Positions 1-49,108 of a stretch of DNA of 49,108 bases are shown here, piece after piece. The DNA lies in assembly GCA_021738245.1 (NCBI GenBank), contig JAIPCJ010000010.1:1-49108 (forward strand), given 5' to 3'. The notes below the pieces were generated by a model. It searched no databases. It saw only the letters and a list, made by a program, of their open reading frames with translations, and was not told where the DNA came from. Source of the DNA: Methylotenera sp. GTDB taxonomy: Bacteria > Pseudomonadota > Gammaproteobacteria > Burkholderiales > Burkholderiaceae_C. Each line of letters opens with the position of its first letter. Positions within the stretch are counted from its first letter, which is position 1. Both the position numbers and the translations under genes were made by a program.

Positions 1-945
1 GCTGATGCGCAGGCAGCCCCGGCCGCTGTCGGCGTAGGCGGGGTAGTCAGCGCCTGCCTGGGCGGTGCCGACCTCGCTGGGATAGCGCCTGCGCAGGCTG
101 CCGATCTCTTCATCGTCCAACGCAGGGCCGAACAGGAAGCGGTAGGTCTGGCTCTCACCGTGCGCCAACGCGAGGCGGTACTGCACGCAGGCGGCGGGTG
201 TCTCGTACCGCGCGTCGCCGCCGGCCAGTTGCTCCGCCCGCAGCGCGCTCGGGGCATGCAGGCCGCCTTCGCCTTCGAAGGCCGACTGGCTGGCCTCCCA
301 GGCGTCGGGCGTGCGCTCGCACAGCAGGAAGGTCTTGTCCTTGAGATGCTGATTCTTGAAGTAGTCCGCCACCTTCTGGTAGGGCGTCACGCTGCTGGCG
401 ACGAGGCCGCCGAGGTCGGCCCGCCATTCGGCAGACTGGTTCATCCACGACATGTAGCCGATCGGGAAGTAGGGCACGAGGCTGATGCGCCGCGGGCGGC
501 CCGAGAGGTTGATGACCTGCACCGTCCACAGTTCCACCACGTCGTCGGTGGGCAGGCTCAGGCGCATTTGCACGCGCAGGCCCAGGTGCTCGACCGTCCA
601 GCCCAGCGCGTCGCGTTCGACCGTGAAGCGAAAGTGCTCCAGCGGCGCTCGAACCGGCTCGTAGGGGGCCGAGAAGAGGTCGCCCGTGTCCTCGTCCTTC
701 ACGTAGATGAATCGACCGGGGTGGTGGGCGTAGTAGGCCTGCTCCGGCTGCATGAAGGTCTTGGCCTCCAGGTTCGGCGCATGCGCGTACTTGGCGGGTT
801 CGGGCTGCATGAACTGTGCGGTGGCATAGCCGCGGCAGGTCACCTGGATCATCATGCGGCGGTTCCACAGAAAGCCGCCGGCAAGGGGCAGGGCGGTCGG
901 GCTGGTCAGCTCGCAGCGCGCGCCGTCGTCATGGTGTTCGATCAT
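1..945 (-). CDS. GH94/GH36-like disaccharide phosphorylase, N-terminal part
   Basis: The frame is open from the ATG at 945 to the left edge, giving 315 residues of a longer protein. The visible part reads like the N-terminal beta-sandwich of cellobiose/chitobiose phosphorylase-type enzymes, with stretches such as [14 protein letters not shown] and [18 protein letters not shown]. The catalytic (alpha/alpha)6 barrel lies outside the window, so substrate and activity cannot be read directly. The start overlaps the stop of the upstream transporter gene (ATGA), so the two are probably translationally coupled. With a gluconokinase in the same operon, cellobionic acid phosphorylase (products glucose 1-phosphate and gluconate) is a good candidate; cellobiose phosphorylase or another GH94 enzyme is the alternative. 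Family placement is fairly secure, the substrate is inference. Confidence 0.75.
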
Positions 946-2303
946 GGGGAGGGAGGACGATTGCGTGCGGCGAGGTCAGCCTGGATGCGCGCCATGGTGG
1001 GGTTGTCGAGGGTGTAGAACACCATGAGGCCGGCCGCCATCAAGGTGAACGCTGCCGGGATGACCGACATCAGCCAGACGATGCCGGCCTGCGAGTCGGC
1101 CGACTGGGTCGCGTTGGGCACATAGCCCAGCGCCGAGAAGATCGCGCCGATGACGGCCACGGCCAGTGCGGTGCCCAGCTTCTGGGCGAAGGAGCTTGCC
1201 GCAAAGGTCATGCCGGTCGCGCGGCGGCCGTGGCGCCATTCGTTGTAGTCGGCGCTGTCGGCCAGCATCGCGAACGACAGCGGCGATTTCGGGCCGAGTG
1301 CCAGGCCGAGGCCGATCTGCAGCACGTACATCATCGTGAGGTTGTCGCTCGGCACCAGCAGGAAGGCGCCGGACAGCAGCGTGGACGCGAGCATCAGGCC
1401 GATCATGAGCTTGCGCTTGTCGATGAAGCGCGTCAGCAGCGGGGTCAGCGCGGTGCCTGCCGCGGCTGCCAGCAGATAAGCCGGCATGAAGCTGGCGAGC
1501 AGATCGGGCCGGTTCACGACGTACTTGAAGTAGTAGGCCGTGCTGGTCATGCGCAGCGTGATGCTGCCCATGATGATGAGCGCGAGGAAGAAGAGGAGGA
1601 TCCAGGGCCGGTTGCTGCGCAGGTCGGCCAGGTCCTGCCAGACGCTGACCGGCTGCGCCTGCGGTGGTTGCACGCGCTCGGTGGTGGTGCTGAAGCTGAT
1701 CGCAAAGATGACGGCTGCGGCCAGCCCCCAGAACAGCATGGTGAGCGGCCAGCCCAGTGTCGGGTCGCCGCCGCCGAGCCATTGCACCAGCCGGGGCGAG
1801 GCCGCGGTGACGAGGGTGCCGCCGGCAAAGCCCGCCACGAAGCGCGACGCATTGATGGCATTGCGTTCGCGGGCATCGCCCGACAGCACGCCCGACAGGG
1901 CGCTGTAGGGCAGGTTGACGCTGGTGTAGGTCGTCATCAGCAGCAGGTAGGTGCCGCAGGCCCAGATCAGCTTGCCGGTCGGCCCGAGATCGGGCGTGCA
2001 GAAAGCCAGCACCCCCACGGCCGCCAGCGGCAGCGGGCCGAACAGGAGGAAGGGCCGGAACTTGCCCCAGCGTGTGCGGGTGCGGTCGGCGGCGGCGCCG
2101 ATCAGCGGGTCGGTGAAGGCGTTGAAGATCTTCACCACGAAGAGCATGGACGCGGCGGCCGCCGCGCTGATGCCGAAGACGTCGGTGTAGAAGATCAGCA
2201 GGAAGGTTGAGATGTTGGTCCAGTAGAAGTTGAACCCCATGTCGCCCAGGCCGTAGCCGACGACCTCGCGGCGGGTCAGGCGCCCGCTCACGCCGCCAGC
2301 CAT
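942..2303 (-). CDS. GPH-family (MelB-like) sugar:cation symporter
   Basis: The 453-residue protein has about 12 hydrophobic segments. It carries the glycoside-pentoside-hexuronide:cation symporter signature at residues 65-84, with the conserved acidic positions D65 and D73 followed by [12 protein letters not shown]21 in the first helix matches the conserved helix I aspartate of this family. It should import a glycoside with Na+ or H+ across the inner membrane. I chose the ATG at 2303 because a GAGG sequence sits at good spacing before it; a GTG at 2291 overlapping the gluconokinase stop is the alternative. It lies between gluconokinase and the phosphorylase, so its cargo is probably the disaccharide or disaccharide acid that the phosphorylase splits. 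Confidence 0.88.
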
Positions 2304-2785
2304 GCGGCCACCTCGGCCTGGAGGGCGGCCAGCGGGCGCATCGCATCCAGGCGCAGCACGCCGGGCTCGCCCCGTGGCGGCTCCAGGGTGTCGAACTGGC
2401 TGTCGATCAGGCTGGCCGAAAAGAAGTGGCCGCCGCGTGTGCGCACCCGCCGGTCGGCCTCGGCCTTGTCGATGTCCAGGAAGGCGAAACGCAAGCCCGG
2501 CGCTGCAGCGCGCAGCTGATCGCGATAGCTGCGCTTGAGCGCCGAGCAGGTCAGGATGACGCCGGCTTCCAGGCGGAGGCGGTCGCAGAGGCTGGCGAGC
2601 CAACTGGCCCGGTCGCTGTCGGTGAGCGGCTCTCCCTGCGCCATCTTTTGGCGGCTGGCTTCGGTATGAAAGGCATCGCCCTCCAGCCAGGGGCGCTGCA
2701 GATGCGTGGCCAGCCGGGCGGCGAGAGTCGATTTGCCGCTGCCGGCAACGCCCATGACGACGAGGGAAGGAGGCGAAGAGGTCAT
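2288..2785 (-). CDS. gntK: Gluconokinase
   Basis: This 165-residue kinase phosphorylates D-gluconate to 6-phosphogluconate, which feeds the Entner-Doudoroff or pentose phosphate route. The P-loop GVAGSGKS occupies residues 12-19, and LEGDAFH at about 34-40 is the family's substrate-region motif. Length and layout match the GntK/IdnK family. It is the first gene of a minus-strand operon with the GPH symporter and the phosphorylase, and a LacI-type palindrome lies 35 bases upstream of its ATG. No other gluconate gene (dehydratase, gluconate permease) is visible. This makes it likely that gluconate is produced inside the cell by the phosphorylase encoded downstream. Confidence 0.92.
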
Positions 2786-2819
2786 CGGACGGGGGCTGGC
2801 GGGGGAAGAGCGACGATTT

Positions 2820-2833
2820 GGATAGCGCTATCC
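2820..2833 (-). promoter_or_regulatory. LacI-family operator palindrome
   Basis: GGATAGCGCTATCC is a perfect 14-base palindrome with the AGCGCT core typical of LacI-family sugar regulators. It lies 35 bases upstream of the gluconokinase ATG. The minus-strand sequence TAGGAT, a possible -10 element, overlaps its edge, which fits repression. The regulator gene is not in the window. Confidence 0.65.
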
Positions 2834-3031
2834 TACTTGCTCGCCCGAGGCGCCCGCTCCGTACTTCCCCGTGGATGCGGTGGCCGGTGCGCGTGCGCGG
2901 GCGTGGCTTGCCGAGGCCCGCACGGGGGCCTCAGTAGAATCCCGGGCGCCGCACGTCGTCCCGTCTTCTCAGGGCGGCGCCTTCCCGAGAACCGCGAGCT
3001 TCGACTCGCGCCCAGCTTCCGTTCGGACTCC

Positions 3032-6000
3032 ATGGCCCAGACCCCGCACCTGACCGCTTTCGAGGGCGGCAACGCCCTTTCCGACTTTCGCGCCAAGGCC
3101 TTGCTGGCCGGGCTGCAGGGGGTCAGCGACCGCATCACCGGCATCACGGCCCGGGCGGTGCACTGGGTCTGGACCGATGCGCCTCTGGAGGCCGCCACTC
3201 GCGAGCGCTTCGCCGCGCTGCTGACCTACGGCGAGCCGGCGGCAGCCGAGGCCAAGGGCGACCTCGTCGTCGTCACGCCGCGCTTTGGCACCGTCAGCCC
3301 CTGGGCGTCCAAGGCGACGGACATCGCCCGCAACTGCGGCTTCACGCTCAAGCGCGTGGAGCGGGTGGTGGAGTACCGCATCGCCACCAAGTCGGGCCTG
3401 CTGGGCGGTGCCAAGCCGCTGACGACCGAGGAACTGCAGGCGTGTGCCGCCCTGCTGCATGACCGCATGACCGAGTCGGTGTGCTTCAGCCGCGACGACA
3501 CCGCGCACCTTTTCGACGAGCGCACGGCCGAGCCGCTGGCCCATGTCGACGTGCTGGGCCAGGGCCGCGCAGCGCTGGAGAAGGCCAATGTCGAATTCGG
3601 CCTGGCGCTCTCGGGCGACGAGATCGATTACCTCGACACCAACTTCAAGAAGCTCGGCCGCAACCCGAGCGATGTCGAACTGATGATGTTCGCCCAGGCC
3701 AACAGCGAGCATTGCCGGCACAAGATCTTCAACGCGACCTTCACGGTCGACGGCGAAGCGCAGCCGCTGTCGCTGTTCGGCATGATCCGCAACACCGAGA
3801 AGCTCAACCCGCAGCACACCGTGGTGGCCTACTCGGACAACGCGGCCATCATGGAAGGCCACGCGATCGAGCGCTGGATGCCCGCGCCGCGCCCGGGTTC
3901 GGCCTACGTGGCTCGCCCCGAGCAGGCCCAGGTGTTGATGAAGGTGGAGACGCACAACCACCCCACGGCCATCTCGCCCCACCCGGGCGCCTCGACCGGC
4001 GCGGGCGGTGAGATCCGCGACGAAGGCGCCACCGGCCGCGGCTCCAAGCCCAAGGCCGGCCTGACCGGCTTCTCGGTGTCCAACCTGCACCTGCCCGGCT
4101 TGAGCGAGCCCTGGGAGCAGCATCCGGTGGGCAAGCCGGCGCACATCGCGTCGGCGCTGCAGATCATGATCGACGGCCCGCTGGGGGGCGCCGCCTTCAA
4201 CAACGAGTTCGGCCGGCCCAACCTGGCGGGCTACTTCCGGGTGTTCGAGCAGACGGTGGCCGGCGTGCGCCGCGGCTATCACAAGCCCATCATGATCGCC
4301 GGCGGCCTGGGCACCATCCGTGCCGACCAGACCCGCAAGATCGAGTTTCCCGCTGGCACGCTGCTGATCCAGCTCGGCGGCCCCGGCATGCGCATCGGCA
4401 TGGGCGGCGGCGCCGCGTCTTCGATGGCGGCGGGCACCAACACGGCCGACCTGGATTTCGACTCGGTCCAGCGCGGCAATCCCGAGATCGAGCGCCGTGC
4501 GCAGGAGGTCATCAACCACTGCTGGGGCCTGGGCGCCGAGAACCCGGTGCTGGCCATCCACGACGTGGGCGCGGGTGGCATCTCCAATGCCTTCCCAGAG
4601 CTGGTGAACGACGCTGGCCGCGGTGCGCGCTTCGATCTGCGCAAGGTGCCGCTGGAAGAGAGCGGCCTGGCGCCCAAGGAAATCTGGTGCAACGAGAGCC
4701 AGGAGCGCTACGTGCTGGCGATCGCGCCGCAGAGCCTGGATCTGTTCAAGGCCCTGTGCGAGCGCGAGCGCTGCCCGTTTGCCGTCATTGGTGTGGCGAC
4801 CGAAGAGCGCCAGCTGCAGCTCGTCGACGAGCAGGCCGGCGATGACCATCCCATCGACATGCCGATGGACGTGCTGCTGGGCAAGCCGCCCAAGATGCAG
4901 CGCGACGTCACCCGCGTGCCGCGCGATGGCGGCGCGCTGGACCTGACCGGCGTGAGCCTGGAGAAGGTGGCCTTCGACGTCCTGCGTCACCCGACGGTGG
5001 CGAGCAAGCGCTTCCTCGTGACCATCGGCGACCGCACCGTCGGCGGTCTGAACCACCGCGACCAGATGGTCGGCCCGTGGCAGGTGCCGGTGGCGGACTG
5101 CGCCGTCACGCTGGCCGACTTCATCGGCTTCGCGGGCGAGGCCATGAGCATGGGCGAGCGCACGCCGCTGGCAGCCGTCAACGCACCCGCCTCGGGCCGC
5201 ATGGCGGTGGCCGAGGCCATCACCAATCTGCTGGCGGCGCCCTTCGAGCTGTCGCGCGTGAAGCTCAGCGCCAACTGGATGGCGGCCTGCGGCGAGCCGG
5301 GTGAAGACGCCGCGCTGTTCGACACCGTCAAGGCGGTGGGCATGGAACTCTGCCCGGCGCTGGGTGTGTCCATCCCGGTGGGCAAGGATTCCCTGTCGAT
5401 GCGCACCAAGTGGGACGACCAGCAGGTCACCGCGCCGGTGTCGCTGATCGTCAGCGCCTTTGCGAGCATCGCCGACGTGCGTGGCACGCTGACGCCGCAG
5501 TGGCAGCGCGAAGATTCGTGCCTGATCCTCGTCGACCTCGGCCAGGGCAAGCACCGCCTGGCCGGCTCCATCCTGGCGCAGACGCTCAACCAGTTCGGCA
5601 ACGAGGTGCCCGACCTGGACGACCCGCAACAGCTCGTGGCTCTGGTCAACGCCGTCAACGAGCTGCGCGCCGCCGGCAAGCTGCTGGCTTACCACGACCG
5701 CTCCGACGGCGGCCTGTGGGCCGCGGCCTGCGAGATGGCCTTCGCTGGCCAGACCGGCCTGAGCCTGAATGTGGACCTGCTCGTCACCGAAGGCGACGGC
5801 ATCACCGACAGCCGGGCCGATACCGGCGACTCCAAGAACTGGGCCGCGCAGGTCAGCGGCCGGCGCGAGGAGCTGACGCTGCGCGCGCTGTTCGCCGAAG
5901 AACTCGGCGCCCTCATCCAGGTGCGCGCCGCCGACCGCGATGCCGTCATGCAGGTGCTGCGCACCCACGGCCTGTCGCGTCACTCGCATGTGGTGGCCAA

Positions 6001-6994
6001 GCCCAACAAGAGCCGCCAGATGGAAGTCTGGCGCGATGCCAAGAAGGTGTTTGGTGCTGACCTGACCGTGCTGCAGCAAGCCTGGGACGAGGTCAGCGGC
6101 CGCATCGCCATGCTGCGCGACAACCCGGCCTGCGCCGAGGCCGAGCATGCGGCCGCCGGCCAGGCGTCCGACCCGGGCCTGCACGTGCACCTGACGTTCA
6201 CGCCGGAAGCTCCTGCCGTCATCACCGGCGCGCGCCCCCGGGTCGCCATCCTGCGCGAGCAGGGCGTTAACTCGCATGTCGAGATGGCCTACGCGATGGC
6301 CCTGGGCGGCTTCGAGAGCTTTGACGTGCACATGAGCGACCTGCAGTCGGGTGCCGTCAAGCTGGATGGCTTTGCCGCGTTCGTGGCCTGCGGTGGCTTC
6401 AGCTACGGCGACACGCTGGGCGCCGGCGAGGGCTGGGCACGCAGCATCATGTTCAACCCGGTGCTGGCCGAGCAGTTCCGCGCCTTCTTCGCGCGGCCCG
6501 ACACCCTGGCCCTGGGCGTGTGCAATGGCTGCCAGATGCTGGCGGCCCTTGCCCCGATCATCCCGGGTGCCGACGCCTGGCCCCGCTTCACGCGCAACCA
6601 GAGCGAGCAGTTCGAGGCCCGGCTGTCGCTGGTGGAGGTGCTGGAGTCGCCCAGCGCCTTCTTCCAGGGCATGGCCGGCAGCCGGCTGCCGATCGCGGTG
6701 GCGCATGGCGAGGGCTTCGCCAACTTCGCGCGCCAGGGTGACGCGGCCCGCGTGATTCCGGCGATGCGTTTCGTCGACCACCACGGCCAGCCCACCGAGG
6801 CCTATCCCTTCAACCCCAATGGCAGCCCGGGCGGCCTGACCTCGGTCACCACGGCCGACGGCCGCTTCACCGCGCTGATGCCGCACCCGGAGCGGGTGTT
6901 CCGCAATGTGCAGATGAGCTGGACCTCGGGCGACCGCAGCCAGCACAGCCCCTGGCTGCGCATGTTCCAGAACGCGCGCAAGGCGCTGGGTTAA
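3032..6994 (+). CDS. purL: Phosphoribosylformylglycinamidine synthase, single-chain type
   Basis: The 1320-residue enzyme converts FGAR, glutamine and ATP to FGAM in de novo purine synthesis. It is the large proteobacterial form, with two AIRS-like ATP-grasp-unrelated halves and a C-terminal class I glutamine amidotransferase. The amidotransferase nucleophile is Cys1164 in GVCNGCQML, and His1285 and Glu1287 in PHPERVF complete the triad. [19 protein letters not shown] near residue 308 is the conserved substrate-loop region. The frame is open further upstream to 2426, but the ATG at 3032 begins the recognisable MAQTPHL N-terminus. The gene stands alone on the plus strand; its stop overlaps that of the convergent GST gene. 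Confidence 0.98.
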
Positions 6995-7665
6995 TCGGCC
7001 AAAAAGCGGGCGTCCAGGCGCTCGCGCAGCGGGTAGTACTGAAACCACGGCCGGGCCTGCACGATGGCAGCCCAGACGGACGGCCGCGCGAGCAGCCGTT
7101 CGTAGTAGGCCGCCAGCCGCGGGTGGGTGGCTGCAAAGGGCCGGATGACGCTCGCGTAGAACAAGGCCGGCGCCGCGCTGCAGTCGGCCATCGTGAAGGT
7201 CTCCCCGGTGGCCCAGGTGGCGTCGCTGCGGCGGGTTTCGATCAGGTCATAGGCCTGACCCAGCGCCTGCTCGTGGGTGGCCAGGGCCAGGGCGTCGCGG
7301 GATTCGGGCGGGCGCAGCATCTGGGCGATGGTGCGTTGCATCGGGTCCATCACGTACTGGTCGAACAGCCGGTCCCACAGGCGCACCTGCAGCTGGTGGT
7401 CGAAGTCATCGGGCAGCAGCCGCGCGGTGCCCGCATGGTGGTGGTCCAGGTACTCCATCTGGACGGACGTTTCCGGCACGACCCGGTCGCCGTCGACCAG
7501 CAGCGGAATCTTGGCCGTGGGCCAGAGGTCGGCGAAGGCTGCGCGGGCGGCCGGTTCGCCCAGGTTCACCAGCTTGGCCTCGTAAGGTGTGCCCAGCTCC
7601 TGCAACGCGATGAGCAGCTTCCAGCAGTGGGAGGAGAGCGGGTGGTAGTGCAGGGTGAGGGCCAT
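6991..7665 (-). CDS. Glutathione S-transferase family protein
   Basis: The 224-residue protein has an N-terminal thioredoxin-like domain (about 1-80), with the active-site region HPLSSHCWK at residues 8-16. It also has the KIPLL segment containing the cis-proline, the glutathione-binding [10 protein letters not shown] segment and an all-helical C-terminal domain. It probably conjugates or reduces small electrophiles with glutathione in the cytoplasm; the substrate cannot be told. The stop codon overlaps the purL stop (TTAA shared by both strands). A terminator-like hairpin at 7693-7712 separates it from the MFS gene upstream, so it may have its own promoter close to the start, but none is obvious. 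Confidence 0.88.
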
Positions 7666-7683
7666 GGGGGGTGCAGAGGGAGC

Positions 7684-7712
7684 AAGAAAAAAGGGCAGGC
7701 CTGCGCCTGCCC
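7684..7712 (-). terminator. Rho-independent terminator after the MHS transporter gene
   Basis: GGGCAGGC (7693-7700) and GCCTGCCC (7705-7712) form a perfect 8-bp stem with a 4-base loop. On the minus strand the stem is followed by a run of T residues (complement of AAGAAAAAA at 7684-7692). It lies just after the stop of the minus-strand transporter gene ending at 7735. Confidence 0.8.
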
Positions 7713-7734
7713 CTGCCGTTGTCGCGGTTGAAGG

Positions 7735-9069
7735 TCAGTCCTGCACGACAGCCGCTGCGCGCAGCTTCTTGTTGATGCGCAGGGCTACCAGGGTGCACAG
7801 CACGCCCGAAAGCAGATAGACGCTCACCGAGCCCAGCCCGAAGCGCGAGCTCAGGTAGAGCACGAGCGCCGGCGCAAATGCCGCACCCAGCAGCCAGGCC
7901 AGGTCGGCGGTGAGCGCGGCGCCGGTGTAGCGGAAGTGCGGCAGGAAGTTGGACGTGACCGACCCCGCGGCCTGGCCGTAAGACAGGCCCAGCAGCACGA
8001 AGCCCACCAGGATGAAGGCGCCCTGGCCCGGCTTGCCGCCGCCCAGCATGAAAGGCGCGAACAGCGCGAACACGCCGATGGCGACCGCCAGCGCGCCCAG
8101 GAAGCTGCGCCGGCCGATCTTGTCGGCGATGAGGCCCGACATCGGCATCGCCGCGGCGGCAAAGGCGGCGCCGAGCAGCTCCATCTTCATGAAGTCGGCC
8201 ACGCCGCGGTCTTCGGCGAAGAGGTTCACCCACGACAGCGGGAAGACCGTGACCAGATGGAAGAGGGCGTAGCTGGCCAGGGCGGCAAAGGCGCCGATCA
8301 CGATGTGGTGGCCCTGGGCGGGCAGCAACTCGTGCAGGTGGGCGGGGTCGAGCTCATGCTCTTCCATGCGCTTTTCGTACTCGTGGGTCACGACCAGGCG
8401 CAGCCGGGCGAACAGGGCCACGACGTTGATCGCGAAGGCCGTGAAGAACGGGAAGCGCCAACCCCAGGACAGGAAATCCTTGGCATTCAGGCTGCTGAAG
8501 ACGTAGAGGAACACGCCCGACGCCACGAAGAAGCCCAGCGGCGCGCCGAGCTGGCCGAGCATGGCGTACCAGCCACGCTGGTGCGGCGGCGCATTGAGGG
8601 CCAGCAGCGAGGGCAGGCCGTCCCAGGAGCCGCCGAGCGCCAGACCCTGGCCCACACGGCACAGGGCCAACAGCACGATGGCGGTGTTGCCCGCATCGGC
8701 GTAGCTGGGCAGCAGGCCCATGCCGACTGTGGAGCAGCCCAGCAGGAACAGGGCCGCGGTGAGCTTGGCCGAGCGCCCGAACCGGCGCTGGATCTCCATG
8801 CCGATGAGCGTGCCGATGGGCCGCACCAGGAAAGCGAGCGCAAAGACCAGGAAGGCGTAGAGGGTGCCCGTCAGGGTGTCAACGAAAGGGAAGAAGACGT
8901 GCGGAAATACCAGCACCGCGGCAATGCCGAAAACGAAGAAGTCGAAGTATTCGGACGCCCGACCGATGACCACGCCGACGGCGATATCGCCAGGGGCCAG
9001 TTCCTCGTCGGTGCGGGTGGTCAGGGGGCCGGATTGGGGCGTTTGGAAGGTACTGCTTGCACTGGCCAT
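7735..9069 (-). CDS. MFS transporter, metabolite:H+ symporter (MHS) type
   Basis: The 444-residue protein has 12 predicted membrane segments. Its N-terminal pattern (VVIGRASEYFDFFVFG, then a helix rich in Phe and LVRPIGTLIGMEIQRRFGR) is typical of the metabolite:H+ symporter family, which includes ShiA, ProP and KgtP. The cargo cannot be predicted. It is transcribed away from the cyo operon, sharing a 112-base intergenic region with two inverted repeats, and ends at a clear terminator. The relation to respiration, if any, would be through shared regulation; nothing in the protein itself indicates it. Confidence 0.85.
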   Translation of the reverse strand: MASASSTFQTPQSGPLTTRTDEELAPGDIAVGVVIGRASEYFDFFVFGIAAVLVFPHVFFPFVDTLTGTLYAFLVFALAFLVRPIGTLIGMEIQRRFGRSAKLTAALFLLGCSTVGMGLLPSYADAGNTAIVLLALCRVGQGLALGGSWDGLPSLLALNAPPHQRGWYAMLGQLGAPLGFFVASGVFLYVFSSLNAKDFLSWGWRFPFFTAFAINVVALFARLRLVVTHEYEKRMEEHELDPAHLHELLPAQGHHIVIGAFAALASYALFHLVTVFPLSWVNLFAEDRGVADFMKMELLGAAFAAAAMPMSGLIADKIGRRSFLGALAVAIGVFALFAPFMLGGGKPGQGAFILVGFVLLGLSYGQAAGSVTSNFLPHFRYTGAALTADLAWLLGAAFAPALVLYLSSRFGLGSVSVYLLSGVLCTLVALRINKKLRAAAVVQD

Positions 9070-9093
9070 GGCGGCTGTCTCCGTCGGTCACTA

Positions 9094-9130
9094 GGACAAA
9101 ATGTCCAATCGTTGATTTGGCTCAATCAAC
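9094..9130. promoter_or_regulatory. Two inverted repeats in the MHS transporter/cyoA divergent promoter region
   Basis: GGACA-AAA-TGTCC lies at 9094-9106, and GTTGATT-N6-AATCAAC at 9111-9130 is a 7-6-7 dyad. They sit 52-88 bases upstream of the cyoA ATG and 25-61 bases before the divergent transporter start. The second resembles an FNR/ANR site (TTGAT, ATCAA) but has an 8-base instead of a 4-base spacer, so I do not call it one. A redox or other regulator of both genes could bind here. Confidence 0.45.
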
Positions 9131-9181
9131 TTACATTCCATCGCTGCACGCAAGATCGTTAACCCTCGCGCGCCACTCAGG

Positions 9182-10252
9182 ATGTACCCCAACAAGTCTC
9201 TCCTTACTCGCGGCCTGGTCTTGTCAGCCGGCGTCGCATTGAGCGGCTGCAACGCGGTCGTGATGAAGCCCCACGGCGACATCGCCCAGCAGCAGGCCAA
9301 CCTGATCGTCACGTCGACGCTGCTGATGCTGCTGATCATCGTGCCGGTCATCTTCCTGACCCTGTATTTCGCCTACCGCTACCGGCAGTCCAACACCGAG
9401 GCCACCTACGCGCCCGATTGGGACCATTCCACCCGCCTGGAGCTGGTCATCTGGGGGGCGCCGCTGCTGATCATCATTGCGCTGGGTGCGATCACCTGGA
9501 TCAGCACGCACAAGCTCGATCCCTTCCGCCCGCTGGACCGCATTGCCGAAGACAAGCCGCTGCCGGCCGACGTGAAGCCGCTGGAGGTGTATGCCGTTTC
9601 CATGGACTGGAAGTGGCTCTTCATCTACCCCGAGCAGGGCATCGCCACCGTGAACGAGCTGGCCGCGCCGGTGGATCGCCCGATCCGCTTCAAGCTGACC
9701 TCGACGACGGTGATGAACACGTTCTACATCCCGGCGCTGGCCGGCATGATCTACACCATGCCGGGCATGCAGACGGAGCTCAACGCCGTCATCAACAAGG
9801 CCGGCGTGTACGACGGCATGTCGGCGCACTACAGCGGCGCCGGCTTCTCCGACATGCGCTTCAAGTTCCATGGCCTGACGGACGCCGACTTCGCGCAATG
9901 GGTTCAGAGCAACAAGGCCGCGGGTGCCACGCTGGACCGCCAGGCCTACATGAAGCTGGAGCAACCGAGCACCAAGGAGCCGGTGCAGCGCTTCGCCGGG
10001 GTTGAAACCGGCCTGTGGAGCGCCATCGTCGACCGCTGCGTGGACGGCCGCAAGATGTGTGCGAGCCAGATGATGGCCATCGACGCCGCCGGCGGTGCCG
10101 GCAAGGGTGGCGTGGCCGCCACGATGCGCAGCCCCTGGCGCGACCTGAACGGCGAGCGCCGCGAGCGCACCGTGGTGGCCGCACTCTGCGCGCCGACCAA
10201 CCTGCAGGGCCTGCCCCTGGAGGCACTGCCGTACGAAGCGCAGCCCAACTGA
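9182..10252 (+). CDS. cyoA: Cytochrome bo3 ubiquinol oxidase subunit II
   Basis: The 356-residue subunit II starts with a lipoprotein signal; the lipobox LSGC ends at Cys23, as in E. coli CyoA. Two transmembrane helices follow (about 45-65 and 88-108), then a periplasmic cupredoxin-fold domain without CuA ligands, as expected for a quinol rather than a cytochrome c oxidase. The C-terminus (about 250-356) is the extended CyoA-type tail, here with extra alanine/glycine-rich sequence. It begins an operon cyoABCD that encodes a heme-copper terminal oxidase pumping protons while oxidising ubiquinol. The ATG at 9182 is preceded by the divergent region with two inverted repeats. Confidence 0.96.
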   Translation: MYPNKSLLTRGLVLSAGVALSGCNAVVMKPHGDIAQQQANLIVTSTLLMLLIIVPVIFLTLYFAYRYRQSNTEATYAPDWDHSTRLELVIWGAPLLIIIALGAITWISTHKLDPFRPLDRIAEDKPLPADVKPLEVYAVSMDWKWLFIYPEQGIATVNELAAPVDRPIRFKLTSTTVMNTFYIPALAGMIYTMPGMQTELNAVINKAGVYDGMSAHYSGAGFSDMRFKFHGLTDADFAQWVQSNKAAGATLDRQAYMKLEQPSTKEPVQRFAGVETGLWSAIVDRCVDGRKMCASQMMAIDAAGGAGKGGVAATMRSPWRDLNGERRERTVVAALCAPTNLQGLPLEALPYEAQPN

Positions 10253-10261
10253 GCCTGTCCG

Positions 10262-12274
10262 ATGATTTCCTATCCTGACGAACTCCATCCCCTGCTGGGC
10301 AAGCTGACGCTCGGGGCGATCCCGCTGCACGAGCCCATCCTGCTCGGCACCTTCGCCGCGGTGGCGCTCGGCGGCACGGCCGTGCTGGCCCTGCTCACCA
10401 AGTACCGCCTGTGGGGCATGCTGTGGCGTGACTGGCTGACCAGCATCGACCACAAGAAGATCGGCATCATGTACATCGTGCTCGGTGTGGTGATGCTGCT
10501 GCGCGGCTTTGCCGACGCCATCATGATGCGGGCCCACCAGGCCATGGCCTTCGGTGACAACCCCGGCTTCCTGCCGCCGCATCACTACGACCAGATCTTC
10601 ACGGCGCACGGCGTGATCATGATCTTCTTCGTCGCGATGCCCTTCGTGACCGGATTCATGAACTATGTCGTGCCGTTGCAGATCGGCGCGCGCGACGTGG
10701 CCTTCCCGTTCCTGAACAACTTCAGCTTCTGGATGACCGCCGGTGGCGCCATCCTGATCATGATCTCGCTGTTCGTCGGCGAGTTCGCCAAGACCGGCTG
10801 GCTGGCCTACCCGCCGCTGTCGGGCATCCTGGCGAGCCCTGACGTGGGGGTGGACTACTACCTCTGGGCGCTGCAGATCGCGGGGGTGGGCACCACACTC
10901 TCCGGCATCAACCTGATCGCGACCATCATCAAGATGCGCGCGCCCGGCATGACCCTGATGAAGATGCCCGTCTTCACCTGGACGTCGCTGTGCACCAACG
11001 TGCTGATCGTCGCCACCTTCCCGGTGCTGGCCGCCACGCTGGCCCTGCTGACGGCAGACCGCTATCTGGGCACCAACTTCTTCACGAACGACCTCGGCGG
11101 CAACGCCATGCTCTACGTGAACCTGATCTGGATCTGGGGCCACCCCGAGGTCTACATCCTGGTGCTGCCGGTGTTCGGCATCTTCTCGGAGGTGGTGTCC
11201 ACCTTCAGCCGAAAGAAGCTGTTCGGCTATGCGTCCATGGTCTATGCCACGGTCGTGATCACCATCCTGTCCTACCTCGTCTGGCTGCACCACTTCTTCA
11301 CGATGGGCTCGGGCGCCAGCGTGAACAGCTTCTTCGGCATCACGACGATGATCATCTCGATCCCGACGGGGGCGAAGATCTTCAACTGGCTGTTCACGAT
11401 GTACCGTGGCCGCATCAAGTTCGAAGTGCCGATGCTGTGGACCGTGGGCTTCATGGTCACCTTCGTCATCGGTGGCATGACCGGCGTGCTGCTGGCCGTG
11501 CCGGCCGCCGACTTCGTGCTGCACAACAGCCTGTTCCTGATCGCGCACTTCCACAACGTCATCATCGGTGGCGTGGTGTTCGGCGTGTTCGCGGGCATCA
11601 ACTACTGGTTCCCGAAGGCCTTCGGCTTCCGCCTGGACGCCTTCTGGGGCAAGGTCTCGTTCTGGTGCTGGTTCATCGGCTTCTGGGTCGCCTTCGCGCC
11701 GCTGTACGTGCTGGGCCTGATGGGCGTGACCCGCCGCGTCAGTCACTTCGACGACCCGACCCTGCAGCCCTATTTCATCGTGGCTGCCGTGGGTGCAGGC
11801 ATCGTCGCCCTGGGCATCGCTGCCTTCCTGGTGCAGATCGCCGTCAGCATCTGGCGCCGCAAGGAACTGCGCGACACCACGGGTGACATCTGGGGCGGCC
11901 GCACCCTGGAGTGGTCGACCTCGTCGCCGCCGCCGGACTACAACTTCGCCTTCACGCCCATCGCCCACGAGATGGACGCCTGGTACGACATGAAGCAGCG
12001 CGGCGTGGAGCGCCCGACGAACGGCTTCGTCGCCATCCACATGCCCAAGAACACGGGCGCCGGCATCATCATCGCCATGCTGGCCACGGCCATGGGCTTC
12101 GCGCTGGTCTGGCACATGTACATCCTGGCCGCGGTCGGCCTGGTGGCGACGGTCGTCGCCTCCATCGTGCACACCTTCAACTACAGCCGCGACTATCACA
12201 TCCAGGCCGATGTGGTCACCCGCACCGAGGACGAGCGCACCCGTGCACTCGCCGCCGCCGGTTCGGCCGCCTGA
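10262..12274 (+). CDS. cyoB: Cytochrome bo3 ubiquinol oxidase subunit I
   Basis: This 670-residue catalytic subunit has all metal ligands of the heme-copper oxidase core. The low-spin heme ligands are His116 (TAHG) and His431, and the high-spin heme ligand is His429, both in AHFHN. The CuB ligands are His294 (WGHPEVY), His343 and His344, and Tyr298 is the crosslinking residue. All are offset by exactly ten from the E. coli CyoB numbering, so the alignment is secure. The length and about 15 membrane helices fit the CyoB class. It starts 9 bases after cyoA and precedes cyoC by 17 bases. Confidence 0.98.
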
Positions 12275-12291
12275 CCTGGAGCACCGCTGAC

Positions 12292-12915
12292 ATGACTGCA
12301 ACCGTTGCTACCCACCTGAACGGCGCGCCGGTCTACTACGACCGCGGCGGCGCCTATCACCCGCCCAACAGCACCATGCTGGGCTTCTGGCTGTACCTGA
12401 TGAGCGACTGCCTCATCTTCGCGGTGCTGTTCGCCGTGTACGCCGTGCTCGGCCGCAACTACGCGGCCGGCCCGTCGGGGGCGGACCTCTTCGACCTCCA
12501 GCTGGTGGCCATCAACACGGCGCTGCTGCTGTTCTCGTCCATCACCTATGGCTTTGCCATGATCGGCATGCAGGCCCGCCGCAAGGCGCAGGTGCTGGGC
12601 TGGCTGGCCGTCACGGGCCTGCTGGGTCTGGGCTTCCTGTGCATCGAGATCTACGAGTTCCACCACCTCATCCATGAGGGGGCGGGCCCGGGCCGCAGCG
12701 CCTTCCTGTCGAGCTTCTTCACCCTCGTCGGCACCCACGGCCTGCACGTCACCTTCGGCTGCATCTGGTTGGTCACGCTGATGTTCCAGGTGAACAAGCA
12801 CGGCCTGACCGCCCCGAACCGCCGGCGCCTGATGTGCCTGTCGATGTTCTGGCACTTCCTGGACGTCGTCTGGATCGGCGTCTTCACCTTCGTCTACCTG
12901 ATGGGGTCCATGTGA
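12292..12915 (+). CDS. cyoC: Cytochrome bo3 ubiquinol oxidase subunit III
   Basis: The 207-residue protein has five membrane helices and the subunit III segments [19 protein letters not shown] and [17 protein letters not shown]. It stabilises the oxidase core and carries no redox centre. The frame is open upstream inside cyoB, but the ATG at 12292 gives the typical N-terminus and normal length. Its TGA shares one base with the cyoD ATG (TGATG), which suggests coupled translation. Confidence 0.96.
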
Positions 12916-13307
12916 TGGCAGCCCAACACCACGACGGTCATCACGACGATGACCACTTCGACGGCGAGCAGGACTTTCACGTCAGCTACAAGGGCTACGC
13001 CACCGGCTTCATCCTGTCGGTCATCCTGACCGCCATCCCGTTCTGGCTGGTGATGGCCAAGGTGCTGCCGTCGCCCAAGATCACAGGCTTCGTCATCCTG
13101 GGCTTCGCTGCCGTGCAGATGGTCGTGCACATGGTGTACTTCCTGCACATGAACGGCAAGGTCGAGGGCGGCTGGTCGATGCTGGCGCTGCTGTTCACCG
13201 GCGCGCTCATCATCATCATGATGGCCGGCTCGGTGTGGGTCATGTATCACATGAACACCAACATGATGCCCACGCCCGACCCCGCCGCCATGCGGAACAT
13301 GCCCTGA
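12915..13307 (+). CDS. cyoD: Cytochrome bo3 ubiquinol oxidase subunit IV
   Basis: The 130-residue protein has three membrane helices and a histidine/aspartate-rich N-terminus. The ATG at 12915 overlaps the cyoC stop. CyoD helps assemble the CuB site of the oxidase. The N-terminal stretch of alternating His and Asp (about residues 4-16) is longer than in E. coli CyoD (109 residues) and might bind metal; that is a guess. A cyoE (heme O synthase) gene does not follow, so heme O must be made by a gene elsewhere. Confidence 0.94.
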   Translation: MAAQHHDGHHDDDHFDGEQDFHVSYKGYATGFILSVILTAIPFWLVMAKVLPSPKITGFVILGFAAVQMVVHMVYFLHMNGKVEGGWSMLALLFTGALIIIMMAGSVWVMYHMNTNMMPTPDPAAMRNMP

Positions 13308-13314
13308 ACGTGAT

Positions 13315-13340
13315 GAGGGGCCGCGCCATGGGCGGCCCTC
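13315..13340 (+). promoter_or_regulatory. GC-rich hairpin just before the SURF1 start
   Basis: GAGGGGCCGC (13315-13324) pairs with GCGGCCCTC (13332-13340) with one bulged G and a 7-base loop. There is no T-run, so it is unlikely to be a classical terminator. It ends three bases before the SURF1 ATG and covers the place where a ribosome binding site would be, so it could lower translation of the downstream genes. Confidence 0.4.
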
Positions 13341-13343
13341 GCC

Positions 13344-14051
13344 ATGAACCGCAGCGCGCGCATCGCTCTCATCGTCAGCACGGCCCTGGCCAGCGTAGGC
13401 TTCGTGGCGCTGGCGGTGTGGCAGGTCGAGCGGCTGGGTTGGAAGCGCGAGCTGATCGCCCGCGTCGAGCGGCAGGTTCAGGCCGAGCCCGTGCCTCCTC
13501 CGCCGCAGGCGGCGGTGCCGGGCAAAGAGGATGAATACCGCCGGTTGCGCCTGCGCGGCCAGTTCGGTCCGGGCGAGGTGCTGGTGCAGGCCACCACGGT
13601 CCTGGGTGGCGGCCACTGGGTGATGGCGCCGCTGCGCCTGGACGACGGCCGCACGGTCCTGGTCAACCGCGGCTTTGTGCCGCCCGAGCGGCGGGCGCCC
13701 GAGCAGCATGCGGCACCGGCCGGCCCGGTCGAGGTCGTCGGCTTGCTGCGCCTGACCGAGCCCGGCGGCGGGCCGTTGCGCCACAACGACCCGGCGCAGG
13801 GGCGCTGGTACTCGCGGGATGTCTCCGGCATCGCCGCTCAGCTCGGCCTGGCCGGCCCGCTGGCGCCGTTCTTCGTCGACGAGGTGGCTGATCCGGCTCA
13901 GCCCCAGCGATGGCCTCGTCCGGGCCTGACGGTGCTCAACTTCGCCAACAATCACGCCGTCTATGCCATCACCTGGCTGGCGCTGGCGGCCATGTCGGCC
14001 GCTGCGGCGGTGTATCTCGTCCGCGAAGAGCGCCGCCGCCCGCCGCCTTGA
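13344..14051 (+). CDS. SURF1 family oxidase assembly protein
   Basis: The 235-residue protein has the SURF1 layout: one membrane helix near the N-terminus (about 8-28), a periplasmic domain, and a second helix near the C-terminus (about 208-228). LNFANNHAVYAITWLALA is a typical end of this family. SURF1 proteins help insert heme during assembly of heme-copper oxidases, best known for aa3-type enzymes. Its place directly after cyoD suggests a role in assembling this bo3 oxidase, although proof is absent. Its stop overlaps the probable TTG start of the sensor kinase gene. Confidence 0.9.
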   Translation: MNRSARIALIVSTALASVGFVALAVWQVERLGWKRELIARVERQVQAEPVPPPPQAAVPGKEDEYRRLRLRGQFGPGEVLVQATTVLGGGHWVMAPLRLDDGRTVLVNRGFVPPERRAPEQHAAPAGPVEVVGLLRLTEPGGGPLRHNDPAQGRWYSRDVSGIAAQLGLAGPLAPFFVDEVADPAQPQRWPRPGLTVLNFANNHAVYAITWLALAAMSAAAAVYLVREERRRPPP

Positions 14052-15391
14052 ACGCCATCACCTCGCCCGCTGTCGTCACCGAAGCCGTCGCCGTAGCGCC
14101 GGAGCGCCGCGCCGGGCGGGCCAACCTGCGCCAGCTCATCGAATTGCGCTGGCTCGCCGTAGGCGGGCAGCTCGCCACGGTGGTGGTCGTGCACCATGGC
14201 CTGAGCATCCACTTGCCCTGGGCCGAGATGCTGAGCCTGCTGGGCATCCTGGCGGCCTTCAACCTCTTCAGCCACTGGCGGGCGCAGCTGTCCCAGCCGG
14301 TCTCGCAGATCGAGTTGTGTGTGGGGCTGCTGGTGGACGTGGGCGTGCTGACCGGCCAGCTCTACCTCGCCGGCGGCAGCGACAACCCCTTCATCTATCT
14401 CTACCTGCTGCAGGTGGCCGTGGCCTCGGTGCTCCTGCGGCCGGTGTATTTGCTGGCGGTGATCTGCTGTGCGGTGTCGGGCTTTGTGCTGCTGATGCAG
14501 TGGCACCGGCCGCTGCTGCTCGACCCCTCGTCGCCCACCACCCTGTCGCCCAACTACCTGGGCGGCGTGCTGCTGTGCTTCCTGCTCAACGTGGGGCTGG
14601 TCAGCGTGTTCATCGTGCGCATCAACCGCAACCTGCGCCAGCGCGATGCGGAGCTGGCCGCCCTGCGCCAGCGGGCTGCCGAAGAGGTGCACATCGTGCG
14701 CATGGGACTGCTGGCCAGCGGTGCGGCGCATGAACTCGGCACGCCGCTGGCAACCTTGAGCGTCATCCTGGGCGACTGGGCCCACATGGCGCCCTTCGGG
14801 GCAGAGCCCGAGCTGCGCGAGGAGATCGAGGAGATGCAGCGCCAGATCATGCGCTGCAAGGCCATCGTCACCGGCATCCTGATGTCGGCCGGCGAGATGC
14901 GTGGCGAGGCGCCGGGCCTGACCCGCCTCAGCGCTTTTGTGGAGCGTTTGGCCACCGATTGGCGCCTCAGCCATCCGCAGGTCGAGCTGGCCCTGCACGC
15001 CGACGGCCTGCCGGCCCTGGAGATCATTTCCGACACCGCGCTGCAGCAGGTCATCGGCAACCTGCTGGACAACGCAGCCGAGGCCGCGCCGGGGCAGCCG
15101 CTGGTGCTGCAGGCCCAGTGCCCCGATGAAGACACGCTGGAGCTGGCCGTCCTCGACCGTGGCCCCGGCTTCAGCGACGAGATGTTGGCCCACTTCGGCG
15201 AGCCCTACCAGAGCAGCAAAGGCCAGCCGGGACGCGGCATGGGCCTCTTCCTGAGCGTCAACGTGGCCCGCACGCTGGGCGGTCGGCTGCAGGCGGCCAA
15301 CCGCGCCGAGGGCGGGGCGGCAGTGGCCCTCACGCTGCCGCTGGCATCCCTGCTGCCGCGACAATCCCGCCCCGATGCCCAACACCGCTGA
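14048..15391 (+). CDS. regB: RegB/PrrB/RoxS-like redox sensor histidine kinase
   Basis: The 447-residue kinase has about six N-terminal membrane helices, then a HisKA and an HATPase domain. The phosphoacceptor is His228 in AAHELGTPLATL, the H-box typical of RegB. Cys270, 42 residues later in MRCKAIV, matches the redox-active cysteine of RegB. The membrane motif AGGSDNPF (108-115) matches the conserved quinone-sensing GGxxNPF motif. ATP-binding boxes are NLLDNAAEAA and GRGMGLFL. The frame has no suitable ATG, and the TTG at 14048 overlapping the SURF1 stop gives the expected N-terminus. RegB senses the quinone pool and phosphorylates RegA. The 3' end overlaps the regulator gene by 17 bases. 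Confidence 0.9.
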   Translation: MNAITSPAVVTEAVAVAPERRAGRANLRQLIELRWLAVGGQLATVVVVHHGLSIHLPWAEMLSLLGILAAFNLFSHWRAQLSQPVSQIELCVGLLVDVGVLTGQLYLAGGSDNPFIYLYLLQVAVASVLLRPVYLLAVICCAVSGFVLLMQWHRPLLLDPSSPTTLSPNYLGGVLLCFLLNVGLVSVFIVRINRNLRQRDAELAALRQRAAEEVHIVRMGLLASGAAHELGTPLATLSVILGDWAHMAPFGAEPELREEIEEMQRQIMRCKAIVTGILMSAGEMRGEAPGLTRLSAFVERLATDWRLSHPQVELALHADGLPALEIISDTALQQVIGNLLDNAAEAAPGQPLVLQAQCPDEDTLELAVLDRGPGFSDEMLAHFGEPYQSSKGQPGRGMGLFLSVNVARTLGGRLQAANRAEGGAAVALTLPLASLLPRQSRPDAQHR

Positions 15392-15938
15392 CGTCCATCG
15401 TTTCCTGCTGATCGTCGAGGATGACGACAGCTTTGCCCGCACCTTGAGCCGCTCCTTCGAGCGCCGGGGGTGGCGCGTCATGCGGGCCACGGGTCTGGAC
15501 GACATGAAGGCGCTGCTCGATGGCCTGCCCGAAGACGAAGAGCTGGGTCATGCGGTCGTGGACCTCAAGCTTGCCGGCGGCGCCTCGGGCCTGGCCTGCG
15601 TGCAGGCGCTGCACGCCTGGGACCCCGAAGTGCTGATCGTCGTGCTGACGGGCTATGCCAGCATCGCCACGGCGGTGGAGGCCATCAAGCTCGGCGCCTG
15701 CCACTACCTGGCCAAGCCGGCCAACACCGACGACATCGAGGCCGCCTTCGCCCGCCGGCAGGGCGATGCCGACGTGGAGGTGACCGAGCGCCAGACCGCC
15801 TCCATCAAGACGCTCGAATGGGAGCGCATCCATGAAGTGCTGGCCGAGACGGGCTTCAACATCAGCGAGACAGCGCGCCGCCTGGGCATGCACCGGCGCA
15901 CCCTGGCCCGCAAGCTCGAGAAGCAGCGCATCAAGTAG
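15375..15938 (+). CDS. regA: RegA/PrrA/ActR/RoxR-like response regulator
   Basis: The 187-residue regulator has a receiver domain with the acidic pocket at Asp16-Asp18, the phosphoacceptor Asp63 (VVDLKL) and the conserved Lys of LAKPAN. A C-terminal Fis-type helix-turn-helix follows (ETARRLGMHRRTLARKLEK). The numbering and the HTH match RegA closely. The family controls respiratory oxidases and other redox genes. Its position at the end of the cyo-SURF1-sensor gene run suggests it regulates this oxidase operon. The overlap with the kinase gene indicates coupled translation. Confidence 0.92.
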   Translation: MPNTADVHRFLLIVEDDDSFARTLSRSFERRGWRVMRATGLDDMKALLDGLPEDEELGHAVVDLKLAGGASGLACVQALHAWDPEVLIVVLTGYASIATAVEAIKLGACHYLAKPANTDDIEAAFARRQGDADVEVTERQTASIKTLEWERIHEVLAETGFNISETARRLGMHRRTLARKLEKQRIK

Positions 15939-16057
15939 GCCGGCCCACAGGGCAGGGCGCGCGGCCTCGTTACACTGCGCGCCGGGTGCCGCCTGGCAGG
16001 GGCGGCAGGCATTGCGCGAAGGTCGGGCCGCCTCGCGGGTTCCTTGCTGGATATTGC

Positions 16058-17317
16058 ATGCACCCCACCCCTGTTGAACTGCTCGCGGCCGGCCTCTTTG
16101 CGGCGGCGGTCCTCCACACCTTCTCGGCCAAGCTCTTCGAGCGGCTGGCGCATCGCGTGCCCCAGCACGCGGGGCTGTTTCATCTGCTCGGCGAGGTCGA
16201 GGTGGTGTTCGGCTTCTGGGCCATCATCCTGGTCTTCACGATGGCCTTCATGTCGGGCGGCGCCGAGGCCCTGGCCTACGCCGAAACCCGCAACTACACC
16301 GAGCCGCTGTTCGTCTTCGTGGTGATGGTCATCGCCGGTTCGCGGCCGGTGCTGCAGGCCGTGCGCGGGGTCATCGACCTGGGTGTGAAGCTGATGCCCG
16401 TGCCGGCTGCCCTGGCCACCGCCTGGCTCGGCCTGGCCGTGGTGCCCTTGATGGGCTCGCTGGTGACCGAGCCGGCGGCCATGACCATCGCAGCCCTGAT
16501 GCTGGCGCCCGTGGTGTTCCGTCAGGCCCTGCCGGAGACGCCCAAATACTTCGCGCTGGGCGTGCTGTTCGTCAACGTCTCCATTGGCGGCACGCTGACC
16601 TCCTACGCCGCACCGCCGGTGCTGATGGTCGCCGGCACCTGGGGCTGGGACAGTGCCCACATGCTGGCGACCTTCGGCTGGAAGGCCGCGGCCGCAGTGG
16701 TCCTGAACGCCACGCTGGCGGCCTTCGTGCTGCGCCGGCACCTGGCCGCCGCGCCCCTGGCCCCCGACACCCAAGCGCCGCCGCCTGTGCCCGTTGGCGT
16801 CATCCTTGTGCACCTGGCCCTGCTGGCCGGCGTGGTGATGCTGGCTCACCATCCGGTGGCCTTTCTGGGCTTGTTCCTGCTGTTCCTGGGCTTCGCGCAG
16901 GCCTATGAGCGGCATCAGTCGCCGCTGCTGCTCAAGGAGGCGCTGCTGGTGGCCTTCTTCCTCGCGGGCCTGGTGGTGCCCGGTGGGCTGCAGCGCTGGT
17001 GGCTGCAGCCGCTGGTGTCGGGGCTGGAGCCGCTGGCGCTGTTCTTCGGTGCCCTCGGCCTGACAGCAGTGACCGACAACGCGGCGCTGACCTACCTCGG
17101 CTCGCAGATCGAAGGCATCTCCGCCTCCGCCCAGTACATGCTGGTGGCCGGCGCGGTGGCGGGTGGCGGCCTGACGGTGATTGCGAACGCGCCCAACCCC
17201 GCGGGCCTGGCGCTGCTCAAGCGCGGCTTCGCCGATGAATCGGTCGGCGCGGGCTCGCTGCTGCTGGGTGCGCTGCTGCCCACGGCGGTGGCGGCAGCGG
17301 CCTTTTTGCTGCTTTAG
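16058..17317 (+). CDS. Putative Na+/H+ antiporter (PF07399-like)
   Basis: The 419-residue protein has about eleven hydrophobic helices and resembles the family annotated as putative Na+/H+ antiporters. Recognisable segments are PLMGSLVTEPAAMTIAALML, GTLTSYAAPPVLMVA and TAVTDNAALTYLGS. The transported ion has not been shown for most members, so the name is provisional. I chose the ATG at 16058 because the family N-terminus MHPTPVELLAAGLFAA starts there; an in-frame start at 15986 would add non-matching residues. It lies 119 bases after regA and ends 3 bases before the stop of the convergent oxidoreductase gene. Confidence 0.8.
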   Translation: MHPTPVELLAAGLFAAAVLHTFSAKLFERLAHRVPQHAGLFHLLGEVEVVFGFWAIILVFTMAFMSGGAEALAYAETRNYTEPLFVFVVMVIAGSRPVLQAVRGVIDLGVKLMPVPAALATAWLGLAVVPLMGSLVTEPAAMTIAALMLAPVVFRQALPETPKYFALGVLFVNVSIGGTLTSYAAPPVLMVAGTWGWDSAHMLATFGWKAAAAVVLNATLAAFVLRRHLAAAPLAPDTQAPPPVPVGVILVHLALLAGVVMLAHHPVAFLGLFLLFLGFAQAYERHQSPLLLKEALLVAFFLAGLVVPGGLQRWWLQPLVSGLEPLALFFGALGLTAVTDNAALTYLGSQIEGISASAQYMLVAGAVAGGGLTVIANAPNPAGLALLKRGFADESVGAGSLLLGALLPTAVAAAAFLLL

Positions 17318-17320
17318 TAC

Positions 17321-18316
17321 TCAGGCCGCGAGTTCGTCCAGCAACTCGTAGCTGCGTCGGCGCAGCGCGTGGTCGTGGACCGCACAGGCCACGATGAACT
17401 CGTTGGCCCCGGTGCGTTCGGCCGTGGCGCGCAGCCCGGCGCGCACGGTGACCGGCGAGCCCACCACCGACTCGCTCAGCATGCGCTCGACCTGCATCTG
17501 CTCCGACGGCGTCCACAGCGCATCCATGCTGTCCACCGGCCGCGGCAGCTTGCCGCGCCGGCCGCGCACCATGCCCAGAAAGCGCTGTTGCGCGGAGGTG
17601 AACAGCCGGCGCGCCTCCTCGTCGGTGGGCGCCACGATGACGTTCAGGCCGACTGCCGCATGCGGCTTGGGGTGGCGCGGGCTCGGGCGGTAGTTGCTGC
17701 GGTAGATCTCGAGCGCCTGCATCAGCATCTCGGGCGCGAAGTGCGACGCAAACGCGAACGGCAGGCCGAGATAGGCCGCAAGCTGCGCGCCATACAGGCT
17801 GGAGCCAAGCAACCAGAGCGGCACCTCGGTGCCCTGGCCCGGCACGGCGCGCACGGGCACGTCATCGCGCGGGGTGGCGAGGTAGGCCTGCAACTCCAGC
17901 ACGTCATTCGGAAAGCCATCTTCGCCCGTGCTCTCCAGGCTGCGCCGCAGCGCGCGCATCGTCGGGCGGTCAGTGCCGGGCGCCCGGCCCAGGCCCAGGT
18001 CGACGCGGCCCGGGAAGAGTTCAGCCAGCGTGCCGAACTGCTCGGCAATGGTCAGCGGCGCATGGTTGGGCAGCATGATGCCGCCGGCCCCGACACGGAT
18101 GCGCGAGGTCGCGGCGGCCAGTTGGCCCAGCAGCACCGCCGTGGCGGAGCTGGCCACGCCCTCCATGTTGTGGTGCTCGGCCACCCAGTAGCGCCGGTAG
18201 CGCAGCCGGTCGGCCAGCCGGGCCAGGTCGATGCTGTTCAGCAGCGCCTGGCGGGTGGTGTCGCCGTCAACGACGGGCGCGAGATCGAGGATGGAGAGCG
18301 GGGGCAGGGACGACAT
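17321..18316 (-). CDS. LLM-class (luciferase-like) flavin-dependent oxidoreductase
   Basis: The 331-residue protein reads clearly as a luciferase-like TIM-barrel oxidoreductase. It has the N-terminal LSILDLAPV, then [14 protein letters not shown], and [13 protein letters not shown] in the middle, all typical of the group that includes E. coli YhbW. FMNH2 or F420 could be the cofactor; in this lineage FMN is more likely. The substrate is unknown. The gene lies downstream of the hydrolase gene on the same strand with a 32-base gap, so both may be one transcript with the YjjJ-like gene. Confidence 0.88.
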
Positions 18317-18348
18317 GCGAGCATCTTGCCAAGGCGAGGCTGGCCTTG

Positions 18349-19242
18349 TCAGCCCGAGGACTTGAGGGTGGCGCGGCGCAGGGCGCGATGCAGCCAGGGC
18401 CCCAGCCGGGCCTCGTAGGCCTGGGCGTCGAAGGCATGCAGGTCGACATGGGCCGCGCCCGCCACCGGCATCAGGGTCTTGGGGCCGGCGGCTGCAGCGA
18501 AGAGGGCTTGTGTCTCCGGCCACGGCGTGTGGCGATCTTCAACGCCTGAGGCCACGAACAACGGGGCCTGCAAGGCGCGAATGGCGTCGCGCGGGCGCAG
18601 TTGCTCGGTACTGAAGCCCAGTCGCCACGGGGCCTGGGCCAGCATCATCGGCGTGAGGGCGCGGGCCACGGGTGTGCCCAGGCGCATGGCCAGCCGATTG
18701 CGTACCGCAGCGTCGAAGCTGGGGTAGACCGACTCGATCACCAGCGCATCCAGCTCAGGCTGGCGCGTGGCGAACAGCAACGACGCACCTCCCAGCGATA
18801 CGCCCAGGCCGCCGAGGCGCTCGCCGGGGCAGCGGGTGCGCAACCAGGCCAGGGCCGCGTCGACGGCTGGGGCTTCGAGGCGACCGAACCCGATGCGCCC
18901 GCCGTCACTCTCGCCGTGGGCGGGCAGGTCCACCAGCAGGCTGGCGATGCCTTCCTGCTGCAGCCAGCGCGCGCGGGCGAGCATCTGCAGCCGGTTGCTG
19001 CGCACCCCGTGCAGCAGCAGCATGGCGCCCTCGCCAGGTCGGCCCGGCAGAAACCAGCCGGCGATGGCTTGGTCAGAGGTGACCGGCAGGCGGACCTCCT
19101 CGGCCAGCAGCCCCGCAGGCGGCGGCCCGATGACGTGGCGGACCGGGCGGGTCAGCCACTCGCCCGCGACGAGGGCCGCCGCCGCCGTGAGGGTCAGGCT
19201 GACGATCAGCAGCGCCAGCAGGCCTCGGGCCATGCGCTTCAT
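18349..19242 (-). CDS. Alpha/beta hydrolase with N-terminal membrane anchor
   Basis: The 297-residue protein starts with a hydrophobic helix (about 6-26), so it is probably anchored in or exported through the inner membrane. The catalytic core shows the oxyanion segment LLHGVRSNR, the nucleophile elbow GVSLGG (Ser), an Asp in GVEDRHTP and a His in [10 protein letters not shown]. This is the usual alpha/beta hydrolase triad, as in BAAT/DUF1749-like esterases. The ATG at 19242 overlaps the TGA of the HipA-like gene (ATGA), so its expression is tied to that gene. The substrate is unknown. Confidence 0.85.
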
Positions 19243-20597
19243 GCGAGGCTCATCACCTGCTGCAGCGTCGCGGCATTGGCGCTGCACAGCGCGCGGAAGT
19301 CGGGGCTGATGCGCCCGTCGACCGATGCCGCCTGCCAGAAGGCCAGCGCGCGGGGCGCCACCTGGGCCCAGCGCTCGCGCTCGGCCGGCAACGGCAGGCC
19401 GGGGGTGAGCCGGGGTGACAGCACCTCGCCGCCGGCAAGCGGGGCATAACGCATCGGCAGTTGGTCATAGCTCGGTGCCAGGCGCAGGCCGTCGGCATCG
19501 CAGAAGAAGCCGAGATTGCCGCCGTGCATGTCGGTGTTGCCGATCAACTGGCCGAACAGCTGCCGCTGCGCCACGGCCTCGGCATCGGCCGGGCTCAACA
19601 GGCCCTGGCGGGCGAGGGCCTGGGCCACGGTGGTCCAGTCGTCGCTGGCGGCACCCACGAGGCCGGCATTGGCGCTCTCCAGGCTCACCACGCCGCAGCG
19701 CCCGTGCAGGCCGATGCGGTCGAAGCGCTCGCTCTCCAGGAAGTGCCGGTTGTCGTGGGCCAGCAGCCGGGTGCGTGCAACGTCCTCACCCAGGGCCTGG
19801 GCCGCCAGGTGCTCGCACACCAGCAGATCACGCCAGCGTTGCACCGTGGCTGAGTCGTCGGCACCGCTGAACTTGACCACGCAGTGCGGCGTGGCCGCGC
19901 CGGCGTGTTCGCGGGCCACTGTGAACTTCGGGAACTCGCCACCGGCCGACGAGCCGGGCAGGGCGCCAGCCATGGCCTGCTCGGCCATCTCGGCATAGCG
20001 TCGGGCCAGATCCTGCGCCGGCAGCGGCGCCTCGGGTTGCACACGGGCGTCGAGATGGCGGCGCAGGGCGGCGTCGCCGATGAGCAGGTGGCCGGGCAGG
20101 TCGTCGCCGAGGTGGGTCAGGCTCAGCAGCAGCGCGTCGTCGTCCCACTGTCGTGGGTCGGTCGGCAACGCCAGCGCCGGGCCATGCTGCCGTGCCCAGG
20201 CGCGCCCGAGAAAACCTTGGGGGCGCAAGTCTGCCAGTGGGTAGGGCAGACCGTCGTACCACCCATCGCGGCTCTCGGCCGGCGTGGGCCAGGCGGGTGA
20301 CGTGACCTCGACGTGGCAGCCGCCCGGGGCCGTGGGCCTGAGCAGTCCGACCGTCTGGGCCCGGCCATCGCTGTCGATGCGGTAGACGGGCACGGTCTGC
20401 ACCTGGCCGCGGTAGTCCCTGCGCCAGGCGATGCGCCGGCGGCGTGTCTGCCCGGCCGCCACCACCGAGTCGGCGGCGGCGGCCACCAGCCGTTGCACGG
20501 TCTTGGTGGAGCAGCCCAAGGCGGTGGCGATCTCGACGAGGCCCAGCGGGCCGCGCAGGCGCAGCAGGCGTTGCAGTGAGGGCAGGTCGGCGGTCAT
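19239..20597 (-). CDS. yjjJ: HipA-like kinase with fused N-terminal HTH (YjjJ-type toxin)
   Basis: The 452-residue protein joins an N-terminal winged or HTH region (about 5-45, with LVEIATALGCSTKTVQRLVA) to a HipA-type kinase fold. The kinase part shows SSAGGEFPKFTV, the glycine-rich ATP loop, and GNTDMHGGNLGF, in which Asp356 is the expected catalytic base and Asn361 a metal ligand. E. coli YjjJ has the same size and architecture. YjjJ-like proteins are HipA-family toxins that do not need a separate HipB because the DNA-binding part is fused. No hipB-like gene is adjacent. The upstream region is AT-rich with direct repeats over a promoter, which suggests autoregulation. The target of the kinase is unknown. 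Confidence 0.85.
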   Translation of the reverse strand: MTADLPSLQRLLRLRGPLGLVEIATALGCSTKTVQRLVAAAADSVVAAGQTRRRRIAWRRDYRGQVQTVPVYRIDSDGRAQTVGLLRPTAPGGCHVEVTSPAWPTPAESRDGWYDGLPYPLADLRPQGFLGRAWARQHGPALALPTDPRQWDDDALLLSLTHLGDDLPGHLLIGDAALRRHLDARVQPEAPLPAQDLARRYAEMAEQAMAGALPGSSAGGEFPKFTVAREHAGAATPHCVVKFSGADDSATVQRWRDLLVCEHLAAQALGEDVARTRLLAHDNRHFLESERFDRIGLHGRCGVVSLESANAGLVGAASDDWTTVAQALARQGLLSPADAEAVAQRQLFGQLIGNTDMHGGNLGFFCDADGLRLAPSYDQLPMRYAPLAGGEVLSPRLTPGLPLPAERERWAQVAPRALAFWQAASVDGRISPDFRALCSANAATLQQVMSLA

Positions 20598-20614
20598 CAG
20601 GCAGGAACACTTGT

Positions 20615-20661
20615 CCTGAATTGAGGCCTGAATTGTTGAGCAAAAAATGATTAAAAGTCAA
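20615..20661 (-). promoter_or_regulatory. Promoter with direct-repeat operator for the YjjJ-like gene
   Basis: On the minus strand TTGACT (20656-20661) and AACAAT (20632-20637) make a -35/-10 pair with an 18-base spacer in an AT-rich stretch unlike its surroundings. Two copies of CAATTCAGG (plus-strand CCTGAATTG at 20615-20623 and 20627-20635) lie 12 bases apart, on and just after the -10. They are good candidates for the binding site of the HTH domain of the YjjJ-like protein. Confidence 0.55.
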
Positions 20662-20706
20662 ATATTTGCGTTTATTAAGCGCACAGATATGTCTTGAATA
20701 ATGTGG

Positions 20707-21252
20707 CTAATCTGGTGCTGCCCAGGTGCCGCGGACCAACCACCCGTCGGCCAGATGCGGCTGCAAGCGCATTCCTGCCTCGCGCATCAGGGCGAGCATG
20801 CGCCGGTTCTCGGCCAGCACCTCGCCGAACAGGGTGTGCACGCCCTGCGCACGAGCGTCAGCCTGCAGGTGGGCCAGCAGCCGGCGACCCAGGCCGCGGC
20901 CCTGCCAGGCGTCGGCCACCGCCAGTGCAAACTCCGCCCGGCCAGGGTCGGCGGCATCCGACACGAAACGGGCATCGGCAATGAACGTCGGGACGGGCGC
21001 GTCCACCCGTTCGACGACCCACGCGCGATGACGCTGCTGGTCCACGTCGGTCAACAGCGTCAGCAGGGCCGGGCTCAGCTCCCGCAAGCCCACGTGAAAA
21101 CGCTGATGGCGCGAGTCCAGCGACAAGCCGTTGAAGAAGCGCCGCTCCGCTTCCACGTCCTCCGGTTCGAGCAGCCGCAACCGGGTGCCGGGCACAGTGG
21201 CCCAGGCGGCTGTCGGCGGCGAGGCAGGCGGCTTGAGCAGAGCGGCCGTCAT
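20707..21252 (-). CDS. GNAT family N-acetyltransferase
   Basis: The 181-residue protein has a GNAT fold: strands with RLRLLEPEDVEAERRFF at the front, and the acetyl-CoA binding loop WQGRGLGRRLLAHL (R/Q-x-x-G-x-G/A). A following segment, LFGEVLAENRRMLALMREAG, is often seen in the Pat-like or RimI-like members. The acceptor is unknown. It overlaps the DUF2917 gene by 4 bases (ATGA), and both lie divergent from a LysR gene, so that regulator probably controls them. Confidence 0.88.
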   Translation of the reverse strand: MTAALLKPPASPPTAAWATVPGTRLRLLEPEDVEAERRFFNGLSLDSRHQRFHVGLRELSPALLTLLTDVDQQRHRAWVVERVDAPVPTFIADARFVSDAADPGRAEFALAVADAWQGRGLGRRLLAHLQADARAQGVHTLFGEVLAENRRMLALMREAGMRLQPHLADGWLVRGTWAAPD

Positions 21253-21497
21253 GCCGACCTCCGGGACGGCCGCAGGTCCAGCACGGCCGGGCCGCTGAGG
21301 GCACTGATGGTCACGCCCCGGTCACCCGGTGTGGCGAAGCATTGGCCGGGCTCCAACACGATGTCGCGCAGGTCGTGGTCCAGCGTGATCCACACCGTGC
21401 CAGCCGCACTGCACAGTTGGGTGGCGCCGGCCTGGGGCAGGCGAGAGGTCTGGCCGCGTTGCAGCAGCAGCCGGGTGTGGGCGACGTCGATCAGCAT
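21249..21497 (-). CDS. DUF2917 domain protein
   Basis: The 82-residue protein matches the DUF2917 pattern, with AGTVWITLDHDLRDIVLEPGQ in the middle and a cupin-like small beta structure expected. Its function is unknown. A clear GGAGG ribosome binding site precedes the ATG at 21497. A much longer open frame runs upstream through the LysR gene, but it is antisense and not coding. It is the first gene of a two-gene unit with the acetyltransferase, divergent from the LysR regulator gene. Confidence 0.82.
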   Translation of the reverse strand: MLIDVAHTRLLLQRGQTSRLPQAGATQLCSAAGTVWITLDHDLRDIVLEPGQCFATPGDRGVTISALSGPAVLDLRPSRRSA

Positions 21498-21523
21498 GGC
21501 AGCCTCCTGGATGCGGCGATGGG

Positions 21524-21560
21524 GACTTGCGGCATGCATGGACGTCATGCTTGCGAAGTC
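21524..21560. promoter_or_regulatory. Dyad in the LysR/DUF2917 divergent region
   Basis: GCATG (21532-21536) and CATGC (21546-21550) are separated by 9 bases and flanked by GACTT (21524-21528) and AAGTC (21556-21560). The result is an extended imperfect inverted repeat between the two divergent starts. This is where a LysR-type regulator would be expected to bind. Confidence 0.45.
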
Positions 21561-21638
21561 ACCATCTGGCGCACATAGTCGGCGCTCAGCCTTCGGCCGA
21601 CAAACGATGGTTTGGAAGGCTTGGCATTCCTCCAGCTC

Positions 21639-22559
21639 ATGCAAGACAAACCGCTTGACCACTTGCCGCCGCTGCCTTTGCTGGCGGCGTTCGAGGCTGC
21701 CGCCCGCCATTTGAGCTTCACCCAGGCGGCGCAGGAGCGCTTCGTGACCCAGTCGGCCATCAGCCGCCAGATCCGGGCGCTGGAAGACGCGCTCGGCGTG
21801 CCGCTGTTCGAGCGCCGGCACCGGGCCCTGGTGCTGACGGAGGACGGCCAGCGCCTGCATGCCGCCTGTGCCGCCGCCCTGAACACGCTGCGGGTGGCGG
21901 TGCGAACAGTGCGCGAGCCTCACCAGCGCCAGGTGCTGGCGCTGACGACCACGCCGGGCTTTGCATCGCTGTGGCTGATTCCACGGCTCACCGCCTTCAC
22001 CCGTGCCCATCCGGGCGTGGATGTGCGGCTGGACGCGGGCCTGGGCAACCGCAACCTGGCCAGCGAAGGTTTCGACCTGGCTATCCGCTACAGCCCGGTG
22101 GGCAGCGGTCAGGGGCAGCCGCTGTTTGCCGAGGCCATGCTGCCGGTGTGCAGCCCGCGCCTGGTGAGCGAGCTGGGCCTGCCGCTGCGTGAGCCGGCCG
22201 ACCTGGCACGCCACACGCTGCTCCACCTGGCCATGGACGGCGACAGCCCCGGCATGCCCGCCGAGTGGGAGCCGTGGCTCAACGCCTGGGGCCTGGCGGA
22301 CTTGCGGCCCGTCGCGCGGCTGAGCTTCTCGAGCTACGCCGAAGCGATTGCCGCTGCCGTGGCCGGGCAGGGTGTGGCCCTGGGCCGCCGGCCGCTGGTG
22401 GATGCGCTGCTGGCCAGCGGGCAACTGGTGACGCCGTTCGACGCCGGCATTGCGTCGGCGCGGGTCTATCGCCTCATCATCGACCCGGCGGCGCGTGCGC
22501 GACCGGCCGTCAAGGCATTCGAGCGGTGGTTGCTCGACCAGTGCGGCGCCGGCAGCTGA
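21639..22559 (+). CDS. LysR-type transcriptional regulator, GcvA-like
   Basis: The 306-residue regulator has a winged HTH at about residues 8-68 (LAAFEAAARHLSFTQAAQ, then VTQSAISRQIRALED) and a substrate-binding domain. Its opening PLPLLAAFEAAARHLSF is that of the GcvA subgroup, whose members often act on neighbouring genes. I prefer the ATG at 21639 to an upstream TTG at 21612, since the family starts there. It is divergent from the DUF2917-GNAT pair and ends one base before the stop of yebC. The inducer is unknown. Confidence 0.9.
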   Translation: MQDKPLDHLPPLPLLAAFEAAARHLSFTQAAQERFVTQSAISRQIRALEDALGVPLFERRHRALVLTEDGQRLHAACAAALNTLRVAVRTVREPHQRQVLALTTTPGFASLWLIPRLTAFTRAHPGVDVRLDAGLGNRNLASEGFDLAIRYSPVGSGQGQPLFAEAMLPVCSPRLVSELGLPLREPADLARHTLLHLAMDGDSPGMPAEWEPWLNAWGLADLRPVARLSFSSYAEAIAAAVAGQGVALGRRPLVDALLASGQLVTPFDAGIASARVYRLIIDPAARARPAVKAFERWLLDQCGAGS

Positions 22560-23273
22560 TCAACCGGCCAAGCCCGCGTAGACGTGCTGGACGTCGTCGT
22601 TGTCGTCCATCGCAGCCAGGAAGCTCTCCACCTCTTCCAGCTGCTCCGCGGTGAGGCTGGCCGGGTCGACCGGGTTCTTGGGGCGGTAGCCGAGCTTGGC
22701 GCTCAGCACGGTGAAGCCCTGGGCCGGCAGCGCCCGGCTGACGAGGTCCAGGTCGGCAGGGTCGGTCAGGAACAGCGTGATGCCGTCTTCGTCCGCCGGC
22801 ACCAGGTCTTGCGCGCCAGCTTCGATGGCCGCCATGTCGGCATCGGCGCCGGGGGCGGTGGGTTCGGCCTCGATCAGACCGAGGTGGTCGAAGTCCCAGC
22901 TCACCGAGCCTGGTGTGCCCTGCTGGCCCTTGCGGAACAGCACGCGCATGTCGGACGCCGCGCGGTTGGTGTTGTCGGTCAGCACCTCCACCATGACCGG
23001 CACGCGGTGCGGCGCAAAGCCTTCGTAGATGACCTGCTCGAAGTGCACCGTCTCACCGGTCAGGCCGGCGCCCTTCTTGATGGCGCGGTCCAGGGTGTCC
23101 TTGGGCATGGAGACCTTGCGGGCGGCCTCCACGGCCATGCGCAGCTTGGCGTTGTCCTTGGGGTCGGCGCCGTTGCGCGCCGCGATCATGATGTCCTTGG
23201 CCAGCTTGCCGAACAGCTTGCCCTTGGCATTGGCCGCGATGTCCTTGTGCTTGGCTTTCCATTGCGCGCCCAT
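22560..23273 (-). CDS. YebC/PmpR family transcriptional regulator
   Basis: The 237-residue protein starts [18 protein letters not shown] and contains [23 protein letters not shown] and [15 protein letters not shown], all family hallmarks. YebC proteins bind DNA and, in recent work, also ribosomes at proline stalls; PmpR represses quorum-sensing genes in Pseudomonas. Which role holds here cannot be read from sequence. The family's usual start SRWENIKHRK is replaced by a [11 protein letters not shown] form. The usual neighbours ruvC/ruvA are absent; the stop abuts the LysR gene. Confidence 0.93.
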
Positions 23274-23344
23274 GGGCTCGATCCAGTCTTCAGAGTTGCG
23301 TGTGAGGGGAAGGCCCGACCTGCGGGCGGCGCGCCGGCCGGGGC

Positions 23345-24172
23345 TCAGTCGCGCGGGAACGCGATCTTCCCACCTTCGGCCGCCAGGATCGTGGCCGGTG
23401 CATCGGGGCTGGCGCCACCAGCGTGCTGGGGTGCCAGGGCCGCCCAGGCGCTGAGCATGTCGTCGCCGGCCTGCATCTTCTCGAAAAGCGCGCGGAAGAA
23501 GCGCCCGAAGCTGTCGCCCTGGCGGTCGATGGTGAACACGAGGTTGGCCGAGCGCGGGCCGCGCAGGCCGATGGCATTGCGGATGCTCTGCGCCGAATTG
23601 GGCGTGGCCACGACCACGATGGCGGCATGGGTGGCCTGCACGATCTGCCGCACGCCGACGGGCTTGGGGCCTTGCAGGGTGCCGTCCTCGTTCAGCCGGG
23701 CGTAGACGAACAGCACCTCTGCACTTGGGATCTGCTGGTGCGCCGGCACACGCGCACGCATGAAGAGCGGGCCGAGGCGTTCGGCGTCCTGCCTGACGAG
23801 ATCGTCCATCTCCGGGCCGCACAGGTTGGCAAAGCCGATCGCCAGCGGCGTGCGCGGCGCCTTCTCATGCTGCTCGACCGCTTCGATGATGGCCTGCATC
23901 TCCTGCTGGCAGGCCTCGGCCTGCCGACCGAGCGTGCTGACCTCGTGGTAGGCCCACGCGGTCCCGATGCCCGTCATGACGCCCAGCACCAGCAGGGTGA
24001 GGGTGATGCCCACGGCCGCGTTGACGAGGGTCAGCGCCACGAACGCGAACAGCATCGACGCGCTGGCCACCCCCAGCATCCGGCGGATCTGCGTCCACTG
24101 GGCCGCGGCACGGGCATCGTCTGCAGCCGCGCTGGTGAGGCTTTCCCAGCGTTTCAGCATCTCCGAGTTCAT
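23345..24172 (-). CDS. Uncharacterised two-helix membrane protein
   Basis: I do not recognise this 275-residue protein. It has two adjacent hydrophobic segments at about 33-52 and 54-73, and a region rich in acidic and helical residues at about 75-110. A soluble C-terminal domain begins around residue 115. Conserved-looking points are [38 protein letters not shown] and a terminal [17 protein letters not shown]. It lies 26 bases downstream of the HtrA gene on the same strand, so it may act at the membrane together with that periplasmic protease. That link is only positional. Confidence 0.7.
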
Positions 24173-24198
24173 GGGGGCGTGGGCAGGCGTTGCGTGGT

Positions 24199-25293
24199 TC
24201 AGTCCGAGCTGCCCAGTGTCGCGGCCACCTTGCGCGTCTGGCCGGCGCGCCAGACGGTGAGCGTGACCTTCTCGCCGATCTGGCGGGTTTCAAGCAAGGA
24301 CAGCATGTCGTCGAGGTCGGCCACGGCCTGGCCGTCGACGGCGGTGATCACGTCGCCCTGCACGATGCGCCCGTTGCGGTCCCGGCCGAAGGGCTGCAGG
24401 CCAGCCGCTGCCGCCGGGCTGCCGCTGGCCACGTTCACCAGCAGCACACCCTTGGGCGCGCCCAGGGCCTTGGCGATGTTGTCGGGGCCGGCGGTCACGC
24501 CCAGCGCCGGCCGGATGAAGCGGCCATCGCGGATCAGCCGCGGCACGATGCGGTTGACTTCGTCCACCGGGATGGCGAAGCCGATGCCCGCGCTGGCGCC
24601 ACTCGGGCTGTAGATCGCGGTGTTCACGCCGATGAGCCGGCCGGCCGAGTCCAGCAGCGGCCCGCCGGAGTTGCCGGGGTTGATGGCGGCATCCGTCTGG
24701 ATGGCGCCCTTGATGGTGCGCCGGGTGACCGACTCGATCTCGCGGTTCAGTGCCGAGACGATGCCGGTGGTGAGGGTCTGGTCCAGCCCGAAGGGGTTGC
24801 CGATGGCGTAGACCTTCTGGCCAACCTGCAGGTCCCGGCTGCTGCCCACCGCGATTGCGGGCAGCTTGTCGCGCGGCGCTTCGATGCGCAGCACGGCAAT
24901 GTCGCGGTCAGGAAAGGCACCGACCAGCCGGGCCGGATAGCTGCTCTGGTCGTTCAGCGTCACGGTGGCGCGGTCGCCGCCCTGGATGACGTGGAAATTG
25001 GTGACGATGTGCCCGGTGTCGTCCCAGACGAAACCCGTGCCGGTGCCGCTGGGCTGCTCACTGGTGCGCAGCGAAAAGAAGTCGCGCTGCACGGCCAAGG
25101 TCGTGATGTGCACGACCGAGGGCGACACGCGCTTGAACACGCTGATGTTGTTGTTCTCCTCGGCATCCAGCGCGCCGCGGGCCGTCACCGCACGGGGCTG
25201 GGCGGGCGTCTTGGCCGGCGCGGCGGGTGCCACGGGCAGCAGGAGGGTCGCCAGCAGGACGGCGGCGGTGAAGCGGGGCGAGGTCAGGGCCAT
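24199..25293 (-). CDS. HtrA/DegQ-like serine protease with one PDZ domain
   Basis: The 364-residue protein starts with a Sec signal-like segment (about 5-27), so it acts in the periplasm. The trypsin-like domain carries the catalytic triad His101 (TNFHVI), Asp131 (DRDIAVL) and Ser209 (NPGNSGGPLL). One PDZ domain follows at about 265-360, as in DegS- or HhoB-like members rather than the two-PDZ DegP. It should degrade or protect misfolded envelope proteins, or cleave a regulator. The ATG at 25293 was chosen because the signal peptide begins there; the open frame further upstream shows no such signal. Confidence 0.92.
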   Translation of the reverse strand: MALTSPRFTAAVLLATLLLPVAPAAPAKTPAQPRAVTARGALDAEENNNISVFKRVSPSVVHITTLAVQRDFFSLRTSEQPSGTGTGFVWDDTGHIVTNFHVIQGGDRATVTLNDQSSYPARLVGAFPDRDIAVLRIEAPRDKLPAIAVGSSRDLQVGQKVYAIGNPFGLDQTLTTGIVSALNREIESVTRRTIKGAIQTDAAINPGNSGGPLLDSAGRLIGVNTAIYSPSGASAGIGFAIPVDEVNRIVPRLIRDGRFIRPALGVTAGPDNIAKALGAPKGVLLVNVASGSPAAAAGLQPFGRDRNGRIVQGDVITAVDGQAVADLDDMLSLLETRQIGEKVTLTVWRAGQTRKVAATLGSSD

Positions 25294-25432
25294 GGGCGGC
25301 TTCGGAAGGTGACGACGCCCGGCATTTTGAGCCGACCGACGTGCGTTCAAGCGCAACGGCGCCGGCTCCCGGGCCGGCCGGCGGGTGCGTGGCGTTTCCG
25401 CGGCCAGAATGCGGGCGTCGCCTTCACTGCCC

Positions 25433-26149
25433 ATGACCGTGCCGCCTGCTGCTCCCGAACGTCTGGATCGCCTCGATGCCCTGCGGGGTCTGGCCATCGT
25501 CTGGATGGCGGTGTTTCACTTCAGCTTCGACCTGAACCATTTCGGCTGGATTCGGCAGGACTTCTACCGCGACCCGGTCTGGACCTGGCAGCGCGTCTGC
25601 ATCGTCAGCCTGTTCCTGTTCTGCGCCGGGGGTGGGCAGGCCTTGGCGGTAATGGCGGGTCAGGGCGCGCAGCGCTTCTGGCGCCGGTGGGCGCAGGTGG
25701 CGGGCTGTGCGCTGTTGGTGTCGGCCGGGTCGTGGTTCATGTTCCCGAACAGCTGGATCAGCTTCGGCGTGCTGCATGGCATCGCCGTGATGCTGCTGCT
25801 GTTGCGCCTGGGCCTGGCACGGTGGCCGGCCGGCGCGCTGCTGACCCTGGCGGCGCTGGCCCTGGCCGCCCCGCACCTGGTGCAGCACCACTTCTTCGAC
25901 ACCCGCTGGACCGACTGGGTCGGCCTCGTCACGCACAAGCCCATCACCGAAGACTACGTGCCGGTGCTGCCGTGGCTCGGCATGATGTTGATCGGCTTCG
26001 TCGTCACCCGGGCGCGGCCGCAGTGGTGGCGTGGGGCCGCGCCGCAGCCGCTGGCCGTGCTGGGGCGCTGGTCGCTGAGCTTTTACATGGTGCATCAGCC
26101 GGTGTTGATCGGGCTGCTCCTGGCGGCCCAATGGATGAGGAGCTCTTGA
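25433..26149 (+). CDS. DUF1624/HGSNAT-like membrane acyltransferase
   Basis: The 238-residue protein has about seven hydrophobic helices. It opens with RLDRLDALRGLAIVWMAVFHF, the start typical of heparan-alpha-glucosaminide acetyltransferase-like and DUF1624 proteins, and ends with WSLSFYMVHQPVLIG. These are thought to move acyl groups across membranes. The catalytic-like His in VFHFSFDLNHFG is present. It is transcribed with the following polysaccharide deacetylase gene (TGATG overlap at 26147-26151). An acyltransferase and a deacetylase in one unit would fit modification of a cell-envelope glycan. Confidence 0.85.
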   Translation: MTVPPAAPERLDRLDALRGLAIVWMAVFHFSFDLNHFGWIRQDFYRDPVWTWQRVCIVSLFLFCAGGGQALAVMAGQGAQRFWRRWAQVAGCALLVSAGSWFMFPNSWISFGVLHGIAVMLLLLRLGLARWPAGALLTLAALALAAPHLVQHHFFDTRWTDWVGLVTHKPITEDYVPVLPWLGMMLIGFVVTRARPQWWRGAAPQPLAVLGRWSLSFYMVHQPVLIGLLLAAQWMRSS

Positions 26150-26955
26150 TGCGCAAGCAATGCCTGGCCGCTTTCGGCTCGCTGCTGTTCGGTCTGTTCC
26201 TGAGTGCAGCCGCCCAGGGCGCGCCGTTCAACTGGCCGCAGGGCGCCCGCGCGGCGGTCAGCCTGGGCTACGACGATGGCCTGGCCAGCCAGCTCGATCA
26301 CGTGGTGCCGGCGCTCAACGCGCGCGGCCTGCGCGGCAGCTTCTATCTGCCGATCAACAGCCCCACGCTGCCCGCCCGCCAGGGCGAGTGGCGGGCGGCA
26401 GCCGCGGCCGGGCATGAGCTGGGCAACCACAGCCTCTTTCACGGGTGCTCCGCGCGCGGCCCGGGGCGCGATTGGGTGCTGCCGCACCGCGACCTCGACC
26501 AGCAGACGCCCGCCGCCGTGCAGGAGCAGATCCTGGGGGCCAGCACCTGGCTGCAGGGCCCGGACGGGCGCGGCGGCCCCAGCTTCCCGCCGCCCTGCCT
26601 GGATCTCACCGCCAGCGGCCAGGACTTCGTCACCGCGTTGCAGCCGCATTTCGTAGCCTACCGGGCGACCGGCCCGGGGATGGTGAGCGACACCGAGCAG
26701 TTGCGTCCCTACGCCATGCCGGTCTATTTCGTCGAAGGGATGAGCGGCGAGCAGCTCATCGCGCTGGTGGAGCAGGCGGCAGCCCGGGGCGCGCTGGTGT
26801 CGCTGCTCTTCCACGGCGTGGGGGCGGAGCACCTGAGCGTCACCCGCGAGGCGCACGACCAGTTGCTCGACCACCTCGCCCGCCACAAGGACCGCTTCTG
26901 GACCGACAGCTTCGTGAACATCATGGAGGCCGCACGCCGCCAGGCCGGCCGCTGA
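26149..26955 (+). CDS. Polysaccharide deacetylase family protein
   Basis: The 268-residue protein starts with a Sec signal (about 5-24). It shows the NodB-homology motifs: the YDDG Asp pair near residue 41 in SLGYDDGLA, and the metal-binding H-x-x-N-H pattern in GHELGNHSLFHG. Lipids, chitin-like or peptidoglycan sugars are all possible substrates. I chose the ATG at 26149, overlapping the upstream stop; an in-frame ATG at 26131 would add six residues. It ends 15 bases before rlmB. Whether its substrate is the same glycan as the acyltransferase's is inference. Confidence 0.85.
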   Translation: MRKQCLAAFGSLLFGLFLSAAAQGAPFNWPQGARAAVSLGYDDGLASQLDHVVPALNARGLRGSFYLPINSPTLPARQGEWRAAAAAGHELGNHSLFHGCSARGPGRDWVLPHRDLDQQTPAAVQEQILGASTWLQGPDGRGGPSFPPPCLDLTASGQDFVTALQPHFVAYRATGPGMVSDTEQLRPYAMPVYFVEGMSGEQLIALVEQAAARGALVSLLFHGVGAEHLSVTREAHDQLLDHLARHKDRFWTDSFVNIMEAARRQAGR

Positions 26956-26970
26956 GTCGACAATGGGCGC

Positions 26971-27723
26971 ATGAGTTCTCCCAAGTCCGTCCTGTTCGGC
27001 TTTCACGCCGTCACCGTCCGCCTCAAGACCCACCCCGGCTCGGTGGCCGAGGTGCATTTCGACCCCGCCCGGCGCGACCAGCGCATGCGCGCCTTCATCG
27101 AGCGCGCCAAGGAGGCCGGGGCCAAGCTGGTGGAGAGCAGCGACGAGCGGCTGACACAGCTCGCCGGCAGCCTGCGCCACCAGGGCGTCGTGGCCCGGGT
27201 GACGGCGCTCGCGCAGCCGCATTCGCTGGACGACGTGCTCGACGCGGTGCAGGGCCCGCCGCTGGTGCTGGTGCTCGACGGCGTGACCGACCCGCACAAC
27301 CTCGGCGCCTGCCTGCGCGTGGCCGACGGGGCCGGTGCACATGCGGTGGTGGCGCCCAAGGACCGCGCGGTCGGCCTGAACGCCACGGTGGCCAAGGTGG
27401 CCAGCGGGGCGGCCGAGACGGTGCCCTACCTGATGGTCACCAACCTGGCGCGCACGCTCAACGAGCTGAAGGAGCGCGACATCTGGGTGGTCGGCACCTC
27501 TGACCAGGCCGAGCGGTCCATCTACGACCTCGATCTCAATCGGCCGATGGCCTTCGTGCTGGGGGCTGAAGGCGAGGGCATGCGCCAGCTGACTGCCAAG
27601 ACCTGCGACGAGCTCGTGCGCATCCCGATGGCCGGTGCGGTCGAGAGCCTGAACGTGTCCGTGGCCTCGGGGGTGTGCCTGTACGAGGCGCTGCGCCAGC
27701 GCACCGCGCCGGCCCGTCGATAA
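26971..27723 (+). CDS. rlmB: 23S rRNA (Gm2251) 2'-O-methyltransferase
   Basis: The 250-residue SpoU-family enzyme methylates G2251 in the ribosomal P-loop of 23S rRNA. The N-terminal substrate-binding domain covers about 1-80 and the knotted methyltransferase domain about 95-250. Three family motifs are visible: [27 protein letters not shown], and [12 protein letters not shown]. The length is normal. The gene sits between the deacetylase gene and upp on the plus strand. Confidence 0.95.
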
Positions 27724-27755
27724 TTCCGACTACTCAGTAGAAAAGGGAGCCCACC

Positions 27756-28388
27756 ATGGCCGTCATCGAAGTCAAACATCCCCTCGTCAAGCACAAGATC
27801 GGGCTGATGCGGGAGGCCGACATTTCGACCAAGAAGTTCCGCGAGCTGACGGGCGAGGTGGCGCGGCTGCTGACCTACGAGGCGACCGAAGACTTCCCGC
27901 TCGAGAAGGTGACGATCAACTGCTGGAGCGGCCCGGCCGAGGTCGACCAGATCGCGGGCCGCAAGGTCACTGTGGTGCCCATCCTGCGAGCCGGCCTTGG
28001 CATGCTGGACGGCGTGCTGGACATCCTGCCCAACGCCAAGGTGTCGGTCGTGGGCCTGGCCCGCGACCACGAAACCCTGAAGCCGGTGAACTACTTCGAC
28101 AAGTTCGTCGGCAACCTCGAAGCCCGCACCGCGCTCATCATCGACCCGATGCTGGCCACGGCCGGCAGCATGATCGCCACCATCGACCTGCTCAAGGCAC
28201 GCGGCTGCAAGGACATCCGCGCCCTGGTGCTGGTCGCCGCGCCTGAGGGCGTGAAGGCCCTGAACGCCGCCCACCCCGACGTGCGCTGCTGGACGGCCGC
28301 CATCGACAGCCACCTCAACGAGGTCGGCTACATCATCCCGGGCCTGGGCGACGCGGGCGACAAGATCTTCGGCACGAAGGAAGGCTGA
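27756..28388 (+). CDS. upp: Uracil phosphoribosyltransferase
   Basis: The 210-residue enzyme makes UMP from uracil and PRPP in pyrimidine salvage. The PRPP loop is the [11 protein letters not shown] segment near residues 130-140, and [10 protein letters not shown] and the C-terminal [12 protein letters not shown] are also typical. A strong GGGAG ribosome binding site precedes the ATG by nine bases. The 32-base gap after rlmB contains an 11-base palindrome CTACTCAGTAG (27730-27740) of unclear meaning. It is convergent with the aminotransferase gene. Confidence 0.97.
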
Positions 28389-28412
28389 GGCCAGGCCGAC
28401 GGCCGGCTCGCC

Positions 28413-29594
28413 TTACAGCCCGACGGCCTGCAGCGCGCGGCGCAGCAGCGCCAAGCCCTCATCCACCTCGGCCGCGCTGATGTTCAGCGCGGGCATGAAG
28501 CGCAGCAGGTGAGGGCGGGGCGCGTTCAGCAGCAGCCCCACCGGCGCCAACGCTTGAGCGGCGGTGACGACGGCCGGCGCGACCGGCGTGGGCAGTTCCA
28601 GCGCGCGCAGCAGGCCCAGGCCGCGTTCGCCGATCAGGCCGTGGTCGCGCGCGATGGCACGGAGGCCCTCGCTGAGCTGGGCCGCCCGCGCCTGAACAGC
28701 CGCCAGGAAGTCGGGTTGGCAGACGGTCTGCAGCACCGCGAGGCCGACGGCCGCCATCAGCGGGTTGCCGCAGAAGGTGCCGCCTTGGTCGCCGGGCTCG
28801 AAGCAGTTCAGTCGCTCGCGGCACAGCAGTGCGGCCAGCGGCACGCCACCGCCCAGGCCTTTGGCCAGGGTCATCACATCGGGCTCGATGCCGTAGTGCT
28901 GGCAAGCGAAGGCCGTGCCGCAGCGGCCCACGCCGGTCTGCACCTCGTCGGCGATCAGCAGCACCCCGCGCTCGGCGGTCAGCGCGCGCAGTTCGCGCAC
29001 GAAGCCCGGGTCGGCCACCACGACACCGGCCTCGCCCTGCACGAATTCGATCATCACCGCCACGGTCTGCGCCGACAGCGCACGCTCGACCGAGCTGATG
29101 TCGTTGAGCCGCGCCTTGGTGAAACCGCTGGGCATCGGCGCGTAGATCTCACCCCAACCCGGCTTGCCTGAGGCGCTCATCATCGCCAGGGTGCGGCCAT
29201 GGAAGCCTTGCTCGAAGCCGATGACCTCGAACGCCCCGCCGCGGTGGCGGCTGCCCCAGCGGCGCGCCAGCTTCACCGCCCCCTCGTTGGCCTCGGCGCC
29301 GGAACTGGCGAGGAAGACGCGATCCAGGCCGCTGACCTCGCTCAGCCGCGCGGCCAGATCCAGCAACGGGCGGCTGTAATAGGCGGGGCTGGGGGTCAGC
29401 AGCCGGCGCGATTGCGCCAACAGCGCCTCGGTGATGACCTCCGGGCTGTGGCCCAGGCAGTTCACGGCCCAGCCTTGCACGAGGTCGAGGTGGCACTTGC
29501 CGGATTCGTCCTGCAGCCAGGCGCCGTGGCCCTCGACGAAGACGGTGGGCGGCCGCTGGGTGATGGTGATGAGGTGCTGATCAAGCGCGTTCAC
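28413..29594 (-). CDS. Class III (acetylornithine-type) aminotransferase
   Basis: The 393-residue PLP enzyme matches acetylornithine/succinyldiaminopimelate aminotransferases. The PLP lysine is Lys245 (LAKGLGGG), with DEVQTGVGR upstream and SSGAEANEGAVKLARRW as phosphate-binding loop. The start is a GTG at 29594 with GGAGG four bases before it; it overlaps the stop of the DJ-1 gene (GTGA). No arginine biosynthesis gene is adjacent. Because it sits with a DJ-1 and a GlxA regulator gene, it could instead use another omega-amino acid. I leave the symbol open; argD is possible. Confidence 0.86.
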   Translation of the reverse strand: MNALDQHLITITQRPPTVFVEGHGAWLQDESGKCHLDLVQGWAVNCLGHSPEVITEALLAQSRRLLTPSPAYYSRPLLDLAARLSEVSGLDRVFLASSGAEANEGAVKLARRWGSRHRGGAFEVIGFEQGFHGRTLAMMSASGKPGWGEIYAPMPSGFTKARLNDISSVERALSAQTVAVMIEFVQGEAGVVVADPGFVRELRALTAERGVLLIADEVQTGVGRCGTAFACQHYGIEPDVMTLAKGLGGGVPLAALLCRERLNCFEPGDQGGTFCGNPLMAAVGLAVLQTVCQPDFLAAVQARAAQLSEGLRAIARDHGLIGERGLGLLRALELPTPVAPAVVTAAQALAPVGLLLNAPRPHLLRFMPALNISAAEVDEGLALLRRALQAVGL

Positions 29595-30193
29595 GGGGCC
29601 TCCTGCCAGTCGTAGTCCATTTGCCGCGCGGTGGCGCGGGCGAGTTCCAGGCTGTGCAGCCGTGCGACGAGATGCAGGCACATGTCGATGCCGGCCGAGA
29701 TGCCGGCGGAGGTGACCACCGCACCTTCGTCCACCCAGCGAACGCCTTCGCGCACCTGCACCGCCGGGCGCAGGCGGCGCAGGTCGTCCAGGTCTTCCCA
29801 GTGCGTGGTGGCGGCCAGGCCATCGAGCACGCCGGCCTCGGCCAGCAGCAGCGCGCCTGTGCACACCGAGGCGAGGATGCGCGCGCTGCGCTGCTGCTGG
29901 CCGATCCAGTCCAGCGTTTGCCTGTCCTGCAGCTCGGTAGCCACCACGCCACCGGGCACGATGGTGCAGTCCAGCGGCGGATGGTCGTTGAGGGCCGCAT
30001 CGGGCTGCACCTGCAGCCCAGCCCGGGCGCGCACGGGGCGGCGGTTGCGGCCGATGGTGGTCACGGTGAACAGCGGGTTTGCGCCGGCCGCGTGGCCGCG
30101 GGCATGCACCCGAGCGGCGGTCGTGAAGACCTCGTAAGGCCCGGCCATGTCGAGCAGTTCCATGTCGTCGAACACCAGGATGCCGATGTGCAT
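29591..30193 (-). CDS. DJ-1/PfpI family protein
   Basis: The 200-residue protein has the DJ-1/PfpI fold, starting IGILVFDDMELLDMAGPYEVF. The conserved nucleophile Cys lies in ASVCTGALLLAEAG, and the sequence ends with AGISAGIDMCLHLV. Relatives include isonitrile hydratases and glyoxalase-like enzymes. It resembles the N-terminal domain of the GlxA-type regulator encoded divergently next to it, so the pair may come from duplication of one domain. It is coupled to the aminotransferase gene by a 4-base overlap. Confidence 0.87.
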   Translation of the reverse strand: MHIGILVFDDMELLDMAGPYEVFTTAARVHARGHAAGANPLFTVTTIGRNRRPVRARAGLQVQPDAALNDHPPLDCTIVPGGVVATELQDRQTLDWIGQQQRSARILASVCTGALLLAEAGVLDGLAATTHWEDLDDLRRLRPAVQVREGVRWVDEGAVVTSAGISAGIDMCLHLVARLHSLELARATARQMDYDWQEAP

Positions 30194-30299
30194 AGGGAGC
30201 GGCCTCCTGCCGCGCATTGGGGTTGATGACGGGCAGTGTGCGATGCGAAGCCTGTGGCTGCCATGACGCAGTTCCCACCTTTTCTGCCAAGATGCCGGC

Positions 30300-31259
30300 A
30301 TGACCTGCCGCATTGCGTTTGTGCTCTTTCCCGGCTTCCAGCAGCTGGACCTCGCCGGCCCCATGGCCGTGTTCGAGGTGGCGCGCCTGGAGCGGCCCGG
30401 CAGCTATGACTGGCGGCTGGTGGCCAGCGCGCCGCCTGCTGCGCGCAGTTCCGCCGGCGTGGACTGGCCGGTGCAGGCGCTGCCGCGGCGCCTGGGGGAG
30501 CTCGATCTCGTGATGGTGATCGGCGGCGATGGCGTGGACGGCGCCTGCCGCGATGAACGCCTGTTGGCGTGGTTGCGGCGTGCTGCCCGTTCAGGGGCGC
30601 GTCTTGCCAGCATTTGCAGCGGCAGCCTGGTGCTCGCGGCGGCGGGCCTGCTCGATGACCGCAGCGCGACCACCCACTGGTCGCGCGGGCGGCAGTTCGA
30701 GGTCGAGTTCCCGGCTGTGCAGTTGCAGCCCGACCGCATCTATGTGCGCGAGCCCGCGGTGCGTGAGCGCGGCTGGCCCGAGGTGTGGACGAGCGCTGGC
30801 ATGACGGCGGGCATCGACCTGTGCCTGGCTCTGGTCGCGCATGACCACGGGGAAGACGTGGCCCGCGAGGCCGCCCGGCAGCTCGTGGTGGAGCGGCGCC
30901 GGCCGGGTGGGCAGTCGCAGTTCTCGCCGCTGCTGGAGTTGCAACGGCCGGACGGGCGCTTCAGCGCCTTGCTGGACGAGGTGCGGCGTGACCTGCGTGC
31001 CGAACACCGGGTGGACGACCTGGCCGCGCGCGCCTGCATGAGCCCGCGTCACTTTGCGCGCTGCTTTCGCGCCGAGACCGGCGCCACGCCGGCCCAGGTG
31101 GTGGAGCGGCTGCGGGTGGAGGCCGCGCGGGCAGCGCTGGAGGGCGGTGCGGGGTCGGTGCAGCGGGTGTCTCAGGATTGCGGCTTCGGCAGCACCGAGC
31201 GCATGCGACGGTCCTTTGTTCGCCTGCTCGGGCGGCCGCCTGCAGCGTTTCGGCCGTAA
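30300..31259 (+). CDS. GlxA-type AraC-family transcriptional regulator
   Basis: The 319-residue protein has an N-terminal DJ-1/PfpI-like domain (1-190) with the cysteine segment ASICSGSLVLAAAG. A C-terminal AraC HTH pair follows (about 225-315; DLAARACMSPRHFARCFRAETG, then FGSTERMRRSFVRLLG). Such regulators often control neighbouring catabolic genes, as with arginine- or choline-related clusters in Pseudomonas. It is divergent from the DJ-1/aminotransferase pair, with a 106-base shared upstream region. The 3' end lies 15 bases from the stop of the convergent chromate transporter gene. The inducer is unknown. Confidence 0.9.
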   Translation: MTCRIAFVLFPGFQQLDLAGPMAVFEVARLERPGSYDWRLVASAPPAARSSAGVDWPVQALPRRLGELDLVMVIGGDGVDGACRDERLLAWLRRAARSGARLASICSGSLVLAAAGLLDDRSATTHWSRGRQFEVEFPAVQLQPDRIYVREPAVRERGWPEVWTSAGMTAGIDLCLALVAHDHGEDVAREAARQLVVERRRPGGQSQFSPLLELQRPDGRFSALLDEVRRDLRAEHRVDDLAARACMSPRHFARCFRAETGATPAQVVERLRVEAARAALEGGAGSVQRVSQDCGFGSTERMRRSFVRLLGRPPAAFRP

Positions 31260-31274
31260 GCCGTCAACGCCGGC

Positions 31275-31811
31275 TCAGACCAGGCCGAGCGCGCCGGCCA
31301 CGCCGCCAGCAAGCACCATCCACACCAGGCCGAGCTTGGTGCGCAGCGTCAGCAGCACCGTGGTCGCGATGAGGGCCAGCACACCCCAGCGATGCGCCTC
31401 GGCGCGCAGGAAGGGCGCGGCCAGCAGCCAACCGGTGGCGACGATGAGGCCCAGGGTCAGCGGCATCATGCCGGCCGAAAACGCGCGCACCGCACGATGC
31501 TCGCGATTGGCGCGAGCCCATCGGGTGGCGGCGACCGTCAGCACGCTGGACGGCAGCATGATGCCGGCCATCGCGGCGGCGGCACCTGCCAGGCCCGCGA
31601 CGTTGAAGCCCAGCACTGCGACGAACAGGATGTTGGGGCCGGGCGCGGCCTGGGCCAGCGCGATGGACGAGGTGAAGGACTCGTTCGTGAGCCAACCGTG
31701 GCGGTCGACCAGGAATCGGTGCATCTCCGGCACCGTCGTGATGGCGCCGCCGATGGACAGCAGCGACAGGGTCAGGAAGTGCAGGAAGAGGCTGACGAGG
31801 TCGACGTTCAT
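31275..31811 (-). CDS. chrA: Chromate transporter, short-chain subunit (C-terminal-type)
   Basis: The 178-residue protein has six hydrophobic segments and the ChrA pattern GGAITTVPEMHRFLVD and LAQAAPGPNILFVAVLG. Short-chain CHR proteins work in pairs that together match one long ChrA. Its partner is the gene just upstream, with a 4-base overlap (ATGA). They are annotated as chromate efflux proteins, but the physiological substrate is uncertain in most bacteria. The start is the ATG at 31811; a slightly earlier in-frame start at 31823 is possible. Confidence 0.87.
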   Translation of the reverse strand: MNVDLVSLFLHFLTLSLLSIGGAITTVPEMHRFLVDRHGWLTNESFTSSIALAQAAPGPNILFVAVLGFNVAGLAGAAAAMAGIMLPSSVLTVAATRWARANREHRAVRAFSAGMMPLTLGLIVATGWLLAAPFLRAEAHRWGVLALIATTVLLTLRTKLGLVWMVLAGGVAGALGLV

Positions 31812-32356
31812 CGCAGCCTCCACCAGGCCACCAGCATGCCCATGCCGCCCAGCAGGGCCAGCACCTGGAAGAGCGGCCAGCGCAGCAAGGCAATGAGCCC
31901 GAAGGCGGCCACCGCCAGGCCCAGGGCGATGGGCCGGCCCAGCGGGCTCGTCTTGAGCGCGGGCAGCAGCTTGATGCCCGTCGCCAGGATGAGGCCCGCC
32001 GACACCGCGCCCATGCCGCGCAGCGCGTTCACCGCCATGGGATGCTGTGCAAGCTGGCCGTAGACCATCGCCAGCCCCAGCACGATGACGGCGGGGGCGG
32101 TGAGCATGCCCGCCAGCGCCACCACCGCACCGCGCAGGCCGAAGAAGCGGTCGCCGATCATCATCGACAGGTTGACCACGTTGGGGCCGGGCAGCACCTG
32201 GGCGATGGCCAGGGTCTCGACGAACTCTTCCTTGGTGAGCCAGCCCAGGCGCTCGACGAGTTCGCGCTGGGCCACTGCCAGCACGCCACCGAAGCCTTGC
32301 AAGGCCAGGCGGGTGAAGGCCAGGAAGAGCTGGAGCAGGGAATCGGGCCGGTTCAA
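31808..32356 (-). CDS. chrA: Chromate transporter, short-chain subunit (N-terminal-type)
   Basis: The 182-residue protein has the N-terminal ChrA signature FGGVLAVAQRELVERLGWL and AQVLPGPNVVNLSMMIGDRF, with about six helices. It is the partner of the overlapping downstream gene. The pair would form a six-plus-six helix antiparallel transporter. It starts 11 bases after the stop of the D-2-hydroxyacid dehydrogenase gene on the same strand, so the three could be one transcript. Confidence 0.88.
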   Translation of the reverse strand: MNRPDSLLQLFLAFTRLALQGFGGVLAVAQRELVERLGWLTKEEFVETLAIAQVLPGPNVVNLSMMIGDRFFGLRGAVVALAGMLTAPAVIVLGLAMVYGQLAQHPMAVNALRGMGAVSAGLILATGIKLLPALKTSPLGRPIALGLAVAAFGLIALLRWPLFQVLALLGGMGMLVAWWRLR

Positions 32357-32367
32357 GCGGGCGGCCT

Positions 32368-33375
32368 TCAGCGGATGACCTTCAGCGCGTCCGGGTTGAC
32401 GATGTTCGTCGGTTCGGCGCGGATGAAGTTCAGCACGTTGTCGAAGGCCGCGTCGAAGTAGAGCTCGTAGCTGTCCTGTTCCACATAGCCGATGTGCGGC
32501 GTGCAGACGGCGTTCTCCAGGCGCAGCAGCGGGTGGCCTTGCAGAATGGGTTCGCTCTCGAACACATCAATGGCGGCCATGCCCGGCCGGCCGCGGTTCA
32601 GGGCCGACACCAGGGCGCCCTCGGTGAGCAGTTCGGCCCGGGAGGTGTTCACGAACAGGGCGGTGGGCTTCATCTGGGCCAGGTCCTCCGGCTTGACGAT
32701 GCCCCGCGTGGCGTCGCACAGGCGCAGGTGCACGCTGAGCACGTCAGCCTCCGCGAAGAAGGCTTCCCGGCTGGGCGCGGCCCGGTAGCCGTCGGCCTCG
32801 GCCCGCAGACGTGAGGCCTCGCTGCCCCAGACCATGACCTGCATGCCGAAGGCCCGGCCATAACCCGCCACCAGCTGGCCGATCTTGCCGTAGCCCCAGA
32901 TGCCCAGCGTCTTGCCGCGCAGCACCATCCCCACGCCGAAGTTGGCCGGCATCGAGGCCGCCTTGAGCCCGGCCTGCTGCCAGGCGCCGTGCTTCAGGTT
33001 GCCGATGTATTGCGGCAGGCGGCGCATGGAGGCCATGATCAGCGCCCAGGTCAGCTCGGCCGGCGCCACCGGGCTGCCCACGCCCTCGGCCACCGCGATG
33101 CCCAGCCGCGTGCAGGCCTCGAGGTCGATGTGGCTGCCGACCCGGCCGGTCTGGGAGATGAGCTTGAGTTTGGGGAGTTTTTCGAGCAGTTGCCGCGGGA
33201 AAGCGGTGCGTTCGCGGATGAGCACCAGCACTTCGGCATCGCGCAGCCGGACCGACAACTGGCCGATGCCCTTGACGGTGTTGGTGAAGACCTTGGCGTT
33301 CAGCGGCTCCAGCTTGGCCGCGCAGCGCAGCTTGCGCACGGCATCCTGGTAGTCGTCGAGGATGATCACATTCAT
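32368..33375 (-). CDS. D-2-hydroxyacid dehydrogenase family protein
   Basis: The 335-residue enzyme reduces a 2-keto acid or oxidises a D-2-hydroxyacid with NAD(P). The Rossmann motif is GYGKIGQL with WGYGKIGQLVAGYGRAFG around residue 165. The active-site Arg is in NTSRAELL and the His in TPHIGYVEQDSY, a typical SerA/hydroxypyruvate-reductase arrangement. Substrate unknown. An upstream in-frame extension is possible to 33486, but the ATG at 33375 begins the usual MNVIILDDYQD N-terminus. It lies upstream of the chromate transporter pair. Confidence 0.9.
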   Translation of the reverse strand: MNVIILDDYQDAVRKLRCAAKLEPLNAKVFTNTVKGIGQLSVRLRDAEVLVLIRERTAFPRQLLEKLPKLKLISQTGRVGSHIDLEACTRLGIAVAEGVGSPVAPAELTWALIMASMRRLPQYIGNLKHGAWQQAGLKAASMPANFGVGMVLRGKTLGIWGYGKIGQLVAGYGRAFGMQVMVWGSEASRLRAEADGYRAAPSREAFFAEADVLSVHLRLCDATRGIVKPEDLAQMKPTALFVNTSRAELLTEGALVSALNRGRPGMAAIDVFESEPILQGHPLLRLENAVCTPHIGYVEQDSYELYFDAAFDNVLNFIRAEPTNIVNPDALKVIR

Positions 33376-33500
33376 GGCGGGGGCCCGCGCAGCGAACGGC
33401 GAGTGCGTGGGGCAGCAGATTTGCGGCCATTGTGCCCTCGGTGGATGCAGGGGCCCGGCATGCTGGCTACGATAGTTTTCCCTCAATGGAGCCCGACCCG

Positions 33501-34010
33501 ATGAACCCGATTTCGATGCACGACGCCAGCGCCCCGGTCTTCGCCAAGATGCTGGGCAACATGCTCAACTGGCTGGAGGCCGCCAAGGCCCATGCCGAGG
33601 CCAGGAAGTTCTCCACCGACGTCTACCTGACGCTGCGCCTGGCCCCCGACATGCTGCCCTTCACCAAGCAGATCCAGATCGCCAGCGACGCGGCCAAGGG
33701 CTGCATCGCCCGGCTGTCCGGGCAGGAGCCGCCCAAGTTCGAGGACAACGAGGCGACGCTGGACGAGTTGGTCGAGCGCATCCGCAAGACCCGCGACTAC
33801 GTCCTTTCGGTGCCGGCCGCAGCCGTCAATGGCAGCGAAGGGCGCGAGATCACCATCCCGCGACGGGCGGGCGAGCCGCTGAAGTTCGACGGATCGACCT
33901 ACCTGCGCCATTTCGCGCTGCCCAATTTCTATTTCCACGCTACCACCACCTACGCGCTGCTGCGCCACGCGGGCGTGCCGCTGGGCAAGACGGACTACCT
34001 CGGGGGCTGA
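33501..34010 (+). CDS. DUF1993 domain protein
   Basis: The 169-residue protein matches DUF1993: ISMHDASAPVFAKMLGNMLNWL at the front, FTKQIQIASDAAKGCIARLSG in the middle, and a C-terminal LPNFYFHATTTYALLRHAGV. It probably has a DinB-like four-helix fold and may bind metal through histidines; its role is unknown. I prefer the ATG at 33501 (GGAG upstream) to the in-frame ATG at 33486. It is the last ordinary gene before the secretion and glycosylation cluster. Confidence 0.88.
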   Translation: MNPISMHDASAPVFAKMLGNMLNWLEAAKAHAEARKFSTDVYLTLRLAPDMLPFTKQIQIASDAAKGCIARLSGQEPPKFEDNEATLDELVERIRKTRDYVLSVPAAAVNGSEGREITIPRRAGEPLKFDGSTYLRHFALPNFYFHATTTYALLRHAGVPLGKTDYLGG

Positions 34011-34026
34011 ACCATCCCCCATGGGT

Positions 34027-34058
34027 GGGAATTGCTGCTCGAAACGCGGTCAATTCCC
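34027..34058. promoter_or_regulatory. Inverted repeat before the glycosylation/secretion operon
   Basis: GGGAATTG (34027-34034) and CAATTCCC (34051-34058) are perfect 8-base arms with a 16-base spacer. They sit 63-94 bases before the GT41 start, in the 110-base gap after the DUF1993 gene. This could be an operator of the whole operon or an mRNA hairpin; no T-run follows. Confidence 0.4.
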
Positions 34059-34120
34059 CTCGCCTCAGAGGCCCTGGCGGCTTGAAAATCCGGGGCAACT
34101 CTGCTCAAGCTGCCCGCTGC

Positions 34121-35986
34121 ATGGACATGTCGACGCCCCCAGCCACTCCGCCTGCCAGTCGGGATGGCCTTGCCGTGGTCGAGCAGTGGCTTGCCCAGGC
34201 GCGCAGCGGCGAATGGCCCTTGCAGGAGCTCATGGCCGCCGCGTCCCAGCTGCAGGCTGCCGGTGCCCTGGACGCCGCCGCGCTGCTCTACCAGGCCTGG
34301 GTGGCAGCGACGTCGTCCCCGATGCGCCATGTCGCCTGCTTCAACTGGGGAGCGGTGCTGGGTGAGCTGCGTCGTCATGCGGATGCGGAGTCGGTGTACC
34401 GCATGGCGCTGTCGACCGCGCCGGGCTTTGCGCAGGCCCGCCTGAACCTGGGCCACCAGCTGGAGCACCTCGGCCGGATGGACGAAGCCCTGGCGGAATG
34501 GCGCACCGTCTATGACAACCCGGCGCCGGTCGGGCTGGGTGTGGAGCCGGTGAGCCTGCACCTGCATGCGCTGAACAACGCGGCCCGGCTGTTGGAGCAT
34601 CTGAAGCGTTACGACGAGTCAGAGGCCTTGATGCGCCGCTCGCTGACGCTGGATCCGCGCCAGAGCGACGTGGCCCAGCATTTCGTGCACATCCGCCAGA
34701 AGCAATGCGCCTGGCCCGTATACGACACCTTCGGTGAGGTCACGGAAAACCACCTGCTGATGAGCACCTCGCTGCTGGCCATGCTCGACGAGAGCGACGA
34801 CCCGGCCCTGCAGCTGCTCACGTCTCAGCGCTTCGTGCTGGAGCGGGTGCCCAAGGTCAAGGCGCCACCGCTGCACCGCGGGCGGCAGCGCCAGGGCAAG
34901 ATCCGCATCGGCTACCTGTCGGGTGACCTGCACATGCATGCGGTCGGGCTGTTGACGGCGGAGCTGTACGAGCTGCACGACCGCGCACGCTTCGAGGTGC
35001 ACGCCTTCAGCTGGAGCCGGGAAGACGGCACGCCGCTGCGGGCCCGGATCAAAGCGGCCATGGATCACTACCACCCGGTTCACCACCTGACCGACCTGCA
35101 GGTGGCCGAGGCCATCGCCGAGGCCGGCATCGACGTGCTGGTGGACCTGCAAGGCCTCACCAGCGGCGCGCGTGCGGGCATCCTGCCCCACCGGGGTGCG
35201 CCGGTGCAGGTGTCCTACCTGGGGCTGCCGGCCACGTCGGCCATCCCGGGTGTGGACTGGATCCTGGCCGATCGGTTCGTCATGCCGCCCGAGTCACTGC
35301 GCTTCTACACGGAAAAGCCGATCTACCTGCCGCATTGCTACCAGGTCAGCGACCGCCGGCGCGTGGCCAGCGCGCCGCCCACCCGGGCCGCAGCCGGCCT
35401 GCCGGAGAACGCGTTCGTCTTCTGTGCCTTCAACAACAACCACAAGATCAGCGAGCCGGTCTGGCGCTGCTGGATGCGCGTGCTGCGGCGAGTGCCGGGC
35501 AGCGTGCTCTGGCTGCTGGCCGACAACCCCTTCGCGCAGGCCAACCTCACCCGCGTCGCGGCCGAAGAGGGCGTGGCCCAGGAGCGGCTGGTGTTTGCCG
35601 GGCGAGCCCTGCCCGCGGACTACCTCGCGCGTTTCACGCTGGCCGACCTCTTCCTCGACACCTTCCCCTACAACGCCGGGACGACCGCCAGCGATTGCCT
35701 CTGGATGGGCACCCCCATCCTGACGCGCTCGGGCAAGACCTACATCTCCCGCATGGCCGGCAGCCTGCTGACGGCCGTGGGGCTGCCGGATCTGATCACC
35801 ACGTCGATTCAGGAGTACGAGGAACGGGCCGTGCAACTGGGCAATCAGCCTGCACGGGTCGCGTCGTACAAGCGCTACCTGGCTGAAAACGGGCGCGGCT
35901 CGCCGCTGTTCGACATCCCGGCCATCGTGCGCGACATGGAACGCGAGTTCGAGCGTCTGGCCCTCGAGGCCCGAGCCAAGCCCTAA
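34121..35986 (+). CDS. TPR-containing GT41 (O-GlcNAc transferase/HMW1C-like) protein glycosyltransferase
   Basis: The 621-residue protein has TPR-like repeats at about 30-200, then the two GT41 (SPINDLY/OGT) half-domains. GYLSGDLHMHAVG (residues 264-276, with the active-site-type His273), the LVDLQGLTSGARAGILPHRG segment, NNNHKISEP (Lys442) and PYNAGTTASDCLWMG (T521-T522) all match the family's UDP-sugar site. Family members attach GlcNAc or hexose to Ser/Thr or Asn of cytoplasmic proteins. It is the first gene of an operon with a type I secretion system, directly followed by the ABC transporter gene (zero gap). The exported Ser/Thr-rich repeat protein is the obvious candidate acceptor, by inference. 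ATG 34121 or 34127 may be the start. Confidence 0.87.
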   Translation: MDMSTPPATPPASRDGLAVVEQWLAQARSGEWPLQELMAAASQLQAAGALDAAALLYQAWVAATSSPMRHVACFNWGAVLGELRRHADAESVYRMALSTAPGFAQARLNLGHQLEHLGRMDEALAEWRTVYDNPAPVGLGVEPVSLHLHALNNAARLLEHLKRYDESEALMRRSLTLDPRQSDVAQHFVHIRQKQCAWPVYDTFGEVTENHLLMSTSLLAMLDESDDPALQLLTSQRFVLERVPKVKAPPLHRGRQRQGKIRIGYLSGDLHMHAVGLLTAELYELHDRARFEVHAFSWSREDGTPLRARIKAAMDHYHPVHHLTDLQVAEAIAEAGIDVLVDLQGLTSGARAGILPHRGAPVQVSYLGLPATSAIPGVDWILADRFVMPPESLRFYTEKPIYLPHCYQVSDRRRVASAPPTRAAAGLPENAFVFCAFNNNHKISEPVWRCWMRVLRRVPGSVLWLLADNPFAQANLTRVAAEEGVAQERLVFAGRALPADYLARFTLADLFLDTFPYNAGTTASDCLWMGTPILTRSGKTYISRMAGSLLTAVGLPDLITTSIQEYEERAVQLGNQPARVASYKRYLAENGRGSPLFDIPAIVRDMEREFERLALEARAKP

Positions 35987-38365
35987 ATGCCGCAGCGTCC
36001 TCACGACCCCTTCTTCGACGGCCAGCCGCAGGCCGTGGGCTTGCGGCTGGCCGCCAATGGCGAGCCACCGGAGCCGCCGGACCCGCTGGAGAACCTCACC
36101 AGCCAGCCTACGGCCGACCCTCTGCTGCAAGCGTTGTCCTGGCTCACGCGCCACCATGGCAAGCCGCGTTCGCCCGATTCCTTGCGGGCGGGCGTGCCGA
36201 TCGAGGGGCTGCTGACGCCGGACGGTGCGATCCGCGTGATGCGCGAGGCGGGCTACAACGCCGGGCTGTTGCGCAAGTCGATCGACGACATCCACGACCT
36301 GCTGCTGCCCGCGGTGCTGCTGCTGCATGGTGGCGACGCCTGCGTGCTGGTGCGCCGCCTGGATGACCCGGCGGCGGTGTCGCCAGGCACGTGCCGCTAC
36401 GAGGTGGTGTTCCCCGGGCCTGAGGCGGCGGCCGTGCCGGCCACCACGGCGGAACTCGAACCCGAGTACAGCGGTTTCATGCTCGCGGTGTCGCTGGTGC
36501 AGGCCACGCAATCGAGCCGCGGCGAGTCGCCGTTGCTGCAGATGCGGGGTCAGGGCCTGTCGTCGCACTGGCTGTGGGGCACCCTGAAGCGGTTCATTCC
36601 CTACTACCGCGCGTCCATGGTGGCGGCCTTGCTGTCCAACGTGCTGATGCTGGCCTCGGGGCTGGTCACCGCGGTCATCTACGACAAGGTGATCCCGCAC
36701 CAGGCAATGGTGACGCTGTGGACGCTGGCCATCGGCGCTGGCGTGGCCATGCTGTTCGACCTGTTCGCGCGGCAGCTGCGGTCTCACCTCATCGACCTGG
36801 CCGGACGCAAGGCTGACCTCGTCATCGGCGCCAAGCTGTACCGCCAGACGCTGGGCGTGCGCATGGAGCACAAGCCGGCCTCGGCGGGGTCGTATGCGCA
36901 CTATCTGGGCCAGGTGGAGATGGTGCGCGAGTTTTTTGCCGGCGCGACGTTGTCCGCCTTGTCGGACCTGCCTTTCCTCGTGATCTTCATCGGGATGACG
37001 TTCGTCATCGGCGGCCCGCTGGGCTGGGTGCTGGTGATCGCCGTGCCGATCATCATGGGCACGACCTGGGTCATGCAGGGGGCCATGCGCCGTGCCATGC
37101 GGGCCAATCTCCAGGAAACCGCGGACCTGCATGGCACCTTGGTCGAGTCGCTCGAGGGCCTGGAAGACCTCAAGACCTCCGGCGCGGAAGGCCGTTTCCT
37201 GCGCCGCTACGAGCACGCCACGGCCGTGGCTGCCGACACCGCGTTGACATCGCGTGCATTGACGTCATGGAGCATGAACCTCTCCAGCACGATGCAGCAG
37301 GCGGTCAACCTGATCATCCTGGTGTGGGGCGTCTATCTGATCCACGACGGGCAGATCACGTCGGGCGCGTTGATCGGTGCGGTGATGTTCGCCAGCCGCG
37401 CCACCGCGCCCCTGGGCAGCCTGATCAGCCTGGCAAACCGCTTTCAGGGGGCGCGGGCGGCGATGCTCTCCTTGAACCAGATGATGAATGCGCCGGTGGA
37501 GCGCGACAGCAGCCGCAGCTACGTGCCGCTGGACACCGTGACGGGCAAGGTCGGGCTGAATGACGTGGGCTTCTCGTACCCCGCCGCAGCCACCTCGCAT
37601 GCGCAGACCACGGGTGACGTGCCTGCGCCCAAGGTGCTGCGCAATGCCACGATGCGCCTGGAGGCCGGCGAAAGGGTGGCCATCCTCGGCCGCATCGGCA
37701 GCGGCAAATCGACCATCCTGCGGCTGCTGGGCGGCCTGTATCAACCCACCGAGGGCATGGTGGAGGTGGATGGCATCGACCTGCGTCAGGTCGACCCGGC
37801 CGAGTACCGCGCGCGTGTGGGTTTTGTCAGCCAGGAGCCCCGGCTGTTCCTGGGCACGCTGCGCGACAACGTGCTGATGGGCCGGGCGCATCTGGACGCC
37901 AGCAGTTTGGTGGAGGTCGCCAAGCTGACCGGCCTGGACCGTGTCATCGCCAGCCATCCCATGGGTTGGGACCTGCCGGTGGGCGAGATGGGGCAGCTGC
38001 TGTCGGGCGGGCAGCGCCAGCTCGTGGCGCTGGCGCGCGCGCTGGTGACCAAGCCGCAGATCCTGCTGATGGACGAGCCCACCAGCTCGATGGATGCCCA
38101 GAGCGAACTGGCCTTCCTGCGCCAGCTGCGCGATGCGGCGGGTACGGCCACGCTGGTGGTCGTGACGCACCGCCCGGCGGTGCTGGAGCTGGTGCGGCGG
38201 ATCATCGTCGTGGATGCGGGCCGCATCGTGATGGACGGCCCGCGTGACCAGGTGCTGGCGGCGTTGTCGGGCGTGCGCCCGACGCCGGCGGCTGGAGCCG
38301 CTGGCGGTGACGGCGTGCACATGCACCCCGCCGCCCAGCCCGTGCAGCGCAGCGCCAGCGTATGA
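35987..38365 (+). CDS. Type I secretion ABC transporter with degenerate C39 domain (LapB-like)
   Basis: The 792-residue protein begins with a C39-like domain (about 40-160) that lacks the catalytic cysteine, so it should bind but not cleave its substrate. The membrane domain spans about 190-460. The ATPase domain has Walker A GRIGSGKST (568-576), the signature LLSGGQRQLVALARAL and Walker B ILLMDEPTSSMD. This is the architecture of LapB/HlyB-like exporters. The ATG follows the GT41 TAA directly, and the stop overlaps the adaptor gene (ATGA), indicating one operon. The likely cargo is the repeat protein at 46826-49108. Confidence 0.93.
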   Translation: MPQRPHDPFFDGQPQAVGLRLAANGEPPEPPDPLENLTSQPTADPLLQALSWLTRHHGKPRSPDSLRAGVPIEGLLTPDGAIRVMREAGYNAGLLRKSIDDIHDLLLPAVLLLHGGDACVLVRRLDDPAAVSPGTCRYEVVFPGPEAAAVPATTAELEPEYSGFMLAVSLVQATQSSRGESPLLQMRGQGLSSHWLWGTLKRFIPYYRASMVAALLSNVLMLASGLVTAVIYDKVIPHQAMVTLWTLAIGAGVAMLFDLFARQLRSHLIDLAGRKADLVIGAKLYRQTLGVRMEHKPASAGSYAHYLGQVEMVREFFAGATLSALSDLPFLVIFIGMTFVIGGPLGWVLVIAVPIIMGTTWVMQGAMRRAMRANLQETADLHGTLVESLEGLEDLKTSGAEGRFLRRYEHATAVAADTALTSRALTSWSMNLSSTMQQAVNLIILVWGVYLIHDGQITSGALIGAVMFASRATAPLGSLISLANRFQGARAAMLSLNQMMNAPVERDSSRSYVPLDTVTGKVGLNDVGFSYPAAATSHAQTTGDVPAPKVLRNATMRLEAGERVAILGRIGSGKSTILRLLGGLYQPTEGMVEVDGIDLRQVDPAEYRARVGFVSQEPRLFLGTLRDNVLMGRAHLDASSLVEVAKLTGLDRVIASHPMGWDLPVGEMGQLLSGGQRQLVALARALVTKPQILLMDEPTSSMDAQSELAFLRQLRDAAGTATLVVVTHRPAVLELVRRIIVVDAGRIVMDGPRDQVLAALSGVRPTPAAGAAGGDGVHMHPAAQPVQRSASV

Positions 38366-39567
38366 GCAAGACACTGAGCCGGCAAGAAGGGCTTTTCGTC
38401 AGCGCCATCCATGCTGCCGAGATCGACGAGCCCATGCCCCGCGCCACCTGGGCGCTGTACCTGCTCTGCGCGGTGGTCGCGGCGGGCATCGTGTGGTCGT
38501 CGCTGGCGCATGTCGACGAAATCACCCGCAGCGATGGCCGCATCGTGCCCGATGGCCGTGAGCAGGTCATTGCCAGCCTGGATGCCGGCATCCTGCACGA
38601 GCTGAAGGTGAGGGAAGGGCAGGAGGTGCAGGCCGGCCAGGAACTGGTGACGCTGGACCCCACCCGCGCCGAGTCGCAGCAGGCCGAAGGGCAGGCGCGG
38701 CTGCTGGCGCTGAAGGCTGCCGCGGCGCGCGTGAACGCTGAAGCGAATGGGCGCGCCAGCATCCAGTGGCCGCCCGAGGTGGATGCGAACTCCCGCTACG
38801 CACAGGCGGAGGCCGAGTCTTTCGAGGCCCGCAAGCGCGTGCTGGATGAAGCCGTGGCGGCCATCAACCGCAGCTTGGGCATGATCAGCAAGGAACTCAA
38901 GCTGGCCCAGGACATGTCCCGCAGTGGCCTGATGAGCGATGTCGAGGTGATGCGCCTGAGCCGCCAGGTCAATGAAGTGCAGCAGCAGCGCGCCGAGCGG
39001 GTGGCGCGCTACCGCCAGGAAGCCAGCCAGGAGCTGGTGCGGGTGCAGAACGAAATGGCGCAGCTCAACGAGCAGATGGTGGTGCGGCAGGATGCGCTGA
39101 CGCGCACGGTGCTGCGCTCGCCGGTGCGCGGTGTGGTGAAGTCGATCAAGGCAGGCACCATCGGCGGCATCGTGGGCAGTGGCACACCCATCATGGAGAT
39201 TGCACCCATCGGCCCGCAAGTGCTGGTGGAAGCCCGGATCAAGCCCAAGGACATCGGCTTCGTGCGCCTGGGCCAGACGGCCGAGGTCAAACTCGCCGGC
39301 TATGACTTCAACGTGTACGGCGGGCTTGAAGGCAAGGTCACCTTCATCAGCCCCGATGCGGTGACCGAAGGGGACAAGAGCGCCGAGGGCGGGCATTACC
39401 GCGTCATCGTGAAATCCGAGCGCAACACGCTCAAGTTCAAGGGGCAGCCATTGCCCGTCATTCCCGGCATGACGGCTGTCATCGAGATCAAGACGGGCGA
39501 GCGCTCGGTGCTGAGCTACCTGCTGCGCCCGATGCTGAAGTCACAGGAAGCCCTGCGCGAGCGGTAA
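38362..39567 (+). CDS. HlyD/LapC-family periplasmic adaptor
   Basis: The 401-residue adaptor has one N-terminal membrane helix (about 30-52). Periplasmic lipoyl/barrel-sandwich halves flank a long coiled coil (about 105-235), followed by a beta-barrel domain with VLVEARIKPKDIGFVRLGQ. The C-terminal GMTAVIEIKTGERSVLSYLLRP is the usual HlyD-family end. It links the ABC transporter to the TolC-like channel in the type I secretion complex. Its start overlaps the ABC gene stop. Confidence 0.93.
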   Translation: MSKTLSRQEGLFVSAIHAAEIDEPMPRATWALYLLCAVVAAGIVWSSLAHVDEITRSDGRIVPDGREQVIASLDAGILHELKVREGQEVQAGQELVTLDPTRAESQQAEGQARLLALKAAAARVNAEANGRASIQWPPEVDANSRYAQAEAESFEARKRVLDEAVAAINRSLGMISKELKLAQDMSRSGLMSDVEVMRLSRQVNEVQQQRAERVARYRQEASQELVRVQNEMAQLNEQMVVRQDALTRTVLRSPVRGVVKSIKAGTIGGIVGSGTPIMEIAPIGPQVLVEARIKPKDIGFVRLGQTAEVKLAGYDFNVYGGLEGKVTFISPDAVTEGDKSAEGGHYRVIVKSERNTLKFKGQPLPVIPGMTAVIEIKTGERSVLSYLLRPMLKSQEALRER

Positions 39568-39570
39568 CTG

Positions 39571-39592
39571 CGGGCGCCTCGCCCTGTTTTTC
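39571..39592 (+). terminator. Weak terminator-like hairpin between adaptor and TolC-like genes
   Basis: GGGCG (39572-39576) and CGCCC (39580-39584) form a 5-bp stem with a 3-base loop, followed by TGTTTTT. The stem is short, so it may only attenuate transcription into the TolC-like gene. Confidence 0.35.
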
Positions 39593-39634
39593 AGCGCTTT
39601 GAGGGGGTGGCCTGCATGGTCTAGTGACAGGGCC

Positions 39635-41056
39635 ATGCTGTATCTCTCCCGCCTCTTCATCGCCCTCGGTCTTGCGGTCCTCGGACCGTTGGCCCTGGCC
39701 CAGTCGCGTCCTGCTCGCGCCGTGGCGACCCCGGCCGCGCCCGCTGCCGAGGCGCCGCCCTCGCAGGGGCGCTGCAACGAAGACGACGCAGGTCTGTCCC
39801 GGCTCGGGCGCGAGATGAGCGCGCTGGAGACCTCCGACGGCGATCCCCGCGCGGCACTCCAGGACTTGATCGACAAGACCCTGGCCCGCAGCAAGGCGGT
39901 CGGCGCGGTTCGTCTGCTGGCCGAGGCTGCGCGTGCTGACCTGGCTGAGGCCCAGGCCGCGAGCCTGCCCACGGCCAGCCTTGGCATTGGCGTCAACGCC
40001 CTGCGCCAGACCATTGGCGGCACGACCGTCGGGCGCGGCGGCCTGGTCTCGGCGACCTTGAGCGCCGGCATGCCGCTGTGGGACTTCGGTCGCATTGCGA
40101 AGCTGACCGAATGGCGCAAGGAACTGGCCGAGGTGGCCGCGCAGGGCCAGCGCAGCGCGGAGGAGCAACTGGCGCTCAGCACCGTGACGCTGGCGCTGGA
40201 CCGCAGCCGCTACGTGCTGCAAGCGCAGGTCTACACCCAGTACGTGCGCAAGATGGCCTGCCTGGTGGATGCCCTGGAGATCATCACCAAGGCCGACCGC
40301 GGTCGTGCCAGTGAAATGGTGCAAGCCCAGAAGAGCCTGCAGCAGGCAGACCTGTCGCTGGAGCAAACCATGTCGGCGCTGCGCCAGACCGAGGTGCGCA
40401 TGAAGCGCCTGGTGGGCGAGCCGCTGCCGCCCAGCATCGGCATGACGCCGTCCCTGTCGCTGCTGCCGGACCTGGAGCAGATGCAGAGCGACATCCTCCT
40501 GGCGCCGGATGTGGCGCAGGCCGAAGCGCAGGCCCGCTCGCAGCGCAGCTTGGCCGAGTCGGTCATTGCCGGCCAGAAGCCGAGCATCAGCGTGACCGGC
40601 AGTGCGGGAGCACAGTTTCGCTCGGGCAACAACCTGGGCAGCGACAGCCGCTCCACCGACATTGGCGCGGGGGTGTCCATCACCATTCCCATCCTGCAAC
40701 CAGGCGCGGAGGCCCAGGCCAAGGCTGCGGTACAGCGCTATCGCGCCACCGTGCTGCAGCGCGATGAAACCATTGAAGCCAAGCGCTACCGGCTGCTGGA
40801 GATGCACGAGGTGGGAACGTCAACGCTGGATCGGGCGCGCCGCATCATCGAGATTCTGCGCAACAGCGACCGGGTGCGCGCCTTCACGCTGCAGCAATGG
40901 CAGCAATTGGGGCGCCGCTCGCTGTTCGACGTGATGGCCGCGGAGGGCGACTACTATTCCATGCGAGTTGCCCACGTGAATGCGATGTTTGACGCTCAGC
41001 AGATCGTTGCCATGATCTGGAGCATGGGACGCGGTGTGGCGACGCCGCTGCGATGA
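39635..41056 (+). CDS. TolC-family outer membrane channel of the type I system
   Basis: The 473-residue protein starts with a Sec signal (about 5-23). It shows two outer membrane efflux protein halves with the typical long helices and beta regions (for example SATLSAGMPLWDFGRIAKL and GAGVSITIPILQPGAEAQAK). TolC/LapE-like proteins form the trimeric channel through which the adaptor delivers substrate. The stop overlaps the next gene's ATG. I chose the ATG at 39635 because the signal peptide begins there. Confidence 0.9.
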   Translation: MLYLSRLFIALGLAVLGPLALAQSRPARAVATPAAPAAEAPPSQGRCNEDDAGLSRLGREMSALETSDGDPRAALQDLIDKTLARSKAVGAVRLLAEAARADLAEAQAASLPTASLGIGVNALRQTIGGTTVGRGGLVSATLSAGMPLWDFGRIAKLTEWRKELAEVAAQGQRSAEEQLALSTVTLALDRSRYVLQAQVYTQYVRKMACLVDALEIITKADRGRASEMVQAQKSLQQADLSLEQTMSALRQTEVRMKRLVGEPLPPSIGMTPSLSLLPDLEQMQSDILLAPDVAQAEAQARSQRSLAESVIAGQKPSISVTGSAGAQFRSGNNLGSDSRSTDIGAGVSITIPILQPGAEAQAKAAVQRYRATVLQRDETIEAKRYRLLEMHEVGTSTLDRARRIIEILRNSDRVRAFTLQQWQQLGRRSLFDVMAAEGDYYSMRVAHVNAMFDAQQIVAMIWSMGRGVATPLR

Positions 41057-43440
41057 GAAAAACCATGACGAACACCCCACCCATCCTGATCATCAGCTTC
41101 AACAATCACGAATTTGTTGGCAACACGATTTCTCAGTTGCACCGGTTGGGCATTGATGACGCAAGCATCATCGTCATCGACAACGCGAGCAACTGGGATG
41201 AGAGCCAGGCGTTTCTTGAGACACTGAAATGCCGGGTGATTCGAAATGCAGAGAATTTCGGGCACCTGTGCTGGGCGCGACCCGAGATCTACAGCACCTT
41301 GCCGGACAAGTTCTGTGTGACGGATCCGGACCTGCAGTTCAATCCGAATCTCCCCAAGAACTTCATCGAGGTGATGTCGGAGTTGGCTGACCGTTTCCAG
41401 GCGAGCAAAGTGGGTTTTGCGCTGGACATCGCCGACGGCGACCTGATGTTTCAGTACCCGGACTATCACCTCGGGCAAAGCATCCTCGAGTGGGAAAGCC
41501 AGTTCTGGAAACAGCGGGTGCCGGGAGAATCCCTGGAGGTGTACCTTGCCGAGGTGGACACGACGTTTCACGTGTTCAACAAGCACGGTTTCCATCGGCG
41601 CCAGTTGCGGGTGGCCGGAGACTACACGGCCAAGCATCTGCCCTGGTACCGGACGAATCCAGTGATTCCGCCCGAGCGCATGACGATGGTCTACCGCCAT
41701 GCGACGCGGGTGTCCACCATCGCGCGTTTTCACATGCGCCAGCACGAAGGTTTGCGGGATGTCGAATTGCCGGTGGCCGATCCGGCCGCCGCTGCCGCCT
41801 CCCGGCGCGTGACCGGCCCGGCCTCTGCCGTGCACCTCTACCAGATTGCCTATTCCGAAGAGACCTTTGCCGCGGTCGAGCCCGGCTACCAGGTGCTCGA
41901 CAACCGCGCCAACGAGCGGCCGGATTGGTATGAGTATTGGCCCATTCGGCGCTTCTTGCTCGAGCAGGCGCTGGACGAGCGCGCGTTCTATGGTTTTTTC
42001 TCGCCCAAATTCGGCAAGAAGACCCAGCTGAATCACGCGCAGGTGTCAGAGTTTGTCAGGCAGGCGTCCGCGGATCATGACGTGGTCCTGTTTTCGCCGC
42101 AGCCCGATATGGCGGCATTCTTCTTGAATGTTTTCGAGCAGGGCGAGTTGTTTGACCCGGGCTTTATTGCGGCCACTGAAGGCTTCTTGCGCAAGATCGG
42201 CAATGAAGTGAATGTGCGCAATCTGGTGATGGATTCATCACAGATCGTGTTCTCCAATTACTTCGTGGCGCGGCCGGCGTTCTGGCGGCGTTGGCTGGAG
42301 ATCGCGGAGCAGTTGTTTGCGCTGTGCGAAGGGCCGGATTCCCCTGAGAAGACCGCCTGCACGATGCCCACCACCTACCCCGGCCAGGCGCAACGCAAGG
42401 TGTTCATGCAGGAGCGTCTGGCGTCCTTCGTGCTGGCGACCGAGCCGCAGTGGCGCGCCAAGGCGGCCGACCCCTTCGGCTTTGCCTGGTCCATGACCCG
42501 GTTCCGCGAGTATCCGACGCAGGCCTACATCAGCGATGCCTTGAAGCTGGCCTACCGGACGCAGCGGTTTCCTGAGTACCTCGATGCCTATGCGAAGACG
42601 CGTGAACAATTCGCGAAGGCCTCGAGCGGTGCCCCCGAGGCCCAGGCATCAGCGAACGCGACCGCTCATCGCGTGCTGCCGTCGGTGGAGGCCCTGCATC
42701 GCAGCAAGGCCGGCAAGGCCAGCAATAAATGGGCGTCCTACCTGACGTATTACGATCAGCTTTTCGCGCCACTGCGGCATTCGCCGGTTCGGATGCTGGA
42801 GATCGGCGTCCAGAACGGGGGCTCTCTGGAAACCTGGTCGCAGTACTTTGCCCAGGGGCAGTTGTTTGTCGGCTGCGACATCGATCCGAAGTGCGGCCTG
42901 CTGCGGTATGACGACAAGCGCATCAATATCGTGGTCGGCGATGCCAATGCGGCCGAGACGTACGAGAAGATTGCTGCGTATACGCCGCAGTTTGACATTG
43001 TCATTGATGATGGTTCACACCGGTCCAATGACATCATCAACTCCTTCCTGAGGTATTTTCCCCACGTCAGTCCTGGGGGCTTGTATGTGATCGAAGACAC
43101 CCACTGCCTCTATTGGAATATTTACGGCGGTGGCGTGTTGAACGATTACGGTGCCTATGCGTTCTTCAAGCGTCTGGTGGATGTCCTGGGCTTCGAGTTC
43201 TGGAAGGACGACTTGAGCATCAATGCGTATCTGCGTACCTTCTTTGACCAGCGAGCCACGCCGGGCTTCATTCTCGATGGCTGGATTGACGGCATCGAGT
43301 TCAAGAATTCGGTGATCACCATCAGGAAGGCGCTGCAACCAGGTCATGAAAAGCTGGGTGAGCAGATCTTGTCGGGCACTGAGCATCAAGTCCATCTTTT
43401 CGGACCTGCCCCTTCCCAGCCGGCTGCGGTGCGCCCATGA
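41053..43440 (+). CDS. Multidomain glycosyltransferase-methyltransferase
   Basis: The 795-residue protein has at least three parts. Residues 1-250 look like a GT2-like GT-A domain, opening PPILIISFNNHEFVGNTISQL with an acidic DPDLQF near 95. Residues 265-530 form a middle region I do not recognise, with QVLDNRANERPDWYEYWPIR. Residues 560-760 are a class I SAM methyltransferase of the MycE/TylF-like group, with MLEIGVQNGGSLETW, FDIVIDDGSHRS and YVIEDTH. It would add and methylate a sugar of a glycan on the exported protein. The codons are visibly more A/T-rich than upstream genes, which hints at acquisition by transfer. ATG 41053 overlaps the TolC-like stop; ATG 41065 is an alternative start. 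Confidence 0.75.
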   Translation: MRKTMTNTPPILIISFNNHEFVGNTISQLHRLGIDDASIIVIDNASNWDESQAFLETLKCRVIRNAENFGHLCWARPEIYSTLPDKFCVTDPDLQFNPNLPKNFIEVMSELADRFQASKVGFALDIADGDLMFQYPDYHLGQSILEWESQFWKQRVPGESLEVYLAEVDTTFHVFNKHGFHRRQLRVAGDYTAKHLPWYRTNPVIPPERMTMVYRHATRVSTIARFHMRQHEGLRDVELPVADPAAAAASRRVTGPASAVHLYQIAYSEETFAAVEPGYQVLDNRANERPDWYEYWPIRRFLLEQALDERAFYGFFSPKFGKKTQLNHAQVSEFVRQASADHDVVLFSPQPDMAAFFLNVFEQGELFDPGFIAATEGFLRKIGNEVNVRNLVMDSSQIVFSNYFVARPAFWRRWLEIAEQLFALCEGPDSPEKTACTMPTTYPGQAQRKVFMQERLASFVLATEPQWRAKAADPFGFAWSMTRFREYPTQAYISDALKLAYRTQRFPEYLDAYAKTREQFAKASSGAPEAQASANATAHRVLPSVEALHRSKAGKASNKWASYLTYYDQLFAPLRHSPVRMLEIGVQNGGSLETWSQYFAQGQLFVGCDIDPKCGLLRYDDKRINIVVGDANAAETYEKIAAYTPQFDIVIDDGSHRSNDIINSFLRYFPHVSPGGLYVIEDTHCLYWNIYGGGVLNDYGAYAFFKRLVDVLGFEFWKDDLSINAYLRTFFDQRATPGFILDGWIDGIEFKNSVITIRKALQPGHEKLGEQILSGTEHQVHLFGPAPSQPAAVRP

Positions 43441-43465
43441 CGGGTTGCGGCTGGGCTGACCACGC

Positions 43466-44215
43466 ATGAGCAAAAGCGCTGTCGTCTTCGCTGGTTATTT
43501 TCCGACGCCGTTTTCCTTGGCGGTGGGCGAGGAGTTCATTGCCTACTTCAGGCAGCATTACGCCGACTGTCATTTCTATGTTGGCTTGAATCCGGCCGCG
43601 TGCAATCAGGATTTCCTTCAGCTGCTGGCAGCGTCCGGGCTTCAGTACGAGGTGCGCATCGTGCCCGAATCACTGGTGGTCGACAGCGACGCAAGCGCGT
43701 ACCAGGCTGCGCTGTTACTGCTGCGTGAGGGGGAGCGTCAGGATTTTGATGTCCTCTATTTCTTTCATTCGAAGGGCGCCACCAATCCAACGTCCAAGCA
43801 GCTGCGTGAGTTCTTTCTTCCCCGTTTTGCGGATCGTGCACGCATTGAGGCCGCTTTCAGTCACGAGACGGTCGGCTCGTACTCGCTGTTTTTGGGTAAG
43901 TCGAAGAATCCATTCATTGACCAGTTGGGCGAACACTACGTCTTTGACAGGCCCTACTTTTATACCTACCTGTACTTCCACACCATCTATGCGCTGCGGG
44001 CGCGGCCGGTGCTGGATTTCGTGCATGGCTGTCAGCGCTCGTTTTTCGACGTGAAGCTGGTCGACCGCTACTTCTTCGAACGGGATTTTCCGCATGTGGT
44101 GTGGCGGCAAGGCTTCGTGCCCGCGTCGGAATTTCTCGTCGACTGGAATATGTGTTTTCCAGCCAGTGAAGTGGACTTTTCAGGGGATGCCCGGGCCCAC
44201 CTGAGCCACCGTTGA
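43466..44215 (+). CDS. Unrecognised protein of the glycan cluster
   Basis: I do not recognise this 249-residue protein. It starts VVFAGYFPTPFSLAVGEEF and contains FFHSKGATNPTSKQLREFF, a motif like those in some uncharacterised glycosyltransferases, and many aromatic residues in its second half. No signal peptide or membrane segment is seen. It follows the multidomain transferase gene by 25 bases on the same strand and shares its lower GC content. A sugar-transferring enzyme or an acceptor-binding protein is possible. It is the last plus-strand gene of the cluster. Confidence 0.65.
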   Translation: MSKSAVVFAGYFPTPFSLAVGEEFIAYFRQHYADCHFYVGLNPAACNQDFLQLLAASGLQYEVRIVPESLVVDSDASAYQAALLLLREGERQDFDVLYFFHSKGATNPTSKQLREFFLPRFADRARIEAAFSHETVGSYSLFLGKSKNPFIDQLGEHYVFDRPYFYTYLYFHTIYALRARPVLDFVHGCQRSFFDVKLVDRYFFERDFPHVVWRQGFVPASEFLVDWNMCFPASEVDFSGDARAHLSHR

Positions 44216-44327
44216 GGGGCCCGATCCCGGCCCGGCGTTTTGGCGCGTCCACGGTTCGGTGCCGCCCCAGGCCCCCGAAGAACGTCCTTGACCGCCGTTC
44301 CTGCGCGCGGCGGCGAGCGACATGGCG

Positions 44328-44990
44328 TCAGGCGCCGTACTCCACGTGCTTGTTCTCGATGTCGGAGAAAGAGGGCCGCTGAATCACGGTGCGCTTGCTC
44401 AGGATGTACCACCCGCCTTCGCGCTGCAGATCTTTCCAGATCATGTCGGCGGCGTAGTTGTGAAACATCAGGGGCCAATGCTGCGGGGCGAGCGCGGGCA
44501 ACAGTTCACGCAGGCGCTCGGCGCCCAGCAGGAACTTCGGGATCAACTTGAGCGCAGCCGCACGCGTGACGACATAGGCCGAGGTAGTCTGGGACGTGAT
44601 CACCTTGTGGAATGCGGGGTTGTCGGTGACTACCGACAGCACGGCATTGCCAGACAACAGCAAGGCGTCCCACGCGCTGCGGGCGGCCATGAAGGCGCGG
44701 GCATCGCTGGCGACTTCTGCGAGGCTTCGCACGAAGCGGAAGTCGTCTTCCAGCACCAGGCAATGCGGTGCCTGCGTTTCCGTCAGGAAGCGCATCAGCA
44801 CATTGGCGTGCGACAGCGCGCAGCCCACGCTGCCGTGCACCGCGGAACGGTAGGCACTGAATCGCTGAAGCTGGCCGGGGTCTGTGCCCAGTTGGCGCAG
44901 CTCTTCCTGGCACTCCGCCCACCGGTCCTGGCGCTCGTCCAGGTTGATGACGTACACGGGGCCGAACAGATCGTGAAGGGAGGTGTCCAT
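44328..44990 (-). CDS. GT25 family glycosyltransferase
   Basis: The 220-residue protein is GT25-like (LPS galactosyltransferase/LgtB-type). It has GPVYVINLDERQDRW at the front (about 10-24), GCALSHANVLMRFL (the SH-x-x-x box) and the acidic LVLEDDFRFV near 80. Members usually add galactose or glucose to an oligosaccharide. It follows the GT11-fusion gene by 8 bases on the minus strand, so both probably belong to one transcript. It could extend the sugar placed by the GT41 enzyme. Confidence 0.85.
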   Translation of the reverse strand: MDTSLHDLFGPVYVINLDERQDRWAECQEELRQLGTDPGQLQRFSAYRSAVHGSVGCALSHANVLMRFLTETQAPHCLVLEDDFRFVRSLAEVASDARAFMAARSAWDALLLSGNAVLSVVTDNPAFHKVITSQTTSAYVVTRAAALKLIPKFLLGAERLRELLPALAPQHWPLMFHNYAADMIWKDLQREGGWYILSKRTVIQRPSFSDIENKHVEYGA

Positions 44991-44998
44991 GAGGGCGC

Positions 44999-46570
44999 TC
45001 AGAGGGGCTTCTTGAACAGGAAGCAACCGCAGCCATAGCGCTGCGCGTCGGCGACCTGCAGGGGGACGTTCTCGCGGAAGTTGCCCTGGTCGTCGACGAG
45101 CGAAAACTCCAGCAACTGCAGGCCGTCGAAGTCCGCCACGATGTCCCGTGCCCGGAAGACGCGGTGGGCATTGAACACGACGGTCGGCTGGCCGACGGGC
45201 ACGACGAAATACAGCAGACCGCCGGGTGCCAACACGCGCGACAGCTCGCGCATCGCGATGGCGGCTCCGTGGAAGTTGATGGGGTCGCCATAGCGGCCCA
45301 GGCCGATGTGTTCGACGACATGCATGCACGACAACGAGGCGATGGACCCGTCCGGCATGTCCAGGTTCAGCAGATCGGCGCGACCGCACTCGAGGTTGGC
45401 GAGCTGAATGGCCGCGGGGCGGTAGTCGAGAAACCGCAGCGGCTGGAATGCCGAAGCCAGCGTGATGAAGCGGATATCGCTGCTGATGTCCGTGTGCAGC
45501 GCCACCGGGTTGGCGAACAGCCGGCGTGCCGCCCAAGCGGTGTGATAGACGTAGTGGGTGTCGAAATCGGTCCCGGCCGTCGCATCGCCCAGGCAGGGGC
45601 GCAATTGCACCTGCCAATCGGGCGGCAGCTGGCCCTGCGAGAAGAAGGTCTCCCGGTCGATGCGGAACTGCTCCTGCTCCAGCGCGTTGGCAAAGCGTGG
45701 CGCGAGGTTGGTGCGGTCGACGGCGCCGGCGATGCGCTTCCACCGGGGCGGGCACAGCTGCGCGGAGGGTTGGTGAATCTGCGACCAGGGGTCGGGCCAC
45801 ACCACATCGTCGCTGCCCGACAGCATCGCACCCCACCAGGAGTAGGTGGAGTTCGAGATGACATGGCGGCTGCATTGGGCCATCACGTACAGGTCTGCCA
45901 GGTCGTCGCCCGTGTTGACGATCTGTGCCCGGATGCCTGCCTGGCTGAGGAATGCCGCGGTGTAGTTGGGTTCGTCCGAGAAGACGAAGATGTCCAGGCC
46001 GCCGGCTCGGGCTGACAGCCAGCGCAGTGAATCGATGTAGTAGGCCTCGCTGGCAAGGCCGTGGTGCTTGTAGTCGTGTCGGCGCACATGGACTGACGTC
46101 GGGCGCGCCGTGCTGCGAACGCGTTCGGCGAGTTGCTGCACCGCCGGTGGCATGGCGCCCTCAAGCCGATGCCGCAGCTCGGTGAGCGCCTCAGGCGAAA
46201 CGACCCGGCGGTCCTGCCAGTAGCCGTCCAGCACCACGTGACGAACCTCTGCCGGGATCGAGAACCGCTCGGGAATGTCGCCGTCGGCCGGCCAGGCCAT
46301 GTCGGCCTCACGCAGGAGCCGGGCGCTGTCCGCAGGGACCGCGTCAACCGTGGCCGCCTCGGGCCAGAGCCTGTGAAGCACGCTGCGCCGACCGAAGCCA
46401 TCACGTGCGAAAGCGGTGGTGTCGAAGGCCAGCTGTGCGCCGTTGGCCTGCGCGACGCGCTGCGCATACAGCATCTGGAACAGCTGGTTGCCGATGCCGC
46501 CCTGCAGGCGCTGCACAACGGTGAGGTCGGTCGTGGTGGGAGTGGTTGGCGTGGCTTCTGAGAGGTCCAT
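44999..46570 (-). CDS. GT11 fucosyltransferase fused to DUF268 methyltransferase
   Basis: The 523-residue protein joins two enzymes. The N-terminal half (about 17-290) is an alpha-1,2-fucosyltransferase-like GT11 domain, with GGIGNQLFQML at 24-34, HVRRHDY near 165 (the GDP-fucose binding pattern) and NSTYSWWGAMLSG near 250. The C-terminal part (about 340-520) is DUF268-like with a class I methyltransferase look (SLSCMHVVEHIGLGRYGDPI, ELSRVLAPGGLLYFVVPVG). One protein would thus transfer fucose and perhaps methylate it. The start is the ATG at 46570 with GGAAG upstream. It is separated from the repeat protein gene by a strong terminator. Confidence 0.83.
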   Translation of the reverse strand: MDLSEATPTTPTTTDLTVVQRLQGGIGNQLFQMLYAQRVAQANGAQLAFDTTAFARDGFGRRSVLHRLWPEAATVDAVPADSARLLREADMAWPADGDIPERFSIPAEVRHVVLDGYWQDRRVVSPEALTELRHRLEGAMPPAVQQLAERVRSTARPTSVHVRRHDYKHHGLASEAYYIDSLRWLSARAGGLDIFVFSDEPNYTAAFLSQAGIRAQIVNTGDDLADLYVMAQCSRHVISNSTYSWWGAMLSGSDDVVWPDPWSQIHQPSAQLCPPRWKRIAGAVDRTNLAPRFANALEQEQFRIDRETFFSQGQLPPDWQVQLRPCLGDATAGTDFDTHYVYHTAWAARRLFANPVALHTDISSDIRFITLASAFQPLRFLDYRPAAIQLANLECGRADLLNLDMPDGSIASLSCMHVVEHIGLGRYGDPINFHGAAIAMRELSRVLAPGGLLYFVVPVGQPTVVFNAHRVFRARDIVADFDGLQLLEFSLVDDQGNFRENVPLQVADAQRYGCGCFLFKKPL

Positions 46571-46747
46571 GCAGCTTCCTTCGATGCGCGGTGTCAAGCA
46601 GCGGCAAGCGATGAGGCTGTGCCGGCGCCGTGGGTGACCTGCTTGACGTGCATGGCCAGATTGTGGGGGCGCGCAGCCTGCCCCCGGCCCCCGGATCAGT
46701 GCGGTCAAACCCGCCCAGTTCGGCACTGAGCGCAGCCGCCGGGTCTG

Positions 46748-46788
46748 AAAAAACTGCAGGCCCGACAGCTTGCGCTGCGGGCCTGCAG
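46748..46788 (-). terminator. Rho-independent terminator of the repeat-protein gene
   Basis: CTGCAGGCCCG (46754-46764) and CGGGCCTGCAG (46778-46788) form a perfect 11-bp stem, extended by CAGC/GCTG inside the 13-base loop region. On the minus strand it is followed by TTTTTT (complement of 46748-46753). It ends transcription 38 bases after the repeat-protein stop. The rest of 46571-46825 holds only a 6-bp GC hairpin and the upstream region of the fucosyltransferase gene. Confidence 0.88.
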
Positions 46789-46825
46789 GGGCGGGGCATC
46801 GCGCCGGGTCAGCGCGAGTTCAGCG

Positions 46826-49108
46826 TCAGATCCATGGCGTTCCGCTGTTGCGGCGCTGCTCCTCTTCCTCGGCGAGCTTGCGGTCAAGTGCCGCGAGGTG
46901 GGCGTCGGGCTGATCCGGCGGCGGCGTGTGCGCCGGCTCGGCGGGCGCGGCAGCAGCCAGCACAGGCGTGGTCGGTGCCGCGAGCACATCGCCCAGACTG
47001 ACGGGCGTTGTCTGCGCATGCTCCGGCTGCTGCGGCTGCACGTCCTTGGCGAACCACACGTCTCCCAGTTGATGGGTCTTGCCGTCCGCCGTGGTGAAGC
47101 TGGACATCAGGCCCACCACGTTGCCGTTCGTCAGCTCGTGCGTCTTGGCAGCCGTCAGGCCGAGTTCCACGATGCCCAGTTCCGCCAGCGTCTTCATCTC
47201 GCCCGCGTCGGTCTTGCCGTCGTGGTTGGCATCGACCCAGACGCGCAGATCCTTGAAGTGCGCGTCGGCCGCGTTGATCTTGCCGTCGTGGTTGACGTCC
47301 AGGCTGGCCAGCGCCTCGAAGCCGTTGGTGGCTCGCTTGCCGTTGGCCATGATGAAGCCCGACCCGAACAGTTCGGCGCCGCTGTTGATGCTGCCGTCTC
47401 CATTGCGGTCGATCGCCAGCAGGCCGTCACCGCCGCCGACCCAACCCCACTGGTGCGTCTTGCCGTTGCCGTTGAGGTCGAAGTTCACCCCATGGGCCGC
47501 ATTGAGGGTCTCGATGCCGTTGCCGTTGAGGTCCAGCACCAGGGGTGTCGAGGACGTCAGGGCTTCGAACTGGGCCGTGCTCATCGCCTGGATCTGGTCC
47601 GAGGTCAGTGCCAGCGACTGGGTCATGTTCATCGCGGCCAGGTCACGGGTCTCGAAGGCCTGGATCTGGTCCGTGGTGAACGCCTGGATGTGATCCGTCG
47701 TCAGCCCGGCGATGGCTGCCGTGGAGAGGGCCGCGATGTCGCGCGTCTCGATGGCGCGGATCTGGTCGGTCGACAGCCCCCCCAGCTGGGTGGAAGTCAG
47801 CGCCGCGAAGTGGTGCGTCTCCAGCGCCTGGATGCCGTCGGTGCTGAGGGCATGCAACTGGCTGGTCGTCAGCACATGCAGCTGCGCCGTGGTCAGGGCC
47901 TGGATGTCGGCCGTGTCCAGCGTCGACAGCTGGCTGGTGGTCAGCGCCCCCAGCTGGGTCGTCGTCAGCGCACGGATCTGGCCCGCGTCGAAGGCGTTGA
48001 GGTCATCGCTGACCAGTCCGGCGATCTGGCTGGTCGTCAGCGCCGCCACCTGGGTGGTGCTGAAGCCCAGGATCTGGTCCGAATCCAGCGCTTCCAGCTG
48101 GGCCGTGCTCAGGGCGCGCAGCGCCGTGGTGCTCAGCGCTCGCAGGTCAGCGCTTTCGATGGCCTGCATCTGCGTCGTGGTGAACCCGGCGATTTGCACC
48201 GAGCTCAGCGCCGCGAACTGTGTCGTCGACAGGGCCGCGACGCCGTCCGTGCTCAGGGCGCCCAGTTGCACCGAACTCAGCGCGGCGATCTGGCCGGTGG
48301 CCAGCGCTGCCACGTCCGCCGTTTCCAGCGTGGAGACTTGCGAGGTCGTGAGTGCCGCGATCTGCGAGGTCATCAGGGCGCGGAACTGGCTGGTCGTCAG
48401 TGCGTTCAGGTCGTCACTCACCAGGCCGGCAATCTGGCCGGTGGTCAGGGCCGCGACCTGGCCGGTGCTCAAGGCGCCGATCTGGTCGGAGCCCAGGGCT
48501 TCGAGCTGGGCGGTACTCAGCGCACGCAGGGCGGTGGAGCTCAAGGCGCGCAGGTCACCGCTCTCGATGGCTTGCATCTGCGTCGTGCTCAGGCCGGCCA
48601 CTTGCACCGAATTCAGCGCCGCCACCTGGCCACTGCTCAGGGCCACGATGCCATCGGTGCTCAGGGCGCCGAGTTGCGCCGAGTTCAGCGCAGCGATCTG
48701 GTGGGTGCCGAGCGCGGCCACATCCGCGGTCTCCAGGGTGGAGATCTGAGAGGTGGTCAGTGCGGCGATCTGCGAGGTCACCAGTGCGCGGATCTGCGTG
48801 CTGGTCAGTGCGTTCAGGTCGTCACTCACCAGGCCGGCGATCTGGCCCGTGGTCAGCGCCGCGACCTGAGCGGTGCTCAAGGCGCCGATCTGGTCGGAGC
48901 CCAGGGCTTCGAGCTGGGCCGTACTCAGCGCACGCAGGGCGGTAGTGCTCAAGGCACGCAGGTCACCGCTCTCGATCGCCTGCATCTGCGTCGTGCTCAG
49001 GCCTGCGACCTGCACCGAGTTCAGCGCGGCCACCTGGCCACTGCTCAAGGCCACGATGCCGTCGGTGCTCAGGGCGCCGAGTTGGGCGGAGTTCAGCGCG
49101 GCGATCTG
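46826..49108 (-). CDS. Octapeptide-repeat protein with C-terminal EF-hand-like calcium module, C-terminal 760 residues
   Basis: The gene is open to the right edge, so only the C-terminal 760 residues are present. The first 520 are octapeptide repeats of the type A-L-x-S/T-x-Q-I/L/V-x. Then comes a calcium-binding module seen in many large type I secreted proteins: DLNGNGIETL, DLNGNGKTHQWG, DRNGDGSINSGAELFG, DVNHDGKINAAD and DANHDGKTDAGE. The end is an Ala/Pro linker and a charged helix finishing SGTPWI. No GGxGxDxLx RTX nonapeptides are seen. It is most likely the cargo of the nearby type I system; the C-terminal end would hold the secretion signal. Confidence 0.82.
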   Translation of the reverse strand, partial: QIAALNSAQLGALSTDGIVALSSGQVAALNSVQVAGLSTTQMQAIESGDLRALSTTALRALSTAQLEALGSDQIGALSTAQVAALTTGQIAGLVSDDLNALTSTQIRALVTSQIAALTTSQISTLETADVAALGTHQIAALNSAQLGALSTDGIVALSSGQVAALNSVQVAGLSTTQMQAIESGDLRALSSTALRALSTAQLEALGSDQIGALSTGQVAALTTGQIAGLVSDDLNALTTSQFRALMTSQIAALTTSQVSTLETADVAALATGQIAALSSVQLGALSTDGVAALSTTQFAALSSVQIAGFTTTQMQAIESADLRALSTTALRALSTAQLEALDSDQILGFSTTQVAALTTSQIAGLVSDDLNAFDAGQIRALTTTQLGALTTSQLSTLDTADIQALTTAQLHVLTTSQLHALSTDGIQALETHHFAALTSTQLGGLSTDQIRAIETRDIAALSTAAIAGLTTDHIQAFTTDQIQAFETRDLAAMNMTQSLALTSDQIQAMSTAQFEALTSSTPLVLDLNGNGIETLNAAHGVNFDLNGNGKTHQWGWVGGGDGLLAIDRNGDGSINSGAELFGSGFIMANGKRATNGFEALASLDVNHDGKINAADAHFKDLRVWVDANHDGKTDAGEMKTLAELGIVELGLTAAKTHELTNGNVVGLMSSFTTADGKTHQLGDVWFAKDVQPQQPEHAQTTPVSLGDVLAAPTTPVLAAAAPAEPAHTPPPDQPDAHLAALDRKLAEEEEQRRNSGTPWI
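47549..49108 (-). repeat. 24-bp (octapeptide) coding repeats in a 408-bp higher-order array
   Basis: 65 octapeptides (1560 bases) run without interruption. They are organised in units of 17 octapeptides (136 residues, 408 bases): 49051-48644, 48643-48236, 48235-47828 and a partial unit 47827-47549. By hand count the first two share 123 of 136 residues and the second and third 97 of 136; the last is more diverged. Consensus is [AG]-[LIF]-x-[ST]-x-[QD]-[ILVF]-x. The array continues past the edge. Confidence 0.92.

What the first reader, a model, noticed from the sequence alone, without database searches (positions are those of the whole stretch)
34121..49108. Dedicated secretion-plus-glycosylation system for an octapeptide-repeat surface protein
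Within 15 kb lie a TPR/GT41 protein glycosyltransferase, a complete type I secretion trio, four sugar-modifying genes (a GT2-like/methyltransferase, GT25, GT11-DUF268 and an unrecognised protein) and a Ser/Thr-rich repeat protein with a calcium module. The GT41 gene is translationally adjacent to the exporter gene. GT41 enzymes act on unfolded cytoplasmic proteins, and type I exporters take unfolded cargo, so priming glycosylation before export is a consistent model. GT25 and GT11 could then extend the sugar with galactose-like and fucose units, capped by methyl groups. I know GT41 enzymes paired with two-partner secretion or autotransporters (HMW1C); pairing with a LapBCE-type exporter and this repeat type is, as far as I can tell, not a standard described system.
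Basis: partly seen in the sequence, partly recalled or inferred. Interest (0 to 1): 0.85.

Follow-up and report, generated by a model that had tools for sequence, protein, structure and literature searches.

The report
Sugar-coating and export of giant proteins
In a Roseateles-like bacterium, a gene cluster joins an enzyme related to the human O-GlcNAc transferase, a one-step export pump and a giant repeat protein, and similar groupings recur in distant bacteria, so the enzyme probably puts sugars on the repeats before export; the sugars themselves have not been seen.

Summary
A TPR/OGT-type GT41 enzyme, a type I exporter (LssB-type ABC, HlyD adaptor, outer-membrane factor), four sugar-type or unassigned genes and a Pfam ALTTAQ repeat protein lie in 15 kb; the contig ends inside the repeat gene. 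Of 150 family genomes, 25 carry a near-full-length GT41 orthologue; 25 of 25 also carry ALTTAQ repeats, against 14 of the other 125. The exporter gene follows GT41 directly in 80 of 80 named loci. Outside the family a GT41 lies near an ALTTAQ gene at 13 of 34 examined loci, in five families and different gene orders. The repeat is predicted to be an alpha-solenoid with one short helix per octapeptide. Position 4 of the octad is Ser/Thr in 92% of 5747 octads in the family, but 3-28% in three of four measured genomes without GT41 (67% in the fourth, 21 octads). A prospective test of this site half failed. The calcium module is a FrpC-type self-processing fold without the Asp of its Asp-Pro site. 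The sugar genes vary among relatives, so the GT25/GT11 steps are not shown. Most likely a dedicated system that glycosylates before export; no glycan has been observed.

The parts
34121..35986 (+). TPR + GT41 (OGT-type) protein glycosyltransferase, candidate priming enzyme (frame open from GTG 34025)
   Evidence: PF13844 1.1e-74 and TPR; best solved relatives human OGT and XcOGT; 24-sequence orthologue alignment with invariant H273 and K442 at the positions of the OGT/XcOGT His and Lys (catalytic roles recalled)
35987..38365 (+). type I secretion ABC permease/ATPase, LssB subfamily
   Evidence: TIGR03375 761 bits over cut-off 693; follows GT41 directly in 80 of 80 named loci
38362..39567 (+). 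HlyD-type membrane fusion protein
   Evidence: TIGR01843 316 bits over cut-off 209; found in 78 of 80 named loci; the other two are contigs of 3.9 and 5.2 kb
39599..41056 (+). outer-membrane efflux protein (OEP), TolC-like
   Evidence: PF02321 4.5e-21; TIGR01844 below cut-off
41053..43440 (+). GT2-like / Methyltransf_24 protein with an unannotated middle domain; accessory gene, not part of the conserved core
   Evidence: PF00535 1.8e-8 and PF13578 1.5e-6; residues about 255-525 match separate stretches in some relatives
43466..44215 (+). unrecognised 249-aa protein
   Evidence: no Pfam or NCBIfam match; model of low confidence, pLDDT 46
44328..44990 (-). GT25-type glycosyltransferase
   Evidence: PF01755 3e-7 within the open frame; homologue beside the cluster seen only in G034 (= L128), 42%
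44999..46570 (-). GT11 + DUF268/methyltransferase protein
   Evidence: PF01531 1.2e-11, PF03269 2.5e-12; homologues in G034 (62%) and, partial, G036 (35%)
47546..49108 (-). ALTTAQ octapeptide repeats (64 octads in the window), 5' end cut by the contig end
   Evidence: PF20080 9.3e-152; 8-residue alpha-solenoid model, pLDDT mostly around 90; position 4 Ser/Thr in 97%
47042..47545 (-). FrpC-type self-processing-module (SPM) fold, Thr-Pro instead of Asp-Pro at its start
46826..47041 (-). C-terminal tail, acidic then ...GTPWI; 17 of 27 tails in relatives end in PLI; candidate type I secretion signal
   Evidence: tails printed; signal role inferred

Best explanation
A dedicated glycosylate-then-export system for a giant repeat protein. 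The cytoplasmic TPR-GT41 enzyme recognises the unfolded ALTTAQ chain and puts a sugar on Ser/Thr residues, probably the Ser/Thr at position 4 of each octad. Enzymes encoded between exporter and repeat gene make or add further sugars and differ from strain to strain. The LssB-type exporter, HlyD adaptor and outer-membrane factor then move the chain out in one step; it has no evident N-terminal signal peptide. Outside, calcium folds the SPM-like C-terminal domain and the repeats fold into a long alpha-solenoid carrying sugars along its length: a mucin-like surface or released glycoprotein. Shown: gene content, conservation, recurrence in other families, family assignments, exceptional Ser/Thr at position 4. 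Predicted: the fold. Inferred: that GT41 acts on the repeat, the acceptor position, that glycosylation precedes export, where the product ends up.
For: GT41 orthologue implies ALTTAQ in 25 of 25 family genomes, 14 of 125 without it (Fisher 8e-19, not corrected for kinship); 50 of 50 named genomes, chosen from 80 loci and overlapping the family sample. ABC follows GT41 in 80 of 80 loci, approximate gap median 8 bases. Exporter orthologue: ALTTAQ in 28 of 29 against 11 of 121. Where the GT41 is a distant one (37-39%), it still lies within about 8 kb of the exporter orthologue in G046, G067 and G139. Outside the family a GT41 lies within about 6 kb of ALTTAQ at 13 of 34 examined loci in five families; at seven of the 13 ABC and HlyD genes are seen too; gene orders differ. 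Position 4 Ser/Thr 92.4% of 5747 octads with 2.6% D+E+N+P, position 3 64%; three of four measured GT41-free genomes 3-28%. In G741 the GT41-linked copy has 95%, the unlinked one 32%. Over 36 loci, those with a nearby GT41 have higher position 4 (p 0.006 by locus, 0.0013 by genus), position 3 no difference. Sugar genes fill the exporter-repeat interval and are not among the 25 top families on the other side of GT41.
Against: No glycan, donor or linkage was observed. Prospective test of position 4: 4 of 4 GT41-linked loci were high as predicted (78-99%), but of 12 loci without a GT41 in view only one was under 40%; ten were 76-96% and one 51%. All ten come from one genus with several ALTTAQ copies, one of them GT41-linked in G922 and G926; action in trans could explain this but is untested. 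G543 has a GT41 next to an ALTTAQ gene with only 35%. G024 has no GT41 and 67% (21 octads). L186, in the family, has 39% (23 octads). 21 of 34 examined loci outside the family have no GT41 in view; G582, G391, G394, G467 and G712 have ALTTAQ and no GT41 in the genome. In G133 and G149 the listed repeat matches lie 430 and 70 kb from GT41. Position 4 is the predicted helix start, so Ser/Thr could be structural. Kinship inflates all counts.
Confidence: 0.68

Rival explanations
1. GT41 modifies another protein (for example flagellin or another surface protein), and the exporter-repeat pair is only a long-standing neighbour in a surface-structure region.
For: TPR glycosyltransferases of this kind modify flagellin in Caulobacter (FlmG, passages of PMC7591256). 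Two flagellin genes appear among 127 upstream genes of 16 loci. Many genomes carry further GT41 genes.
Against: The pairing recurs in five other families in different gene orders; 25 of 25 and 50 of 50 co-occurrence; the exporter gene follows GT41 in 80 of 80 loci.
Confidence: 0.15
2. Ser/Thr at positions 3 and 4 are structural: they start and cap the short helices of the solenoid. The repeat is exported without sugar, and the sugar genes serve lipopolysaccharide or capsule.
For: The model starts a helix at position 4 in most octads, so position 3 is the expected helix cap with Gln at position 6 as partner. Position 3 Ser/Thr is alike with and without nearby GT41 (p 0.20). Ten of 12 new loci without a GT41 in view keep high position-4 Ser/Thr.
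Against: Capping does not explain position 4, where Asp/Asn/Glu/Pro together are 2.6% and where Ala/Pro dominate in G582 and G391. It does not explain the GT41-exporter-repeat linkage.
Confidence: 0.22
3. The locus is a surface-polysaccharide island and the genes travel together without a functional link.
For: Genes between exporter and repeat are rich in hexapeptide transferases, FdtA, DegT aminotransferases, epimerases and methyltransferases.
Against: The sugar genes vary while GT41, exporter and repeat stay, the opposite of an island moving as a block.
Confidence: 0.08

Closest known systems
HMW1A/HMW1B/HMW1C of Haemophilus influenzae (GT41 with two-partner secretion)
   Same: cytoplasmic GT41 enzyme in the locus of a large exported glycoprotein (listing and abstract starts of PMC3012730 and PMC3983070; rest recalled)
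   Different: HMW1C modifies Asn (abstract start) and lacks TPR (recalled); the enzyme here is OGT-type and matches HMW1C-like chains only at 4e-7; export is type I; the cargo is an ALTTAQ solenoid
FlmG and flagellins of Caulobacter crescentus
   Same: soluble TPR + GT-B enzyme that O-glycosylates a dedicated exported protein, presumably in the cytoplasm, with the TPR domain binding it (passages of PMC7591256)
   Different: flagellar export and pseudaminic acid; no type I secretion in the main text by word search
Serine-rich repeat proteins with dedicated glycosylation and accessory Sec export in Gram-positive bacteria (recalled; a reference title on them seen in PMC12645811)
   Same: giant Ser-rich repeat protein, constant priming enzyme, variable further transferases, dedicated exporter (recalled)
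   Different: unrelated exporter and enzymes; accessory Sec genes were not searched for here
SwmA of Synechococcus WH8102
   Same: listed as a glycosylated S-layer-type protein (table row and reference of PMC2943079); type I export with nearby glycosyltransferases is recalled
   Different: no OGT-type GT41 or ALTTAQ repeats are known to me there; not compared
FrpC self-processing module of Neisseria meningitidis (PDB 6sjw, 6sjx)
   Different: Thr-Pro or Ser-Pro in place of the Asp-Pro that is cleaved; the FrpC passages (PMC7078468) tie cleavage to that Asp

Membership tests
GT41, OGT-like branch | GT41 catalytic domain over the curated cut-off, preceded by TPR | tested here: met
   PF13844 252 bits against 25; TPR_2 39.8 bits against 27
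GT41, OGT-like branch | closer to OGT than to HMW1C; active-site His and Lys kept | tested here: met
   OGT 5.8e-111, XcOGT 8.6e-102, HMW1C-like 4e-7; H273 and K442 invariant in 24 sequences; role of these residues recalled
GT41, OGT-like branch | transfers a sugar to Ser/Thr of protein | not testable with these tools
   needs an enzyme assay
Type I secretion system, LssB subfamily | ABC permease/ATPase over the subfamily cut-off | tested here: met
   TIGR03375 761 against 693.1 bits
Type I secretion system, LssB subfamily | HlyD adaptor and outer-membrane factor adjacent | tested here: met
   TIGR01843 over cut-off; PF02321 over cut-off; TIGR01844 under cut-off
LapA/LapBCE adhesin system | cargo with N-terminal retention module, LapD/LapG control | tested here: inconclusive
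   window gene lacks its 5' end; full-length relatives mostly start MAS... directly into repeats, by eye; LapD/LapG not searched
Pfam ALTTAQ repeat (PF20080) | repeat score over cut-off | tested here: met
   493 bits against 26.4, 18 stretches
FrpC self-processing module | SPM fold | tested here: met
FrpC self-processing module | Asp-Pro cleavage site at the start of the module | tested here: not met
   Thr-Pro in the window; T 18, S 9, D 0 of 27 copies matched by the script, three genes counted twice; one copy in G139, not in that script, reads Asp-Pro
HMW1 two-partner secretion glycosylation system | HMW1C-like enzyme with TpsB exporter | tested here: not met
   enzyme is OGT-like; adjacent exporter is type I

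The most novel reading that the evidence does not exclude
A widespread branch of bacterial OGT-like GT41 enzymes are dedicated glycosylators of ALTTAQ proteins: giant, almost wholly repetitive alpha-solenoids that take a sugar at position 4 of each octad before type I export, giving a mucin-like glycoprotein fibre with hundreds of evenly spaced glycans. This would be a natural substrate class for bacterial OGT relatives and a new type of glycoprotein secretion system.
Probability: 0.45. Interest if true: 0.87.

Novelty: new variant of a known kind. Interest (0 to 1): 0.72.

Why it matters
[quoted passage not shown] This locus names a concrete, testable substrate (the ALTTAQ repeat), a candidate acceptor position in each octad and a matching exporter. 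If right, bacteria use an OGT-type enzyme as a dedicated glycosylator for giant type I cargo, parallel to HMW1C, FlmG and serine-rich repeat systems, and the regular repeat could be a scaffold for evenly spaced protein-bound sugars.

Tried and rejected

One search found 133 interval genes; five that crossed a join were dropped and the GT25 gene was added by hand (129). 80 used 127 of the 158 upstream genes (16 of 21 loci). Searches (28 proteins or fragments; 27 copies) hold three genes twice (L129/G144, L131/G013, L139/G021); one search holds one twice (L131/G013). Octad counts left out ORFs under 12-15 octads, and outside the family those with Gln at position 6 under 30%. The 34 loci outside the family leave out G302 C1 and G314 C323, whose flanks were not read, and include three seen from one side only (G302 C2, G302 C92, G263 C40), G239 by coordinates and G712 by absence of GT41 from its genome. 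Left out: G139's second copy (79%), G766's short ORF (64%) and loci of unclear linkage (G302 C1 66, G314 64 and 67, G084 100, G028 99, G127 97); G923:C1 entered as 90 for its two ORFs (84, 96).

Full report
WHAT IS THERE. The window is one whole contig of a draft genome of 4.64 Mb. On the plus strand a tight run starts with a TPR-GT41 enzyme (34121-35986), followed with no spacer by a type I ABC exporter (35987-38365), a HlyD adaptor overlapping it by four bases, an outer-membrane factor, a GT2/methyltransferase protein and an unrecognised protein. On the minus strand lie the repeat gene (46826-49108, cut by the contig end), a GT11-DUF268 gene and a GT25 gene. NCBIfam places the exporter in the LssB subfamily and the adaptor in the type I HlyD subfamily, both over cut-off; the outer-membrane protein is under the TolC model's cut-off.

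THE ENZYME. A profile of 24 orthologues finds human OGT at 5.8e-111, Xanthomonas OGT at 8.6e-102, SPINDLY at 1.9e-74 and HMW1C-like enzymes only at 4e-7. It is therefore an OGT-type GT41. The His and Lys that line up with XcOGT are invariant in the 24 sequences; their catalytic role is recalled, apart from the lysine called catalytic in the passages of PMC4683255. The donor sugar cannot be told from sequence.

In 150 genomes of the family (141 genera), ALTTAQ occurs in 39. A search with this GT41 splits in two: 25 genomes with a near-full-length match at 57-81% identity or self (E at or below 1.3e-200; three of them, G056, G138 and G143, with one stop inside), then a drop to 43% and less; G101 has only fragments (56% and 72%). 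All 25 have ALTTAQ; of the other 125, 14 do, G101 among them (Fisher 8e-19). The exporter also splits: 29 genomes at 56-100%, next 45%; 28 of the 29 have ALTTAQ (G043 lacks it: 80% complete, 700 contigs), against 11 of 121 (Fisher 2e-20). A scan of genome contigs found 327 relatives, of which the best 80 were kept. In 80 of 80 the ABC gene follows the GT41 directly; 78 have the adaptor, the other two being contigs of 3.9 and 5.2 kb. Of 50 of these genomes searched whole, 50 have ALTTAQ over cut-off; 30 were not searched, and at least 13 of the 50 are also in the family sample. Across the phylum ALTTAQ is found in only 28 of 398 genomes. These counts are not corrected for kinship.

SYNTENY. In 18 of the 25 orthologue genomes GT41 and the repeat gene lie in one fetched stretch or pair of adjoining stretches (window for G000). 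In 16 of these the repeat gene is downstream and convergent; in G056 and G138 it is on the same strand. In G133 and G149 the listed repeat matches are 430 and 70 kb away, and in five drafts they are on other contigs. From GT41 to the repeat gene it is 9.6-32 kb, measured in 17 of these 18 (not G138) and in G046. The interval differs: 129 genes from 18 genomes (17 orthologue genomes and G046) are rich in hexapeptide transferases (14), FdtA (9), DegT aminotransferases (8), GT2 (8), epimerases (7) and methyltransferases (7). The 25 top families (of 100) among 127 genes upstream of GT41 in 16 loci include none of these. So the constant core is GT41, exporter and repeat, and the sugar genes are variable. 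The window's GT11, GT25 and part of its GT2-MT gene recur together only in G034.

RECURRENCE OUTSIDE THE FAMILY. I read the flanks of 34 ALTTAQ loci in other families (three from one side only, two by coordinates or absence of GT41). A GT41 lies within about 6 kb at 13: G563, G543 (C2), G302 (C92), G243, G232, G239, G741 (C3), G829, G766 (3733 kb), G922 (C7), G926 (C4), G933 and G911, in five families. At seven of them (G563, G243, G232, G741, G829, G933, G911) ABC and HlyD genes are there too. Gene orders differ: ALT-GT41 then the exporter on the other strand (G563); two GT41, exporter, ALT (G741, G829); ALT-GT41-ALT (G766). Not linked: 21 loci, among them G582, G391 and G712 with no GT41 in the genome, G622, one copy each in G741, G543 and G766, and 12 of the 16 loci. 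G394 and G467 also have ALTTAQ and no GT41; G087, G451, G254, G329 and G385, with one or a few weak ALTTAQ matches, have no GT41 either. In the phylum sample 19 of 28 ALTTAQ genomes have GT41 against 114 of 370 others (p 1e-4); 16 of the 19 are one family.

THE ACCEPTOR SITE. Octads were put in register using positions 1, 2, 6 and 7 only. In 28 proteins or fragments of the family (5747 octads, three genes read twice) position 3 is Ser/Thr in 64% and position 4 in 92.4%, with D+E+N+P 2.6% at position 4. In the model the helix mostly begins at position 4, so position 3 is the expected cap and position 4 the first helical residue. By protein, 24 of 25 have 68% or more at position 4; L186 has 39% on 23 octads. 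Elsewhere: G582 25%, G391 3% (31 octads), G712 28% (18 octads), all without GT41; G024 without GT41 67% (21 octads); linked copies 64-100% except G543 C2 at 35%; unlinked copies G543 C1 22%, G622 28%, G741 C1 32%, but G766 4045 kb 66%; G741 linked 95%. I then wrote down a prediction and tested 16 new loci from nine genomes. The four GT41-linked loci were 78-99% as predicted. Of 12 without a GT41 in view, only one was under 40% (G935, 32%), one was 51% (G894) and ten were 76-96%: this half failed. All ten belong to one genus whose genomes G922 and G926 also carry a GT41-linked copy, so action in trans is possible but untested; one of the ten (G923:C1) is at a contig end. Over 36 loci the difference remains (p 0.006 by locus, 0.0013 by genus; position 3 p 0.20), but position 4 is a suggestive, not a clean, marker.

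MECHANISM. Most likely GT41 primes the unfolded repeat in the cytoplasm, variable enzymes add or supply further sugars, and the type I system exports the chain. Sugar before export follows from known type I export of unfolded cargo and from FlmG, which by its authors' reasoning acts on flagellin in the cytoplasm (passages of PMC7591256); it is not shown here. Whether the product stays on the surface or is released is open.

WHAT IS KNOWN. PMC12645811, a 2025 review of bacterial O-glycosylation, has no GT41, OGT or type I secretion in its main text by a word search. No title or abstract start that I saw in the searches (three of them showing only the first rows of long lists) pairs OGT-type GT41 with type I export or names ALTTAQ. 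That is absence from what I saw of this open-licence library only. The concept is known in other forms (HMW1C, FlmG, serine-rich repeat proteins), so I rate it a new variant of a known kind.

Noticed in passing
G302:C92:27095-35212 and similar in G263, G282, G286, G314, G326, G342: Very long frames (2279-3781 codons) with several GT41 catalytic matches in a row, in family f47 genomes that also carry ALTTAQ genes; a poly-GT41 frame next to ALTTAQ in G302.
   Followed up: partly
window 41815-42627 (residues about 255-525 of the GT2/Methyltransf_24 protein): Unannotated domain of about 270 residues that recurs without the flanking domains near the cluster in relatives (46-64% identity in L079 (= L128), L083 (= L139), L095, L122, L124, L157); the L079 copy has no Pfam match at E 10.
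   Followed up: no
L084 14060-17920, L105 9460-12276, L106 (joined G062 coordinates 23287-26988): A second, shorter ALTTAQ gene (938-1286 aa) next to the giant one, with a different, partly hydrophobic N-terminus and lower position-4 Ser/Thr (68-74%).
   Followed up: partly
G766:C1:3721431-3740443: Two ALTTAQ genes with a GT41 gene between them, all on one strand.
   Followed up: no
L100 14450-17551: In G056 the GT41 orthologue is split over two matches with a stop inside, and a second GT41 (47% identity) lies directly upstream.
   Followed up: no
intervals of relatives, alignment A3: Intervals between exporter and repeat gene hold FdtA, DegT and hexapeptide transferase families, which by recall suggests dTDP-3-acetamido-3,6-dideoxyhexose sugars in relatives; none of the nine cluster proteins of the window matched these families.
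   Followed up: no
G000:C95:156-1196 and G000:C155:11067-12110: Two further GT41 genes in the same genome, 47% and 38% identical to this one over the matched part; the genome's ALTTAQ matches are all on the window contig.
   Followed up: no
window 33432-34010: A DUF1993 gene directly upstream of GT41 is kept in the nearest relatives, further off or not found in the fetched flank in others.
   Followed up: no
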